This document shows, piece after piece, positions 1-64,000 of a stretch of DNA of 64,000 nt; position 1 is the stretch's first letter; every line of letters starts with the position of its first letter. Source of the DNA: Diphasiastrum complanatum (taxonomy: Eukaryota > Streptophyta > Lycopodiopsida > Lycopodiales > Lycopodiaceae); contig CM055096.1 of assembly GCA_029204225.1 (NCBI GenBank), forward strand, positions 34,425,143-34,489,142, read 5' to 3'. The position numbers and the translations under genes are program-made. The notes under the pieces are model-generated. The model had not been told where the DNA came from. It saw only the letters and a program-made list of their open reading frames with translations, and did not search any database.

Positions 1-279
1 ATCTTACTTACTGCAAACCTCCAGGTGCCGGTTAACCACAAGAGACCAAACGATTCATGTTTGACCCCGCCATAGGACCTAATCCGGGTCCACCCACCGT
101 GCCCTGGCCTGTGACCGTATCAAGCTGGATCCGACCTCCATCCCAGACGGCGTCCCATACCACCGCCTAGGCTCTCAGCCATCTCCTGCCTCACGCTAGC
201 AATACATCCTAGCTGTGCACACGCTCTCCATCCACCTCCTCCTAGGTAGATAGAATGGATGGCAAATGAGTCCTCCTCT
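1..279. other. No recognised gene
   Basis: No protein family, RNA gene or repeat boundary could be recognised here. The stretch leads into a LINE reverse-transcriptase remnant and may be an unrecognisably decayed upstream part of it. Confidence 0.3.
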
Positions 280-1950
280 CCTTGTATACCTCCAAGGAGA
301 GAGACTCCAAGCGATGTGCACTCCTGGATCATGACATGTGGCAACCATGCAGGTTCACGAGTCACCGGTCAAGTCTACAGGCCCAGTCATCGTCCAGTCT
401 CAAGTCTGGGTTTGGGACCCAAGGGAGTTGGGTCCCTAACACCCCCACTCTTTTTGGTTTATATATTGATGAGCTTGAGAGAGCTATCAACCAGGATGGT
501 AGTATTGGCTGCAGGCTGGGTGATATACTCATATCGATTTTGCTTTATGTTGATGATGTGGCCTTGCTTTCTGCTTTTGGCGAGGGGTTGCAACGGCACT
601 TGGATACATTATAGGTTTTTGGAGACTTATTCGGTTTTTACTGTGCATACCAAGAAAACCAATGTTATGATCTTTAATCCCTCCAGGACCTTTATGCAGC
701 GACATATGTTCACTCTAGGGGGACAACCCCTTGAGGTGGTATCCTCTTCCACCTATTTGGGGACTTCCTTCACTGAGACTACGTAACGGGCATGCTACGC
801 TGGTTAGTCTTGTCACTTGAGCGCTTTTGTTTCAAGAAGCACATTCGCGATGCCCCAAGTAAGTGCAACCGATTTGATACTATTGTTGCACCCACAATTA
901 TGTATGCAGCAGAGGCTTGGTGCACTGGGATTCCTGAGTTAGAGTGGACTAGCTTTTCTCGTCTACATATCAGTATGCTGGCATGCATGATCTGAGCCAA
1001 ACCATTTGTTCCTCACCAGGTTATACTTCGTAGTTTGTTGTCATTCCACTACGGGTTGAGGCTATTTTCAGGTTGATCACATACATCAAGGAGTGATGAG
1101 TCTTCCGGTTTCACGTTATCCACACACAGTTTTTCTCTCTTCTCAATAGCTTCATTTCTAGGGTCATCAGCTATCATGGTACTCCCAGGCTTCTCGTCTT
1201 CTACGCATATACGACATTGATATTTATGATCCACCAGTGGGTTCTCGTTAGTATATCAGGGGGTTTATTTATCGTGCATATTCTCGAGTGAGACTTGGCA
1301 CAGGCCCTTGGGGGTCAAACCGGACTTCTATCACTCCAATTTCCTAGAGCTAGACAGTGTTGGGGTCCTAGTTTTGCCTCGCTATTTAGATAGCGGACTT
1401 TCACATTGCCTCCATTTTACACTGGGCCAGCTCCGAGTTTCCTCACATCAGCTATATGGCGTGGTGCTTCCAGGGCATCCCTCATATGAGCAGACTTTGT
1501 CAGATGTGCACATTAGGGGAGGTGGAGTCAGAGGAGCATTTCATATTCAGATGGCATGTCTATGTTATCATTGTCTTTTCCGGGACTCTCTAGTCACACT
1601 TCGCTCACTCATTTCATATGTTGACCCTCGATGTGTAGCACTGATGCTTCGCGAGATGTTCCTGCTCCGTAGAGATATTTGTCAGAGAGATCAATATGGA
1701 TACCATGACTCCCAGCAGACCCAAATTACCTCCTTTTTCTCTAGGAGATGATCTAGAGCAGACGCCGACATTTTGTCAGAGGATGAGTCAGATATCTTAA
1801 CTCGAGATTCTCGTCGCGATCGCCAATAGCGTATTGCGTCCTGGCCACATGTTAGAGCTACCAGGAGACTTCAGAGACGTAGAGCTCATGGGCATAGGCC
1901 CACTGCTTCAACACCTGCATCTTCTTCTATCGTTGCTTTCTGCAACAATG
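280..1950 (+). pseudogene. LINE (L1-like) ORF2 remnant: reverse transcriptase core to C-terminus
   Basis: This is the 3' part of a non-LTR retrotransposon reverse-transcriptase gene. Around 440-600 the frame reads TPTLFGLYIDELERAI and then LLYVDDVAL, the catalytic YVDD block of LINE reverse transcriptases. Downstream pieces in shifted frames (640-785, 800-990) carry TKKTNVMIFNPSR and STYLG, followed by APTIMYAAEAWC, all typical of the region after the active site. Around 1,500-1,560 a Cys/His-rich patch with EEHFIF resembles the C-terminal zinc-binding motif. At least four frame changes and several stops show that it is dead. No ORF1 or endonuclease precedes it, which fits 5' truncation, common for LINEs. 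I recognise the family by motif; the subfamily is not determined. Confidence 0.8.
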
Positions 1951-2327
1951 TCCTTGTGGTGACATGATCTATCATACAGTTCGGATGGTTATTGTATAGA
2001 TATACGGGGTGGGTTCCCCCTGAGCCAAGCTAGCCCATCATTCTCTCTTTGCAAAATATGTGCCTCCTTCATTGCCTGTTACAGCCTCCATCACCCGCTT
2101 TTCTTTTGCTTTTTCGATTGTAACTTCCTTGTCGGTGCACCAAGGATCAAACAGTAATGCAGGTGAGAGTTTAGGAACATTCTGAAGCCAATGGAAGCAT
2201 CATGATTTTTACGTTTACATAATTCTAAGCATCATGACATTTTTGACATACGTCACATGTTTGTGATGATATTGTAAGCTTGTATATAACATCTTTATGT
2301 ACAATTTTGGCACTTAAAGCATCAATG

Positions 2328-2330
<3 letters not shown>
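1951..2330. other. No recognised gene; interval between two LINE remnants
   Basis: No coding pattern can be supported. The left part may be the 3' untranslated tail of the first LINE copy, and the right part precedes a CT microsatellite that may belong to the leader of the second LINE copy. Confidence 0.3.

Positions 2331-2392
<62 letters not shown>
2331..2392. repeat. (CT)n microsatellite, about 31 units
   Basis: An uninterrupted CT dinucleotide run. It generates spurious Leu-Ser and Arg-Glu repeat reading frames on the two strands, which are not genes. It lies just upstream of the LINE ORF1 remnant. Confidence 0.97.
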
Positions 2393-2397
<5 letters not shown>

Positions 2398-2499
2398 CAT
2401 CTTCTTCACCTATCTGCATTAATACTCCACAAACAAAGGCCATTACTCCTATCTCAGCAGGACTTGTACACTCCAACAAAAGCCTATGAAGGCTACTTG

Positions 2500-3235
2500 T
2501 AGACAGCAGTGGATGCTCTACGAACGGAGGTGTAGAATCTTGAAGTGGCCGTGATCATTTTAACCAAGGATAATGCAATTCTCAAAAAGAAAATCCAGAT
2601 ACTAGAAGCACTGCCGACTCCAATGACAAAGCAAGATTCATGAACTAGAGAAGAATCCGGTTGAACATAAAGATGCCACAAAGACCTGGGCTTCATTATT
2701 CAAAAAAGAAAGTACTTCTACTCAAATGTCTACTTTTATTTCTGCCACCATTTCAGAAGAGAAACTTAGAGATTTAAAAGCTCTAAATGTTCGAGTTCGA
2801 GGAATTCCTGATACTCAAGATGCATTGAAAGAAGCAACATCATTTCTATAAACTTCATCTTTTAATGTTGATAGAATGGATAATGCTTGGCGCACCAAGA
2901 AAGATAATTCCACCCTTATCATCCAGTTCAAATCAAAAGAGGAGAGAAGAAATGTATTGCGGCTCAAAATCAAGTTAAAGGGTACAAACATATTCCTAGA
3001 CGACGATCTCACATATATACAGGTGGAAGAACATAAGAAAGCTTTCCAAGAGGCCAAGGTGGAGTGGCATGTTTGTACCAAGGGACTCTACAATCTATTC
3101 TTGAGTTCATGGGTCATGATATACATGCACGCTATCTTTGGATTCGCCTACTGGGCCTGGACAGACATCTTTATGGCAATATGTTACTTTCCACCTATGA
3201 CATCCTCTTTTGCAGACGTTGACTCCATACATTGA
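2500..3235 (+). pseudogene. LINE ORF1-like remnant (coiled coil plus nucleic-acid-binding domain)
   Basis: Translation around 2,507-2,625 gives a leucine/isoleucine heptad pattern (LEVAVIILTKDNAILKKKI), consistent with the coiled coil of a plant L1-like ORF1 protein. It is followed around 2,770-3,060 by LKALNVRVRGIPDTQ and, later, STLIIQFKSKEERRNVL and GTNIFLDDDLT, the RNA-binding core of ORF1-type proteins that accompanies LINE reverse transcription. Stop codons and frame changes interrupt the two halves. An endonuclease/reverse-transcriptase remnant of the same strand follows directly, so I assign both to one LINE copy. Family call is by motif pattern. Confidence 0.65.
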
Positions 3236-4794
3236 TCTATCACCAGACATTATCAGATATTCAGTGCGAGGTCATATACTCCTGACTGGTGATTTCAATG
3301 CCAAGACTGCCTCACGTCAAACAGAACTCCACGATGCTTCAGATCAATTTCGTGTGCAATCTATTGATTAGGTGGATAAGGGTATTTGCAGGACTTCTGT
3401 TGATACTCTTGGATCGGTCACTTCTTACGGTGAGTATCTTCTTCAATTTGGAGGTGCACATGATTTAGCCATTTTTAATGGCTTAGCTTGTTGGCCTGAC
3501 TCTATTGGATTTACTTGCCATCCCCATAGTGGCGGACATAGTGTGGTGGATTATCTCATGGGATCATCCTCTTTCATCTCATTCATCTCATATTTCCGTA
3601 TTTCCACCACTACTCTTTCATATCACTCGTGGCTCTCGTTCCACCTTGGACACACCATACCATCTACTCCACATCCCTCTTCCTCTACCTCTAATCGGGC
3701 ACCAAAATACAAGTTTGATGAGACTTATATTTTTTATACCAAGAAGCTCTTATGACTTTACTCCGTAATTTTCCCCATAATCTGCCTTTGGAATCCCAAG
3801 CTGCTTTCCTCACTGTTGCCTTACATGCAGTTGCCTCCATAGCTTTCCATCACGCAAATCCATCAACAAATCATCTATACACAATGTCATTCACCTCACT
3901 TCCTCTGTGACGTTCGTCATATATGCCACCGTGTTCTTCGCAATAAAAAAACGTACTTATGAATCAAATGAAGGCAAACATCTCATTAATCTCCTTGTCA
4001 GCTCCTCCACTGGTGCCTTTTGGCATGAGTTCTCTCCTTGGTCTCCACCTAGCTCACTCACAGATCTTCGTACTTGGACTAACTATGCCACCACTTTGTA
4101 CACTATCCCTACTGACATTCCCATTATCATTTCCCCACGACCCTTTGTTTTCCCTCTTTTTACATCTAATATGGTCCTTGCAGCCATCAACAAAATGAGA
4201 ACACACCGTACACAAGATGTTGAAGGTTCAGAATCTGAACTTCTTATCCATGCTCCTGATACACTGACACCCATGCTTGCCGATCTTCTTAACCACGCTG
4301 TCATCATTGGTTTCCCTTCCTCTTGGTGCACCAATATCATCCATCCTATCCACAAGACTGGTGATCCCATGAAATCTGATAATTACTGCACCATCATGAT
4401 TGGACATGTCATTGCAAAACTCTATGGTACCATCCTTCAGTCTGTGGTGAGTATAGATGTAGAGTCTAGGAGGCTTCATGCTATAAGTCAGGCGGGTTTC
4501 AAAGCTCATTACTCTACTATTGATCACGTCTTTACACTTATGACATTATGGTCACTCCTATAGATCGACACCGCAATTAGCGTGTATGTTGTATAGTACC
4601 TCACAGACCTCATATTTGGACATCTAGAGGGAGAGCTTTTGATAGAAGACGTCGTCCCAGTCAGCACAAGAGTATGAGACATAGTCATCGTCAGCGGATC
4701 GCTATTGTAGTAGATTCTCTTGTTTCATCGAGCACACATATCACATCCTTTTTTAGTCGTCTTAGTTGACAGAGTACACTTCTTCTCAACATGG
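3236..4794 (+). pseudogene. LINE ORF2 remnant: AP-like endonuclease and N-terminal reverse transcriptase
   Basis: Endonuclease motifs are visible: LTGDFNAKT near 3,280-3,305 (the GDFN block) and DSIGFTCHPHSGGHSVVDY near 3,500-3,555 (the late S-V-D-Y block). A reverse-transcriptase N-terminal region follows at 3,907-4,560, including GFPSSWCTNIIHPIHKTGDP, the SDNY block and ISQAGFKAHYSTIDHV. Around 4,563 the sequence jumps to a basic C-terminal tail, so the YVDD core is missing, unlike the first LINE copy. The tail is interrupted at 4,795-4,799 by the target duplication of a Copia element; the LINE tail resumes after 10,611. Many stops show that the gene is inactive. Confidence 0.78.
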
Positions 4795-4799
4795 ACATC

Positions 4800-5226
4800 T
4801 ATTAGGAATTAATGTTTATTTAATACCCCTTAATGATAGTTTGGCCATGCCTGCGTGTTATTATAGGGGTCATACTATTTATAGTAAATTTGTATTTTAT
4901 TGCTTATGCATGTACATGGGCGCACTACTACTAGATTAGGATCTGTTTTACTACTTAGAAACTCATCTTGGATCTTCGCCCAATATAGGTAGTAATTTTA
5001 GGAAATAGCTTTTGTTCTTTTGCTATTTGCTTTAGGCTTTTAGCTTTTCACATAGATTAGAGAAACTATACATATAAGTTGGCGCCCCACCACAATTCAT
5101 TCCAATGTTTTAGAGCTTTGCTGAATTCTTCTATAATCTGAATTCTCTTTAATCTCTATGCTTGGTTTGTGTGAGTGCTAGTAGGACTGGTAACTCCATT
5201 TAGAATTTGCATGACAAATTCTAACA
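4800..5226 (+). repeat. 5' LTR of Copia A
   Basis: A 427-bp direct repeat partner of 10,212-10,611. It ends in TTCTAACA and is followed at once by the primer-binding site. Its first dinucleotide is TA rather than the canonical TG seen in the 3' copy, so the terminus has mutated since insertion. Confidence 0.92.
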
Positions 5227-5239
5227 TGGTATCAGAGCA
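5227..5239 (+). promoter_or_regulatory. Primer-binding site (initiator Met-tRNA type), Copia A
   Basis: TGGTATCAGAGCA directly abuts the 5' LTR, complementary to the 3' end of plant initiator methionine tRNA, the usual primer for Copia minus-strand DNA synthesis. Confidence 0.92.
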
Positions 5240-5770
5240 GGCTTTTTGGTGTGAGAGAGAGCTTGCTTTTGCAGGCGTGCAATCAGATTGGAGGAGCTGC
5301 GCTGGACTGCTGTTGGAAGTAGTCTAGATCATTGACTGCGGAATATTTGTATCTGCTGACTCCATCGGTGCTTATTGGCTGTTTACAGACCTGAATCAGA
5401 AATTTACAGATCTAATTCTACAATTGCAGCTCACAGGTGTTTGATGACTGATCGCTGCTTGACTGTTTGCTGGAACTGCACATTGTTCGCTGTCTCTGAC
5501 CTGATCGCTGTCTACTGGCACTGTTTCAGAACTGTTCATTGTCTACTGCTCTGTAGAACCTGTTTACTGCTGTCAGAACTGCAGACCTACTCTTCGCAGT
5601 GTGCTGTCTATTGAAATTTCTGATCACTAAAAACAGACACATTGTTGAAGAAAAACAGGCTGATTGCTTTTGGAACAGATCTACAGGGCCTAATTTTCTG
5701 AAAAGATACTGATTGCTGAAAACTCAGGCTATAAAAATCAGGTTGCTAAAAATTGTTACAGATCAGAACA

Positions 5771-6631
5771 ATGGCAGGATTCAACGATGATGTATTGTTG
5801 GAGTCTAGCAAGCTAGATGGAACGAATTACAGTATATGGAAGTTCAAGATGCAAAATATTCTCCAAGATCGAGAATATTGGCAGATTGTCACAGGCATCG
5901 ATATACGTCCTAACACTGACAGGGAGTTACGGGAGTATCAGAGGCGTAGAAGAAAAGCTCATCATATCATCAACTTGTCAGTTAGAGATATGATGATACC
6001 TCACGTCAGAGATGTTGCTGGACCCAAGGAGGCTTTGGATATACTAAAGAACTTCTATGAGACGGTGAATCAATCACGAATATTGTTCTTGACTAATAAG
6101 CTACACACATTGAAGATGAGTACGGGTGAATCAGCAACAAACTATTTTACTCGGGTGAAAGGTTTGAGAGGGCAACTTATTGCGGTTGGAGAAAGTGTTC
6201 AAGATTCAGTCTTAGTATCCATTGTGCTTAATAGTCTACCTTTGGCTTATCAGAACTTTGTAATGATGTTATCGTTACGGGAAACGAGGACTTCTTTCAA
6301 TGAGCTGAATGCCATATTACTATAGAAAGAAATGAGACGACAAAATATTGTCAACAGGGACGATTTCAAGGAACAGGCATTCCTGGCGAAGAAGCAAGAG
6401 CAAAGTTCCAAGAAGGGTGGCAAAGGGAAGAAGAAGAAGAAGAAGAAGCAGCTAAATACGGAGGAGATTCAATCAAATCGATCAGATGATGGAAAGAAAG
6501 GAGTTCGAAAAGGCAACTGCTTTGTTTGTGGAAAATCAGGGCATTATGCAAAGGAGTGTTGGCACAACAAGTTCAAAAGAAGCAGGATGGGAATTTTGTT
6601 GAAGAAGAAGAAGCATCTAATGCAAAATTAA
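5771..6631 (+). pseudogene. Copia A gag (nucleocapsid precursor), interrupted
   Basis: The start at 5,771 gives MAGFNDDVLLESSKLDGTN, with the typical Copia gag opening (LDGTNYSIWKFKM) around residues 16-28. The body to about 6,322 matches the UBN2-type gag region. An in-frame TAG at 6,323-6,325 breaks the frame; the same frame continues through a Lys-rich linker into a CCHC zinc knuckle (C-x2-C-x4-H-x4-C) at 6,518-6,559. Gag would package element RNA in cytoplasmic virus-like particles. A stop at about 6,630 separates it from protease. It is dead as it stands, but otherwise the best-preserved part of this element. Confidence 0.88.
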
Positions 6632-6649
6632 GTGTTTTGGATCTTGAAG

Positions 6650-7815
6650 ACTATGAATTGTTTTTGGCATCGACATCTTCTGGTGCTGGCTTCTCAAAGG
6701 AATAAGACTATTGGTTTATTGATTCAGGAGCTTCAAAGCATATGACACCTAGGCGGGAGTGGCTATCTAATTTCAAAAATTAGATGATGGGTCAAATGTG
6801 AAGTTGGGAGACAACTACACATATGATATAAAAGGAGTTGGAAAAATACAAGTTCAACTACCTTCAAGGAAGATTGGTGAAATAAAGGACTTGCTTTATG
6901 TACCAGGAATTAAGAAAAACTTACTCTCAGTATCAGCTATTGCTAAGCAACACATGGTGGTGCAGTTTGATGATGAGCGGCTCATCAAGAGGAAGGATAA
7001 TGAAGTAGTAGCTGACAACATACTTGCAGGGCGGTTGTACAAACTTCAGGCTCAAGTGGTGGATCATCATGCAAGTGTTGCGGATATTGGATCAGTGAGT
7101 AAGCTATGGCACGAAAGGTTTGGACATCTGAATTATAAAAGTCTACAAGTCTTGAGGAAATACAACATGGTTACAGGTTTACCTCAAGTTGTTTCTGATC
7201 ACAAGGTTTGTGAAGGCTGTGTCTTAAGCAAGCATCATATGAAGAAATTTTCGCCTAGTACATTCAGGGCGAGAAATGTTCTAGAACTCGTTCATACAAA
7301 TTTGTGTGGTCCTATGAGAACTCAGTCCTATGGGGGAGCAAGTTACTTCATGGTGTTTGTGGATAACTATTCTAGGAAGACATGGATCTATCTTCTCAAG
7401 AATAAGGGTGAGCATTCAAGTATTTCACGTGGTTTAAGACATAGGCGGAGAAAGAAACAGATAGACAAATTAAAATACTACGCTCAGACAAAGGGGGAGA
7501 ATTTCTACGAAATTTCAGGTGTTTTGCAATGATCATGGTATAAAGAGACAATTTTCAAACACGAACACGCCTCAACAAAATGGAGTTGCAGAAAGAAAGA
7601 ACCGGTCTATAGTGGAAACTGCGAGGAGTATGCTCAAGAGCAAAAATCTTCCAAATATGTTTTGAGGTGAAGCAATTAAGACGGCGGTTTATCTTTTGAG
7701 TCAAAGTCCTACAAAGGTTGTAGAGAATCGGACTCCAGAGGAAGCTTACACGGGTCGGAAACCAGATGTAAGTCATTTGAGAGTGTTTGGTAGTATTGCT
7801 TATGCTCACATGATT
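6650..7815 (+). pseudogene. Copia A protease and integrase (N-terminal and core), interrupted
   Basis: The aspartic protease active site FIDSGASKHMT lies at 6,715-6,747, followed by a stop near 6,781. A long frame from 6,798 to 7,532 then covers the GAG-pre-integrase zinc region (LWHERFGHLNYKSL, then CEGC) and the start of the integrase core. The first core block reads LVHTNLCGPM, so the expected catalytic Asp is Asn. After about 7,420 the frame is disturbed and bases are missing. From 7,550 another frame resumes with NTPQQNGVAERKN, which holds the catalytic Glu region, then one stop, then SHLRVFGSIAYAHM. There the + strand coding stops abruptly at about 7,815, and its continuation is found on the opposite strand. 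Confidence 0.85.
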
Positions 7816-7819
7816 GTCA

Positions 7820-9985
7820 CACTAAAGTACCGTAGGTGAATCTTGTACCATATGTAGTAGAATCCTTCGTAACCATATTGCTTCACTTGCTACACTTGTA
7901 GGAGCTCGATATTCTGCCTCTGTAGATGATAATGCAATAGTATGTTGTTTCTTTGAACTCCCAGAGATAGCACCATAACCAGGACTAAAAACATAACCTG
8001 TAGTAGATCTTCGGTCTTCCGCATCTCTAGCCCAATCAACATCTACATAGCCCTGTAACTTCAAAATTTCATAGTTGCACTGCGTTTCAGAGAACACGAA
8101 TCTGAAAAGAAAAAACATTTAATTTTTTTTTGTGGGCAATATGGGTATGCAACAATGCCTGTTAGATTCTATCAAGGTTAAAAGTTTTCTATGGAAATGT
8201 GTTCCATTTCTTGTCAAATCACTGCATTGATAATGAGCAGTTATTATGCCAAGACCACCCTCCCCCCTTCTATCCTCCTGCGTTTCTGGAAAAAAAAAAT
8301 TCCTTTTTTTCTACGTTTCTATCCCGGAATGAGAAACGGGGAAACGTGTTTGCCCAAAAACGCGTTTCTGTGCAACTATGCTTCAAATCATCCTGTCTCC
8401 CATAAAGAATACCAAATCTCAAAGTACCCTGGATATATATGAGTATCCGCTTAGCAGCTCTCTAATGAATTTGCTTAGGCTTAGCCATAAACTGACTAAC
8501 CATACTCATAGCATAAGCAATATCTGGTCTCGTAGTAGTTCAATAGATTAAGCTGCCAACAAGCTTTTTGTATAATGTCTCATCTACATTCTGATCCTCC
8601 TCAACTTTAATAAGCTTACATCCACTATCATATGGTGTAGAAATAGGCTTGCACTCTAACATATTGAACTTTTCAAAGTTCATGAGCATACTTAGATTGA
8701 GAAATAAATAGCCCATGTGCTACTCTCCATACCTCAATCCCAAGAAAATATTGTAGTGAACCAAGATCTCTTATGTCAAACTCCGATGAGAGTTCTTTTT
8801 CTTGATACCCTGAATACTATGATCTGATCTTGTATTAACAAGGTCATCCACGTACATCACTACAATTACAATATGACCATCCCCGATCAAAACATAAAGT
8901 GTATGCTCCGAACTACTCCTCTGAAAGCCAAGCTCCTCAAAGTATGTGTCAATCCTCGTGTACCATGCCCTAGGTGCCTACTTAAGTCCATATAGTGCCT
9001 TGTCCAACTTGCAAACTTTGTCTTCATGTCCTTTTACTAGGTATCCCTCTGGCTGCTCCACGTAGACTTCCTCCTCTAGAAATCCATTCAAGAATGCACT
9101 CTTCACATCCAGTTGTTGAATATCCCATCCAAACTGAGCTGCCAATAATAAAACCGTCCTCACAGTAGTAGACTTAGCAACTGGTGCAAAAGTTTCTTCA
9201 TAGTCAATCCCTTTCTATTGAGCATAACCTTTTGCCACCAATCTTGCCTTATGTTTATCTATAGAACCCTCTAATTTGTACTTAGTTCTATAGACCCACT
9301 TGCATCCAATGGCCTTTTTACCTGTAGGTAACCGAACAAGTCTCCAAGTCTCGTTCTTAATAATTGAGTCGTACTCCTCATCCATAGCTTTCCTCCAAAT
9401 ATCCTCTTTTAGCTTGTTTGAAAGTAGATGGATCCTTGGTTTCCAATACTGTGGCCATATATGCAAAATGTACATCCCCATCTTTGTGATGATCTTCGTG
9501 ATGATCCTCCTGTTGATCCTCTTGTTGATCCTGATGTTCATGTTGCTTTTCAAGTCTAGCCGATCTCCTAGTCTCATGTGTACTGGACTCTCCCTGTTCC
9601 ATAATGGCACCATCCTTGAGTACCATCAGGCAATCTTCTAGCTTCTGATGTAGGATACTTCCTGCCTAGTGAAGTAGGAGGTGAATAAGTATCCCATATA
9701 CTTGATATCTCCTTCCTCTTTTCTTTCTCAACAAAGGTCACTCTAGGTATTTGGATTGGCATAGGCGATACATGTGTTGATTCGGGTCCCTGGGCCCCTG
9801 TAATAACTCGTCACACAATATAGGGATTCCTCCATCTTGATTCCTATCATAAGGTATCTCTGTATCTTTATGAGTTGCCTCCTCACCAAAGATTACATCT
9901 CTGTTTATGATGACTTTCTTACCCTCCAAGTCATACAACATGTATCCCTTCTCTTGACTATCGTATCCAAGGAATAAACGCTTGG
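7820..9985 (-). pseudogene. Inverted Copia A segment: integrase C-terminus, reverse transcriptase, RNase H
   Basis: Read on the - strand from about 9,985 downward, this begins with the integrase tail (KRLFLGYDSQEKGYMLYD), then the linker, then reverse transcriptase from about 9,395 (EEYDSIIKNETWRLV, KAIGCKWVYRTKY, ARLVAKGYAQ; then [19 protein letters not shown] near 9,110; MYVDD near 8,850). RNase H follows (YVDVDWARDAEDRRSTTGY, LSSTEAEYRA), ending near 7,822. Several stops are present. It starts almost where the + strand integrase ends at 7,815 and ends almost where + strand RNase H resumes at about 9,990, so an in-place inversion of one element is more economical than insertion of a second element. 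A hAT-like insertion interrupts RNase H. Confidence 0.82.
8070..8380. mobile_element. Small hAT-like non-autonomous DNA element (311 bp)
   Basis: The ends are perfect 11-bp inverted repeats: CATAGTTGCAC at 8,070-8,080 and its reverse complement at 8,370-8,380. The flanks carry an imperfect duplication, CTTCAAAAT (8,059-8,067) and CTTCAAAT (8,381-8,388), about 8 bp as expected for hAT. It splits the inverted RNase H frame exactly between residues that should be adjacent (DDLK and LQGYVD on the - strand). No transposase is encoded. The first 10 bases of the terminal repeat are shared with a larger element at 24,850-25,559. Confidence 0.75.
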
Positions 9986-10165
9986 TTGCCTAAATTGGCG
10001 AAAAATCCAATTTTTCACAGCAGGACAAAGCACATTGAAGTAAAACACTTCATCAGAGAGAAGATTCAGAGGGGTGAAGTGGAGCTTATCTATTGTCCTA
10101 CGGAAGAGCAAGTTGCAGATATCTTTACCAAAGGACTTGGCAAAGAAAATTTTTCAGAAGTTTAG
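9986..10165 (+). pseudogene. Copia A RNase H C-terminus (non-inverted end)
   Basis: The + strand frame reads [15 protein letters not shown] near 9,992-10,040, then VELIYCPTEEQVADIFTKGL, the conserved end of Copia RNase H, stopping at TAG 10,163-10,165. The residues just before KNPIFH are on the other strand near 7,820, marking the right inversion breakpoint. Confidence 0.85.
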
Positions 10166-10211
10166 AGAACTTCTAGGAGTAATAGATAACAAAGTAAACA
10201 TCAAGGGGGAG

Positions 10212-10611
10212 TGTTAGGAATTAATGTTTATTTAATACCCCTTAATGATAGTTTGGCCATGCCTATGTGCTATTATAGGGGCCATATAGTAAATTCGTTT
10301 TTTATTGCTTATGCATGTAGGTGGGTGCACTACTACTAGATTAGGATCTGTTTTACTACTTAGAAACTCATCTTGGGTCTTTGCCCAATATAGGTAGTAA
10401 TTTTAGCAATTAGATTTTGTTCTTTTGTTATTTGCTTTAGGCTTTTAGCATTTCACATAGATTAGATAAACTATATATGTACGCTAGCGCCTCACAAGAG
10501 CTTTGCTCAACTCTCCTATAATCCGAATTCTCGATAATCTCTATGCTTGGTTTGTGTGAGTGCTAGTAAAACTAGTAACGTCATATAGAATTTGTTTGAC
10601 AAATTCTAACA
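10212..10611 (+). repeat. 3' LTR of Copia A
   Basis: A 400-bp partner of the 5' LTR, beginning TGTTAGGAATTAATG and ending TTCTAACA. A polypurine tract (AAGGGGGAG, 10,203-10,211) lies immediately upstream, as needed for plus-strand priming. It is followed by the ACATC target duplication. Confidence 0.93.
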
Positions 10612-10616
10612 ACATC

Positions 10617-11435
10617 TACACTTATTGTATCACCTCTCATATTTACTTACTATGAGAGTAGAGTACAGTAGAGGACTATCTACTGATCTTTCTTAACTAG
10701 TAGTTGTTTGTTTTACCGGAGATATTTTATATTTACAAGATTTAGATTATAGCTACTGATATGAGACATGGCGGAGTACATGGCAAGAAATAGTGAATAT
10801 TAGCAACTGCAAGACCATGAGAGTCACCTTGCGCGCTAGCTCTGATCTCGTATTTGGCGGTCGCAATCCTCGGACCAACGCTATGCGCTGACGACCACTC
10901 GCTCCCTGCGGCTGTGAAGCTACATCAGCTGGTTGCTTGAAGAAGATGTGAGAGTTAAAAGGAGAATTGCTTGAATCTAGAACACAAATGATGGCAATAA
11001 AAGCATGGATCGTTACAGGCAAGCGCTCCTGGATGCAGAATGGATTGCGATCTCTCTCTCTCTCTCTCTCCAACGACGCCGCTGCTTTCTATAGGAAATA
11101 CTACGCCTTCAACTCGGATATGACATAAAAGTACTACTAAACCTTAAACCCTAACCCCTATTGTAACATGCTTTTAGGGTGGTGCAATTAAGTGACATGT
11201 TATCTTATTTTTAGGGAGCTTTGTTACAATGAGTAGCGTCTCTGCTCTTAACGAATGAGAGTGTGCCACATCAACACTTTTCTTTTGCCATTGTAGATTA
11301 TGACAAAGCGCTCTTACACCCTAACCCACTATTGTAAGAGCGGCTGTGTGCTTTTAGGTCCGATGCAATCACAACTCGCCAAGTATTTTTTACTTGCAAA
11401 AGCACTTGATTCACATGTTTATCAAGTTGGCATGT
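10617..11435. other. Mostly gene-less interval; possible exon-like segment on the - strand
   Basis: The left part (10,617 to about 10,745) is probably LINE 3' tail resumed after the Copia insertion. On the - strand a 106-codon open frame (11,073-10,753) reads into a more GC-rich stretch and contains a possible splice donor after RSELAR near 10,830, but its start is an artefact of a GA microsatellite and I recognise no domain. The right part (11,150-11,400) holds two diverged copies of a motif with CTATTGTAA followed by TGCTTTTAGG, and a hairpin at 11,307-11,342. Confidence 0.3.
11051..11071. repeat. Short (CT)n microsatellite
   Basis: About ten CT units. On the - strand they encode an Arg-Glu repeat at the front of an otherwise unrecognised open frame. 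Confidence 0.9.
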
Positions 11436-12628
11436 TGTAGCGCAGGCATCCCAAAGGGAACCGGGAACCACGACTTAGCTTCCCAGCTTTCAACTCGTGC
11501 CATCCAAACCCACTTGACATATAAGCAGCCAACTCGCCAACAACGATCAGACTTAACCAACTTGAAGTTCCGAAAACCAACATTGAGATCCAACCTGGCG
11601 CCATGCCAAATCGGGGGTCCCGATGTGGGTGACTTCCCTCCAAGCAAGCCGCCCGACATACATCAAACTTAACCTACTCGAAGCTTCGTTATAAACGAGT
11701 AACATCCATTCTAAGCAAGCGGTCTGACTTACATCAAACTTAACCAACTGAAAGCTTCGTCACGAGCGCTGGAAGCCAACCTGGCACGCCAGATTGGACA
11801 GCCATAAACAGGTAACTTCCACCCAAGCAAGCCATCCAACTCAGCCGACAAGTTAGAGCTCATTCCCCAAGAGCTTAACCCATTCACGTTCATGCAAGGA
11901 ACACTCAGAACCACAAGCCGCGACAGATATGGAGACAACCAATTCCTGGACCAAATGGTCCCGACAGCATACCGCTGCCGCCACGGACCGAATGGTCCCG
12001 ACGGCATACCATTGGCATCCCGGGATATGACCCTCAGTTATGTGCCAACTTAAAAATTTTGAAACAGCCTTACAACTAGCGCTTTTACCGAACACTGAAA
12101 CCCAGAAGGTAATCAGAGTCAGTTTGAGAAAAATCCCACTATATTGATAAATCTGAGAAGGTTACATTTCAAGTGTGTGACCGACCCTAGTCTCCGGGGT
12201 GCTAGCATGCCAAGGCGAGAGCCATGACAACGTTCCAGCAAGGGAGACCGAGACTTGGTTGGAGCTCGCCCTGAGTCGCAACCCGTACTCTCCTATAGTA
12301 TTGGTGGGATTCGGCACTCCCCCTCATAGCAAGCACTCTACCCAGGCTGGTAAAGCACATTTTTCTCTCTCTAAAATTTTCTCTCTCTAGAAAGTCATTT
12401 TATCTCTCTAGATTTTATTGATCCCCAGGCTTCCTTTAATCATGCCTAGATCGTGTGAGGTGTTGCACATCGATCTGAGCTCTCTGGACTTCGCTAGAAT
12501 CAATCAAAGATTTTCAGCCATAGGAACTTGGCGTCAACGCCGGGAGCAGCTGGGGCGCTGCTGGCGCCGGGGACAATGCTGGCGCCTGTGGCGCCGAAAG
12601 TAAAGCTTATAAAGGTAGCTTTACAACA
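11436..12628 (-). repeat. 3' LTR of the LARD-like element (left copy)
   Basis: 1,193 bp, highly similar along nearly its whole length to 15,314-16,508. The copies differ mainly by point changes plus small insertions/deletions in a GGCGCC-rich stretch near the right end. Open frames seen here are mirrored in the other copy and show no protein family. Confidence 0.9.
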
Positions 12629-13261
12629 TTCACCCCACCTTTAAAAAATCTGATGTCCTCATCATATGTCAGATTAAAGTAAAGGTGTCTCCCAATTGAA
12701 ATAAATATACATTTAAGCTACTTGGCACAGTACTCAATTTACTGGCCACTTTTTATTAACATTGAAGCTGACACAACACAAGTCGGGGGCTCAGCTCTTT
12801 GTACTGAAAAATTACATAACTTGAAAATATCTCTTTGTCTGGGAAAAGCGTAGATTTTATATCACTAATGTAAAACCCAAGAACCTTATTAACTGGTGAC
12901 AAAGGCGTTTCTGTGAAATGTTCGCCCCTGTCGCTTCTAACTTTTTGACTTTGGAATTCCTTTGAGCTCCTGATTTGTCCTTGATGCACTTTGTGTTGAG
13001 CTCCCTGAGCTCCAGATTTGATCAGTTCCGCACAGGTATCAAGGCTCCCTGAGCCAAAGGATTTATCGTTCGATTACCCACTTTATGGTCCACTCTGTGC
13101 CTTGTTGCTTCTGCACCTTGATTTCTCTCATTGTCCCAGCCTGATCTTGATACTTTTCCTTCTTGGCTCTTTAAGGTAGGCACAGATTGAGTACTCCGCA
13201 ATGCACCTCTCACTTAGCTTGAAGTAGACATTGACCTCGTGGAGAGCCAAAGGGTCGCACC

Positions 13262-13600
13262 AGTTTGATCCGCATACGAACTATCTCTTCGCGTTTGTTT
13301 GAAACACCATGTCCGTCGCGCAAAACTTGACTTTCACAATTCCATCACTGGTCAGTTGCCTCACAGTCAAAACAAGAAGTGTACATCGAGCTTGGCTTCA
13401 AGTAGCTCTCTTTGAATCAGACACATGCACCCAGAGTTTGCACTAGTCCGATCTCAATACGAACTGTCCCTTAGCGTCCGTTCGAAATACCAAGTCTCTC
13501 ATGCAAGACTCAACTTTCACAGTTCCTTCATTGATCAGCTGCCTTACACGTAACACAAGCCAGTGTACTCATATGTTTCCTCATCATTGTTGGTCCAGAG
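13262..13600. repeat. Diverged tandem duplication, about 183-bp period
   Basis: The segment starting near 13,267 (GATCCGCATACGAACT) recurs near 13,450 (GATCTCAATACGAACT), and the similarity continues through TCGAAATACCA-like and CTTTCACA-like motifs. It lies inside the LARD-like element and is unrelated to coding sequence. Confidence 0.65.
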
Positions 13601-14464
13601 AAAGCCTATAACAAGCTTTCCTTTCCACAACAAAAACTTGTCAACTTATTAGGTCCAAAGTTCGCCAGTCTTCTCGTGTGAGTATGACTAGGTCACCTTG
13701 AATTTGTCCCCGTTTTGATCAACTTTCATTCAAAATTTGCCCCAAGAGAGAGGTGTGTGTGATAGTTCCCCTCTACTTATAAAATCAGCTGATCGGACTT
13801 AGAGTAGAGTTCTTCGGACAAAAAGCCTTTCCAACACTTTGCTTCCCATCTGCTAGGATTATGGCTTGATTCAACTTGTTGCCAATCTCTGAAGAGGATC
13901 CTAGTCTTTCCCCTTTGAGGAAAAATCCAACTGATACTGGATATCACCCATGCTCAGTGAGTTTCAGTTCCGAAGGTGGTCGTCCCAAAATGAAGACCAA
14001 CTGCTCCATAGAAGATCTCCCCTGAAATTGCCCTTTCCAACTTTTGACTTCCCGCTTGCGTCTGGTGGGCGTTGTCGCAAATGAAGCTAACCCAAGAAAC
14101 AGGCTAGCCATCCATCCTTTGCAAACATTGAGTCATTTCGTTGCCGTTCACGTGCGAGTACTTGAACTGCAAATCCGCCCCACAGATTCTGTAGTCTTCT
14201 TTGTTTAATGGTATCAGCCTTCAAAAGAAAGGTTCCTTCTCGAGCCATCAGCTCCTTGTATCACAAGCAATCATGCAAACTAGGCAAAGCACGAGTACTA
14301 AGACTCACCACGAATACATACAAGTAAGACACTCAGGCAGGTTTACTAACAAATAACAAAGACAAGGTCCACCTTTGAGATGGTCCTGCCAACGGACCTT
14401 TGCCTGGCCACGCCCATACAAATCGATTACAGAATCAGCCCACATAGGACACCCCTCCAACTAT

Positions 14465-15240
14465 CCGTGCTTTCACCATTAAGCAGCACATTGCCTCAGT
14501 CACGCGCCACCACTTTTTGGTCGATAGCCCTTATAGTTAAATGATCGGCAGCTATCCTTGAATATACCACCCCCGTGCTTTCACCGTTAGGCAGCACATT
14601 GCCTTAGTAACGCCCCCCACCAAATCTAGTCGATAGCCCTTATAGCTAAACGATCGGCAGCATACCCCCCAATCGTGGACCCGTGCTTTCACCATTAGGC
14701 AGCACATTGCCTCAATAACGCCCCCACCAAATTTGGTCAATAGCCCTTATAGCTAAACGAACGGCAGCTACCCTTGAATATACCACCCCCGTGGACGCAC
14801 CCGTGCTTTCACTATTAGACAGCACATTGCCTCAGTAACGCCCCCACCAAATCTAGTCGATAGCCCTTATAGCTAAACGATCGGCAGCATACCACCCAAA
14901 TCGTGGACGCACCCGTGCTTTCACCGTTAGGCAGCACATTGCCTCAGTAACGCCCCCACCAAATTTGGTCGATAGCCCTTATAGCTAAACAAACGATGGC
15001 TATCGCGAATATGTCACCCCGCACCCCACAAGGCACAGACCGTGCTTACACCAACCTAATGGCAGCACATTGCCTCATCTGTCCTACGTGCAGACCGCGC
15101 CAGGCCCGAACCGCGGAAACTGACCGTGCTTACACCTCAAGGGCAACACCTTGACTCATCAAGCCCCCGTTCTACCGACCACCCCGACCGTGGACGCACC
15201 CGTGCTTACACTGTGGGCAACACCTTGCACAACAGTTGTC
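14465..15240 (-). repeat. Degenerate tandem array, about 8 units of 76-127 bp, beside the primer site
   Basis: The anchor CCGTGCTTNCAC recurs at 14,465, 14,573, 14,681, 14,801, 14,913, 15,040, 15,124 and 15,200. The first five units also share GCAGCACATTGCC and GATAGCCCTTATAG; the last three are shorter and more diverged. On the - strand the array sits in the 5' leader, 60 bp downstream of the primer-binding site, where packaging or dimerisation signals would be expected. Confidence 0.85.
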
Positions 15241-15298
15241 TTGATGAACCCCAAACAGTGGCCATTTTCGTGAGATCCGCATAGCTGACCGGCCAGTC

Positions 15299-15311
15299 GG
15301 CTCTGATACCA
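15299..15311 (-). promoter_or_regulatory. Primer-binding site of the LARD-like element
   Basis: GGCTCTGATACCA is the reverse complement of TGGTATCAGAGCC. It lies two bases from the right LTR, a typical spacing, and sets the strand of the element. Confidence 0.9.
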
Positions 15312-15313
15312 CA

Positions 15314-16508
15314 TGTAGCGCAGGCATCCCAAAGGGAGCCGGGAACCACGACTTAGCTTTCCAACCTTCAACTCTTGCCATCCAAACCCACTTGACATAT
15401 AAGCAGCCAACTCGCCAACAACGATCAGACTTAACCAACTTGAAGTTCCGAAAACCAACATTGAGATCCAACCTGGCGCCATGCCAGATCGGGGGTCCCG
15501 ATATGGGTGACTTCCCTCCAAGCAAGCTGCCCGACATACATCAAACTTAACCAACTCGAAGCTTCATTACAAACGAGTAACATCCATTCCAAACAAGCGG
15601 TCTGACTTACATCAGACTTAACCAACTGAAAGCTTCGTCATGAGCGTTGGAAGCCAACCTGGCGCCACGCCAGACTGGACAGCCATAAACAGGTAACTTC
15701 CACCCAAGCAAGCCATCCAACTCAACCGACAGGTTAGAGCCCGTTCCCCAAGAGCTTAACCCATTCACGTTCATGCAAGGAACACTCAGAACCACAAGCC
15801 GCGACAGATATGGAGACAACCAGTTCCTGGACCAAATGGTCCCAACAGCATATCGCTGCCGCCACGGACCGAATGGTCCCGACGGCATACCGTTGGCGTC
15901 CCGGGATACGACCCTCAGCTATGTGCCAACTTAAAAATTTTGAAGCAGCCTTACAATTGGCGCTTTTACCAAACACTGAAACCCAGAAGGTAATCAGAGT
16001 CAGTTTGAGAAAAATCCCACTTTATTGATAAATCTGAGAAGGTTACATTTCAAGTGTGTGACCGACCCTAGTCTCCGGGGCGCTAGCATGCCAAGGCGAG
16101 AGCCATGACAACATTCCAGCAAGGGAGGCTGAGACTTGGTTGGAGCTCGCCCTGAGTCGCAACCCGCACTCCCCTATAGTATTGGTGGGATTCGGCACTC
16201 CCCCTCATAGCAAGCACTCTACCCAGGCTGGTAAAGCACATTTTTCTCTCTCTAGAAAGCCATTTTCTCTCTCTAGATTCTATTGATCCCCAGGCTTCCT
16301 TTAATCATGCCTAGATCGTGTGAGGTGATTGCACATCGATCTAAGCTCTCTGGACTTTGCTAGAACCGATCAAAGATTTTCAGCCATAGAAACTTGGCGT
16401 TGGCTGGATTCTGGTCACAGTGGCACTAGGAGCGGCGTCGGGAGCAACTGGGGCGCTGTTGGCGCCAGTGGCACCGGAAGTAAAGCTTATAAAGGTAGCT
16501 TTACAACA
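15314..16508 (-). repeat. 5' LTR of the LARD-like element (right copy)
   Basis: 1,195 bp partner of the left LTR. On the - strand it opens TGTTGTAAAGCTACC with a TATA-like CTTTATAAGC within the first 30 bases, and ends GCGCTACA. Confidence 0.9.
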
Positions 16509-19500
16509 CGTGAAGAACTAAACATGCAACTGGCTAAAAAATTCTTGCAAAAAAAGGGTCACCAAAAAGATAAAAAATCTTCGATGGCCCTTCCTTTGCC
16601 TAAAATCGGCATTGGTCGATTACCTAGGATGGATGACTTAGGAGCTCTTTCCATGCGACCCCCTCACTTGTTTAGGACGTCAACACATAAAATGGGTGAA
16701 GGCGTCGTTGTGCACGGGTTGTTGCAATGGGTGGGTCTTGCAATGTAGCGACCTATTGGACTAGTCTCTCAGCTCTTCTTCTTCATGTATTGACATGTTT
16801 TTTGATCCTTCGAGGCTACTTTCTCCTTTCACCATTTTGGGCTCCTCTTCTTTATCTATTCTTCTCAGCCTTCATGTGTAGTTTTTGAATCTTCCTTATG
16901 AGATGGTATGTATCTTCAAATGTTTAATCGATGAAAAGAGCTAGATGGAAAATATTCATAATAGAGTTCATATATTGATGATCATCTCCGCAAGGAGTGC
17001 TTGCTAATTTGATGAAAAAGCCTTGGTTGAATCGTTGGTGGGCTAGAAGAGATGTGGTTCAAAAATTGGAGGATAAGGGAAAGTTGAATCAGTGGAGAAG
17101 GTGGCATGTCTATTGATTGTACATTAAGTGACATCAGATGAATGAGTGCCCATTGCGAGAGGTGTCCAATAGGTGATGGGATGGTGATTAAATCCTCAAG
17201 CAAGCTACCCGAAATAACTATTGGGTTGCCCAATATGGGGTCACTAAATTTTGGGGTGCATCTTGGCCTGCAAGGGGAGCTTGAAATCGGAACCAAAGAA
17301 ACTTTCAATGCCAAGCTAACCAACTCAGCCAACGTTGTTTGATAATCTTGGGTCAATGAGGACGAGCCCTTGAATATGTTTTTTTTTGTACAACCTTGAG
17401 TTTCATCCACCCACAAATGGGCATGGAATCAAACTTGAGTGGGTTACCCAAACGATGATATCTGGACCAATAAGCATGATGTATATTACAAAATGAAAAA
17501 TTTGTGATTGAAAGGGGGTTTGATATATGCCCATCCAAATTGTTTTGCATCATATTCTTAGAGATAACATAACAAACTATCCATAACTCTTAAAAATACA
17601 TTCATAGCATTCATGAGTTATTCACATGCACTACATACCTTATACCTTCTATTGTTGTCTCAAGCTTTCTAAGCATTCAAACATGACTAACTTTAGCTTG
17701 GGATCCATGCCAGTGTATGCTTTAGGGATATATTGCAACTTATCTTCATGGTGTCCCACTTCACGTCCTTTCTATTCACCTTATGTTGTTGCTACTTTTG
17801 TGCTTATACCAATGTGCTTTTTATCTAGATGTCTTCATCCTTCGCATCTCTCACATGCTACTCTCCCTTCCTTTGTTATTCATATTTTTTCCATGGAGTT
17901 GTAATTATAATTTGCAATGCTACAGATCGTGCCTTTATTTTGTTCTCATCTTATGGTGGCACAATGTGTTTTCGCTTGGAGTCTCTTGGTTTTGGTGGCA
18001 GGTCAACTCTTCAGATAAGTATGTATATGGCTATTGTTGGGGCTTTCTTTCCACCAATATGAAGTTTGCCATCTGTTTGCCTCTTTTGGCTGTTGGTTTG
18101 CTTTTGTGCTCTCCCTGCTATTGTTGTGTGGTTCAACACTCCAAATTAGCATTTTTTTTAATCTCTCAGTGGCACTTGGTTTTTGGTGTGTACCTTGGCT
18201 ATGAACTGTTCTACTTGCCTCCTCATTGTGTCGTCGTTTGGATTTTATGCTCCTCCACAATGTTCTAATGATTAGTTGTGGCTTCTTCAACATAAGTTTT
18301 GGTTTGTTGGTGGTGTTGTCCTCTATTATGTTATAGTTGCTTGCTAATCTAGGGATACATGTGTTGTGATTATTTGCTCATTTTGTTTGGTATTGAAATT
18401 TTTTGCCAAATGGGCTATATTCCGAAAAGGCCATTTCATTTTTTTAGTGATATTTGCCAACATTTTCCTAACCACGTCCTCATTGCATTTTTTTAGCATA
18501 TCCTTCATAAATGTACCTAACTATGAGAAAGTTGATTTCAAAGCCTTACAACACTTTCTGTCAATCAATGGGATATATATGTATATATCTCTCTCTCAAT
18601 TCTTGAATCTTTTACAATAATTATCAAATGAGATCCCATAAGAGTTATTGAGACAACCTGGGGCCTTGTTTCCATGAGCGAGCAACTATTTTTCCAAGGA
18701 GGTCCTCGCACAATCCCAAAGCAAAATTTCTTGATTAGATAATGACTTGTTGGCTATCCATGCCTTCACATTCATGAGACACTCATATTTTGCAACTCAG
18801 GAAACTCGTCCGTATACAATGTTAATGTTTTTTTTCACCATACAACATGAGCTATTTCATTACACATCAAATTGACAATTTTTAAAGTAGGTTCAAATCT
18901 TTGGAATACATGCATAAAGCATATTAAGCCCAAGATAGTTGTATAAAATATATTAACCTCTAATTTCACCCAAAAAAACATTTTCATCACAAAATGTCAA
19001 ATCAAATTTGATTGATGTCACATGATAAAGAAGAATTGATGTCACATGAACAAGGTACTCTTGATTATTAGCAATGACATACTAATATTTACAATGTGCA
19101 AAAGCTAGATAAAACGTATTCTAGCATTTAGCCAAAGTGAATTGAGCCGCATAAACAGAGACATTACTTCACATGTTCATAATAACTTAGACAAAGACTT
19201 TCAATAAACAAAGACTGCTTCACGTGTTCATAATAACTTAAATTCAAATTCACCTCTATATAAATTCAAAAAAATAGAATTTCTAATCCAATCTCTCTAA
19301 CGTCATGGCAATTTTTCTTTGTTCATATTTTTTGCATTGTGAAATTTTTATGACACTTAATCTCTTGTATGGAAGACGCTACTTCATGTTTCAATCCAAA
19401 CAACAATCATTGCGAATAATAAATGGTCAACTAAAATTCTCAAATTAAACTTCTTAGCCTCCACTTTGAAGTTGAAGCTTGTGCAAATAACAATGTCAGT

Positions 19501-19732
19501 CAAATGATAAAAGTCTCTATAATGACATTTTTTGCAAAGAATACCTTCAACATATATTTAATTCATATTTTTTCGATGAAATGAGTAGCTTGTTCCAAAT
19601 TTTAAAACAAAAAAGGCACCGAAATAGGCATGTTTCTTAACAAAGTAAGTGCTAAGGTCCAAAATAAGTGCATCCTAATTTTTATGAATCACAAAAAGAA
19701 TGTTGCCTCTAAATTAAAACGTGGAAAATGGA
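16509..19732. other. AT-rich interval without a supported gene
   Basis: Two long open frames occur: 17,783-18,268 (+), rich in Leu, Phe, Cys and Tyr, and 16,982-17,416 (-), rich in Ser, Pro and Leu. Both look like low-complexity by-products and neither shows a domain I recognise. No LTR, primer site or RNA gene was seen. It lies downstream (3') of RPN10. Confidence 0.35.
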
Positions 19733-20060
19733 AAGAAGTGATTCCATCCTCACTTTCCACAATGAATAGTTGATTGAGATAAGCCTATCATTGCCTTTCA
19801 ACATGTATCCACTTGATGTAGCCATGTTGCAATGACTTGATCCTTCTCTTTCAACCTATTCCAATGCACAAAGCACTCTTTTGAAATACAACAAATGTTT
19901 TCAAAAAGAAATAACAAAGATACGAAACCTCTCAATTCTCTTCTAGCACTTATATCTATCAACACAGAATGTAGAAATCTTGATGAACCTATGATCTATC
20001 CTCAATCTAATGACTATTGCCACTTCCTAAGATTGAAACACACCCTAATGTCCCAATCTA
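19733..20060 (-). repeat. Copia gag start and leader fragment (same family as 46,997-47,330)
   Basis: This stretch is strongly similar to 46,997-47,330 on the same strand. On the - strand it carries a gag-like opening: an ATG near 19,825, then an NDRLIS...NYSLWKVRMES pattern, cut off at about 19,733. The Trp codon that is a stop in the other copy is intact here. The rest of the element is absent. Confidence 0.7.
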
Positions 20061-20519
20061 GTCTAGCAAACAAACAAACAGGGCCGTAGGCAGATCCTCG
20101 ACAGGAAAATAGCCACAGTACTGGAGGCTAGACTGGTTGCCGTAGGCAGCGATTGAGGCCATGGATTGGACATAACGAAGGAAACTTCAAACTCATGGAG
20201 TTCACCTACATATAAGTCCAAAGAGCATTATTCCACTTGTAATTTGTGAAATGTGAAAATTCCACTAGGATGCCACCTAAGGAACTCTGTTGCTTATTTA
20301 AGAGAGTCCCTCTTTGTGAAGAGGAGCATTTTGTGTATCGTATCAACTCCATGCTAAAATGAGAAGAGCCTCCATGAGTTAAATGCACCCATTGAGCTCC
20401 TTGATCATAATGGTTTTCTTGAGTGATGCCCCTATGATCATGCCTTTCCATTCATATTGTCTGTGGTTGTGGATTTAGAGTGGATTAATTTTTTTGTTTT
20501 CCTAGTTGTGGATTAGTTT

Positions 20520-20531
20520 TCATTTCTTCTT
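20520..20531 (-). CDS. RPN10: RPN10 exon 10, tentative terminal exon
   Basis: Exon 9 ends in phase 0 at a canonical GT donor. The nearest attractive acceptor followed by a stop in phase is TTAATTCAG at 20,532, which would add three lysines and TGA. A basic end would suit this family. A competing acceptor near 20,860 would add seven residues (VLSKLKR) before a stop. Only transcript data can decide. Confidence 0.25.
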   Translation of the reverse strand, partial: KKK

Positions 20532-21601
20532 CTGAATTAATGTAGGAATCAGCATTCAAGTAAACTAAATAGACTAGAAATGTGACATAAATCTTGCATA
20601 TCCTCTAACATTCTAGTTCTTGCATAACGTGGATCAAATACTACGACATCCCAGTAGGTGCAAGTCACGACTTCAGACTCATGGAGTTCACCCACATATA
20701 AGTCTAAGACCATCAACTCATCATGCATAACGTGGAATGAAGGCTAGAAGTGAAGAACAAAGCCAATTAGATGAGATCCCTACTTCCTCATGGGAGAATA
20801 AGGCAAGCTTACACTTCATCTCTTCAGCTTGCTCAAAACCTGATCAAAGGGCAAAATGCACCACTAAAGATAGAAGAATTAGCACAAACTGCCTGCTTGT
20901 AACTTGGACGAAAATCTCAAATGGGAACTACATGTCCATCATTTATCAAAGTGAATTTCAGAGAATTTGTGACCATAAACTTATCATATACAGTTGGAAC
21001 AACGAAACTCAAAATAGCATACTCTGAGACTAAATGCTTGAGTCAAAATGATCATTCATATGCTTACAATCACATAAACTTGCCCCAACACCAAATGAAG
21101 ACATTGAATCTTTACAAAGCAAACCCACAAACAATTTTGATGTTATTTCTCTTCATCATCATTCAGCAACACATTGCTGCAAATAGAGCCGTGTCCTATA
21201 AAATCTGGATATCCACTTATATTTAAGAAAAAAGCTAGTTCGAACTTCGAAGTCTTTTCCATTAAAAGAATACAGCTTTCTTTTGAATCTTTACTTCAAG
21301 AACTGTGTAGTTGCCATGACCCCCATGTTCGATGATAAAAAATCAGTTCAAACAATCTTGAATGGGATGCGGCAAAAAACTTGTGCTGAAAGTCATATCA
21401 ACTTGTCTCCTCGTGATCTTTGTTCTTTGTATCTGTCTTTTGCTTTTTCTACATATAAAAAGGGATCAGTCAATGCCTGCACAAGTAAGCTGATAAAAAA
21501 TCCAACAGAGAAGAGAACACATCTTATAAATCTTACGTATCATAAGAGTATAGTAAAACTCCAAATCCCAGTCTAAGTCTTTACTTATGCAATAATAGTA
21601 C
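20532..21601 (-). other. RPN10 intron 9 or 3' region (about 1.1 kb)
   Basis: AT-rich, with no recognisable element. A short motif near 20,668-20,705 (CTCATGGAGTTCACC followed by ACATATAAGTC) is repeated near 20,192-20,222. It is an intron if the tentative exon 10 is right. Confidence 0.35.
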
Positions 21602-21670
21602 CTCATCATCAGTTTGCAAGGAGGCAAGAACTTCTCGCACAGATGGATCATTTGGATCAACCCCAGGAAG
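21602..21670 (-). CDS. RPN10: RPN10 exon 9
   Basis: 69 bp, phase 0 at both ends, encoding [19 protein letters not shown] and TDDE. Acceptor ATCTCAG and donor GTACTATT flank it. LPGVDPNDP is a conserved motif of the plant RPN10 C-terminal region. Confidence 0.9.
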
Positions 21671-24600
21671 CTGAGATCATCAAAATCAACGATTACTATG
21701 GAACTACCCAACCAACCGTAATCAAGTATGATATGCAGAAAAATTCAAACCCTAAAAATACTTGCTATTCTCAGCATACTACAAGTGATTGATGTAACTA
21801 AACCAAACAAAAGACATGCTCAAAGCTAATGCATAGAAACGTAATTTACTCCATACAATAAGGTGCTTATTGAATAGAGAGGAGAACTGAAAAACAGGAA
21901 TAGAAAAGCCAGGCTTTCTCATGCAGGAAGACAGACCTATAGATGATGAGTCCATACAAGCATATGATAGATTATATATAAACTCTGCATATTATATTTT
22001 TTGCTAACTAGCATTTGACTGTTTCTCAGATGATCTAAAATGAAGGAATCGCCATACCGAAGCTAGAATTGAAGTTACAAAGCTTTGATCACCCAGCACT
22101 CTGCTCATATCCAGACTCGAACGAGAGGCAGCAGCATCACCTTCATGCATAGACATGCGAAGTGCTGCATTTGGACATCAATCAAAATAAGTCCCTACAC
22201 CAAGGCTGTGAAATTATTAAGCCTGTGAATATTGCAATGCCTAGAGAGAAATTCCAAAGTAACCTCATTGAACATTCAGTGACATTTTCCTTTTGTTCCT
22301 TTTATTCAACATTCATGACGGCTTGGGAATGTCATATCAGCTGCTTGGATTATTATGCTAGTGAAACTATGACATGTGAAAGGTATTTCTGAAATTCTTG
22401 CACTCAATATGCATGAATCATGTGCCTTTCTCACATCAGCTACTTTGAGAAGCTTTTTCAAAATTTCACAATGTGGAAAACTTCTGGATTGCTCTCTGTT
22501 GGTACAAGCATTCATAAAACTCAGGTTTTGGTTTTGAAGTGTTAATTCCAATTCTTATATTGACACCCTATTGCAATGCAACAAAGTGATAGGTCAGTTT
22601 ACCTTCCCCACTTGCGAAGTCTTTGTTGACTGGGTAAATAGTGATTGTATGATAAGTTAATAACATACAAAGATTTGAATCAAAGTATATAAAGTATAAA
22701 CTTCCAATGGTGAAATCATACCACACAGCCATTTCTCATCTAAGAAATACAATAGGCTCTGGAAAGCCATAAAACAAAAAATGAAACCAAGTGGAAGTAC
22801 TCGTAACAAATTCAACATCAATAAGAAATAATGGACTTCTAATCTGATATGTCAACAATGCATTGCTAAAGTTGGCATGCAAGAACGTTAGGCCCCATAA
22901 AAATCACTTGCAGACTGAACCTTCCAATCTAATCCACGTCTGAGAATATAGAGATCCAAACTTTTCAATCAAGATAAGCACGCATCATGAAGGGCCTGCA
23001 TGAATGTAAGTAAGGATGATAACTAGAGAGTACGGTTCCCAAACCCACCATAGGCAAGGTCTTGGTCATCTCCTATGGCTTCTGACATAGCAATATCCCC
23101 GGTAGAAGCCTGACCAGTTGCTGTACTTGTGTCTGCCATCGACATGGCCAATGCCTGCTCTAGCAATGATGTCTCGTCATCCTGCCATGAAGAGCAATTA
23201 CAGAGCTTATTAATACTGCTGCAAAGCATGCAAGTTTCACAGGCACCCAACAAACACATTCACCAAGGGAGTTATAAAAAAATTTCAACCACAAAACACG
23301 ATTCCTAAGATATTAGTGTAGGGTTTGAAAGCAGTATCATCTAAGCTGAAGCCATGATGAAATCTACAGCTCATGAAGTCTTTAACCATCAACTTCATCG
23401 TGCATAGTGTTGCCTAAATCCCTACTCACTTCATTAGCACCCAAAAGCAGGTGCAGCTCGGATACACAAACATATGCCAACATATTAGCTTTCATCCATC
23501 TGTACAAAGACCAACATATTGAGCATTTGTAAGGGCGGTTGAAAGGGTCAAATCAGAGTATATCTTCTACGTGAGATCATAAAGGATTGGTGAATGGCTT
23601 AAGCTTAAACGAGGATTGCTCTCAACACTCAATAAACAGATATGGAAGGGTTTGAAAATAACAAGCCATCAAGAACGTCTATTGTTGAGGTCTTTTCACG
23701 TGTAGAGGTATCAGTGATTGATGATCGATATCAAGTTCAAAATGAAATCGACAAAGATAGTATCTTCATGTTTTTAAGGCATAGAGAATGGCAAGCAGTT
23801 CTTTTTCATGGGTAGAATAATGAGATTTGAAAGAATGATATTTCTTGGATTTTTATGCAATGACACCTTGGTTTTGACATAAACACCAAGAGAATTGACA
23901 TCAGTCTCAAGTTTCAACAATCAAGGCTTTGATTTGGAGCTGATTTTGTAAGAGGAGCTAAAAAGTGACATCCAAGTGGGTGATATGGCCCCTCCCGAAA
24001 GAATCAGAAAAAAAAAATTGCATTTTTTTTATGTAATGCTAGAAAACATGTCAAAGTTATATCTATAATGTCCAAAATGTTTCTAAAATACTAGGTTGCT
24101 ACTGAATATATGCATTTGAAAATTTGTTGCTTGTAAAAAGCTGAAGCCTGAAAGGCACTGTTCATAGAAAATTAAACTTAGAATCATGATACCACCATCA
24201 ATGATCGCACATCAGTAGCATGCACATACTACAGTATAGGTAGTAATTACTAAGTTGTAGGTAGTGTCAGTGAGCAGTTACTAGTAAGCTAAGCGCATTG
24301 GATAAACGTTTGAACTTTGAATCGATTAAATCGAAATTTAAAACTTACAACTTACATAATACATTGAAAAGCAAAATCAAACAGCATCCGAGCAGACAAC
24401 GAAGTTATGAACTATATAGTGAAAACCGGATACCAGCTATACACATGTCACAAATAATACAGATGATATCAAAATGAGCTGAATAGTTAATGGAAAATGC
24501 TGAATCCAGAGCCATGACTCATGAGTCAATTGTAGTCTACTGTGTGTGCCATAATGATGCACTAGTAGAATCTAGGGAAACCGTGAAATATCGAGTCTTG

Positions 24601-27600
24601 ACCTAGATTCTAGACTATGAACTATAAATCTAGAGACTAGTTCCTCGTGTGAGTAGGTATACTCACATGTGAGATTGAACAAATTGATTATTGCAATGAG
24701 CATTGAATCTAGCATCAGATTTTAATTCAGCAACAACAGTCAACTCACGAGCATCAAAAACTAAAATAATTAAAATTCTAGTTAGCAATGAGCGTAAAAA
24801 TCCAACACATGTCATGAACTCGTTACTCACCTGAAACAATGGTGTTAGGCATAGTTGCATTCAAACGTATCAAACATCCATGTATGAAACGCGTTTAAAA
24901 CGTTTGAAACAAAACCCTAATTTTTTTTGGGTTTTGAACAATTTTAGAGCTAATTTAAGTGTTGGAATCTTAAATATAACATAAGAGTGGTTGAATAAGC
25001 ATTGTCAACAAATAAAAACATTCAATGTACAATGATTAGTCAAGGTCATTATTTCTTTTGTTAACAACCTTCCAGACATATATTTGGAATGCATAATTTA
25101 CGAATTGATCAACCATTGATAACCTACAACTATTCTTCACAGGAAATTCGGCCAAGCTAATGGGTATGTCCATAGCTAGGATGGGGCGCCCTAGAGGGTA
25201 GAAGACTGTCACCAAATCTTGCTGAAATCTGATCAATGGCCAAACAGAACCAATTGATTCTTTGAAGTGGCCTCAAAACTTGTTTTTTTGCACACACTGC
25301 TTGTAGCAGATAAACTGACCTTCGAAACTGTGATTTGCTGCTTTCGATCAATCCAACGTAGTCAAAAACCCTCATTTGCAAGAAATCTTGGCAAAGATGG
25401 AGAGGAGAAAGAGCTTCGATCAAGCACGTAAAGAGAGGAGGGCGCATTTTATTCCACAATAATCTACCAATCAATTAACTGTCAATAAAAAAAGGTTGGA
25501 AATGCCCACGTTTCAAACGCGTTTGAATCAAGATTCAAACGCGTTTGATTGCAACTATGGTGTTAGGTGCCAATGTGTCGATGGCTCTCAAGAACATGGT
25601 GCCCACGCAGGAACACACTAGAACATTAATGATATGTCACCTCCTGGTGTCACTCCAACCATCGGTCATGTTTTGGTGCACTCGAATTGTTTCCACGATT
25701 CACGAATGGGCTCCAATTCTTTGGTTACACCTTGAACAAATTCATGAAATGTGTGGTGCATAGGGACTCCATGCTAGGTCCAAAATATGTGGCCCCTATC
25801 GCAACAACACTCTCTATCATACCCCCCCAAGCAGGAGTCTTCGCTAGATGGAACGGGAGGTCACAACAGTAGAAGAGTCTTTTGATAGTCACATTTGCCC
25901 TATGCTTGTTGTCACCCCGAAATGATTGCACATAATATTCTCTACCGCTAACACCTCTGTGGGGGGGTCTAGAGGAAGAGGGACCAGCTACATCTACATG
26001 TGGCGTAGATGTGCCCTTTGGCTTAGAAAACCTTATTTGTTGTCATTTATGTCTATTGTTCATGATGTAATGCCACATTTGTGATGTGTGTTCATAACTC
26101 GAAGAATGGCTTCTTAGAGAATGATGAAATGATTATCTTGTAGTACACTTTCATAATGTTACATGGGCCCAAGTCATCATTGATTATTGGTTACGTTGGA
26201 AACCGCCCTCCCCCCAAACCACTCGAGCTACTACGGTAGGGACTCCAACTAGTAAATAATGACAACTACAACCCCGTAACCAATTGGATCATTCCTCCAC
26301 GTCCTCCACCCATAAGAGAGAACAAAAAGGGGCCCAGACTCCAGTTCATACTTTAGTTGAATGTGTACTTTACAAGTTATATGTACTTTCAAGAAAGTAT
26401 GGGTGGTCCATGAGTGTGCTCTTTGATATTCACATTTGTGTACCCTAATTCTAAGAGATAAGTAGAAAACTATCTCTTGAATCCTGTCAAATCCTAGTGC
26501 TTGCTCAGATCAATTTCCCAACATAGCTTGAAGGTAGTCCGCAACCTGAGGAGGAGCAACATATTTTGAAAAGGCTTGAAGAGGGAAAGAAGATTTTTCA
26601 CCTCTTGCTCACTAGCCCCCTGGGACAGTCCCCCCTCATGGATCTCCCCACACTGACTTCAAAATTTGTAGTTGTTGCTGTCTGCCATAAAATCTTAAAC
26701 TACTAACAAATGGCAGACACAAAGGCAGCCAGTACTACCTATCCAGTGGGCTGCAGCCATGGCTCTCTACAATGAACAGTCGATATTCTAATTGAAAACT
26801 GAGAAATCGATGGTCGGCAAGGAGAGTAAGAGGCCGGAAACTATCTGGTGAAATACTTCCAGGAGCTATTTGAATTATTATGAGTCAATTTAGGATATCC
26901 TCTGCTGCAATCAGTTACATTGGCTTGAATTAAGCTGCAACCAGTTTCCGTTAAGCTGGAGTCTCAGAAGAACGTCAGAAGGAAGCTCCATTATCTTTCA
27001 GGTTTTCTTAGGCTCAGATGCTAGTTATCAAGTTGATTGATTTCAAGCATAGTACCGTCATGGATCCAGAAGTGAAATGCTGAAAGAATTTCAAGACATT
27101 TTGTAACATTGGGCACATCCTAAAGATCCAGATTCTAATATTGATAATCTTCTTGTGATAGAATATTTGTTAAAATAACTGCGAAGGAAGAGGTCACCAC
27201 ATAATAGTTAATGACTTCTATGTAGTACGAGTGAGAGTTACAGGTGTTGGACTTGCCTATTAGTTACTTACAGTTAATGTCTTGTTTCTTAGCACATCAT
27301 CGCAAGGTATGCCTACACCAGGGCTCAAGAGTGCATTTGTATTCCTCATGCAAATCAGCTATAGCCTTGATTGATAACTGTCTTGCAAGAAGTGCAGGTT
27401 CTTAGAAGAGCAAGAAAATTTGACCTTTGACTTACCAATAACAGCTGGATTTACAATCAAACAAACCACAAACACATCTAGTGAAAACCAAAAAGTGTTT
27501 TCCCAAGATTCTGCCTTTATGCTTATTTTCTGAGTTGCTTCAAAATAAGCAAATTTTAACTTCTCTTCATCCAATAAATCCTGAGGTTTTATGAATACGT

Positions 27601-30600
27601 ACCATAAAATCTGGTCCCTTTTCCTGCTCTTGACCGGAGCTAATACTTACATCAGCCATCTGAGCATCCAAAACTGTGCCCGAGGTTTCACCTAAACCTT
27701 TTCCTTCTTGTGAGGAATTTGGTGCTTCTTCTGCAGCCTTTTTTGCAGCTGCTTCTTGTCTTGCACGCTCTTCTTCCATGGATACTCGGAGAGCAAGAGC
27801 CAACTCTGGATCCAAGTTTGGATCCACTCCAAATTCAAATGCTCCACCTCCACCTGCTGCAGCAGCTGCCGCAGCTGCCGCTCCTGCAGCTGCTGCTGCT
27901 GCAAAGCCACTGCCACCTTCCCCATCACCAGTGAAGATGGAAGAGCTGCAAGTACAAGGAAGGATCAAAATTGTCTTGACATGGTTCCAATCACATGTAA
28001 AAAACTTGATACATCAACTGTTTCAAGCAGAAATAGAGTTACCATCCAGTCTCCCATGAAAGACCACAGGAATACAAAGGAAACAGCAATCTTAAGGTGG
28101 CTCGAGCTTTTTGGACAGTATGACCTCAAAATGAAGTAAAACCAGATAATCAAAAACCCCAATAAATGCTCGGAATCATCGATTTTATGAGCCATGAATA
28201 GACAAAGTAGAAACAAGACCAGTCTCTGATAAATATGTCAGAAATGTCGGTGATAAATCATCTCCCAGCAGAGTAATGCAACGTTGACATGTTTTGGCAG
28301 TGCTACATACCTGATTAAGACATCAGAAAGAACACTAGGACCAGGTGGCACATGAACAATGTGACTATTATCATTACTGTTCACAGCAGATAAGAGAGCT
28401 TCCAGCTTGTCTGATTTGCCATCATCCGCCTCTCCAAAGTCCACAATATCAAGTGCTACATTATTCTTTTTGAGTTTCTTCCCAATAGACTCCAATGTTT
28501 TTTTATCAGCATTGACAGGACTGCAGCAGTTTATCAAAGCTGTTATTTTGATAAAGACTGCTTTGAGTACAGAGATATTCTAAGGTGTCAAAAACTATAC
28601 CTTCCGGCAAAAAGTACTATACGTTGTCGCTGGTGCTTATTTTGTCGATGCTTTAGAGCAAGTTGTGCCACCTGAACCCCTGAAGTCAAGTTCATGTTAC
28701 CACCAATTTCTAGACCTGCACCAAAGTGAATAAAACTCATATATGTAAGTCAAACTTCCTCTCTAATAAGCTACATCAGCATCATATGGCTCCTTGAATT
28801 CTTGAAATTTCTTGCAAATGATCAGTAAATGTAATATTTGTCTAGTCTTACCATGCATACAAGCAAGGATCTTCCCAAGGTCACTTGTTGGAGTTACAAG
28901 TACTCGCACTCCCTTGCCAGCCATGGTCAGTACACCCACTGTATTTTCTGGATTGGACTGCAACAGGATAGCTGCAATATGATTCCATTGAAAAATGCAG
29001 AGCCCTATTCTTCACGTCAACTACAACGTTTGAACTGTACAAATGCTGATGCATACCTGAGTCTTGGCACCACAGATAAGGTTCACAGCATCAGCCTGTG
29101 CTTGAAAGCGTGATGGAGCATAGTCCCCATTTCGCATCCACTCTGAATTGTCAATGCATATCATGGTCGCCTGTAATCATAAATAAAGCCACAAAGTGTG
29201 GGTAATAAGTACACACTCATGGATAAGAAGATTTTGAACGTCAAGAGGGGAAACACTTGTCCAGAGAAACAATTCAATTAATCAATGCAACCACCATCCA
29301 TCAAAATAAAACTGCATTTCAGAAAAATGGTAATCTATTTTGGGATAGAATAAGCGGGCTTGCATCATTTTCCAGAATGTACAAGCTGGTTTAGATCAAG
29401 TTCTTTCTGCATAATTAGTTTTCCTTGTATGGAATAGGGGATCTTAAGGCCCTTGCTTTTGCCTACAGCAATACCTCTTCCTTTTCCACTCTTTCTCGGT
29501 TCTACAGCCCATGCGACAAGCAGCACTTGCGTATGAAGTATTACCACCCATCACCTCGAACGCATGACACTTACCCACCTTGACGTACACGCCACAGACA
29601 TTCACCTCATCAGACAGCACCGCCCTCAGCTACCTTAGCTACCATCATGGCTTTCTTCATATCTTTACTCCAAGGTATCACTGGATGATTCCCGTTATAT
29701 TCAGCCAAGCAGAGTCACAAGACATCATTGTTGGCCAGCCACAAAGCTTTGTTATCGATTTTGATTTTACTGCTACACTGCTACATTCAGTTCTGAATTT
29801 GGTTCGATTTATATTATGATCCCACGTTATGAAACATACTTGAAATCTTCTCATTTAGTCTTATGTACCCTCAGGACTCAAAGACATTTGAATATCTTTT
29901 TTTCTTTCTTTCTTGCTATGGATCAACAACCTAAATCTTCTTCTTTTAATTTGATATTGAGGTTTCCACCGTTTGTTTTTCAAAAAAATTCAAAATGAGT
30001 ACAATTATCATTTTGCAATACACAATGTGAACTTTGAAAAAAAATTTGAATCAATTCAAATCGATTTGTAACTGTGCAAGCAAATAATAGGACAAGAGGA
30101 ATGAGTCAAACGTGCTAGCAAGACAGGCTCCCAATAGGAAGCCAGGTATGCAAGTTGCCTTTACACATAATAGAACCTTCATATGTGAGGAAGAAGATTG
30201 GACAAGGGTTGAACTTTTAATGCTCTACTTTCCAACAACACAAAGGGCCTGCAGCTGAATTTAATAGGCGACACCTCATGCATACCCACAAAGCATGTGC
30301 AACATGTGACCCCAAGATCTTTAGACTCTTGAGGGGTTTCCACACCCTCCCACTAATTGATTATTCACTTGTTGGAACACATCTCTCTTTATCAAGGAAC
30401 CAAAGCTTTGGTTTTTGCTAACTTTCTTGGTTCTCCATGCATTTGAATAATGTTTGCAATTGAAATGTTACTGTCATCTACCGTAGTTATGATGCTTGAT
30501 AGGATAATGTACAGATTTCAACATGGTATCAGAGCGTGATCAGATCCTTGAATAAGCACCTCATTCTTGAAAGTGGAATAACTACTTTAAATACAAATCT

Positions 30601-31183
30601 TTTCATCTTGTAGTTGGTACTAATGGAGAGCTATCAATATGAGGAGGACAGCCATAGCAAACAAAGAGGATACTAAGCAATTTTCCAAAAGCTATGGAGA
30701 GCAGCTTGTGGAGAATTAGAGCACACTTCTTCTGGGAGATCCTATGAAGGTGCCGACTGTATCTTGGACAAAAGGCCTAGGACAGCCATAGTGTGTGAAA
30801 TTCAAAGTTCAAAATTAAGGGTACTCATCAAGTGGCATAATTGTTAGAAATAAATGACTATGCTGAAGTTAATCCATAGGTTACTTTGACCCAAAAGGTC
30901 GAGATTTGTGTAACCATGGGTATTTAGTTATTTAGGCCATCTTAAGTTTGTCTTAAGTTCAGTTGGACCCAATTTTGGTCATGTACTGACTCGTGGGTTC
31001 TTAGGGGTCTAATTTTGTTTAGGGGCCCTATCTTGACTTTTGGGGGTGCCCTACATTTAGTAAGTGGTTAGCCTTAGGGTTTGGTGGGAATTGGCCACAT
31101 CCAAGTAGAGTACTTAGATGCTCATTGTGTATTCCATTTTGGACAGTTTGGCTAAGCATTGCTCTCCATTGCTCTTGCTGTTG

Positions 31184-31249
<66 letters not shown>

Positions 31250-34200
31250 TGGGCGCCCAGCCTCTTCTCTCTTGTTTCTTGTGGAGAATGATTGATAACT
31301 AGATCTTGGTGACTTGACTCTTGCTTTCCTACATGGTATCAGAGCTACCGGATCCGCAGCAAGCTTGTATGTTGACGCCCTACCAGAAGAGGAGCTTCTC
31401 TGCTTTTTGTTGTGAAATTTCAGCATCCTACTAATCTTTCCAAGTGGAGTTTGGATCAGCTTTTTTGTCTCTTTTCAGGTTGAAGGAGGGCGCCCATCGG
31501 AGATCTTGGAGGAGTAATTTGTGGCACCCAAAAATCAGAATCTCAAATCTGATTTTTATGCAACCAATTTTCAACAAGTTTTGTTCGGAGGAGGGAGCCC
31601 AAAAATCTGCTACTGATTTTTGGTTGTGGTGTCTCCTTATCTTGCTGTTTTTGTTTTCAGGTTTGCATTTGTGTAGGAGGGCGCCCAAAATTCAGTAAAC
31701 CCTATTCAAGGTTAGGTCAACTTGTGGCTAGAGATTTGCAGATTCTCAACAAGCAGTAGGGCACTTTCAATAGCCTGTGTTGATCACACTATTTGGCTTC
31801 CTAATTGGGCTTCGGTGTAGGCTTCAATCAAAGCTAACCTAATTTTCAAGAAGCTGGTTTTTTTGTGTAGAAAGACAGCCATCTTTCCATTATCTTTTGG
31901 GCACTTTGGATGCAGATTGAAAGACATCTAGTGCTCCTACTTTCAGCTCTTTGTTTGCTGCAAATTTTTGAGTAGATTTGGTTGTGGAAAGGCTCTCTTT
32001 CCTATCTACTACAAGCTGAAATTCTGTTGGAGTTAATGGCTAAAGAATCGGAAGCTACGGTTCTTTGTTTAGTGAAGATTGGCTGGAGGGCACAAATTAC
32101 TCCTTGTGGAGTTACATGATGAAGAAGCTTCTCATAACGAAAGGGCTGTGGGATTTGGTCAATGGTGATGAGGAAAGGCCTCTGTCTTTGGCACCTCCTA
32201 CACCTCGTGGATCATCATCAACATCATCTTCTCCATCTTCGCAAGAACAAAAGAAGTGGGATAGAAGGGATGCACAATCACATTCTATGGTTGCTCTTGC
32301 TGTGAAAAGATCTGTCTTACCTCATATTAGGTCTTGTAAGACATCTACAAGTGCATGGGATACACTTTATACTATGTATAGAGTCAAAAATCCAGCAAGA
32401 GTGGTGTATCTCAGAAATCAACTTTCTTTGTTGAAGATGCAAGAAGGGGATCAAGTGACCAATCACTTGACGAAGATCAAGGATCTTTGTGAGGAGCTTC
32501 TAAATATTGATGAGATAATTGAGGATGCTCAATTTGTTTCCATTACTCTCAACTCATTACCTTCATCTTATATTCCATTTGTTTCATCTTTGAGTATCTC
32601 TCTTAGGGGACAGCAGCTCTTCTTTGATGTACTTGTTGGGCTGCTTCTTCAAGAGGAGCAAACGAGGCAAAATTTTGCAGGTGACACTCAACAAGATCAA
32701 GCTTGCTTCACGAAAGGCAAGGGCAAAGGCAAGTCAAAAGGAAAGGGGAAGTCTCCTTCCAAGGATGAGCAAAAGCCCATTGGAGGTCAAGATGTCAACA
32801 CTCAAAAGAAGAAAGGGAAGTGCCTGTAGGAAATAGAAGCCTAAGGATCCAAAATCTTAACTATTCAATCACACAAGCATTCTCAAAAGAAAGAGAGAGA
32901 TGCCTAGAAACCCTCTTGTAGAAACTCGTGGACAGCCAAGGAGAAAAGTTAGTATTGCTTACAAAAGTGTCATATACAAATGGGATGCACACATATATAT
33001 AGTCCAAGATGACTATCTAACTTCATGACTATTGGCTATCCAACTACTTGATTATTGGCTTTCCAACTACTTGACTATTGACTATCCAACTTTCTATAGG
33101 TTACATAGAAAGAATAAGGTACCTCCAATATGTCAAGTTGGGGTACTTAATGTCACAATTAGGCCTAGTGGACCCATGAGTCCCTACCAAGTTAATTTCA
33201 TACTAACTTAGCTAACTCTAAGTTTAGTAAGCCTAATATAATAAATGACCATGGTTACACAACTCTCGACCTTTTGGGTCAAAGTAACGTATGGTAATGT
33301 AAGCGATTCCATTTACATTCCAACACCCTCCTTAAATGGAAATGTGTAACATAACATGAAGTAACTTCTCGAAAGAGAAAAATGCAACTTGCTGTCCGAA
33401 CTTCATGTCGCCAAATAAACTTCGCTCCGAAGTAGTCGAAATCTCATCCCCAATCATGTCCAACATATAAAAGGAATAGAATGCGTAATAATGAAGCATC
33501 AAGTCGAAGGGTGATGATTTGCATGCTCCATCCGAAGTAGGGAACCAACATAAACTCGGCAATAAGTCGAAACATGGACTTGTAATCCATCATAGGCTCC
33601 CACATTATTCGAAAATATTTCTTATCATAAGGACAATAAAAAAGAGTACCAAACTCTTTTGGCATCACATCCTCCCGAACCTTACCATCAATGACTTGCT
33701 CACATAGAACAGGCAATGTACAAACATCATGATGAAGAGTAAGTGTAGAACCAAAAAAATAAGCAAGAGGTGCTGATTTTAAAAAGGCATGTGCCTTCCT
33801 TTCGTAGTAAGACATATCTTCGTTGTCCTACAAAGTCTCCAATAGCCGACAAGGAATTGTTATGGGCTGTTCAACACTTTGCTGACCAAAGTGTTCCCAA
33901 CATGGACCATGTTGTCCATAATCTTCCGCAGGCTGTTCCTGAAGCATAATGGGCTGTAAATGACCAAAGGAAGATGGGAACCTGCTGTCCAACGTCTTCA
34001 TCATAAAAATTTGGCAAACTATCAAGAGATGCATAAACAATGGCGTCATCAAAGCTGTCCCTCGAAGAGGCATGGGATGACATAGAAGATTCTTCAAATA
34101 ATGAAAAATTCTCTCCAAACAAATGCTCACTCTTAACACTTTGAACAAAAGTACTAATTGGCACATGTTGACTCCCTCCTCGATTAGTACAAAAAGGTTC

Positions 34201-37200
34201 CAAAGAGTGTTTGAATTTTTAAACCTTTGCTAAACCATCAAATTGAAAAGGTTTCGCATGAAACTTTTCACTAATGCATCCATCATATGCATCAACTTGC
34301 GGTGACTTGAAAAAAGAAGATTGTTTCAACATCTGCTCAATGTATCGTTGTTGAGAGATGAAGATTCTACTGCCATGCTTTTGGTAAAGAAGGTCACTTT
34401 CTAATGTAATAGGTAATGTCTAAGTTTTGCAATGACGGAATGTGCTTGTGCATCTCGTCGATCCCACTTCTTTTGCTCATCTGAAGACACTTCCGTAGAT
34501 GATGAAGTAGTTGTTCTAGATGGTGTAATAGGTGCCAAGGTAGGCAGCCTCTCTTCGTCACCATTAACTACTTCCCACAAACCTTTTGCAATAAGAAGGT
34601 TCTTTATCATGTACCACCACAAGGAATAGTTTGTGCCATCCAGCCTATCTTCATTAAATAAAGAACCAATAGACTCTGATTCTTTAGCCATAACAGAAAA
34701 ATCAGCTTGTAGTAGATAGGAAATAGACTTTCCAAGACAAAATCTACTCAAAGGGCAGCAACCTCAAAGTTGAAATTATGAGCACAATAGATTGCAATAC
34801 TCCACATGCAATTTGCTCAACAAGTAATGAAATAGATGGTTGCTTTCTGCACAAAAAACAGAATGCTCACAAATAGGTAGACTTCGAATGAAGCCAAAAC
34901 CAAAACCAGAAATTTGTGGCTAAAAAGAGTGCACACTATGTGCATATAGAGCTGATGGTAGCATCCTACTCCAAGCTCACCAAGAGGAAAATTTCAGCAA
35001 GAAACGTGTCCAAAACACATGTATCTTCATTTACGAAGTAAATCTGAAATTTTCAGCATGTAATTGATCACATGCAATTGGTTTGAGCATGGGCGCCCTA
35101 CTCCTAGCTCTCAAATAGGTGAAGGTGCCCTGCAATTTCCTGCAAAAAAGCTATAAGAAGATGAACAGATTCTTCTCTTGCAAAAATCAGCAGCTTGATG
35201 ATTTTCTGCAACCAAAAGGGGAAGAAGATAGCTTCCTATTGGGCGCCCCTCCTACAAGCAATATGATCACCTAAAGGCTCTGATACCATGCAGGAAATAG
35301 AAGCCTAAGGATCCAGAATCTTAACTATTCAATCACACAAAGCATTCTCAAAAGAAAGAGAGAGATGGCTAGAAACCCTCTTGTAGAAACTCGTGGACAT
35401 CCAAGGAGAAAAGTTAGTATTGCTTACAAAAGTGTCATATACAAATGGGATGCACACATATATATAGTCCAAGATGACTATCTAACTTCATAACTATTGG
35501 CTATCCAACTACTTGACTATTGGCTTTCCAACTACTTGACTATTGACTATCCAACTTTCTGTAAGTTCCATAGAAAGAATAAGGTACCTCCAATATGTCA
35601 AGTTGGGATACTTAATGTCACAATTAGGCCTAGTGGACCCATGAGTCCCTACCAAGTTAATTTTATACTAACTTAGCTAACTCTAAGTTTAGTAGGCCTA
35701 ATATAATAAATGACCATGGTTACACAACTCTCGACCTTTTGGGTCAAAGTAACCTATGGTAATGTAAGCAATTCCATTTACATTCCAACAGTGCCATTAT
35801 TGCAAGAAGTATGGGCACTTCATCAAGGATTGTAAGAAGAAGCTTGCGAAAGAAGAGAGTAAAGGAATTGATACTAGTGCTTCACTTGCTACTTTGGAGC
35901 AAGAGCTTGAAGCTAGTGGTGATCTCTTCAACAAGACTATGCTTTTGTGTCTAATATTGCTTCTACTAGTACTTCTACATCTATGAGGAATTCATGTTCT
36001 GTTTTGCAAGTTGCTGATTTTCAGCCCATTGAATGGGTGATTGATAGTGGTGCTACTCGTCATATGACTTCTCACAAACTAAATTAGTGAAAGTGCAAAA
36101 TGGAAGTAAGGTACAATGTGTGGATGATGCATCTTATTCTATTCATGGAATTGGAATTGTAGCCATCATTCTACCTAATGGTGAAGAAAAGTACATTAAG
36201 AATGTGCTTTATGTTCCGGGAATCAAGAAGAATCTTCTTTCGGTTTCAACTATGTTGAAGCAAGGACTAGTTTTTGAGTTCAAAGAAGATAAGTGTCTTG
36301 TCAAGGATCCTAAAAGATCACTCTTGATTATTGTTTCGGGAACAATGCATGCTAACTTATTCATTATGGATACCTATGACCGACGAATTCCCTCTACATG
36401 TCTTGTTGCTTCTACATCACAATCATTGGAGTTGGCTGAATTGTTGCTTCTACATAAGCAATCGTAGTCCTACTAAAGCATTGAAAGTATTAACTCCTTG
36501 TGACGTTTGGTATGGGAAGAAGCCCAGAATCTCTCACTTTCGCATTTTTGGTTGTACGGCTTATGCTTTTGTTCCAGATAAACTTCGTACAAAGCTTGAG
36601 GATAAAGGAGTTAAATGCATTTTTGTTGGCTATAGTAGTGAAAGCAAAGGCTATAGGCTGTTCAATTTGAGCACTAACAAGATTATTGTTAGTCGTGATG
36701 TGCATTTTGATGAAAAGAATTCATTAGATGTGGCCCCAACTCATATCTTGAAGGGGGACAGCCCACATAGTGTGAATGTTGAAGTTTTTCCAGATTTGGT
36801 ACCATCTTCTATTGCTGGAGATAAGGGGCAGCAATCAACCAGTTTCGGACTGCCCAACACCTCATCAAGTTTAGAGCCTAATGTTCATCAAGAACCGCCC
36901 ATTGTTGCTCATAATCAGCCTGCAAGAACTGTTAGACAGGACCAATTTTGAAAAATCTTGGACAGCCAAGTGCGGTGTCGGAAGATCTTGGACAGCAAAT
37001 TGTAAGAAGAGACATGGCTGTTGGACAGGCCAAAACAGTCCTACGGTGGCTGTTGTCGACTCTGCGGGACAGCAAAGGAAGTTCATTTTATGATGGAAAG
37101 ACACGTGCCTCTACAAAATCAGTGGACTATGCTGATTTTTCAGATTTTGCTCTTACATCTCATGGAGATATTGTGGAAGAACCCGATTTTTATGAGTAGG

Positions 37201-40200
37201 CCAAGGGAGTAAAATGTTGGGAGGATGCGATGCAAGATGAGTATGACTCACTTATGAAAAACCAGATTTGGGTTCTTGTTGATCTTCCTCATGGGAAGAA
37301 GGCAATCGGTTCTAAATGGGTATACAAAATCAAGTATAAGGCAGATGGTACCATTGAAAGGTACAAGGCGATTGATGCCGTAATACTTGATCTTGGTATG
37401 GTTTTTGAAACCTCAGATTTAGGCCTATTGCATTTTTATCTTGGTCTTGAATTTGTACAAGAAGGGGCTGGAATTTTCATCTCTCAAGAACGCTACATTG
37501 GGCAGATTTTGAAGCGGTTCAAGATGGAAGATTGCAAGCCGGTTGCTACACCTATTGAGACAGGCCTGAAATTAAGTAGTCAAGGTGATGGTGAACCATT
37601 TGATACTACTTTATATTGTCAAGCTATTGGCTATCTCATTTACCTATGTAATTCAAGACCGGATATTTCTTATAGTGTCTCACTCATGAGTCAATTCATG
37701 CATGCCTCGATGACATCACATTGGAAAGCATTGAAGAGGATCTTTTGATATCTTCAAAGAACAAGAAGTCATGGACTGGTTTTTCCTGCTTGTGATGATG
37801 CATGTTTGGTTGGTTTTAGTGACTCGGATTGGGGTGAAGATCAAGACACTAGACGCTCTATAAGTGGACATTGCTTTTTCTATGGAAATTCTACAATTTC
37901 GTGGTCAAGTAAAAAGCAGCCCACTGTTGCTACTTCTTCTAGTGAGGCAAAATATAAAGCGATATTTTCAGCCACAACGGAGTGTTTATGGCTGAGAAGA
38001 CTACTTGTTGACATGAAGTTTGGCGAGCCCTCAGCCACTCTTATCTTGAGTGATAGTCAAAGTGCTACTACCAATGCACGGAATCCTGTTTTCCATGCGA
38101 GGACGAAGCACATCGAGATCCATTATCACTTTGTTCGGGAGAGACTTCATGATGGCGCCATTTTACTTGAATATTGTCCTACGAAGGATAATATTGCGGA
38201 CCTCTTCACTAAGGCGTTGCCTAGAGTCAGATTTGAAGCTTTATGCAAAGCTTTAAATTTGATACCACGTGTTGGTTTTGTTACATAGTGAAGATTTCAG
38301 TTTTTGCATTGTCATTTAAGGAGGGTGTTAGAAATAAATGACTATGCTGAAGTTAATCCATAGGTTACTTTAACCCAAAAGGTCGAGATCTTAAGTTTGT
38401 CTTAAGTTCAGTTGGACCCAATTTTGGTCATGTACTGACTCGTGGGTCCTTAGGGGTCTAATATTGTTTAAGACTTAGATGCTCATTGTGTATTCCATTT
38501 TGGACAGTTTGGCTAAGCATTGCTCTCCATTGCTCTTGTTGTTGTTTTCTCTCTCTCTCTCTCTCTCTCTCTTAGAGTTGGGCGCCCAGCCTCTTCTCTC
38601 TTGTTTCTTGTGGAGATTGATTGATAACTAGATCTTGGTGACTTGACTCTTGCTTTCCTACATGTTGGAATATCAATCCACACTCTAGAGAGAACTATCA
38701 AACAGGGCGGATAGCTCAGTGGTAGAGCATCCCATCCGGTATGAGGGAGGTCCAGGGTTTGAATCCTAGTCTATCCATCCATACTATGATTTATGGATTT
38801 CTAACATGGTATCAGAGCCAAGTTAGACCTAACAGTTCATGGTGTCAAGTTGTGGGGCAGGTGACAGCTAGGACCCCAACCAAGTGTGGCTTGAGGGGGG
38901 GTGTTGGAATATCAATCCACACTCTAGAGAGAACTATCAAACAGGGCGGATAGCTCAGTGGTAGAGCATCCCATTCGGTATGAGGGAGGTCCTGGGTTTG
39001 AATTCTAGTCTGTCCATCCATATTATGATTTATGGATTTCTAACAATAACACCCTAGTTGGGTTCCTAACCCTGGTTTACCTTCTTTCACTTTTATGAAT
39101 TTAACGATGTCTAATCTTTCTAAAAGCTTGCCTAATGAAGCTAGCTAGCTAGATGGCACTAACTATAGCGTTTGAAATTTCAACATGGAGAACATTTTTA
39201 AAGAAAGAGAATGTTGGGATAGTGACAAATAGAGAACCTGTTCCTACTTCAAAACCTAATCTCAAGGACTATATCAAGAGGGGCAAGAGAGCCTACCATT
39301 AATCTCTCAGTGAAAGATAGCATCATTCTTCACATTAAAGAGACAAGAGGACTCAATCAAGCTTGGGGAATTCTTAAATCTAAGTTTGATACAACCAACA
39401 TAGCAAAAATTTTTACTTGAAGAACAAGTGGAGAGTGTTGCTGAAAAGGATTGGGTGCCATTGGTTTTAAATAGCTTGTGGTATGCTTTTTAGGTTATGT
39501 ATTTATGATTTTTGCAAGGTATAGAATCCCCACTTTCACACACATTTGTATGGTCTTTTGAAACAAGAGGAAACAAGGAGCTTTGAGGGTGAATCTCACA
39601 TAGAGGGAGGATTACCAAGAAATACTTCTAAGAAGAAGTGGCAAATTTAAAGCTTTGGTGTAGAATCCAACAAGGAAGAGAATTAAGACACACAAGTCAA
39701 ATAGAGGTGGTGAGAACATTGCAAAAAAGCTTGTTGAGTTATGAAGGACAAATGATATTACGAGGCAACTTACTACCTCCACATACACCTCCATATAGTG
39801 TACTTGAGAAGAACCGAACAATAGTTGAGTGTGCGCGCAACATGCTCAAGGGAAAGGGGTTGCCAAACTCTTTCAGGGCCGAAGCACTTTATACAACTGT
39901 TTTTCTTTTGAATTGAAGTCCTCCAACAAAAGTTATGGAAGGAAAGACACCAAAGGAAGCATTTGTGGCATCGAGCCCAAAGTGGGAGCTTTGAGGTGTT
40001 TGTTTGTAACTTGTACGACATACACTCATATCCCCAAGGACGATAGGAAGAAGTTGGATGTGAAATATCCAAGTGTAAATACAATGAAGAGGAGAAGGCC
40101 TATAGACCATATAATCTTACAAATAACAGGATCATAAGTGAGGACGTGATCTTTCGTGAAGAAGTATACAATTAGGAGATGGGCACTAGCCCAGTTATGA

Positions 40201-41798
40201 GTATGAGCATGAGAATGAGACAGCATAAGAAAGCAGGATAGGAAAATTTCATGAAATACATGGTCACCATCTTCACTACATTCTCCTTCAAAGAGTTTAT
40301 CGAGGTGGTCTTGGCAAACAGTTAAAGGAGGAGAGATGCTAGAAGAAGGTCAGTGCATCAACCAAGGTGTAACATCTAAGGAAGGTGGGAAAAGGGTTGT
40401 GCAGACCATAGACAATATCGCACATCTTAGAAACACAATGACGACAACACCATCGGGAAATCATGTAAAGATTTGACACCGTGCATATCAAAGCGACTTT
40501 AAATGGCAACCTAACTACCAGGAAAAAAGTTTCTGGGAGGTTCAACATTTCTTCCAATTCTAGCTACATTCAAAGGCCAAGGAATACTAATAGTAAGTGA
40601 TGGTATAAAAGCACAAGGATCTCATAAGAAACTGAGCCCATTACACGTTTGGCCCAAAGTTTTGACTCATCTACTGAACAGCACATTCTCCAAATACAAG
40701 TACATGTTAGACATCCTCAGACATATTCTCTGCAATCTCTCATGTTTCATTTTAATTCAATCCTATTCTTGTCAACTATTTGGTCAGAGTTTGCAGCTTC
40801 AACTCAAATTGTGCAACAAGTAGACAAATCGACTGTAATTACTTCATTGAAACGAGCAACTTTTAAGACTGGAAACCTCAATCTTGATTTTCAAGTCCCA
40901 ATAACTCGAAACATATCTACCATCGATTACTGCTGACTGAGTTCTACCCTCCTAATGATTTAACAAGTCTGTAATATGTGTCAGCTTGAATCTTACAGTG
41001 GAAATTGAGTTTGTGAACCCTCCTACATGCAACTATTCTGCCCTGAGTTTTTTCCGTGCAATCTGTTTGGTTGTAATTTCGTTGCCCTAGAAATGCAGAG
41101 CACTCATGGACATAAAATGACAAAACCCTCTTGGATGGAACCTAAAGATATGCAGTCCTCTTTGATGGAAGCTAAAAATACACAGCCCTCTTGGATGGAA
41201 TCTTTCGATCCCTCTCGGGACCTAATTTTTGGTAATATTTAGGCCATTCCCATTAAGCTTAATAATGTGTGCTAATCGTCATACAGCAAAAATTAAGGCT
41301 CATGCTCTCATCGAGCTGTGGTCCTCTTGAATGGAATCTTTCGACCTCTGTGAGGATGCAATTTCTAGGAAATATTATCACGACACGTATAAAAGCTTGA
41401 AAATGTGCAGTTCTCGGCATATAATGGAATTTACAGCTCGTCCTGCTACTGCAGACTGGACACGAGGACTCACCAATAATTCTCAAAACCTGCCTCTAAA
41501 GGCACATTATAAGCTCATTTATGATATCTACATTAGGGGTTACGAATATTATCATATCTACAAAATTTTGAAACTACATTGTGCTGCCTTAAATGCTGTA
41601 AGCTTGTCGAAGAGCCTGCGGATGCATGAAAGGTAAAAGGAACGAACCTCTAAGTCATGTCAAGTAAAGCAAACCTAGTGATGAGCCTACTGATGCAAGC
41701 AAGCTGGGTATAAGCAAAAGTAAAAAAAAAGTTTGATCTCAGAATAAAACAAAAGTAATGCTCAGGCAACGCAAGCGATCCATTACCTCGAGAACCAT
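21602..41798 (-). CDS. RPN10: 26S proteasome regulatory subunit RPN10 (PSMD4/S5a), ubiquitin receptor; spliced
   Basis: RPN10 is a ubiquitin receptor of the proteasome 19S regulatory particle: its N-terminal vWA domain docks at the lid-base interface and its UIM helices bind ubiquitin chains in cytosol and nucleus. Nine exons give 403 codons up to exon 9, about the usual plant length (the last exon is uncertain). The vWA domain spans residues 1 to about 190 ([15 protein letters not shown] at 7-21; [15 protein letters not shown] near its end). A poly-Ala stretch (201-216) precedes UIM1 ([12 protein letters not shown], 231-242). UIM2 is at about 303-316 ([11 protein letters not shown]) and UIM3 at about 338-350, split by intron 7. 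[11 protein letters not shown] begins exon 9. All introns of exons 2-9 are GT-AG, all phases agree and no exon is broken, so the gene looks functional. Intron 1 is 12.6 kb and full of retroelements. Confidence 0.93.
22058..22164 (-). CDS. RPN10: RPN10 exon 8
   Basis: 107 bp. It opens with the split Ala codon completing ALRMSM of UIM3 and ends at VTSILAS, phase 0. Acceptor AAATGCAG, donor GTATGG. Confidence 0.9.
23049..23181 (-). CDS. RPN10: RPN10 exon 7
   Basis: 133 bp encoding [15 protein letters not shown] (UIM2), a Ser/Thr/Gly/Ala linker and the first half of UIM3 (GDDQDLAY). Acceptor ATGGCAG, donor GTGGGT. If intron 7 were retained, translation would stop after eight more residues (GGFGNRTL). 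Confidence 0.93.
23182..27602 (-). other. RPN10 intron 6 (4.4 kb) containing a hAT-like element
   Basis: Bounded by donor GTACGT after exon 6 and acceptor ATGGCAG before exon 7. Apart from the hAT-like element (24,850-25,559) I see no gene or RNA in it; open frames on either strand are short and unrecognised. Confidence 0.85.
24850..25559. mobile_element. hAT-like non-autonomous DNA element, 710 bp, with perfect 8-bp target duplication
   Basis: Terminal inverted repeats of 18 bp with one mismatch (CATAGTTGCATTCAAACG at the left; the reverse complement of the right end is CATAGTTGCAATCAAACG). The flanks are an exact 8-bp duplication GTGTTAGG (24,842-24,849 and 25,560-25,567), the hAT signature. 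Sub-terminal AAACGCGTTT-type motifs recur at both ends, a common place for transposase binding. No transposase is recognisable. A 105-codon - strand open frame (25,474-25,157) fills much of the interior and has no family I know; captured host sequence is possible. Confidence 0.88.
27603..27945 (-). CDS. RPN10: RPN10 exon 6
   Basis: 343 bp encoding the end of the vWA domain ([10 protein letters not shown]), the poly-Ala/Gly linker, UIM1 with [20 protein letters not shown], and an acidic/Gln-rich tail ending GPDFM in phase 0. Acceptor ACTTGCAG, donor GTACGT. The Ala codons are mixed GCA/GCT/GCC, so the homopolymer is not a simple trinucleotide repeat. Confidence 0.94.
28311..28520 (-). CDS. RPN10: RPN10 exon 5
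   Basis: 210 bp encoding [20 protein letters not shown] through [24 protein letters not shown] and [17 protein letters not shown], the C-terminal half of the vWA domain. Acceptor TGCTGCAG, donor GTATGT. Confidence 0.95.
28601..28715 (-). CDS. RPN10: RPN10 exon 4
   Basis: 115 bp encoding [20 protein letters not shown], then [17 protein letters not shown] within the vWA domain. Acceptor GGTGCAG, donor GTATAG; the codons at both ends are split consistently with exons 3 and 5. Confidence 0.95.
28852..28957 (-). CDS. RPN10: RPN10 exon 3
   Basis: 106 bp encoding [20 protein letters not shown], then [15 protein letters not shown], one of the most conserved vWA segments of RPN10. Acceptor TGTTGCAG, donor GTAAGA. 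Confidence 0.96.
29057..29170 (-). CDS. RPN10: RPN10 exon 2
   Basis: 114 bp, phase 0 at both ends, encoding [20 protein letters not shown], then [18 protein letters not shown]. In the family these residues directly follow a short Met-Val-Leu-Glu opening, so a tiny exon 1 must lie upstream. Acceptor ATTACAG, donor GTATGC. Confidence 0.96.
30370..30536 (+). mobile_element. Lone short LTR with primer-binding site
   Basis: TGGTATCAGAGCG at 30,524-30,536 is an initiator Met-tRNA-type primer site and directly follows ...TTTCAACA. A possible LTR start is TGTTGGAACAC at 30,370, giving a 154-bp LTR with near-complementary ends. No second copy was found in the window, and the following 300 bp encode nothing recognisable before the next element. 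The left LTR boundary is inferred from the terminal motif only. Confidence 0.5.
30842..31333 (+). repeat. 5' LTR of Copia B
   Basis: 492 bp from TGTTAGAAATAAATG to TTTCCTACA. It includes a long (CT)n run at about 31,187-31,246. The 3' LTR matches but lacks two internal blocks of about 42 and 107 bp and has a shorter CT run. Confidence 0.92.
32036..32829 (+). pseudogene. Copia B gag, split by frameshift and by the nested element
   Basis: The start ATG at 32,036 opens MAKESEA, then a single-base loss near 32,060 shifts the frame relative to the nested relative's MAKESES start. From 32,062 the frame gives [20 protein letters not shown] and runs through the UBN2-type gag region ([31 protein letters not shown]) to a Lys-rich linker and the first residues of the zinc knuckle, where the nested element interrupts it at 32,824. 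The zinc-knuckle residues resume at 35,791. Confidence 0.88.
32825..33325 (-). repeat. 3' LTR of the nested element
   Basis: 501 bp, almost identical to 35,289-35,790, starting TGTAGGAAATAGAAG and ending ACATTCCAACA on the + strand. Confidence 0.93.
33340..34310 (-). other. Unexplained cargo of the nested element
   Basis: On the - strand, open frames at 34,203-33,871 and 33,815-33,444 translate to ordinary-looking, non-repetitive protein sequence (for example [15 protein letters not shown]; then [40 protein letters not shown]). I recognise no domain. It occupies the place where integrase, reverse transcriptase and RNase H should be. Options are captured host sequence, or a lineage-specific linker between integrase and reverse transcriptase. 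Confidence 0.45.
34401..34691 (-). pseudogene. Gag N-terminal fragment of the nested element
   Basis: 97 codons from ATG at 34,691, closely related to Copia B gag ([52 protein letters not shown]) but ending early where it is joined to a reverse-transcriptase tail in another frame. Too short to function as gag. Confidence 0.85.
35289..35790 (-). repeat. 5' LTR of the nested element
   Basis: 502 bp partner of 32,825-33,325, with the primer-binding site immediately to its left, which fixes the - orientation. Confidence 0.93.
35791..37200 (+). pseudogene. Copia B zinc knuckle, protease, GAG-pre-integrase and integrase tail
   Basis: The CCHC knuckle (C-x2-C-x4-H-x4-C) is at 35,792-35,833. The aspartic protease site [10 protein letters not shown] lies at 36,040-36,069. 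From 36,087 come [12 protein letters not shown] and [17 protein letters not shown] of the protease/pre-integrase region. After about 36,465 the frame jumps to the integrase C-terminus ([44 protein letters not shown]), so the catalytic core and HHCC zinc site are deleted. A Gln/Ser-rich linker with several stops leads to reverse transcriptase. Confidence 0.87.
37201..38288 (+). pseudogene. Copia B reverse transcriptase (core deleted) and RNase H
   Basis: The reverse-transcriptase N-terminus ([40 protein letters not shown]) jumps near 37,370 to the C-terminus ([33 protein letters not shown]), losing the YVDD active site. After a TGA at about 37,747, RNase H is nearly intact from 37,806 ([56 protein letters not shown]) and stops at 38,286-38,288. 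Confidence 0.9.
38326..38662 (+). repeat. 3' LTR of Copia B
   Basis: 337 bp partner of 30,842-31,333 carrying two internal deletions. It starts TGTTAGAAATAAATG and ends TTTCCTACA exactly where the TRIM begins. Confidence 0.92.
38663..38806 (+). repeat. TRIM LTR 1
   Basis: 144 bp. It differs from LTR 2 at five positions, all single-base substitutions, all between the tRNA anticodon-loop region and the stretch just after the acceptor stem. Confidence 0.93.
38705..38777 (+). other. tRNA-like sequence in TRIM LTR 1
   Basis: A cloverleaf can be drawn: acceptor GGGCGGA/TCTATCC (one mismatch, two G-T pairs), D arm GCTC-AGTGGTAG-AGC, anticodon arm TCCCA-TCCGGTA-TGAGG (one mismatch) and T arm CAGGG-TTTGAAT-CCTAG (one mismatch). 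The A box TAGCTCAGTGG (38,712-38,722) fits TRGYNNARNNG; the B box GGTTTGAATCC (38,756-38,766) differs from GGTTCGANNCC at one base. Position 33 is C rather than the near-universal U. There is no T-run terminator after it, so it is probably a tRNA-derived promoter module rather than a functional tRNA gene. Confidence 0.8.
38807..38819 (+). promoter_or_regulatory. TRIM primer-binding site
   Basis: TGGTATCAGAGCC immediately after LTR 1, complementary to the initiator Met-tRNA 3' end. It shows that the paired repeats are true LTRs and not merely duplicated SINE or tRNA copies. Confidence 0.94.
38902..39045 (+). repeat. TRIM LTR 2
   Basis: 144-bp partner of LTR 1, immediately after the polypurine tract. 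It is followed by ATAAC and then a Copia gag remnant. Confidence 0.93.
38944..39016 (+). other. tRNA-like sequence in TRIM LTR 2
   Basis: Same fold as in LTR 1 but closer to a canonical tRNA: the acceptor mismatch is repaired (TCTGTCC), one T-stem mismatch is repaired (CTGGG), and the anticodon loop reads TTCGGTA with U at position 33, giving a potential CGG (Pro) anticodon. The B box has GGTTTGAATTC, losing one conserved C. The first run of four T downstream is at 39,091-39,094, outside the element. Confidence 0.8.
39107..40190 (+). pseudogene. Copia remnant: gag start and integrase end
   Basis: From ATG 39,107 the sequence reads [12 protein letters not shown], then after a stop LDGTNYS and the [10 protein letters not shown] gag opening, decaying after about 39,420. 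Integrase sequence is recognisable at 39,765-40,170 in shifted frames ([36 protein letters not shown], then a RPYN...[15 protein letters not shown] tail). No protease, reverse transcriptase or LTR can be seen. It may be the interior of the element whose 5' LTR lies at 30,370-30,523, split by later insertions, but that link is inference. Confidence 0.7.
41787..41798 (-). CDS. RPN10: RPN10 exon 1 (12 coding bases)
   Basis: ATGGTTCTCGAG encodes Met-Val-Leu-Glu, the expected RPN10 N-terminus, and is followed at once by donor GTAATG in phase 0, matching phase-0 exon 2. The start lies in a good context (GCGCCATGG). The intervening 12.6 kb was scanned by eye: the only other near-match (29,554-29,565) has the wrong sequence and phase. 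The call rests on a short motif, so transcript evidence would be welcome. Confidence 0.78.
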
Positions 41799-42040
41799 GG
41801 CGCCTAGCAGCTGCTGCTCTGATAATTTTCCTTCCTTCCTTCACCTCTCTCGCCTGTTTCCCTTGTGGATTTTGCTTTGCAAGAGACGAAGGAAAAAGAA
41901 GCTCCTGCCTTTTATTTGGTCTGCAGAGGGATTCTTGGGCAAAACGCAAGGTTATACCTCAAAACTAAGGGCCCTTGCCCAGAGACCCACATGGATGGGA
42001 CCTGACCTCACCCCATAGGATATATATTATTTTGATTTTT
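41799..42040 (-). promoter_or_regulatory. Probable RPN10 5' UTR and core promoter
   Basis: On the - strand, an AT-rich TATA-like motif (ATAATATATATCC, 42,018-42,030) lies about 220 bp upstream of the proposed start codon. The stretch between is rich in GGAAGG-type purine motifs, typical of leaders of constitutively expressed plant genes. No other regulatory site is claimed. Confidence 0.35.
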
Positions 42041-42775
42041 TTTATTATTGAGTATATGGAGCCATGCTACTAATGTCACTGGAGGAGGTTACGTATGTAA
42101 CCTCTGATGTAGTGCCCATGTTGGTTACGGCCTAACTTGCTTATACTAAAACTTTTGTACAATAATCAAATCGCCACTACGTTGTCGGACCTATTGAGAT
42201 TCGTTATCGGGCTCAACAATTACATTCAGATGTAGCTTGTAACCCTTGGCTATAATTGGCCGTGCGACCCTACCTCAAGGCACTGCCATTAAGTTTTTGA
42301 ATTTGCACAGACCAACTTGATCACCAATTATGCTCAATATTTAACATAGCCTCAAATTGTCCTAGTATGTTTGTTCATGTTCCATGTCATTCATTCAATC
42401 ATCACCTTACTATTGATGATTGCTAGGTACCCACGGGGGAGACTCAACAGTGTATCCCGACATTAACGAATCTTACTTTGACGTTTCCTGATGACGAGAT
42501 GTATACTCAGGACGGTAACCTAATGATTGCAAGGTTTGGGAAAGCACCCTAGACAAGGCTTAATGTGACTAGAAACAGTTCGTTTTTGTGATAGATTTGC
42601 TTGATGCGACCTAAAATCCCTGATTATGCACGTTGTTCTACATGTTGTGGCATGTCCAGCTTGTTTATGAGGTAGATATGTTGGCAACGACCTAATATCA
42701 ATGTTTGTGCACATTTTTCTACATATTACGACACCTGTCACAGCTCGTGTTTTGGAGCCTCTTTACTTATGCATA
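42041..42775. other. No recognised gene
   Basis: Upstream region of RPN10; no element boundaries, coding motifs or RNA genes seen. It could include distal promoter sequence. Confidence 0.3.
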
Positions 42776-43080
42776 GATCACACTTTACATCACACTCAAA
42801 TTTGCCAAAATCTGAATAATGCCAAATGATTGATCATCTATATAAGATACATAGTATTTTGCACCTCCATTAGATTATTGAGAGAAGCTATGCACATCCG
42901 AATGTATGATCTCAAGAGGAGTGTTTGCTCTTGTGCAGATGGATCTTGAAAATGGAAGCTTATGAGCCTTTGAGAGGCTACAAGCCTCGCAATGCTTGCC
43001 ACATCTTGACAAATTCTTGGGGAGGCCAAGTCAGTGATCGGGAAAGCGCCATCTCTTGAGAATGGAACCGGCAACTTTGA
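42776..43080 (-). pseudogene. Copia integrase N-terminal fragment
   Basis: On the - strand the sequence reads LPKNLSRCGKHCEACSLSKA and then RANTPLEIIHSDVHS, NGGAKYYVSYIDD: the Cys pair of the pre-integrase zinc finger followed by the first catalytic-Asp block of a Copia integrase. A stop lies just before LGLPK and others interrupt the rest. No flanking LTRs were found, so it is an isolated fragment. Confidence 0.72.
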
Positions 43081-43478
43081 TGAAAAATCGATATAAGGAA
43101 AATTTCATAGGATCAAAAAGTCTTCAAAGCTGGGTGATTTTGAAATATGTAGGATTTTAGATGGTTAAATTTGTTTTTACAAGAGAATCTGCCTCCAACA
43201 TTTATACATTGCAGGATATAATCCTCCAATCTTTTAAAAATACAGGGAATTTTAGGATAGAATTTTTAAAAAGTCGATTATTTTAGGGCACTATTTAGGT
43301 AATGCCAGCTATAATTTGAAGGTTAAGGCATGCAACATTCTTCATGCTTTGAGGCTTCAACCAAAGTGAAGGTAGCTTGAAGCCCTGAAACGCTACAATC
43401 AAGAGGCTCTTGCCACCTGCGTATACAACCAGGGTCCAGCTCCATTGCAGCCACTTACCATTGTATGTACAGTAAGTA

Positions 43479-43522
43479 ACTCTCTCTCTCTCTCTCTCGT
43501 TTACTTTTTTTTTTTTTTTTTG
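43479..43522. repeat. (CT)n and poly-T tracts
   Basis: A short CT microsatellite followed closely by a run of about 19 T, probably in the 3' flank of the gene whose terminal exon is at 43,634-43,840. Confidence 0.85.
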
Positions 43523-43633
43523 TAAACCATATTCTAGCAGAGATTGAGAATCAGTTGGCCAGCCCAAGCCTTGTAAGATCACAAAAGCAATTGTTTCTGG
43601 ATTCCATGGGACCCGAATAACGATTTTTTCTTG

Positions 43634-43840
43634 TTATTGGGTGATGCAATTCACGTGCTTCATTGTTGTCAGATCTATTGATACTTCTTGCTCTGTGACT
43701 CCAGTTTTCAAAGAAGGCTGCCGCCTCAGAATTGCTTGGTGAATGGCACTTGCAGTGCTACGTTCATAGGGCACCATTGGACCGTCCTCTTTCCTGTGGT
43801 ATACCATCACCTGATCATTGAATGAGAAAGTCGGAATGTC
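43634..43840 (-). CDS. Terminal exon of an unrecognised host gene
   Basis: Read on the - strand from acceptor CTTGTAG, 68 codons without a stop run to TAA at 43,634: DIPTFSFNDQVMVYHRKEDG, then PMVPYERSTASAIHQAILRR, QPSLKTG and on to VNCITQ. Composition and codon use look like genuine plant coding sequence and unlike the surrounding retroelements. An upstream in-frame stop (TAG GAC) shows that the exon must start at or after the acceptor, in phase 0. I cannot name the family. It lies upstream of RPN10 in the same orientation, so it would be the 3' end of the neighbouring gene. Confidence 0.5.
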   Translation of the reverse strand, partial: DIPTFSFNDQVMVYHRKEDGPMVPYERSTASAIHQAILRRQPSLKTGVTEQEVSIDLTTMKHVNCITQ

Positions 43841-44443
43841 CTACAAGTTACCAGCACAGTTCGTCAGAGTATGCATGCACTTCATCAATTAACAAGGAAA
43901 TACACCAATTAACAAAGGAATACAGTTTAAACTTTATGGTCTTTCCATCACTAAGCACTTATGTTTTCTCATGATTTCCATTACTTTTACAAACGAAAGG
44001 TAGGCAGCTAAGAACTCTAGACTCATTAAATGTATGTACTTAAGCATTTAAGTATACGTCTATAAGATGCAACTAATGCTCTTTCCATGGTACTTTAGTT
44101 TTATATAAAAGAAACGTAGAAGGCTGGACTCTGGCAGAAGTGAAGCTTAGCATTCAAGATATGGCACTTTGTGTAAATGATTTAAGATTAATTTGTAGCT
44201 CTTATGATCAACAGGACGCTTCGGTTCAGCCTTCGAGTCTTTGACATTGAATGAAGACTTTTTAGACAAGCAAGAAAGCTGCAGGCAGGTACCTAATTGT
44301 GTATCATGAGTGTTAGAATGCGAGACGTGATGATCCATTTTTTGAGGGATCTAGCCGCTGGGACCCTGGGAGCGATGGTGTGAGCCTTGATGTTTGAGCA
44401 GCTGAGGCGCGAGGAAGGCTGAGAGTCCGAAGAGTGATAGTAC

Positions 44444-44516
44444 CTACATGCACCATCTTTCAGGCTTTGCAGCACTCTAGCAATGAGCAGCCCTTGAGTC
44501 TCCACTTCGTTGATCT
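44444..44516 (-). CDS. Possible upstream exon of the same unrecognised gene
   Basis: INEVETQGLLIARVLQSLKD on the - strand looks like ordinary protein and ends near a GTACTA or GTAGGT donor, but its phase does not match the terminal exon directly, so at least one intermediate exon would be needed (a candidate lies near 44,160-44,285). On its right it meets a Copia RNase H fragment, which suggests that the gene was interrupted there. Low confidence. Confidence 0.22.
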
Positions 44517-44725
44517 CTAGTGTCCAGGGCTCTTGCCACAATCCTCCAGTACACTCTCAAATCTCTGTTGCAAGCAAAGTTCTCAACGAAGAAGTCAAAT
44601 TGCAGTAACACAAGATATGACAGCAGATATTTTTACCAAAGCATTAAGTTTGGAAGCACACAGAAGATTATGTGTCGAACTAAGTTTGAAGGTCAAGGCA
44701 TTCAAGTATTCAGATTAAGGGGTAG
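44517..44725 (+). pseudogene. Copia C RNase H C-terminus and polypurine tract
   Basis: The frame ending DMTADIFTKALSLEAHRRLC, then VELSLKVKAFKYSD, is the conserved end of Copia RNase H, followed by stop and a polypurine tract (AAGGGGTAG) directly before a new LTR. Upstream coding is degenerate and lost before about 44,520. Confidence 0.82.
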
Positions 44726-45730
44726 TGTTGGATTATTCTCCTTCTTACTAATCGACTAATTGGTTTTAATCATCATCCATTGTTTATCCAGTTTTGCGAA
44801 TTTTCCTGTGTCTTTACACAGTCTGCAGATTTACAAGTGTTTTTACACAGTCTGCAAAATTACAGGAGTTTGACAACAGTGTCGCATTTTTTGCCTGTCA
44901 GGAATCTCATGTAAATATGCAAAGTTGTATTTTTTTCGCTTTTTTCAAAGTGTCTCAAATGTTAAGGAAATGACTCTAGCAAAGTGTAGGGCTACCCTAG
45001 TTAATAAGATTTTAAGGCATTGTCAGATTTTTTGCAAAAAGCCAACACTGTCGTCTTTTTGCGACACTGTTGCCTGTGGTAGTTTTAGTAAATTTTTACA
45101 GAGCTATAGTTTTAGTTCATTTATGCAGATGGACTGTTTACGGCCAATTTCCACCTCTTATCAACAATCAATGAGAAGGAACTGGATGAATGCTAGCGGA
45201 CACCAACCAACTGGCAATCGCATTTGACGACCTAATTACTTAGTATAAATCAGCTGTTCATACATCTCTTTTCAAGATCTGAAATGTTATTGTGAATTGT
45301 GAAGGGGTTGTGTGTTATTACACAATGTTTGTTGCGCTCTTATCAAGCAGATCATTCACAATCAAAAAATATTCATGTTAGCTCTCTATCAAGATTTCAA
45401 GCTTGAACTCTCTTGAGAATTCTAGCCTCAGTCTTTTAGAGATTTATTTTAGAGTTGCTATAGTGTTACTACTTATCAGTAGAGCTGCTTATTATCAGAC
45501 TTATTCTCAGTTACTCAGAGACAGCTTAGAGTGCGCAGTTTCTACCAACTATTGTTTTTGCGCTCATTAGCATCTGATTATGTTTCTTCTGAATCAATAC
45601 TATCTTCTTATTGTGTTCAGTATATGTCAAAATGCATGCATCTTTGTATTGCTTTTGTAACTGATAGAAATTGTCTGAGAATTCAATACTTTATGTTTGG
45701 CTACGTAATCACTTAGTATCTAGCGATGTC
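44726..45730 (+). repeat. 3' LTR of Copia C (right end uncertain)
   Basis: Begins TGTTGGATTATTC immediately after the polypurine tract. A TATA box (TATAAAT, 45,244-45,250) lies about 520 bp in, a reasonable U3 length. With no partner LTR in the window the right end is estimated; a different, opposite-strand element starts by 45,826. Confidence 0.65.
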
Positions 45731-45825
45731 AAAGTTAGTTGCTAAATATCTATCCTATTTTCTGACACCATCCTTTTATGCAAAACCTCTTGACTAGGTA
45801 TTTGCTCTCTTGCAACACATCCAAC

Positions 45826-47086
45826 TTAGTTAGCAATAACACAAGCATCTAGTTTGAGCAACTTCCCTTGCCTTTTACCTTTTCCAATCATGGCATCCTT
45901 CATTTTGATCATACAAGCATCTCCATCAAGCTCAACCTTGAGGCCTTCACTTAGCATTTGACTCACACTAAGCAAATTCTTGGTAATAGATGGAATAAAC
46001 AAGACATCCTCCAAATGAACATTCCTATTTGTAGAGAGAGAAATAGGAATTGTGCCAATCCCTTTGATTGCACACTCACCATCATTGGCCGTGTAGATCA
46101 CCCTCTTGTCATCTCCATATGCCAACAAAGAAGTGAAGTACTCTTTGTGAAAGGTCATGTGTGAACTTGCTCCACTATCAATACACCAAGGATCTAGATC
46201 TCCATCATTAGCAAGCATACATGAAGACATCACAAAAGCATCATCATTTGCATCTTGCACATCCAAACCATCCTCATCAAGAGTAATATCATCTTGCTTG
46301 TCTCCTTGATCTCTCTTCTTCTTGTAGCACTCACTTGCAAAGTGTCCTTTGATGCCACAATAGAAGCACTTGAGATTTGATCTATTCTTCTTTTTGCCAT
46401 TTGAATAAGCATCCACTTGATCTTGCCCTTTAGATCACTTACTTTTGATTTTGTCCTTGAATTTGCCCTTTGTGAACATAGCCTCTTCTTGAAGTGTCGA
46501 TGTAGATCCACCTCTTGTTTGAAGCCTATATTTTTCATCAAGATCTCTTGAAGACCCATCAAACTTGGCAAAGTCTTTTTAATAGCAATACTTTGAACAA
46601 TGTTAGCATCAACAACCAACAATCCATTAAGAATAACTTGAACAAGCTCTCCTTCCTTAATGCTTTCATCAAAGCAAGCCAACTCATCATCCAATGCTTT
46701 CATCCTCAAAACAAAAGTACTTGGACTTTTTTCATTCTTTTGCAAACAAGAAAAGATTTGTCTTCTTAGATTCAACACTCTAGAAGTAGACTTGGATTCA
46801 TAAAGCTTCTTCAATGAATCCCAAGCGTCTTTAGATGAAGTACACTTACCAACTTCCTTGAGAAGCTCATTGGTAACATTCATCTTGATAATGTATAGAG
46901 CCCTTTTGGCCCTCTTATCATACCTCATTTGATCTTGTTGTGTTGTTGGTCTCTCCTCGAACCTACAACAATATCCAAAACATCATTCATCTCAAGAAGT
47001 GATTCCATCCTCACTTTTCACAATGAATAGTTACTTGAGGTAAGCCTATCATTGGTTTCCAACATGACTCCACTTGATGTTGTCAT
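45826..47086 (-). pseudogene. Copia D gag and protease, with stop and frameshifts
   Basis: On the - strand the ATG at 47,086 opens gag (NDRLTSSNYSL, then TGA where the related copy at 19.8 kb has Trp; ESLLEMNDVLDIVV). After a frame change it runs RYDKRAKRALYIIKMNVTNE and LKKLYESKSTSRVLNLRRQI to about 46,440. A second shift leads to the CCHC zinc knuckle (CFYCGIKGHFASEC, 46,378-46,334) and the protease site WCIDSGASSHMT (46,190-46,155). Coding ends at 45,826 in the pre-integrase region (LEDVLFIPSITKNLLSVSQM). Integrase and reverse transcriptase are absent; the element is truncated where Copia C sequence begins. Confidence 0.87.
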
Positions 47087-47675
47087 GTAGCAATGACCTG
47101 GCTTCTTTTTCAACATGTTTTAATGCACAAAGCACTCATTTGAACAACAACAAATGTTTTTAAAAAGAAATCACAAAGATTTGAAATTATCTCACGAATT
47201 CTCTTCTAGCACTTATACCAAGCAAATCAACACATAGAATCATGAAATCTTGATCAAACTATGATCTTTTTTCAATCTAATGACTTTTGCCACTTCCTAA
47301 GATTGAAAAACACTCAAGTGAAGTATAGCAATCTCACTATCTAGAGATCCAATCAAAATTAGGGTTTTGACAAAATCACAAAAAATTGATCATTCCAAAT
47401 CTACATGCAAATGCTGCAAATCTGATATGCAATCTATTAGCTACCACTTAGGTTATTCCAATAATCCAAAAATCGACCGAATCCAGTATGTGACTTCAAA
47501 TATCCAAATTTATCAAGTTTATGAATCTATATAGGGTTTTGATATACAAAAGATCCAATTTACAAAAGCAAAAAACTTGATTTTGGTGCAAAATCCTCTC
47601 TACCATGCTCTAGTCTTGATATCTTTACCAAATCATTGATAGATATAATTTCCTCCTTCATAACCTGAAACACAA

Positions 47676-48270
47676 ACTCTGATACCATGTGAAGGATTTC
47701 AGATCAATGATGATCCAATCCACAAAAAGATCTTGGATTACAAAAGAAGCTACTCTACCAATCTCACAAATGTAAAAAAATCAGCATCTACACACAAAAT
47801 GAGACGAAAACTCTAATAGAACTTGATCAAACATGAATCAAAAGATAAAGTACTGTTGTTTTCCGTACAAAACTGACAAGCTACTATATTTCACACATGT
47901 GGATCCAAAAATAACAAATATAGATCATTCTACACATAGAATTGCATGCAATCACAAGTATAGTGCATAATGGATAGTAGAACCCAAGAGAACTATGTAT
48001 AAGCATGAAATGAGATAAAGAAGAGAGAAGATATGTCTCTCCATGAGTTACATCTTTTTATAGTAGGTTCAAACCATATTTGGCCACTTGGCTTTCCCAC
48101 CAAAATGCAAACTCTATTATTTTTGGGTCTAGATTCAAAGTATCCAACATTCAAATTTGAATTTACTCAAACTCGACTTCTAACTTTCCCACACTTTCAA
48201 AAAGTGTTTATTCAAATAAAATTTAGACTAATGAACTTAAAAAGTCAAACTCTAAGCTAAAACAAAGTTG
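47676..48270 (-). repeat. Copia D primer-binding site and 5' LTR (right end uncertain)
   Basis: ACTCTGATACCA (47,676-47,687) is the reverse complement of an initiator Met-tRNA primer site, and the LTR begins TGTGAAGG at 47,688. A TATA box on the - strand (TATAAAAAG, about 48,054-48,062) fits an LTR promoter firing leftward into gag. No partner LTR is present, so the outer limit is estimated. Confidence 0.65.
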
Positions 48271-50340
48271 GCCTCAATTTGTCAAATATAAAAATGTAGC
48301 AAATATGATCAAACTAGTTGAATCTATTACATGCATAATGTATTTTAAAGGTACATGGTAAAAAAGGTAATTCTTCTTTCCCTATTATGTAATCCAGAAA
48401 ATTATTAGCAAATGTACATTTTATAATTATCATAGCATTCTTAGTGGTATTACTACTTTCCTCTAGAAAAGAGACAAAATCTGAACTAGATAATCTCTGT
48501 AAGGCCAAGCTCCTAACAAAATAGATGCACATGAAACAAGGATTATGTTGGGACTAATTCACTCCATTTACATATAAGTTGGTAGTAATTCAATTACGTT
48601 CATCAATGACATCCTTTAAATTGTTTCTTGTCATGCCATTACCGTGTAGCCATCTAGTCTTTTTTAAGAAGTTTGTTACAGCTTGCTTGTAAATTAGAGC
48701 ATGTTCTATAATGTAATCATGATCAACGTTCTGATAAATGGGCAAAAAATTTAGCCAATTTATACCATCCTTGGTAAAGTTTAAAAGCAACCTCATTAAT
48801 ATTGGATTAACGTAAGAGAATACGGTTTAGTCCTTTGTTCAGAGCATTTTTTAGAAATTTGCTTCTAATAATATTAGTATTCATAGAAATAACATGCCCA
48901 AATTTCTCATCAATAAACTCTTTACATCGTTTGGTATTGGAGTAGGTACAAGGAGGGATATCCTCAACATTGAACTCACAAAAAACTTGAAAGGAATTAT
49001 ACTATTCATGCTTCACATGGGAAAAAAGTCTAGCCAAACACAATTTGCTCAAAGATATCATCAATATGACCAAATATATTAAGTAATGTCTCGAAATAAA
49101 GCTATTTAACATTTATACTCTCAAAGCATCTATTGTAATAACGTAAATGCAAAAACATCTTTCCTTTATCTCTTTTAATCAGAAGTCATCGCCTACCAGT
49201 TGCACCAACCTCCAGTATTTTTATTTCTTCTATTTCTTTCTGCACATGGATCAATCACAGTAAAAGTTCAGCTTTCTGATAGGAAGATCTTCTTTGCCAC
49301 CACTGCTTTGCCCCTCATTGCCTTTACTAGGAAAATATTTTCTCTTATTGTTGTCACTGTCTAATACGACCGAACTTGGATTGTTCAGGTTGAAGGATCC
49401 TGTTTTTTTACTTGTATTCTGGAAGTATTTATCTTGTAAGGTAGAGAAACTAGGCTTTTTTAGGAAGCATTCAATTTCGTGGATATTCTCGGCATCGCCA
49501 AGCTGTGTTAGGCGTTTAACAATGGGATTAATGGAAAGTTCAATGGCAACATCATTCATGTGTTGTCTGATATAAAGAAAGGCAGTTGGCCTTTAACGAC
49601 ACTCTAGCAGGTTTATGCAACCAAAGAAAAAATACATCTAGTTGGTTTTGTAGAGAGGCACCAGGGAAGAACTTGGCAAAGTTATTCATCATAAACCAGA
49701 TTGCGCAGTCAAACCATATAATCGAAGAGTTGTTTTTATACTTATCACCACATCTACACTTAAAGAAATGTCTTTTCCAGTTCCAGATTCTGGCAAGCTG
49801 TATAAAGTCTTACAGTAAAGAGTATCATAAAGCGAAGCAAGTTTTAGGACACCCAGCTATTACCTGCCACCATCCCACAAAACACAACCGCACGAGTTAT
49901 TACGTGAGCAAGAGAGGCGTCATAGCTGAGCATAAGTTGTTATCCATGTCCAAAACAAGATTCACTATCTTATCAGCTCGAATGCAAATAAAAAAAATAC
50001 GTCCAATCTTCCCTATCATGAAATATATTCTTAGCAATATTTCTACCCTATAACGTAACCGTATCAGGGTAGAAGCCTGATCAGTGCAAGAGCAAAAAAA
50101 ATGTATTAAGTTCATATTAACATTCAACACATAAGAAGCTATCTTGCAATATGCAGTTAAAAAGAGACTTGACTTTGGCTTCAATGCAAGATACTAGAGC
50201 AGATCCGTGCCATGCTAGCCCCAAGGACCTCCCAAACAGACTGTTGGGAGTCCAAACATCATTTGGCTTGGGCAAGTCCATGCCATACAAGCCTATCAAG
50301 GTCAAACCCTATACAAGTCTATAGCTTACTTACAATAACC
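48271..50340. other. AT-rich interval with unrecognised open frames
   Basis: On the - strand, 49,559-49,251 encodes a 102-residue hydrophilic sequence (MNDVAIELSINPIVKRLTQL ... ending KLNFYCD), and 48,796-48,590 and 50,184-49,900 hold others. Their spacing hints at a decayed larger protein gene on the - strand, but I recognise no transposase, gag or host domain. No LTR or inverted-repeat ends were found. Confidence 0.3.
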
Positions 50341-50649
50341 GCTTTTTAAGCAATGTAAATCCTAACCCTGCTATTAGTTTAGCACATCCAAAAAATAGAA
50401 AGATCACTTTGGTTATCAATGTGCTCACAGCCGATACTTTTTAGTATTATCTCACACAACCTCTTCAAGCTATAACCTGAGACATTCATTGTTAGAAGAT
50501 TTTGATGAAGATTCTTCTAACGGATGATTTTGGTAAAGATTTTTCTAACAAATTACAAGATATTTATGTGAGCTATGGTGAGACTGTATCATTCAATTCG
50601 AATATGGAGGAATCAAAACTTCGAAAGAGGATTTTACCATTGCTCCACT
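50341..50649. other. Left remainder of an interrupted element
   Basis: This should be contiguous with 55,241 onward before insertion of Copia E, because the 5-bp CCACT is duplicated across that insertion. It would then belong to the interior of the - strand element whose LTR is at 55,324-56,456. No coding motif is recognisable. Confidence 0.4.
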
Positions 50650-51627
50650 TGTTGGGGTGCTCTCGAATAGATTAGATGCGGAAGAAGAGACACGACTCCA
50701 ACATAGAGAAATTTACAAGATCTTTATCAAAACTACAATATCAATATTGACTTAGATCGAATGGAGGAATGTCTTGGTAGGTGTCAGAGACGACCATGAA
50801 GGGAGCGAATAATTAGGCGTCTAAAACAACCATGCTTCCTTCAAGATTAGACATTCCGAATTGAGTGAGTGTCAATAGAGAAAGAAAACTATCAAAGAGC
50901 ATTCGTAGTGCAATACACATAAGAAGAATAGAGTCTGAATTAATGGGTTGTGAGTACAACGATCAAATCACAATCTTGTGCCCAAGAATGGTTCACAATA
51001 ATGGTGCACTATAATGTGTAGTGATCTTACTTGACTAGTTACAAATTAAATAATTATCTCTATCTTTTGAATGGCTTTCACTCTTTCTAAGATCTCTGAT
51101 CTTATGGAATCAGGTAATTGAGACACAATGGAGTTCACGCAAGAACTCTAACTCTTTTCCACTTGTATGTATATTCATCACATATTGTCTCATCATCGTT
51201 TACGTGATTTGCCATTATGTATATATGTACATGGAGCAGTTACATGACTACGTGGGCAACGAGCATGAAATAGTGCAGTTACTGAAAAAGTGAACTGTGA
51301 CGTGGTATGCGTTTGGACAGGGCAGTGTGGATGACGTGGATCTCGAACTCGAAGACTTTGAGTTCATAGGTGATCGAAGAGGATGTAGTCGAACTCAGTG
51401 TGGATGACGTGGATCTCGAACTCGAAGTGTTCGTCGTCGATCCCGCTTCTTCTCCAGTTGATTAAAGCACAAACGTTTCACTTCAGAGAGTAAAACTGCA
51501 AAGCTGTCATAGAGAAGAGAGAGTGTGTGTGTATTTACATAATGTATTGTTGCTTAGGACGAACTTGAATGATTTGTGTTATGATGACACAAATTTTGGT
51601 GAGTTGGAGTAATGCTTAATTCCAACA
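50650..51627 (-). repeat. 3' LTR of Copia E
   Basis: 978 bp from TGTTGGGGTGC to AATTCCAACA on the + strand, with a polypurine tract (TTAAAGGGGGG on the - strand) at its right. Its last 260 bp match 54,968-55,240. A 45-bp segment with GTGTGGATGACGTGGATCTC is duplicated in tandem near 51,325-51,425. Confidence 0.88.
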
Positions 51628-54110
51628 CCCCCCTTTAAGCTTAACTCCTAGGATCCTAAATGAAATTGAGCAAGCTACATAATGTAACCTGCTTTTCTCT
51701 TGACAGAGGCTTAGTCAAGATATCAGCCAACATACTGGTCGTAGGATAGTAACTTAATTCGACATTCTTATTCTAAACTTTCTCTCTAAGAAAATGAAAT
51801 TGGACTTCAATATGTTTAGTTCTAGAGTGACTTCGTGGATTCAGAGATAGAGCAATGCGGCTCTGATTGTCGCAATAGAGTATACTCGGACTTATTTAAA
51901 CGATCATAAGATCCTGAAGCAATCTTTTGAGCCAGATGATTTTCTTCACTACAGAGGTAGCTGTGACATATTATGATTATGTGGAGGACAAAGAAATGAA
52001 TTGTTCCATGAAATGGGTCCTCCTGCTAGAAAGCAAAGATAGCCATAAGTGGATTTTCTTGTGTCCACATTACCAGCCCAATCAGAGTCAAAATAAGTAA
52101 GTAATGTCAAAGTTGCATCCTCTGTATTTCCATTATAACACAAAGCATAATGCTTAGTGGCTTGAATGTATCTTAGTACTCTGAGTAGAGCCTTCTAGTG
52201 AGGTAGGCCAGGATTGGGGGACATAAACTGTGACAATGTGCTGACCATAAATGCTAGATCATGTCTGGTGCAGACCATGGCTTACATTATTAATCCTACT
52301 ACTATCGACTGATAGGGGTATTTGCATATCTCTTTCTTCTCTGCATCAGTTTTCGAACACATATCCTTTGACAATTTGAATCCTGGGTCCATGGGCAAGT
52401 CTATCGACCTGCAGTTTTCCATGCCATACTTGTAGAGTACACTGGTTAGATACCTTTCTTGATTTAGTATGATACTTTTCCTTGCTTTGTCTCTGTTTAT
52501 CTCAATTCTCAGAAGTAGTTCATAGGGCCTGAATTAGTCATTTTGAATTTCTTCGACACAAGGTTCTTCGTCTCATGAAGTAGTTGATTCGAATTGCTGA
52601 TGATCAGTGAGTCAACATATAGAGCTATTATGACATAGAGCCTCTATGTTTGAGATAAACATTAGAGTCAGCAGAGTTCGGGATGAAGTCATGCTGCAAC
52701 AAGAATCGATTGATTCTATCAAATCAAGCCCTTGGAGCTTGCTTTAGCCCGTAGAGAGCTTTATGTAGCTTACATACTTTGTGTTCTTGGCCTTGAAGGA
52801 TGCAACCTTCAGGTTGACATAAGTTTGTTCGTATCCTTTGATGACTAGACGAGCTTTCCCTCTGGTTGTCGAACCATCTGGATTGAGCTTCAGCTTGAAG
52901 ATCCACTTGGTGTCGATGATCTTTGCATCTACAGGAGCTTCGACAAGATGCCAGGTCTTGTTCTTCATCAATGAATTATACTCAGCATGCATGGCAGAAC
53001 GCCAGGTCTGCATTTGAGCTTGACAATGCTTTTGTTATTGAAGTGGGTTCATCATAGTTAATGAATTCCTGAGGGACAAAACGATCAGGTTCTTGTCAAT
53101 GTCTTGCAGATCTTCGAACAATAGTCGGTTGCTGAGATGATAATTTTCCTCGCTGTGTGACAGGAATATCTTCGATGTCCGTCGGAACAGTCGTAGGTCA
53201 AGGCCTGTCGATGGTGATGGGAGTCGTTGGGACGAACTCTTGCATTGGCTGCTTCTGCTTGAAGTTGAAAAATTTATCTTAAGGAAGACAACATCTCGAC
53301 CAACTGAGATTCGGCTCGATTCGACATCAAAAATTCTATATGCCTTGTGTGATGTCGAGTATCCAATGAAGGTACTCGTGCAGCTAACACGGTCAAGCTT
53401 CTTTCTTAAGTCAGAGGGGATGTGTACATAGCAAAGACAGCCAAATACTTGGAGGTGTCGTAGACTCAGTTAGTAGCCATAGAAGGCTTCAAAGAGAGTT
53501 ATTGAGTCGATTACTTTGGTACTCAAATAGTTCTATAGATAGAAAGCTGTTGAAATAGCTTCAGCCCAAAAAAAATTTGGTGAGCTAAGCATTAGACATC
53601 ATCAATCGTGTTGCATTTAGCAATGTTTAGTTCTTCCTTTCGGCTACTCCATTCTGTTGTAGCGTGTAGCTGGTGGTGAACTGATGATGAATGCCAAATG
53701 ATGCCAGATAGTCAAACATTTAATTTGACATAAACTCTCCACCGCTGTCAATACGAAGTGTTTTGAGTCATTGACCAGTCTGTGTCTCAACAAACTGTTT
53801 GAAGTCTTTGAAACAGTTAAATTCCTCTGACTTGTTCTTGATGAACATAATGCTGGTGAATCTAGAATAATTATCAATAAAAGTGATGAAATATAGTGCA
53901 AAACTCATAGAAGGAATATTCCTAGGCCCGCACAAATCACTATGTATTAATTCTAGAATGGACTTAGCTCTAGTGGCTTGTCCCTTTGGGAATCTTGATC
54001 TAGGCTATTTGCCTAGTAGGCACATCTCACAGACATGTCGTATGTCAGTGGAGTCACCATTAAAGTTTAAGTCCTTGATCGTAGAATTATGATGCATATA
54101 AAAGATTGAT
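51628..54110 (-). pseudogene. Copia E integrase, reverse transcriptase and RNase H
   Basis: On the - strand, integrase is read from about 54,055 (CEMCLLGKQPRSRFPK, LIHSDLCGP, FIDNYSRF, then LKTLRIDSGGEF). Reverse transcriptase begins near 53,010 (WRSAMHAEYNSLMKNKTWHL, DTKWIFKLKLNPDGST, ARLVIKGYEQ) and jumps, with an internal loss, to CKLHKALYGLKQAPRA near 52,740; the YVDD block is not readable. RNase H shows YFDSDWAGNVDTRKSTYGY near 52,100 and ADILTKPLSREK near 51,720. More than ten stops or shifts. Confidence 0.85.
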
Positions 54111-54139
54111 CTCATGTTTAGATGTCCTAATCTTTGATG

Positions 54140-54850
54140 TCATAATTGGGCATTTGAAGTATTCACATTTGTGAAAAGTGCATATTTGTGACCCAGAATG
54201 TACAAAGTACCTTCTATGTTTGCAGAGAAGATTTTTTTATCATGCTTGTCTCCCAGAATGGTACACTGCTTTGAATCGAACGAGGCTTTGCAGCCCTGAT
54301 CAATAAACTTGTTGACTGACAATAAATTTTTGGTCAGTTTGGGTACGTATAGTACATCCTTGAGCAAGGTCAGCTTACCAATAGGAAGATAGAGACGTAT
54401 AGATCCTTTGCCTCCAATCTGTAGTGCACTTGAGTCACCCAAGTAGACATGCTTCAAATCTGTTGGTGTGAGGTCTTCGAATAAGGACTTACATGTTGTC
54501 ATGGGATGAGAAGCACCAGAATCGAGATACCAATCCATTGTATCTCTGATGGGTCAATCTTGTATCATTAGCAGAGTTGGTTCATCTTGAGAGGTTCTGA
54601 CAGAATCAAATCCTCTGTCCTGTTGCATCTTCTTCTTGGCTTCGTTATGCTTGAGAACTCGACAATTCTTGACGTCGTGGTTGGTTCTTTTGTAATACTT
54701 GCAGAAGAGTCTGGTCTTAGGCGAACTGTTGCTTATTCGAATAGAGAGCAACTGTCTTCGTATTCGACATGGATAAACTTTTCTTTCTTACTTCTTTCTA
54801 CAATAGGTTTGTTGTCACCTTTTGGAGAGATATGTCAGGAGTATTATTGA
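54140..54850 (-). pseudogene. Copia E zinc-knuckle remnant and protease
   Basis: The gag tail keeps a damaged knuckle (FCKYYKRTNHDVKNC): the second Cys of the CCHC pattern is Tyr. The protease starts at 54,538 with WYLDSGASHPMTTC, the D-S-G-A active site, and continues through VLYVPKLTKNLLSVNKF into the pre-integrase region. A stop separates the two parts. Upstream gag is deleted up to the LTR remnant at 54,968. Confidence 0.85.
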
Positions 54851-54967
54851 GTAGCAATACTAAATTGCCGTAAGAGGGAGGAAGGCGAGACATGTTAGCA
54901 TCTTCGTCTGATATTGGCAAACCTACTATAGCTACTTAACTAATTGAGTAGTTGTTTGAAATTCGCA

Positions 54968-55240
54968 GGTGATCGAAGATGATGTAGTCGAACTCAGTGT
55001 GGATGACGTGGATCTCAAACTCGAAGTGTTCATCGTTGACCCTACTTCTGCTCCAGTTGATTATTGCACAGACGTTCCACTTCAGAGAGTAAGACTACAA
55101 AGTTGTCGTAGAGAAGAGAGAGTATGTGTATTTACATAATGTGCTGGTGCTCAGGACGAACTCGAATGATTCGTGTTCGGATGACATGAATTTTGGTGAT
55201 TCGAATTTTAGTGAGTTGGAGTGATGCTTAATTCCAACAC
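54968..55240 (-). repeat. Truncated 5' LTR of Copia E
   Basis: About 273 bp matching the inner-right part of the 3' LTR, ending AATTCCAACA and followed by the target duplication CCACT. The other 700 bp of LTR and the primer site are missing. Confidence 0.87.
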
Positions 55241-55306
55241 CACTCACAACACATTCAAAAGCTAAAGAGAGTGCATTAACTGTTGGTTCGTTAAATGGAA
55301 ATTATC

Positions 55307-56456
55307 AGCTCTGATACCAACTTTGTTGGTGTAATGGAAGCTCCTGAACGAAGTCCCAACCAACAAGAGAAAGAAAATGAATACTATGATCATGAAAGAA
55401 CAATCATAATTGTATTTAATAGGATCATGAATTACTTGGAAAACGGAGGTTGTGAGTTGTTCTTTTGTGTTGGAAAAAAACTATCAGTGTAGGAGTCTCA
55501 GACTGCCATGAAAGAGAGATTGCAAAAATGATTAGGCATCTGAGACAGCCATGCGATTCTCTAATCCTGATAATTTGATTAAGAAGAGAATGTAGAAATA
55601 ATTTAGGCGTTAGAGACAACCATACATTTCTCTTTATGCTAATGTTTCCGTAAGAGGAGTGAGAGTTAATTTCATTCAACAAGAATGCAAAAAGGGGTGT
55701 AGAACAGTAGCAAATTTGTATAATAAAGTTATAGTAACAACGATCAGACCACAATACAATTGCGTTGGTAAGCGTGTGATCCTAATTACAAATTCAAAGC
55801 AATTGCTAAAGTTTTGAATATATATATATCTCTCTCTCTCTATAATCACTAACTCTTAGGAGTCAGCTATTGAAAGACTCATTCTGGTTGTTTAATCTCT
55901 GTCAACAGATCATCCTCTGATGCTAATCTCTGATCTATCAGATGTGTGCTATCTTCAATCGCTCATTTACATTAGTAGCAACTAGAAGGTCTTGCATTAT
56001 TCTAGCTTTACATTTACAAGATCTCTTAACAGCTGATTAACTGACTAATTAGAATAGTTGTTATTGGAGCGTGAAGACATAGATAGTCGTGAGGAATCCT
56101 GTGAATTTTTGCAGAGTGTCGGATTTTTTTTTCCTGTGTAGAAACCCATGTAAAACTGCAGTGTCGGATTTTTCGCCTTTTGTCGCCTGTCAGAAACTGC
56201 ATGTAAAAATGCAGTGTCACATTTTTCCCATTTCTTGAAGTGTTTAAAATGGCCTAAAAACTGAGTAACACAAGTGTCACAAAAATAAAGATGACAATGT
56301 CAGGTATTTCGCCTGTCAAAAATTGTGAGAAAAAATGCAGATTGTAGCGACAATTAGACTAAAAATGCAAATTGTTGAAAAACAGTTCAACAAGTTTCAT
56401 TTGAGAGAAGGAAGGAGGGCAGTTAGAAAGAGTAGGAGTAAGAATAAATTCCAACA
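55307..56456 (-). repeat. 5' LTR and primer site of an outer - strand LTR element
   Basis: AGCTCTGATACCA at 55,307-55,319 is the reverse complement of an initiator Met-tRNA primer site; the LTR runs from TGTTGGTGTAATGG (55,324) to AATTCCAACA (56,456), about 1.13 kb. A TATA-rich stretch with CT repeats (55,817-55,845) may be its promoter. It shows patchy similarity to the Copia E 3' LTR (for example TTAGGCGT..AGACAACCAT), so the two are related families. Its interior was entered by Copia E 80 bp from the LTR. Confidence 0.75.
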
Positions 56457-57806
56457 GAAATTCTGTCAAATGAGCTAGCAGGGAAAGTTGGTTTCTCCTC
56501 ACCAAATTGGTATGAAGAAAATTCAACCTTTGATCTTATAGCAAGTGCCAAAAGTGCCCAACGAATATCGCATGTTATCATGCCACTGAACTACATCAAG
56601 GAATGTTGACGAACAACCAAAAAGGAATTCCAGAATCTAGATTCACCAAGAATGCCAATATCAGAAGGTCAACAAGTTGCAGACCGGCCAATGAGCATAA
56701 ACAAAGCCCAGTGCCTCCCCAACAGATCTTATAGCGACGAGAATAACAATTTTCCTTGAAGATCGAGTTCATACGCCAAAGAACCAATTCTACGTACAAT
56801 TCTGAAAGGTCCACAATAACGGGTAGACAACTTATAATGCTTCCTTGCATGTAATGTGTTAGAATCTTTTGGAATCCTAAGATATACCCACTCATCAACT
56901 TTAAAATTTCTTGGAGATCTCTTAAGATCGGTATAGTGTTTAGCTCTATCCTGAGCACTTCGGATACTATCCTTAGCCACTTGCAACATTTCTTGCATAT
57001 CATGCAAAAAATCAGCAACTTTTTGGATCTTAATAGACTTCGTCTCAACATTTACTAGAGATCTAGGTTGAAAACCGTACATAAGCATAAAAGGACTGTA
57101 ACCTATAGCAGAATGTTTTCTACTATTATATGCAAACTCAACCAGTGGGAGATAATCTTTCCAATGAGATTGCCTTGAGAAACATACGTCCTCAAAATAT
57201 CTTTTATAGTTTGATTAGTCCTTTATGTCTGGCCATCTGATTCAGGATGATCAGAAGAACTTAAACTCAAAGAAGTTTCCAGTTTATGGAATATTGCTGA
57301 CCAAAAGTGACCTGTGAACTTAGGATCTCTATCATTAACAATGTCACTTGGTAGATCATACAACCGAAATATATCTGGGCTAAATCAGAAGCCTTTATAG
57401 TTGACTTGACTGGTATAAATGGTATGAATGCAGCTAACTTAGTTAACCGATCCACTACAACCCAAATAGATTCATTTTGCCATTGGGTCTTTGAAAGTCC
57501 AACTACAAAATCCATAGATATGCTTTCCCATTTCTTATCTGGGATATCTAACGGATGCAACAAACCACCAGCCTTTGCTAGTTGACAGGGTTTGCATTTA
57601 ACAATATATGACTCGACATATGGCTTGAGCTTTGGCCAATAAAATTCTCTTTTAACCAAGTCAAGAGTCCTGTGTATACCGGGATGTCCTGCACAGGGTA
57701 TGCCATGACATTCAAACAAAATCTTACGTTTGAGCTCATCATCCCCAAGTACACAAACTTTCTCATTCCGAAATAGTAATCCATCTCGAATGGTAAACTG
57801 TTCCAC
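56457..57806 (-). pseudogene. Ty3/gypsy integrase, interrupted
   Basis: The - strand frame from 57,806 (IRDGLLFRNEKVCVLGDDEL) has the HHCC zinc region (HGIPCAGHPGIHRTLDLVKR ... CKPCQLAKAG) and the catalytic blocks SMDFVVGLSK and VVVDRLTKLAAF. Frameshifts follow near 57,350; the Glu block HPESDGQT is readable near 57,240. The C-terminal domain (LMYGFQPRSLV, DRAKHYTDLKRSPRNFKVDE, YCGPFRIVRRIGSLAYELDL) ends near 56,730. The element is cut at 56,456 by the LTR of the neighbouring element. Gypsy rather than Copia is shown by the integrase type and by RNase H lying before integrase. Confidence 0.87.
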
Positions 57807-58435
57807 AATCTTCTTATCTTTCTAAGTTAGTTGAGTCCCATGTGTTTCTGACTCAACAATGTCCACATTTCTTCCGGCCTGAACAATTTTCCAAATGTGA
57901 CCAAAATGGAAATCTGATTCAAATTTTCCTCTTAGCGAAAGATATATTTATCCGTAGAAGTCTGGGTGAATGACAACTCGTTCAGTTCACCGATTTGACT
58001 AAGAGCATCTGCAACTTGATTAAAGCTGCCTCTAATGTAACGGATTTCATGATCGGATTCTTGCATCAATTCAGCCCATCGAGCTTTTCTCCCCTGAAGA
58101 TCATGTTGATTACAAAAATACTTAAGAGGCTACTGGTCCATATACACCATAGACTTACTACCATACAAGTAGTGTCTCCAGGTTTTAAGTGCATGGATTA
58201 CAGCAAACAATTCCTTTCCTGCGTAGTATAACGCAACTGAGGACCAATCAAACGCTAGTGGCCTATCCATTTGTAATAGAACCGGTCCAACTGCAACATC
58301 ACTTGCGTCCATTTTCACGACGTAAGGTAAATCTGGATATGCAATTTGTAACACGGGAGCTGAAACAATCATTGTTTTAAGTTTCTCAGAACATTGATTC
58401 AATTCCTCGTTCCAAACAACAGGCGAAGTAGGGTG
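57807..58435 (-). pseudogene. Ty3/gypsy reverse-transcriptase connection and RNase H
   Basis: From about 58,435 the - strand reads VVWNEELNQCSEKLKTMIVS, APVLQIAYPDLPYVVKMDAS (the connection and first RNase H Asp), LYYAGKELFAVIHALKTWRH, then QPLKYFCNQHDLQGRKARWA and DHEIRYIRGSFNQVADALS. The polymerase core with its YxDD site and the protease are missing: gag is joined directly to the connection near 58,435. Confidence 0.85.
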
Positions 58436-59011
58436 ATTCCTCTTTTTATTTTTATTAACAATTCCTTTTGCAATCCGAAATGCATCCTCGAGGTTTTGAA
58501 GCACATTTCACCTGCATTCGTTCTGATAGTCGGCTGGCAAACCTAGGACAAATTGCCAAAGTGCCAATTTCGCATTGAATGATGGAACCCAATTCCATAG
58601 GTGCATGAATTCCTGGATATAAGAGTCTAAACTCTTTGTACCCATCTTGCAGTTCACGAACTTCAGGTAGTAGTCCACATCATCAACAACTACAAAAGCT
58701 TTCTTGAAAACTTTTGCAAACGCCACCCAAGTAGTTGGCTTCACCAGTAAATCTTGCCAACACGATGACGCTTTGCTGTGTAAAAACAACACAACATTTT
58801 CAATTTTCTTCTCATCCGCATAAACCTCCGGCTGAAATCCGAGATTGGGTGAAGACATCAATTTGACTTGATTCAACAAAACCTCCATTTGTTGATCTCT
58901 CATCTGATTACGATTATTCATATCATTGAGCGCCGTACTCAACTGCTGACAAATCACCATATAAGACGGCGCACCTGGATTCGCAACTTGATTTGAAGTT
59001 TCTTCGGCCAT
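58436..59011 (-). pseudogene. Ty3/gypsy gag N-terminal and central region
   Basis: From ATG 59,011 (MAEETSNQVANPGAPSYMVI) a 167-codon frame shows the retrotransposon-gag pattern (SKASSCWQDLLVKPTTWVAF, SLDSYIQEFMHLWNWVPS, FVLGLPADYQNECR). After one stop it continues QNLEDAFRIAKGIVN and then is fused to the RNase H connection. The zinc knuckle is lost in the deletion. Confidence 0.8.
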
Positions 59012-59810
59012 CTCGATATATCTATCCTAAAAATTACTAAATTTAGTTAATATCAGATTAACTCATAGTGAAGTATAGTTGACTAAAAATCTGATTGACT
59101 CCAACATGGTCAAATCACTATTTTTAGTCAATTTCATAGATATTACAAGAAACTGGAAAAAACTAAAAATTTTGAGTTTTCGCACTGTTAATTTTTTTTA
59201 AGATTTTTCACGTTTTCTAAAAATTCATAAAAAACCACTGTTAACTATTAAGCAATCGAAATCAAAAATTCGATTTACTGTTCGATTCTTAATTTTACTT
59301 CATTAATGTCCATTAGGCATGCAAGACATGCGACATCTTCACATTTACGAAATTTTACGTCAAATCAAGTTCTACGAAAATTGTCAGCTATAAAACCCAA
59401 TTTTGCATCTAACAGTTAGAGTACATGCGTATAACCACTCAAAACAGATCTAAACCACTCATGCATGTCAGAATCAATCTGAGAATCTGTCAGAAATGGT
59501 GAACTCCTGCAACTTTGCCACAACACGAACACGAAGCGAAGGTCGTCGAACGAGAACAAATCGAGAAAGTCAACGTCCCTTGACTCGAAGGACGAACGAT
59601 TCGCGAATCGTAAACATACCTTCAGGACCGCAAACCGCAAACCGCAAAGGGACGCAAAACGAAAGGTTACGAAAGAAACGAAAAGAACGAAAGCAAACGA
59701 ATGAAACGAAACAAATGAAGGGGAACCTTTCGCGTTGCCAGCTGGCAGCTCAACGGGCTTGGAGTCGTAAACTTCACGCCCAAGTGAAACGAGTGGCAAC
59801 GACGGAGAGT
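59012..59810. other. No recognised gene; gypsy leader and flank of the last Copia
   Basis: AT-rich at the left (possible gypsy leader), then from about 59,490 a segment with many CGAA/CGAAC motifs. Open frames here reflect that composition. No primer site for the gypsy element was identified. Confidence 0.3.
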
Positions 59811-60317
59811 AACTGATTAGTTGATTAGCGTTAACTAGTCTTGTGAATTCTGCGTTTAGCCATCTTGTAAACTCCACATTGTGGGAATATAAACTATCCT
59901 TTCTGATTCATACAGAAAGAAGAGAATAGATAGAATTTTTGTAAGAGACAGAGAGAGAGACGTAGCGAGTAGAGCAGAAAAAAAACTAAAGAGCTGTGCA
60001 TGAAAGTCTGCCAACGAGCAGAACATAACGAAAGCGTAGAGTGTCATTCCGCCAACGAGCGAGACACTAACGATCTCGTTCTAAAATTAAACTGATAAGA
60101 CAATCACTCTATTTCGTGCATCTCCTTGTCTTGTGCTGTATATCTTGATTGCTAGAATGAAATGTGTTCTGTGATGTGCAATTGCGTGTCTAGGTTCCTG
60201 TGAAGCTTCCGCGCAAAAAAAAATTCAAAGACACAAAATCGTTCGCGAATATGAAAATGAAAACGAAAAAGAAACAGTTTCGCTTTCGTGACACCGAACA
60301 GTTTCACTTCCGCGACA
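59811..60317 (+). repeat. Probable 5' LTR of Copia F (left end uncertain)
   Basis: The right end CGCGACA abuts the primer site at 60,318. A TATA box (TATAAA, about 59,888) precedes a pyrimidine/purine-rich leader. A plausible left end is TGATTAGTTGATTAGCG near 59,812, but no second LTR is in the window to confirm it. Confidence 0.55.
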
Positions 60318-60330
60318 TGGTATCAGAGCT
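60318..60330 (+). promoter_or_regulatory. Primer-binding site, Copia F
   Basis: TGGTATCAGAGCT, complementary to the initiator Met-tRNA 3' end, directly follows the LTR end. Confidence 0.93.
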
Positions 60331-60382
60331 TCCAGGTTTTCACTACTATTATCCCAACATTGATTCTTCCAGACAACATAAT

Positions 60383-61260
60383 ATGGCTACAACAATCCAG
60401 ACAAGAGTAGCAATCAGTCTTGATGGCGCAAATTACAAAATCTGGAAACTCAAAATCAAAACACTTCTGAAGAGCGAAGGCATCTGGTCGGTGACCGAAC
60501 TCTCAGCGGTGTAGTCTCTAGAGGGAAATCCGAACTGAATGGATCAGAAAAGATGAGCGTGCAATGGCGATCATCGTTTCGTCCATAAATGAAAATCTAC
60601 TCATGCAAATTGAAGACTGTGAAAGCAACCATGCAGCGTAGGAAAGATTAAAACAGAAGTATGAAGTGAGGACTGCAGCTTCAGTCATGCACCTTCACAA
60701 TCAGCTGCAATCCACATGATGGGATGGCGACCAGTTGGATCAGCACGTTGAGAAGATTAGAACGATCTTCGCTTAGCTCGCTGCATCAGGACAGGAGCAC
60801 CAGGTCCCAGCACCACAACAGCTGGTGTACTTCATAAAATCTCTACCGACGTCCTATCAGCCACTGAGAATGCTCATATTGAGTCTACCATATATGACAT
60901 TTGACAAATCAGCTTGTCGCTGATGAGAGACTGATGAGAGACGAAGAAGAGAGAAGCAGTGATCAAGAGAAGGCTCTCTTTACGAAAGGAAAGAAGAAGA
61001 ACGAGAACAGGCCAAAATTCGGGAAGACGAAGTCCTCTATTCAACAATCTTCTTCTTGCAATCATTGTCACAAACCAGGCCATACGGCCAACAAATGCTG
61101 GTTCAATCTAGCAATACTTTGCATGCACTGCAAGAAGAAAGGGCATTCTGCATACGATTGCGTATTCAACCCAAAAAGAAATAACAAAGTTGAAAAAGCT
61201 AATGTTGCAGAGTCATCAAAAGATGCAGATAGTGGTGACGAAGCTTTCACGATACTCAAT
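60383..61260 (+). pseudogene. Copia F gag with two zinc knuckles
   Basis: From ATG 60,383 the frame opens MATTIQTRVAISLDGANYKI (Copia gag start) and meets a stop at about 60,512. The gag body continues in other frames to about 60,900, then an open frame from 60,901 carries two CCHC knuckles, at 61,057-61,098 (CNHCHKPGHTANKC) and 61,120-61,161 (CMHCKKKGHSAYDC). Most Copia gags have one knuckle. The frame runs on into protease without a stop, as in a gag-pol polyprotein. Confidence 0.87.
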
Positions 61261-62041
61261 GAAGCTTCAACGAGCTACATTGAACACGATTATGATGTAG
61301 TCATTGATTTAGGAGCTACATCACACATCACCTGCAACAAGAAGATCTTGATCGACTTCATAGAGCTCGAAAACAACAGAGCAGTGATTCTAGGTGATGG
61401 GAGCAGACACGATGTCAAAGGCATCGACACTTTACAACTGCAAACACTGTCAGACCAAGCAGAGTTGCCAAGAGTGACTCTATGTGCCCTCACTCAGAAA
61501 AGATTTGCTATCTATCTCCAAGATGGCAGATTTTGGCATTCGAGCTTTGTTCGACGGCAACACATGCCGCATGATCGAGAAAACGACAAACAAGTTGCTG
61601 ATGGTCGGATGCAGAGAAGGAAACATCTACGAGGCCAAAATAATCAGCAACTCTGATAGCATATTAAATGCATCAGAAAATAAAGATCAGCTCTGGCATA
61701 GGAGAATTTATCATCTGAACATGCGGAGCCTGTACGACATGAGCAAAAAAGACATAGTCACAGGTCTCAAGATTTCAAGGCCCGAAACTGAGTTCTGCCA
61801 AGCCTGTCAGAAAGGCAAGCAACATTGGAATCCATTCACACATGAGGGAAGAAGAGCCAAGGAAGTTCTTGAGCTCATCTACTCTGATGTCTGTGGACCG
61901 ATGAAGATGGATTTGCTCTCAGGTTCGAAACATTTTCTGACGTTCATAGATGGTTACAGCCGGATGACCACGATCTACTACCTAAAGAAGAAATCCGAAG
62001 TGTTTGATTCCTTCAAGAAGTTCGTGGCATTTGCAGAGTGA
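61261..62041 (+). pseudogene. Copia F protease, pre-integrase and integrase core start
   Basis: The protease motif reads VIDLGATSHIT at 61,300-61,332: the catalytic Asp is present but the usual Ser/Thr after it is Leu. A frameshift near 61,470 moves coding to another frame (LRKDLLSISKMADFGIRALF). The integrase zinc region (LWHRRIYHLNMRSL, CQACQKGKQHW) and the first catalytic block (LIYSDVCGPMKM) follow, ending at TGA 62,039-62,041. Confidence 0.87.
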
Positions 62042-62620
62042 CACACCTTGAAAAGGATACAGATCCTTAGATCTGACAACAGAGGTGAATACAAAAGCAA
62101 AAAATTCTCAAGATTTTGCGAAGAACAGAGGATCGAACACCAGTTCATTCCTACATACACACCAGAATACAATGGTGTAGCTGAAAGAAGAAACATAACG
62201 CTAGTCGAAGGAGCTAGATGCATGATGGCACAGACTCAGTTGCAAAGTCAATTGTGGGCTGAGGCAATAGCTGCAGTTGTACACCTACAGAACAGATCAA
62301 CAACGAAAGCGCTGGATAACAAGACACCGTACAAAATGTGGACAGGTAGAAAGCTTGATCTGTCATACGTACGTGTGTTCGGATGTGCAGCATATAAACA
62401 CATTCCAAAAGAAAAAAGAAAAAAGCTCGATGACAAATCAGAGCAAACAATCATGGTTGGCCATTCGAACAGAATGTACAGGCTCTACGATCCAACCACG
62501 AAGAAGGCTGTTTCGAATAGAGATGTGAAGTTCGATGAGTCCACATTCCCTGGACTGAAAGACGAAAGAGGCCATGATATCTTCACATTGCTGCCTATTC
62601 AAGAGGGAGATCGAGAATAG
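62042..62620 (+). pseudogene. Copia F integrase C-terminal half
   Basis: One stop after the previous block, the same frame resumes with ILRSDNRGEYKSKKF (second catalytic Asp), PEYNGVAERRN (catalytic Glu), LWAEAIAAVVHLQNRS and VRVFGCAAYKHIPKEKRKKL, ending at a stop at 62,618-62,620. All three catalytic acidic residues are therefore present across the two integrase pieces, separated by the TGA. Confidence 0.9.
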
Positions 62621-62692
62621 GCATCAAATCAGAATGCAAAGCCGCAGACTACAGAGCAGCAGGAAGCAGAGGATCAACCCCACAAATAAGAA

Positions 62693-63835
62693 ATGTTCGA
62701 GCAGCGACAAAACGAACCTAAAACGAGACAAAGACCTCCAGACCGTTACTCTGACAATCTTCAGTGGAGCGAAGATACACAGTTCGAATACTATAGCTTC
62801 ACTGAAGAGCCAACAACATATCAAGAAGCTATCCAAAGTCCAGAGGGAGAATTCTGGAAGCAGGCAATGTCAGAGGAGATCACGTCGATGAGGCGAAATG
62901 AGGCATGGACATTGGAGCCACTGCCAAAAAACAGGAAAATAGTCGACTGCAAGTGGGTGTACAAGAAAAAGATGAAATCAGATGGCACCATTGGCCGCTT
63001 CAAAGCAAGGCTTGTCGCAAAGGGCTACACACAGAGATATGGTGTTGATTATTTCGACACATATTCGTCGATGCTCAAAATGACAAGCATACGACTACTC
63101 CTTGCATACGCCACACAACACAATCTGGAAATTTACCAGGTTGATGTGAAAACAGCCTTTCTCCACGGAGATCTAGAGGAGGAAATCTTCATGAAGCAGC
63201 CTGAAGGTTTTGAAGGCCTCGACAATAAACAATATGTCTGTCGGTTGCAGAGATGCATCTATGGTCTAAAATAGGCATCACGAGCTTGGTACAAGAAGCT
63301 CGATGGTCTTCTGAAGTCTCTAGACTTTAATCCTACACAACCAGACTGCAATGTCTATATTAAAAGAGTAGGAAAAGATTTTGTGATACTAACTATCTTC
63401 GTAGATGATTCCGTAATGATAGGAAATTCTTTGATGCTGATAAAAGACACGAAGATTCAGATTTTTGAAAACTATGAAATCACAGACCTTGGAGAAACAA
63501 CAAAATGCTTCGGGCTGGAGATCAGAAGAGATCGAACAAAGGGCAAAATGCACTTGAGTCAATCAGAATACGCCAGAAAGGTGCTCAAGCAGTACCACAT
63601 GATGGACCGCAAAGAAAAGGCCACGCCAATGATAGCTGGAGCCAAGCTCACGAAGCAGGATTGCCCAAAAACGGAAGGTGAAGAACAGAAGATGGCAGGT
63701 ATACCCTACCAAAACTTAATCGGTAGTCTGATGTACCTCACAATTTGTACCAGACCCGATCTAGCTTTCTTTGTTTACGCCTTGAGCCAATTCTCTTCCA
63801 ATCCTGGCCTGGCACATTGGCAAATGACAAAATGA
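62693..63835 (+). pseudogene. Copia F reverse transcriptase with intact VDD site
   Basis: The frame from 62,693 covers YQEAIQSPEGEFWKQAMSEE, VDCKWVYKKKMKSDGTIGRF, ARLVAKGYTQRYGVDYFDTY and YQVDVKTAFLHGDLEEEIFM up to CIYGLK, then TAG at 63,272-63,274. The same frame continues ASRAWYKKLDGLL and IFVDDSVMIG, with the catalytic Asp pair at 63,405-63,410. The tail includes YEITDLGETTKCFGLEI, QSEYARKVLKQYHM and NLIGSLMYLTICTRPDLAF, ending at TGA 63,833-63,835. Only one stop interrupts the polymerase. Confidence 0.9.
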
Positions 63836-64000
63836 ATCTACAGTATCTGAAGGGTACCCAGAATATGGGATTAACCTACAGAGCTGAAAACGAAAAAAAA
63901 GGATTCAAGTTGCACCACTACAGTGATGCAAGCTGGGCAAGCTGCAAAGATGACAACAAGTCCATTACTGGAGGATGTACAATAGCGTGTGGAGCTGCAA
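63836..64000 (+). pseudogene. Copia F RNase H start (runs off the window)
   Basis: In a shifted frame: LQYLKGTQNMGLTYRAEN, then LHHYSDASWASCKDDNKSIT, the SDASWA block with the first catalytic Asp of Copia RNase H. The rest of the domain and the 3' LTR lie beyond the window end. Confidence 0.87.

What the first reader, a model, noticed from the sequence alone, without database searches (positions are those of the whole stretch)
38663..39045. TRIM retrotransposon whose LTRs each contain a tRNA-like gene
Seen directly: two 144-bp LTRs, primer site, polypurine tract, and in each LTR a 72-nt tRNA-like cloverleaf with A and B boxes. Established knowledge: the plant TRIM Cassandra has 5S rRNA sequence in its LTRs. 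Inference: this is a parallel solution in which an LTR has captured a tRNA (or tRNA-derived SINE head), giving a retroelement with an RNA polymerase III promoter. I do not know a described plant family with this structure.
Basis: partly seen in the sequence, partly recalled or inferred. Interest (0 to 1): 0.92.

Follow-up and report, generated by a model that had tools for sequence, protein, structure and literature searches.

The report
Helenus-type TRIM with tRNA-like LTRs
A 383-base plant mini-retrotransposon carries a degenerate tRNA gene in each of its two end repeats; this kind of element was described in 2024 under the name Helenus, so this looks like one more member, found directly against the end of a larger Copia element.

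Summary
At 38663-39045 there are two 144-nt direct repeats (139/144 identical, TG...CA ends), a TGGTATCAGAGCC primer site directly after the first and a purine tract directly before the second. ARAGORN and Rfam both call a 73-nt tRNA-like sequence in each repeat, and neither calls another tRNA in the 64 kb. It is a TRIM with tRNA-like LTRs. But the structure is not undescribed: Kojima (2024, PMC10886601) named it 'Helenus', from fungi, animals and one plant, Selaginella moellendorffii. The host here was not identified; it appears to be a land plant, and the nearest named protein to the adjacent Copia gag is from the fern Adiantum, at 47%.

New here: the TRIM abuts the exact 3' LTR end of a Copia element with no base between. 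Neither alone has a target duplication; the pair is flanked by ATAAT/ATAAC (4/5, about 2% by chance per comparison). This is weak evidence for joint integration: of four other LTR pairs in the window only two have perfect duplications. Copy number, relatives and Pol III transcription could not be tested; the genome search was unanswered in nine tries.

The parts
38663..38806 (+). 5' LTR of the TRIM, 144 nt, TGTTGGAATA...TTCTAACA
38902..39045 (+). 3' LTR of the TRIM, 139/144 identical to the 5' LTR
38705..38777 (+). tRNA-like sequence in the 5' LTR (ARAGORN Thr-ggt; RF00005 35.9 bits)
38944..39016 (+). tRNA-like sequence in the 3' LTR (ARAGORN Thr-ggt; RF00005 42.5 bits)
38712..38722 (+). A box TAGCTCAGTGG, 5' LTR (same at 38951-38961 in the 3' LTR)
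38756..38766 (+). B-box-like GGTTTGAATCC, 5' LTR, T for C in the GGTTC core (38995-39005 GGTTTGAATTC in the 3' LTR)
38807..38819 (+). primer-binding site TGGTATCAGAGCC, zero spacer after the 5' LTR (the tRNA-iMet type; that naming is recalled)
38893..38901 (+). polypurine tract GAGGGGGGG directly before the 3' LTR
38807..38901 (+). internal region, 95 nt
30842..31333 (+). 5' LTR of the neighbouring Copia element (called Copia B here)
38326..38662 (+). 3' LTR of Copia B; its last base directly abuts the TRIM
30837..30841 (+). ATAAT, left flank of Copia B; candidate target duplication of the Copia+TRIM pair
39046..39050 (+). ATAAC, right flank of the TRIM; 4/5 match to ATAAT

Best explanation
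[quoted passage not shown] Shown: two LTRs with TG...CA ends, PBS, PPT, and a degenerate tRNA-like sequence with an A box and a weakened B box in each LTR. Inferred: RNA polymerase III recognises the internal promoter in the 5' LTR and transcribes through the 95-nt interior into the 3' LTR, so that the tRNA-like part serves as, or lies in, the repeated R region; the RNA is primed by a host tRNA at the PBS and is reverse-transcribed and integrated with the proteins of an autonomous Copia element. The tRNA part is a promoter relic and not a working tRNA.
For: LTR pair, PBS and PPT in exact positions. tRNA-like calls by two programs in both LTRs; 1 ARAGORN call in 40 shuffled windows. The element has no run of four or more T on the sense strand, so Pol III could read through it; the first TTTT after 38705 is at 39091. 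The PBS 12-mer occurs 8 times in the window, mean 0.00 in 100 shuffles; three of the 8 sites adjoin the LTRs of the Copia or Copia-like elements A, B and C described below, one is the TRIM's own. The architecture matches Helenus as published: tRNA-like LTRs, PBS, PPT, total 311-1263 bp; plant member 120-bp LTR and 85-bp interior.
Against: Absence of TTTT is weak: 154 of 1273 overlapping windows of 383 bp also lack it on the + strand. The 3' LTR holds no T run of four, so 3' end formation is unexplained. The B box lacks the conserved C and the RNA does not fold as a cloverleaf. The TRIM alone has no target duplication. No second copy in the 64 kb, and no relative found in the collections that could be searched.
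Confidence: 0.82

Rival explanations
1. Ordinary TRIM transcribed by Pol II whose LTR carries an old, inactive tRNA-SINE insertion; the tRNA part is a passenger.
For: B box core changed in both LTRs and strict B-box pattern absent; RNA not cloverleaf-like; no T run of four inside the element.
Against: A box intact in both LTRs; the tRNA model still scores 36-42 bits over its full length; the LTR is only 144 nt and half of it is the tRNA part, which leaves little room for a Pol II promoter (inference).
Confidence: 0.25
2. The repeats are a tandem duplication of a tRNA pseudogene or two separate SINE insertions, not LTRs.
For: Single locus only; no target duplication of its own.
Against: The repeat is 144 nt with TG...CA ends, extends 42 nt before and 29 nt after the tRNA part, and is bounded exactly by PBS and PPT.
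Confidence: 0.03
3. For the junction: the TRIM came next to Copia B by a separate event that left no target duplication or lost it, and the 4/5 match of the outer flanks is chance.
For: A 4/5 or better match occurs in 2.0% of random pairs of sites, and three pairings were looked at. Elements without a matching duplication occur here anyway: of four other LTR pairs two have none that is perfect (3/5 and 1/5, the latter with an uncertain left boundary).
Against: The junction is precise to the base at both LTR ends, and two of those four pairs keep perfect 5-bp duplications. LTR divergence does not separate the two insertions in time: 6/336 against 5/144, Fisher P 0.32.
Confidence: 0.55

Closest known systems
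Helenus (Kojima 2024, PMC10886601; abstract, introduction, methods, results, discussion and figure/table sections read)
   Same: TRIM with a tRNA-derived, A/B-box-bearing sequence in both LTRs, PBS and PPT, tRNA part mostly judged non-functional as a tRNA; size range 311-1263 bp includes 383 bp.
   Different: The only plant family there is Helenus-1_SMo of Selaginella moellendorffii (120-bp LTR, 85-bp interior); here 144 and 95. Sequences were not compared (the session allowed no look-ups in supplements). The majority of fungal members use an anticodon-loop primer site; this one has TGGTATCAGAGC, the site that PMC7215508 gives for Cassandra.
[quoted passage not shown] PMC7215508 and PMC10853983, passages seen)
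   Same: TRIM with a Pol III-promoter-like small-RNA sequence in each LTR; same PBS TGGTATCAGAGC.
   Different: tRNA-like and not 5S: Rfam finds no 5S in 38600-39100 even at E up to 1; the published Cassandra box A pattern has no match in the window. Cassandra carries conserved terminators in its LTRs; this element has no T run of four.
tRNA-derived SINEs (SINE2)
   Same: tRNA-like head with A and B boxes (general knowledge).
   Different: Here the tRNA part lies inside paired LTRs with PBS and PPT.

Membership tests
Helenus | tRNA-derived sequence inside both LTRs of a TRIM (the paper's naming criterion) | tested here: met
Helenus | PBS after the 5' LTR and PPT before the 3' LTR | tested here: met
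Helenus | short and non-coding (311-1263 bp in the paper) | tested here: met
   383 bp; no ORF of 150 aa or more overlaps it, and 383 bp could not hold one
Helenus | conserved A and B boxes (GGTTC in the B box) | tested here: inconclusive
   A box met; B box GGTTT in both LTRs. One copy cannot show whether the family has GGTTC.
Helenus | 5-bp target duplication (plant and fungal members) | tested here: inconclusive
   Not met for the TRIM's own flanks (CTACA/ATAAC, 2/5); Copia+TRIM pair 4/5. One copy at an end-to-end junction cannot decide for a family.
Helenus | multi-copy family with solo LTRs | not tested
   no second copy in 64 kb; genome search unanswered
Helenus | transcription by Pol III (expected, not proven in the paper) | not testable with these tools
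   no RNA data
Cassandra | 5S rRNA sequence in the LTRs | tested here: not met

The most novel reading that the evidence does not exclude
The locus is a fossil of one joint integration: a Copia cDNA and a Helenus-type TRIM cDNA, perhaps from the same particle, were joined end to end and integrated as one unit (8.2 kb today, including a 3.0-kb element nested later) with a single 5-bp duplication. That would name the autonomous partner of a Pol III-type TRIM in a plant, possibly a fern.
Probability: 0.3. Interest if true: 0.55.

Novelty: new member of a known kind. Interest (0 to 1): 0.38.

Why it matters
Helenus has been reported from one plant species only in the paper that defined it (PMC10886601). 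A second plant lineage, if the host proves to be one, would make it a wider plant phenomenon next to Cassandra, and tRNA gene counts in such genomes would need correcting for LTR copies. The Copia junction offers a testable candidate for the partner that mobilises such elements; the paper says it is not known how a TRIM's dependence on its autonomous partner is maintained.

Tried and rejected
Relatives of the TRIM: plasmids, queried with all 383 bp, gave one hit, a bacterial tRNA gene on a Curtobacterium plasmid (ARAGORN Thr-cgt), i.e. only the shared tRNA core; phages, queried with the 5' LTR only, gave none; four exact patterns in viral contigs and two in genome contigs gave none. These collections are of viruses, bacteria and archaea, so the misses say little about plants.

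Host identification by proteins: Copia B gag 32065-32829 gave 8 hits, best 69% identical and unnamed, the only named one from the fern Adiantum capillus-veneris at 47%. A second Copia RT (62693-63274) gave 5168 hits; of the 120 listed nine carry a species name, eight flowering plants at 44-55% identity and one labelled Xylella fastidiosa. A third query (gag 5753-6325) gave none. The host stays 'a land plant, perhaps fern-like'; Selaginella itself is not excluded.

Working tRNA gene: rejected because of the mismatched stems, the GGTTT B box and the non-cloverleaf folds. T-run depletion as evidence for Pol III: too common to count (154 of 1273 overlapping windows). Clustering of all 5 LTR differences in LTR positions 74-122 was not pursued.

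The odds of joint integration were lowered from 0.35 to 0.30, and those of the rival raised from 0.50 to 0.55, for that reason.

Literature: seven searches of open-licence PMC papers (one search listed 30 of 48 papers, one search listed 15 of 64). Among the titles and abstract starts listed, only PMC10886601 describes tRNA-like LTRs; PMC12859917 mentions Helenus in a meeting report (passages seen). Most listed papers were not opened. In PMC4717578, the plant TRIM survey, a word search for 'tRNA' found none in the main text. No claim is made that a second plant Helenus is absent from print.

Full report
Observation. The sequence at 38663-39045 contains two 144-nt direct repeats, 38663-38806 and 38902-39045, differing at 5 of 144 positions. 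They begin TGTTGG and end CTAACA. TGGTATCAGAGCC follows the first repeat without a spacer and GAGGGGGGG stands directly before the second. The interior is 95 nt. ARAGORN reports two tRNA-like genes in the whole window, one in each repeat (38705-38777, 38944-39016), and Rfam's tRNA model agrees at 35.9 and 42.5 bits against a gathering score of 29. In 40 dinucleotide-shuffled windows ARAGORN made one call.

Quality of the tRNA part. Both A boxes read TAGCTCAGTGG. The B boxes read GGTTTGAATCC and GGTTTGAATTC, so the usual GGTTC core is changed in both. Each drawn cloverleaf has an A-A mismatch in the anticodon stem, and the 5' copy has a further C-A in the acceptor stem and a broken T-stem pair. 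As free RNA neither copy folds into a cloverleaf, and neither is clearly more stable than shuffles (z 0.21 and -0.87). A 312-nt stretch from the first tRNA part to the end of the second gives z -1.29. It is a tRNA relic with promoter motifs, not a credible working tRNA. The isotype label Thr rests on ARAGORN alone.

Surroundings. The window holds many plant-type retrotransposon pieces. The TRIM lies at the 3' end of a Copia element, here called Copia B: 5' LTR 30842-31333 followed by TGGTATCAGAGC, gag in 32065-32829, an SH3-like polymerase domain in 36331-36951, reverse transcriptase in 37230-37748, 3' LTR 38326-38662. The 3' LTR of Copia B ends with ...CCTACA at 38662, the same end as its 5' LTR, and the TRIM begins at 38663 with no base between.

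Target duplications. The TRIM alone is flanked by CTACA and ATAAC (2 of 5); Copia B alone by ATAAT and TGTTG (0 of 5); the pair together by ATAAT and ATAAC (4 of 5). Random site pairs in this window match at 4/5 or better in 2.0% of cases, and three pairings were looked at. Four other LTR pairs in the window serve as controls: Copia A, ACATC at 4795-4799 and 10612-10616, 5/5; a Copia-like element C nested in Copia B, GTGCC at 32820-32824 and 35791-35795, 5/5; D (11436-16508) CATGT and CGTGA, 3/5; E (51368-55239) 1/5 with an uncertain left boundary. So 5-bp duplications are the rule for the two clearest controls, but elements without one also occur. LTR divergence is 6 of 336 aligned positions for Copia B (gaps left out) and 5 of 144 for the TRIM, not distinguishable (P 0.32). 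This fits, but does not prove, that a Copia B cDNA and a TRIM cDNA were joined at their ends and inserted as one unit.

Mechanism. Shown by anatomy: an LTR retrotransposon frame with no room for the usual proteins, hence mobilised in trans. Inferred: Pol III transcription from the 5' LTR. The element has no TTTT on the sense strand and the first one downstream lies at 39091, outside it, so read-through is possible; but 154 of 1273 overlapping windows of the same length share this, and the lack of a T run in the 3' LTR leaves 3' end formation open. The partner is most likely a Copia element: the PBS 12-mer occurs 8 times in the window against a mean of 0.00 in shuffles, among others next to the LTRs of A, B and C, and the 20 nt across the LTR/PBS junction are identical in the TRIM and Copia A.

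Comparison with the known. Kojima 2024 (PMC10886601) named TRIMs with tRNA-derived LTR sequence 'Helenus' and reported them from fungi, animals and one plant, Selaginella moellendorffii (120-bp LTR, 85-bp interior, 5-bp duplications). The present element meets the naming criterion. It is not Cassandra: no 5S match. Whether it is related by descent to Helenus-1_SMo was not tested. The paper argues that Helenus likely arose several times, so an element can be a Helenus by structure without common descent.

Host. The only named protein among the 8 hits to the Copia B gag is from the fern Adiantum capillus-veneris, 47% identical. That suggests, weakly, a fern or similar plant; Selaginella is not excluded. 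The genome search did not answer in nine attempts, so copy number, solo LTRs and the usual B-box sequence of the family are unknown.

Verdict. Real, correctly described, correctly interpreted in essence, but a new member of a published kind. The added value is a possible further plant lineage for Helenus and a precise Copia-TRIM junction that may record joint integration.

Noticed in passing
32825-35790, minus strand: A Copia-like element nested at the gag end of Copia B: LTRs 32825-33325 and 35289-35790 (97% identical), PBS at 35277-35288, perfect 5-bp duplication GTGCC; its LTR begins TGTTGGAATG, close to the TRIM's TGTTGGAATA.
   Followed up: partly
4800-10611, plus strand: Another Copia element (gag at 5753-6325) with LTRs, PBS at 5227 and perfect 5-bp duplication ACATC; 20 nt across its LTR/PBS junction are identical to the TRIM's.
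   Followed up: partly
38736-38784 against 38975-39023: All 5 differences between the two TRIM LTRs fall in a 49-nt stretch in and just after the tRNA-like part; the 3' LTR copy scores better as a tRNA.
   Followed up: no
11436-16508: A repeat pair 11436-12628 / 15314-16508 (91%), LTR-like with TG...CA ends, enclosing a direct repeat array of about 108-nt spacing at 14465-15077; flanks match at only 3/5.
   Followed up: partly
51368-51629 and 54967-55241: A further repeat pair (84%) whose minus strand starts TGTTGGAATTAAG, LTR-like; left boundary uncertain.
   Followed up: partly
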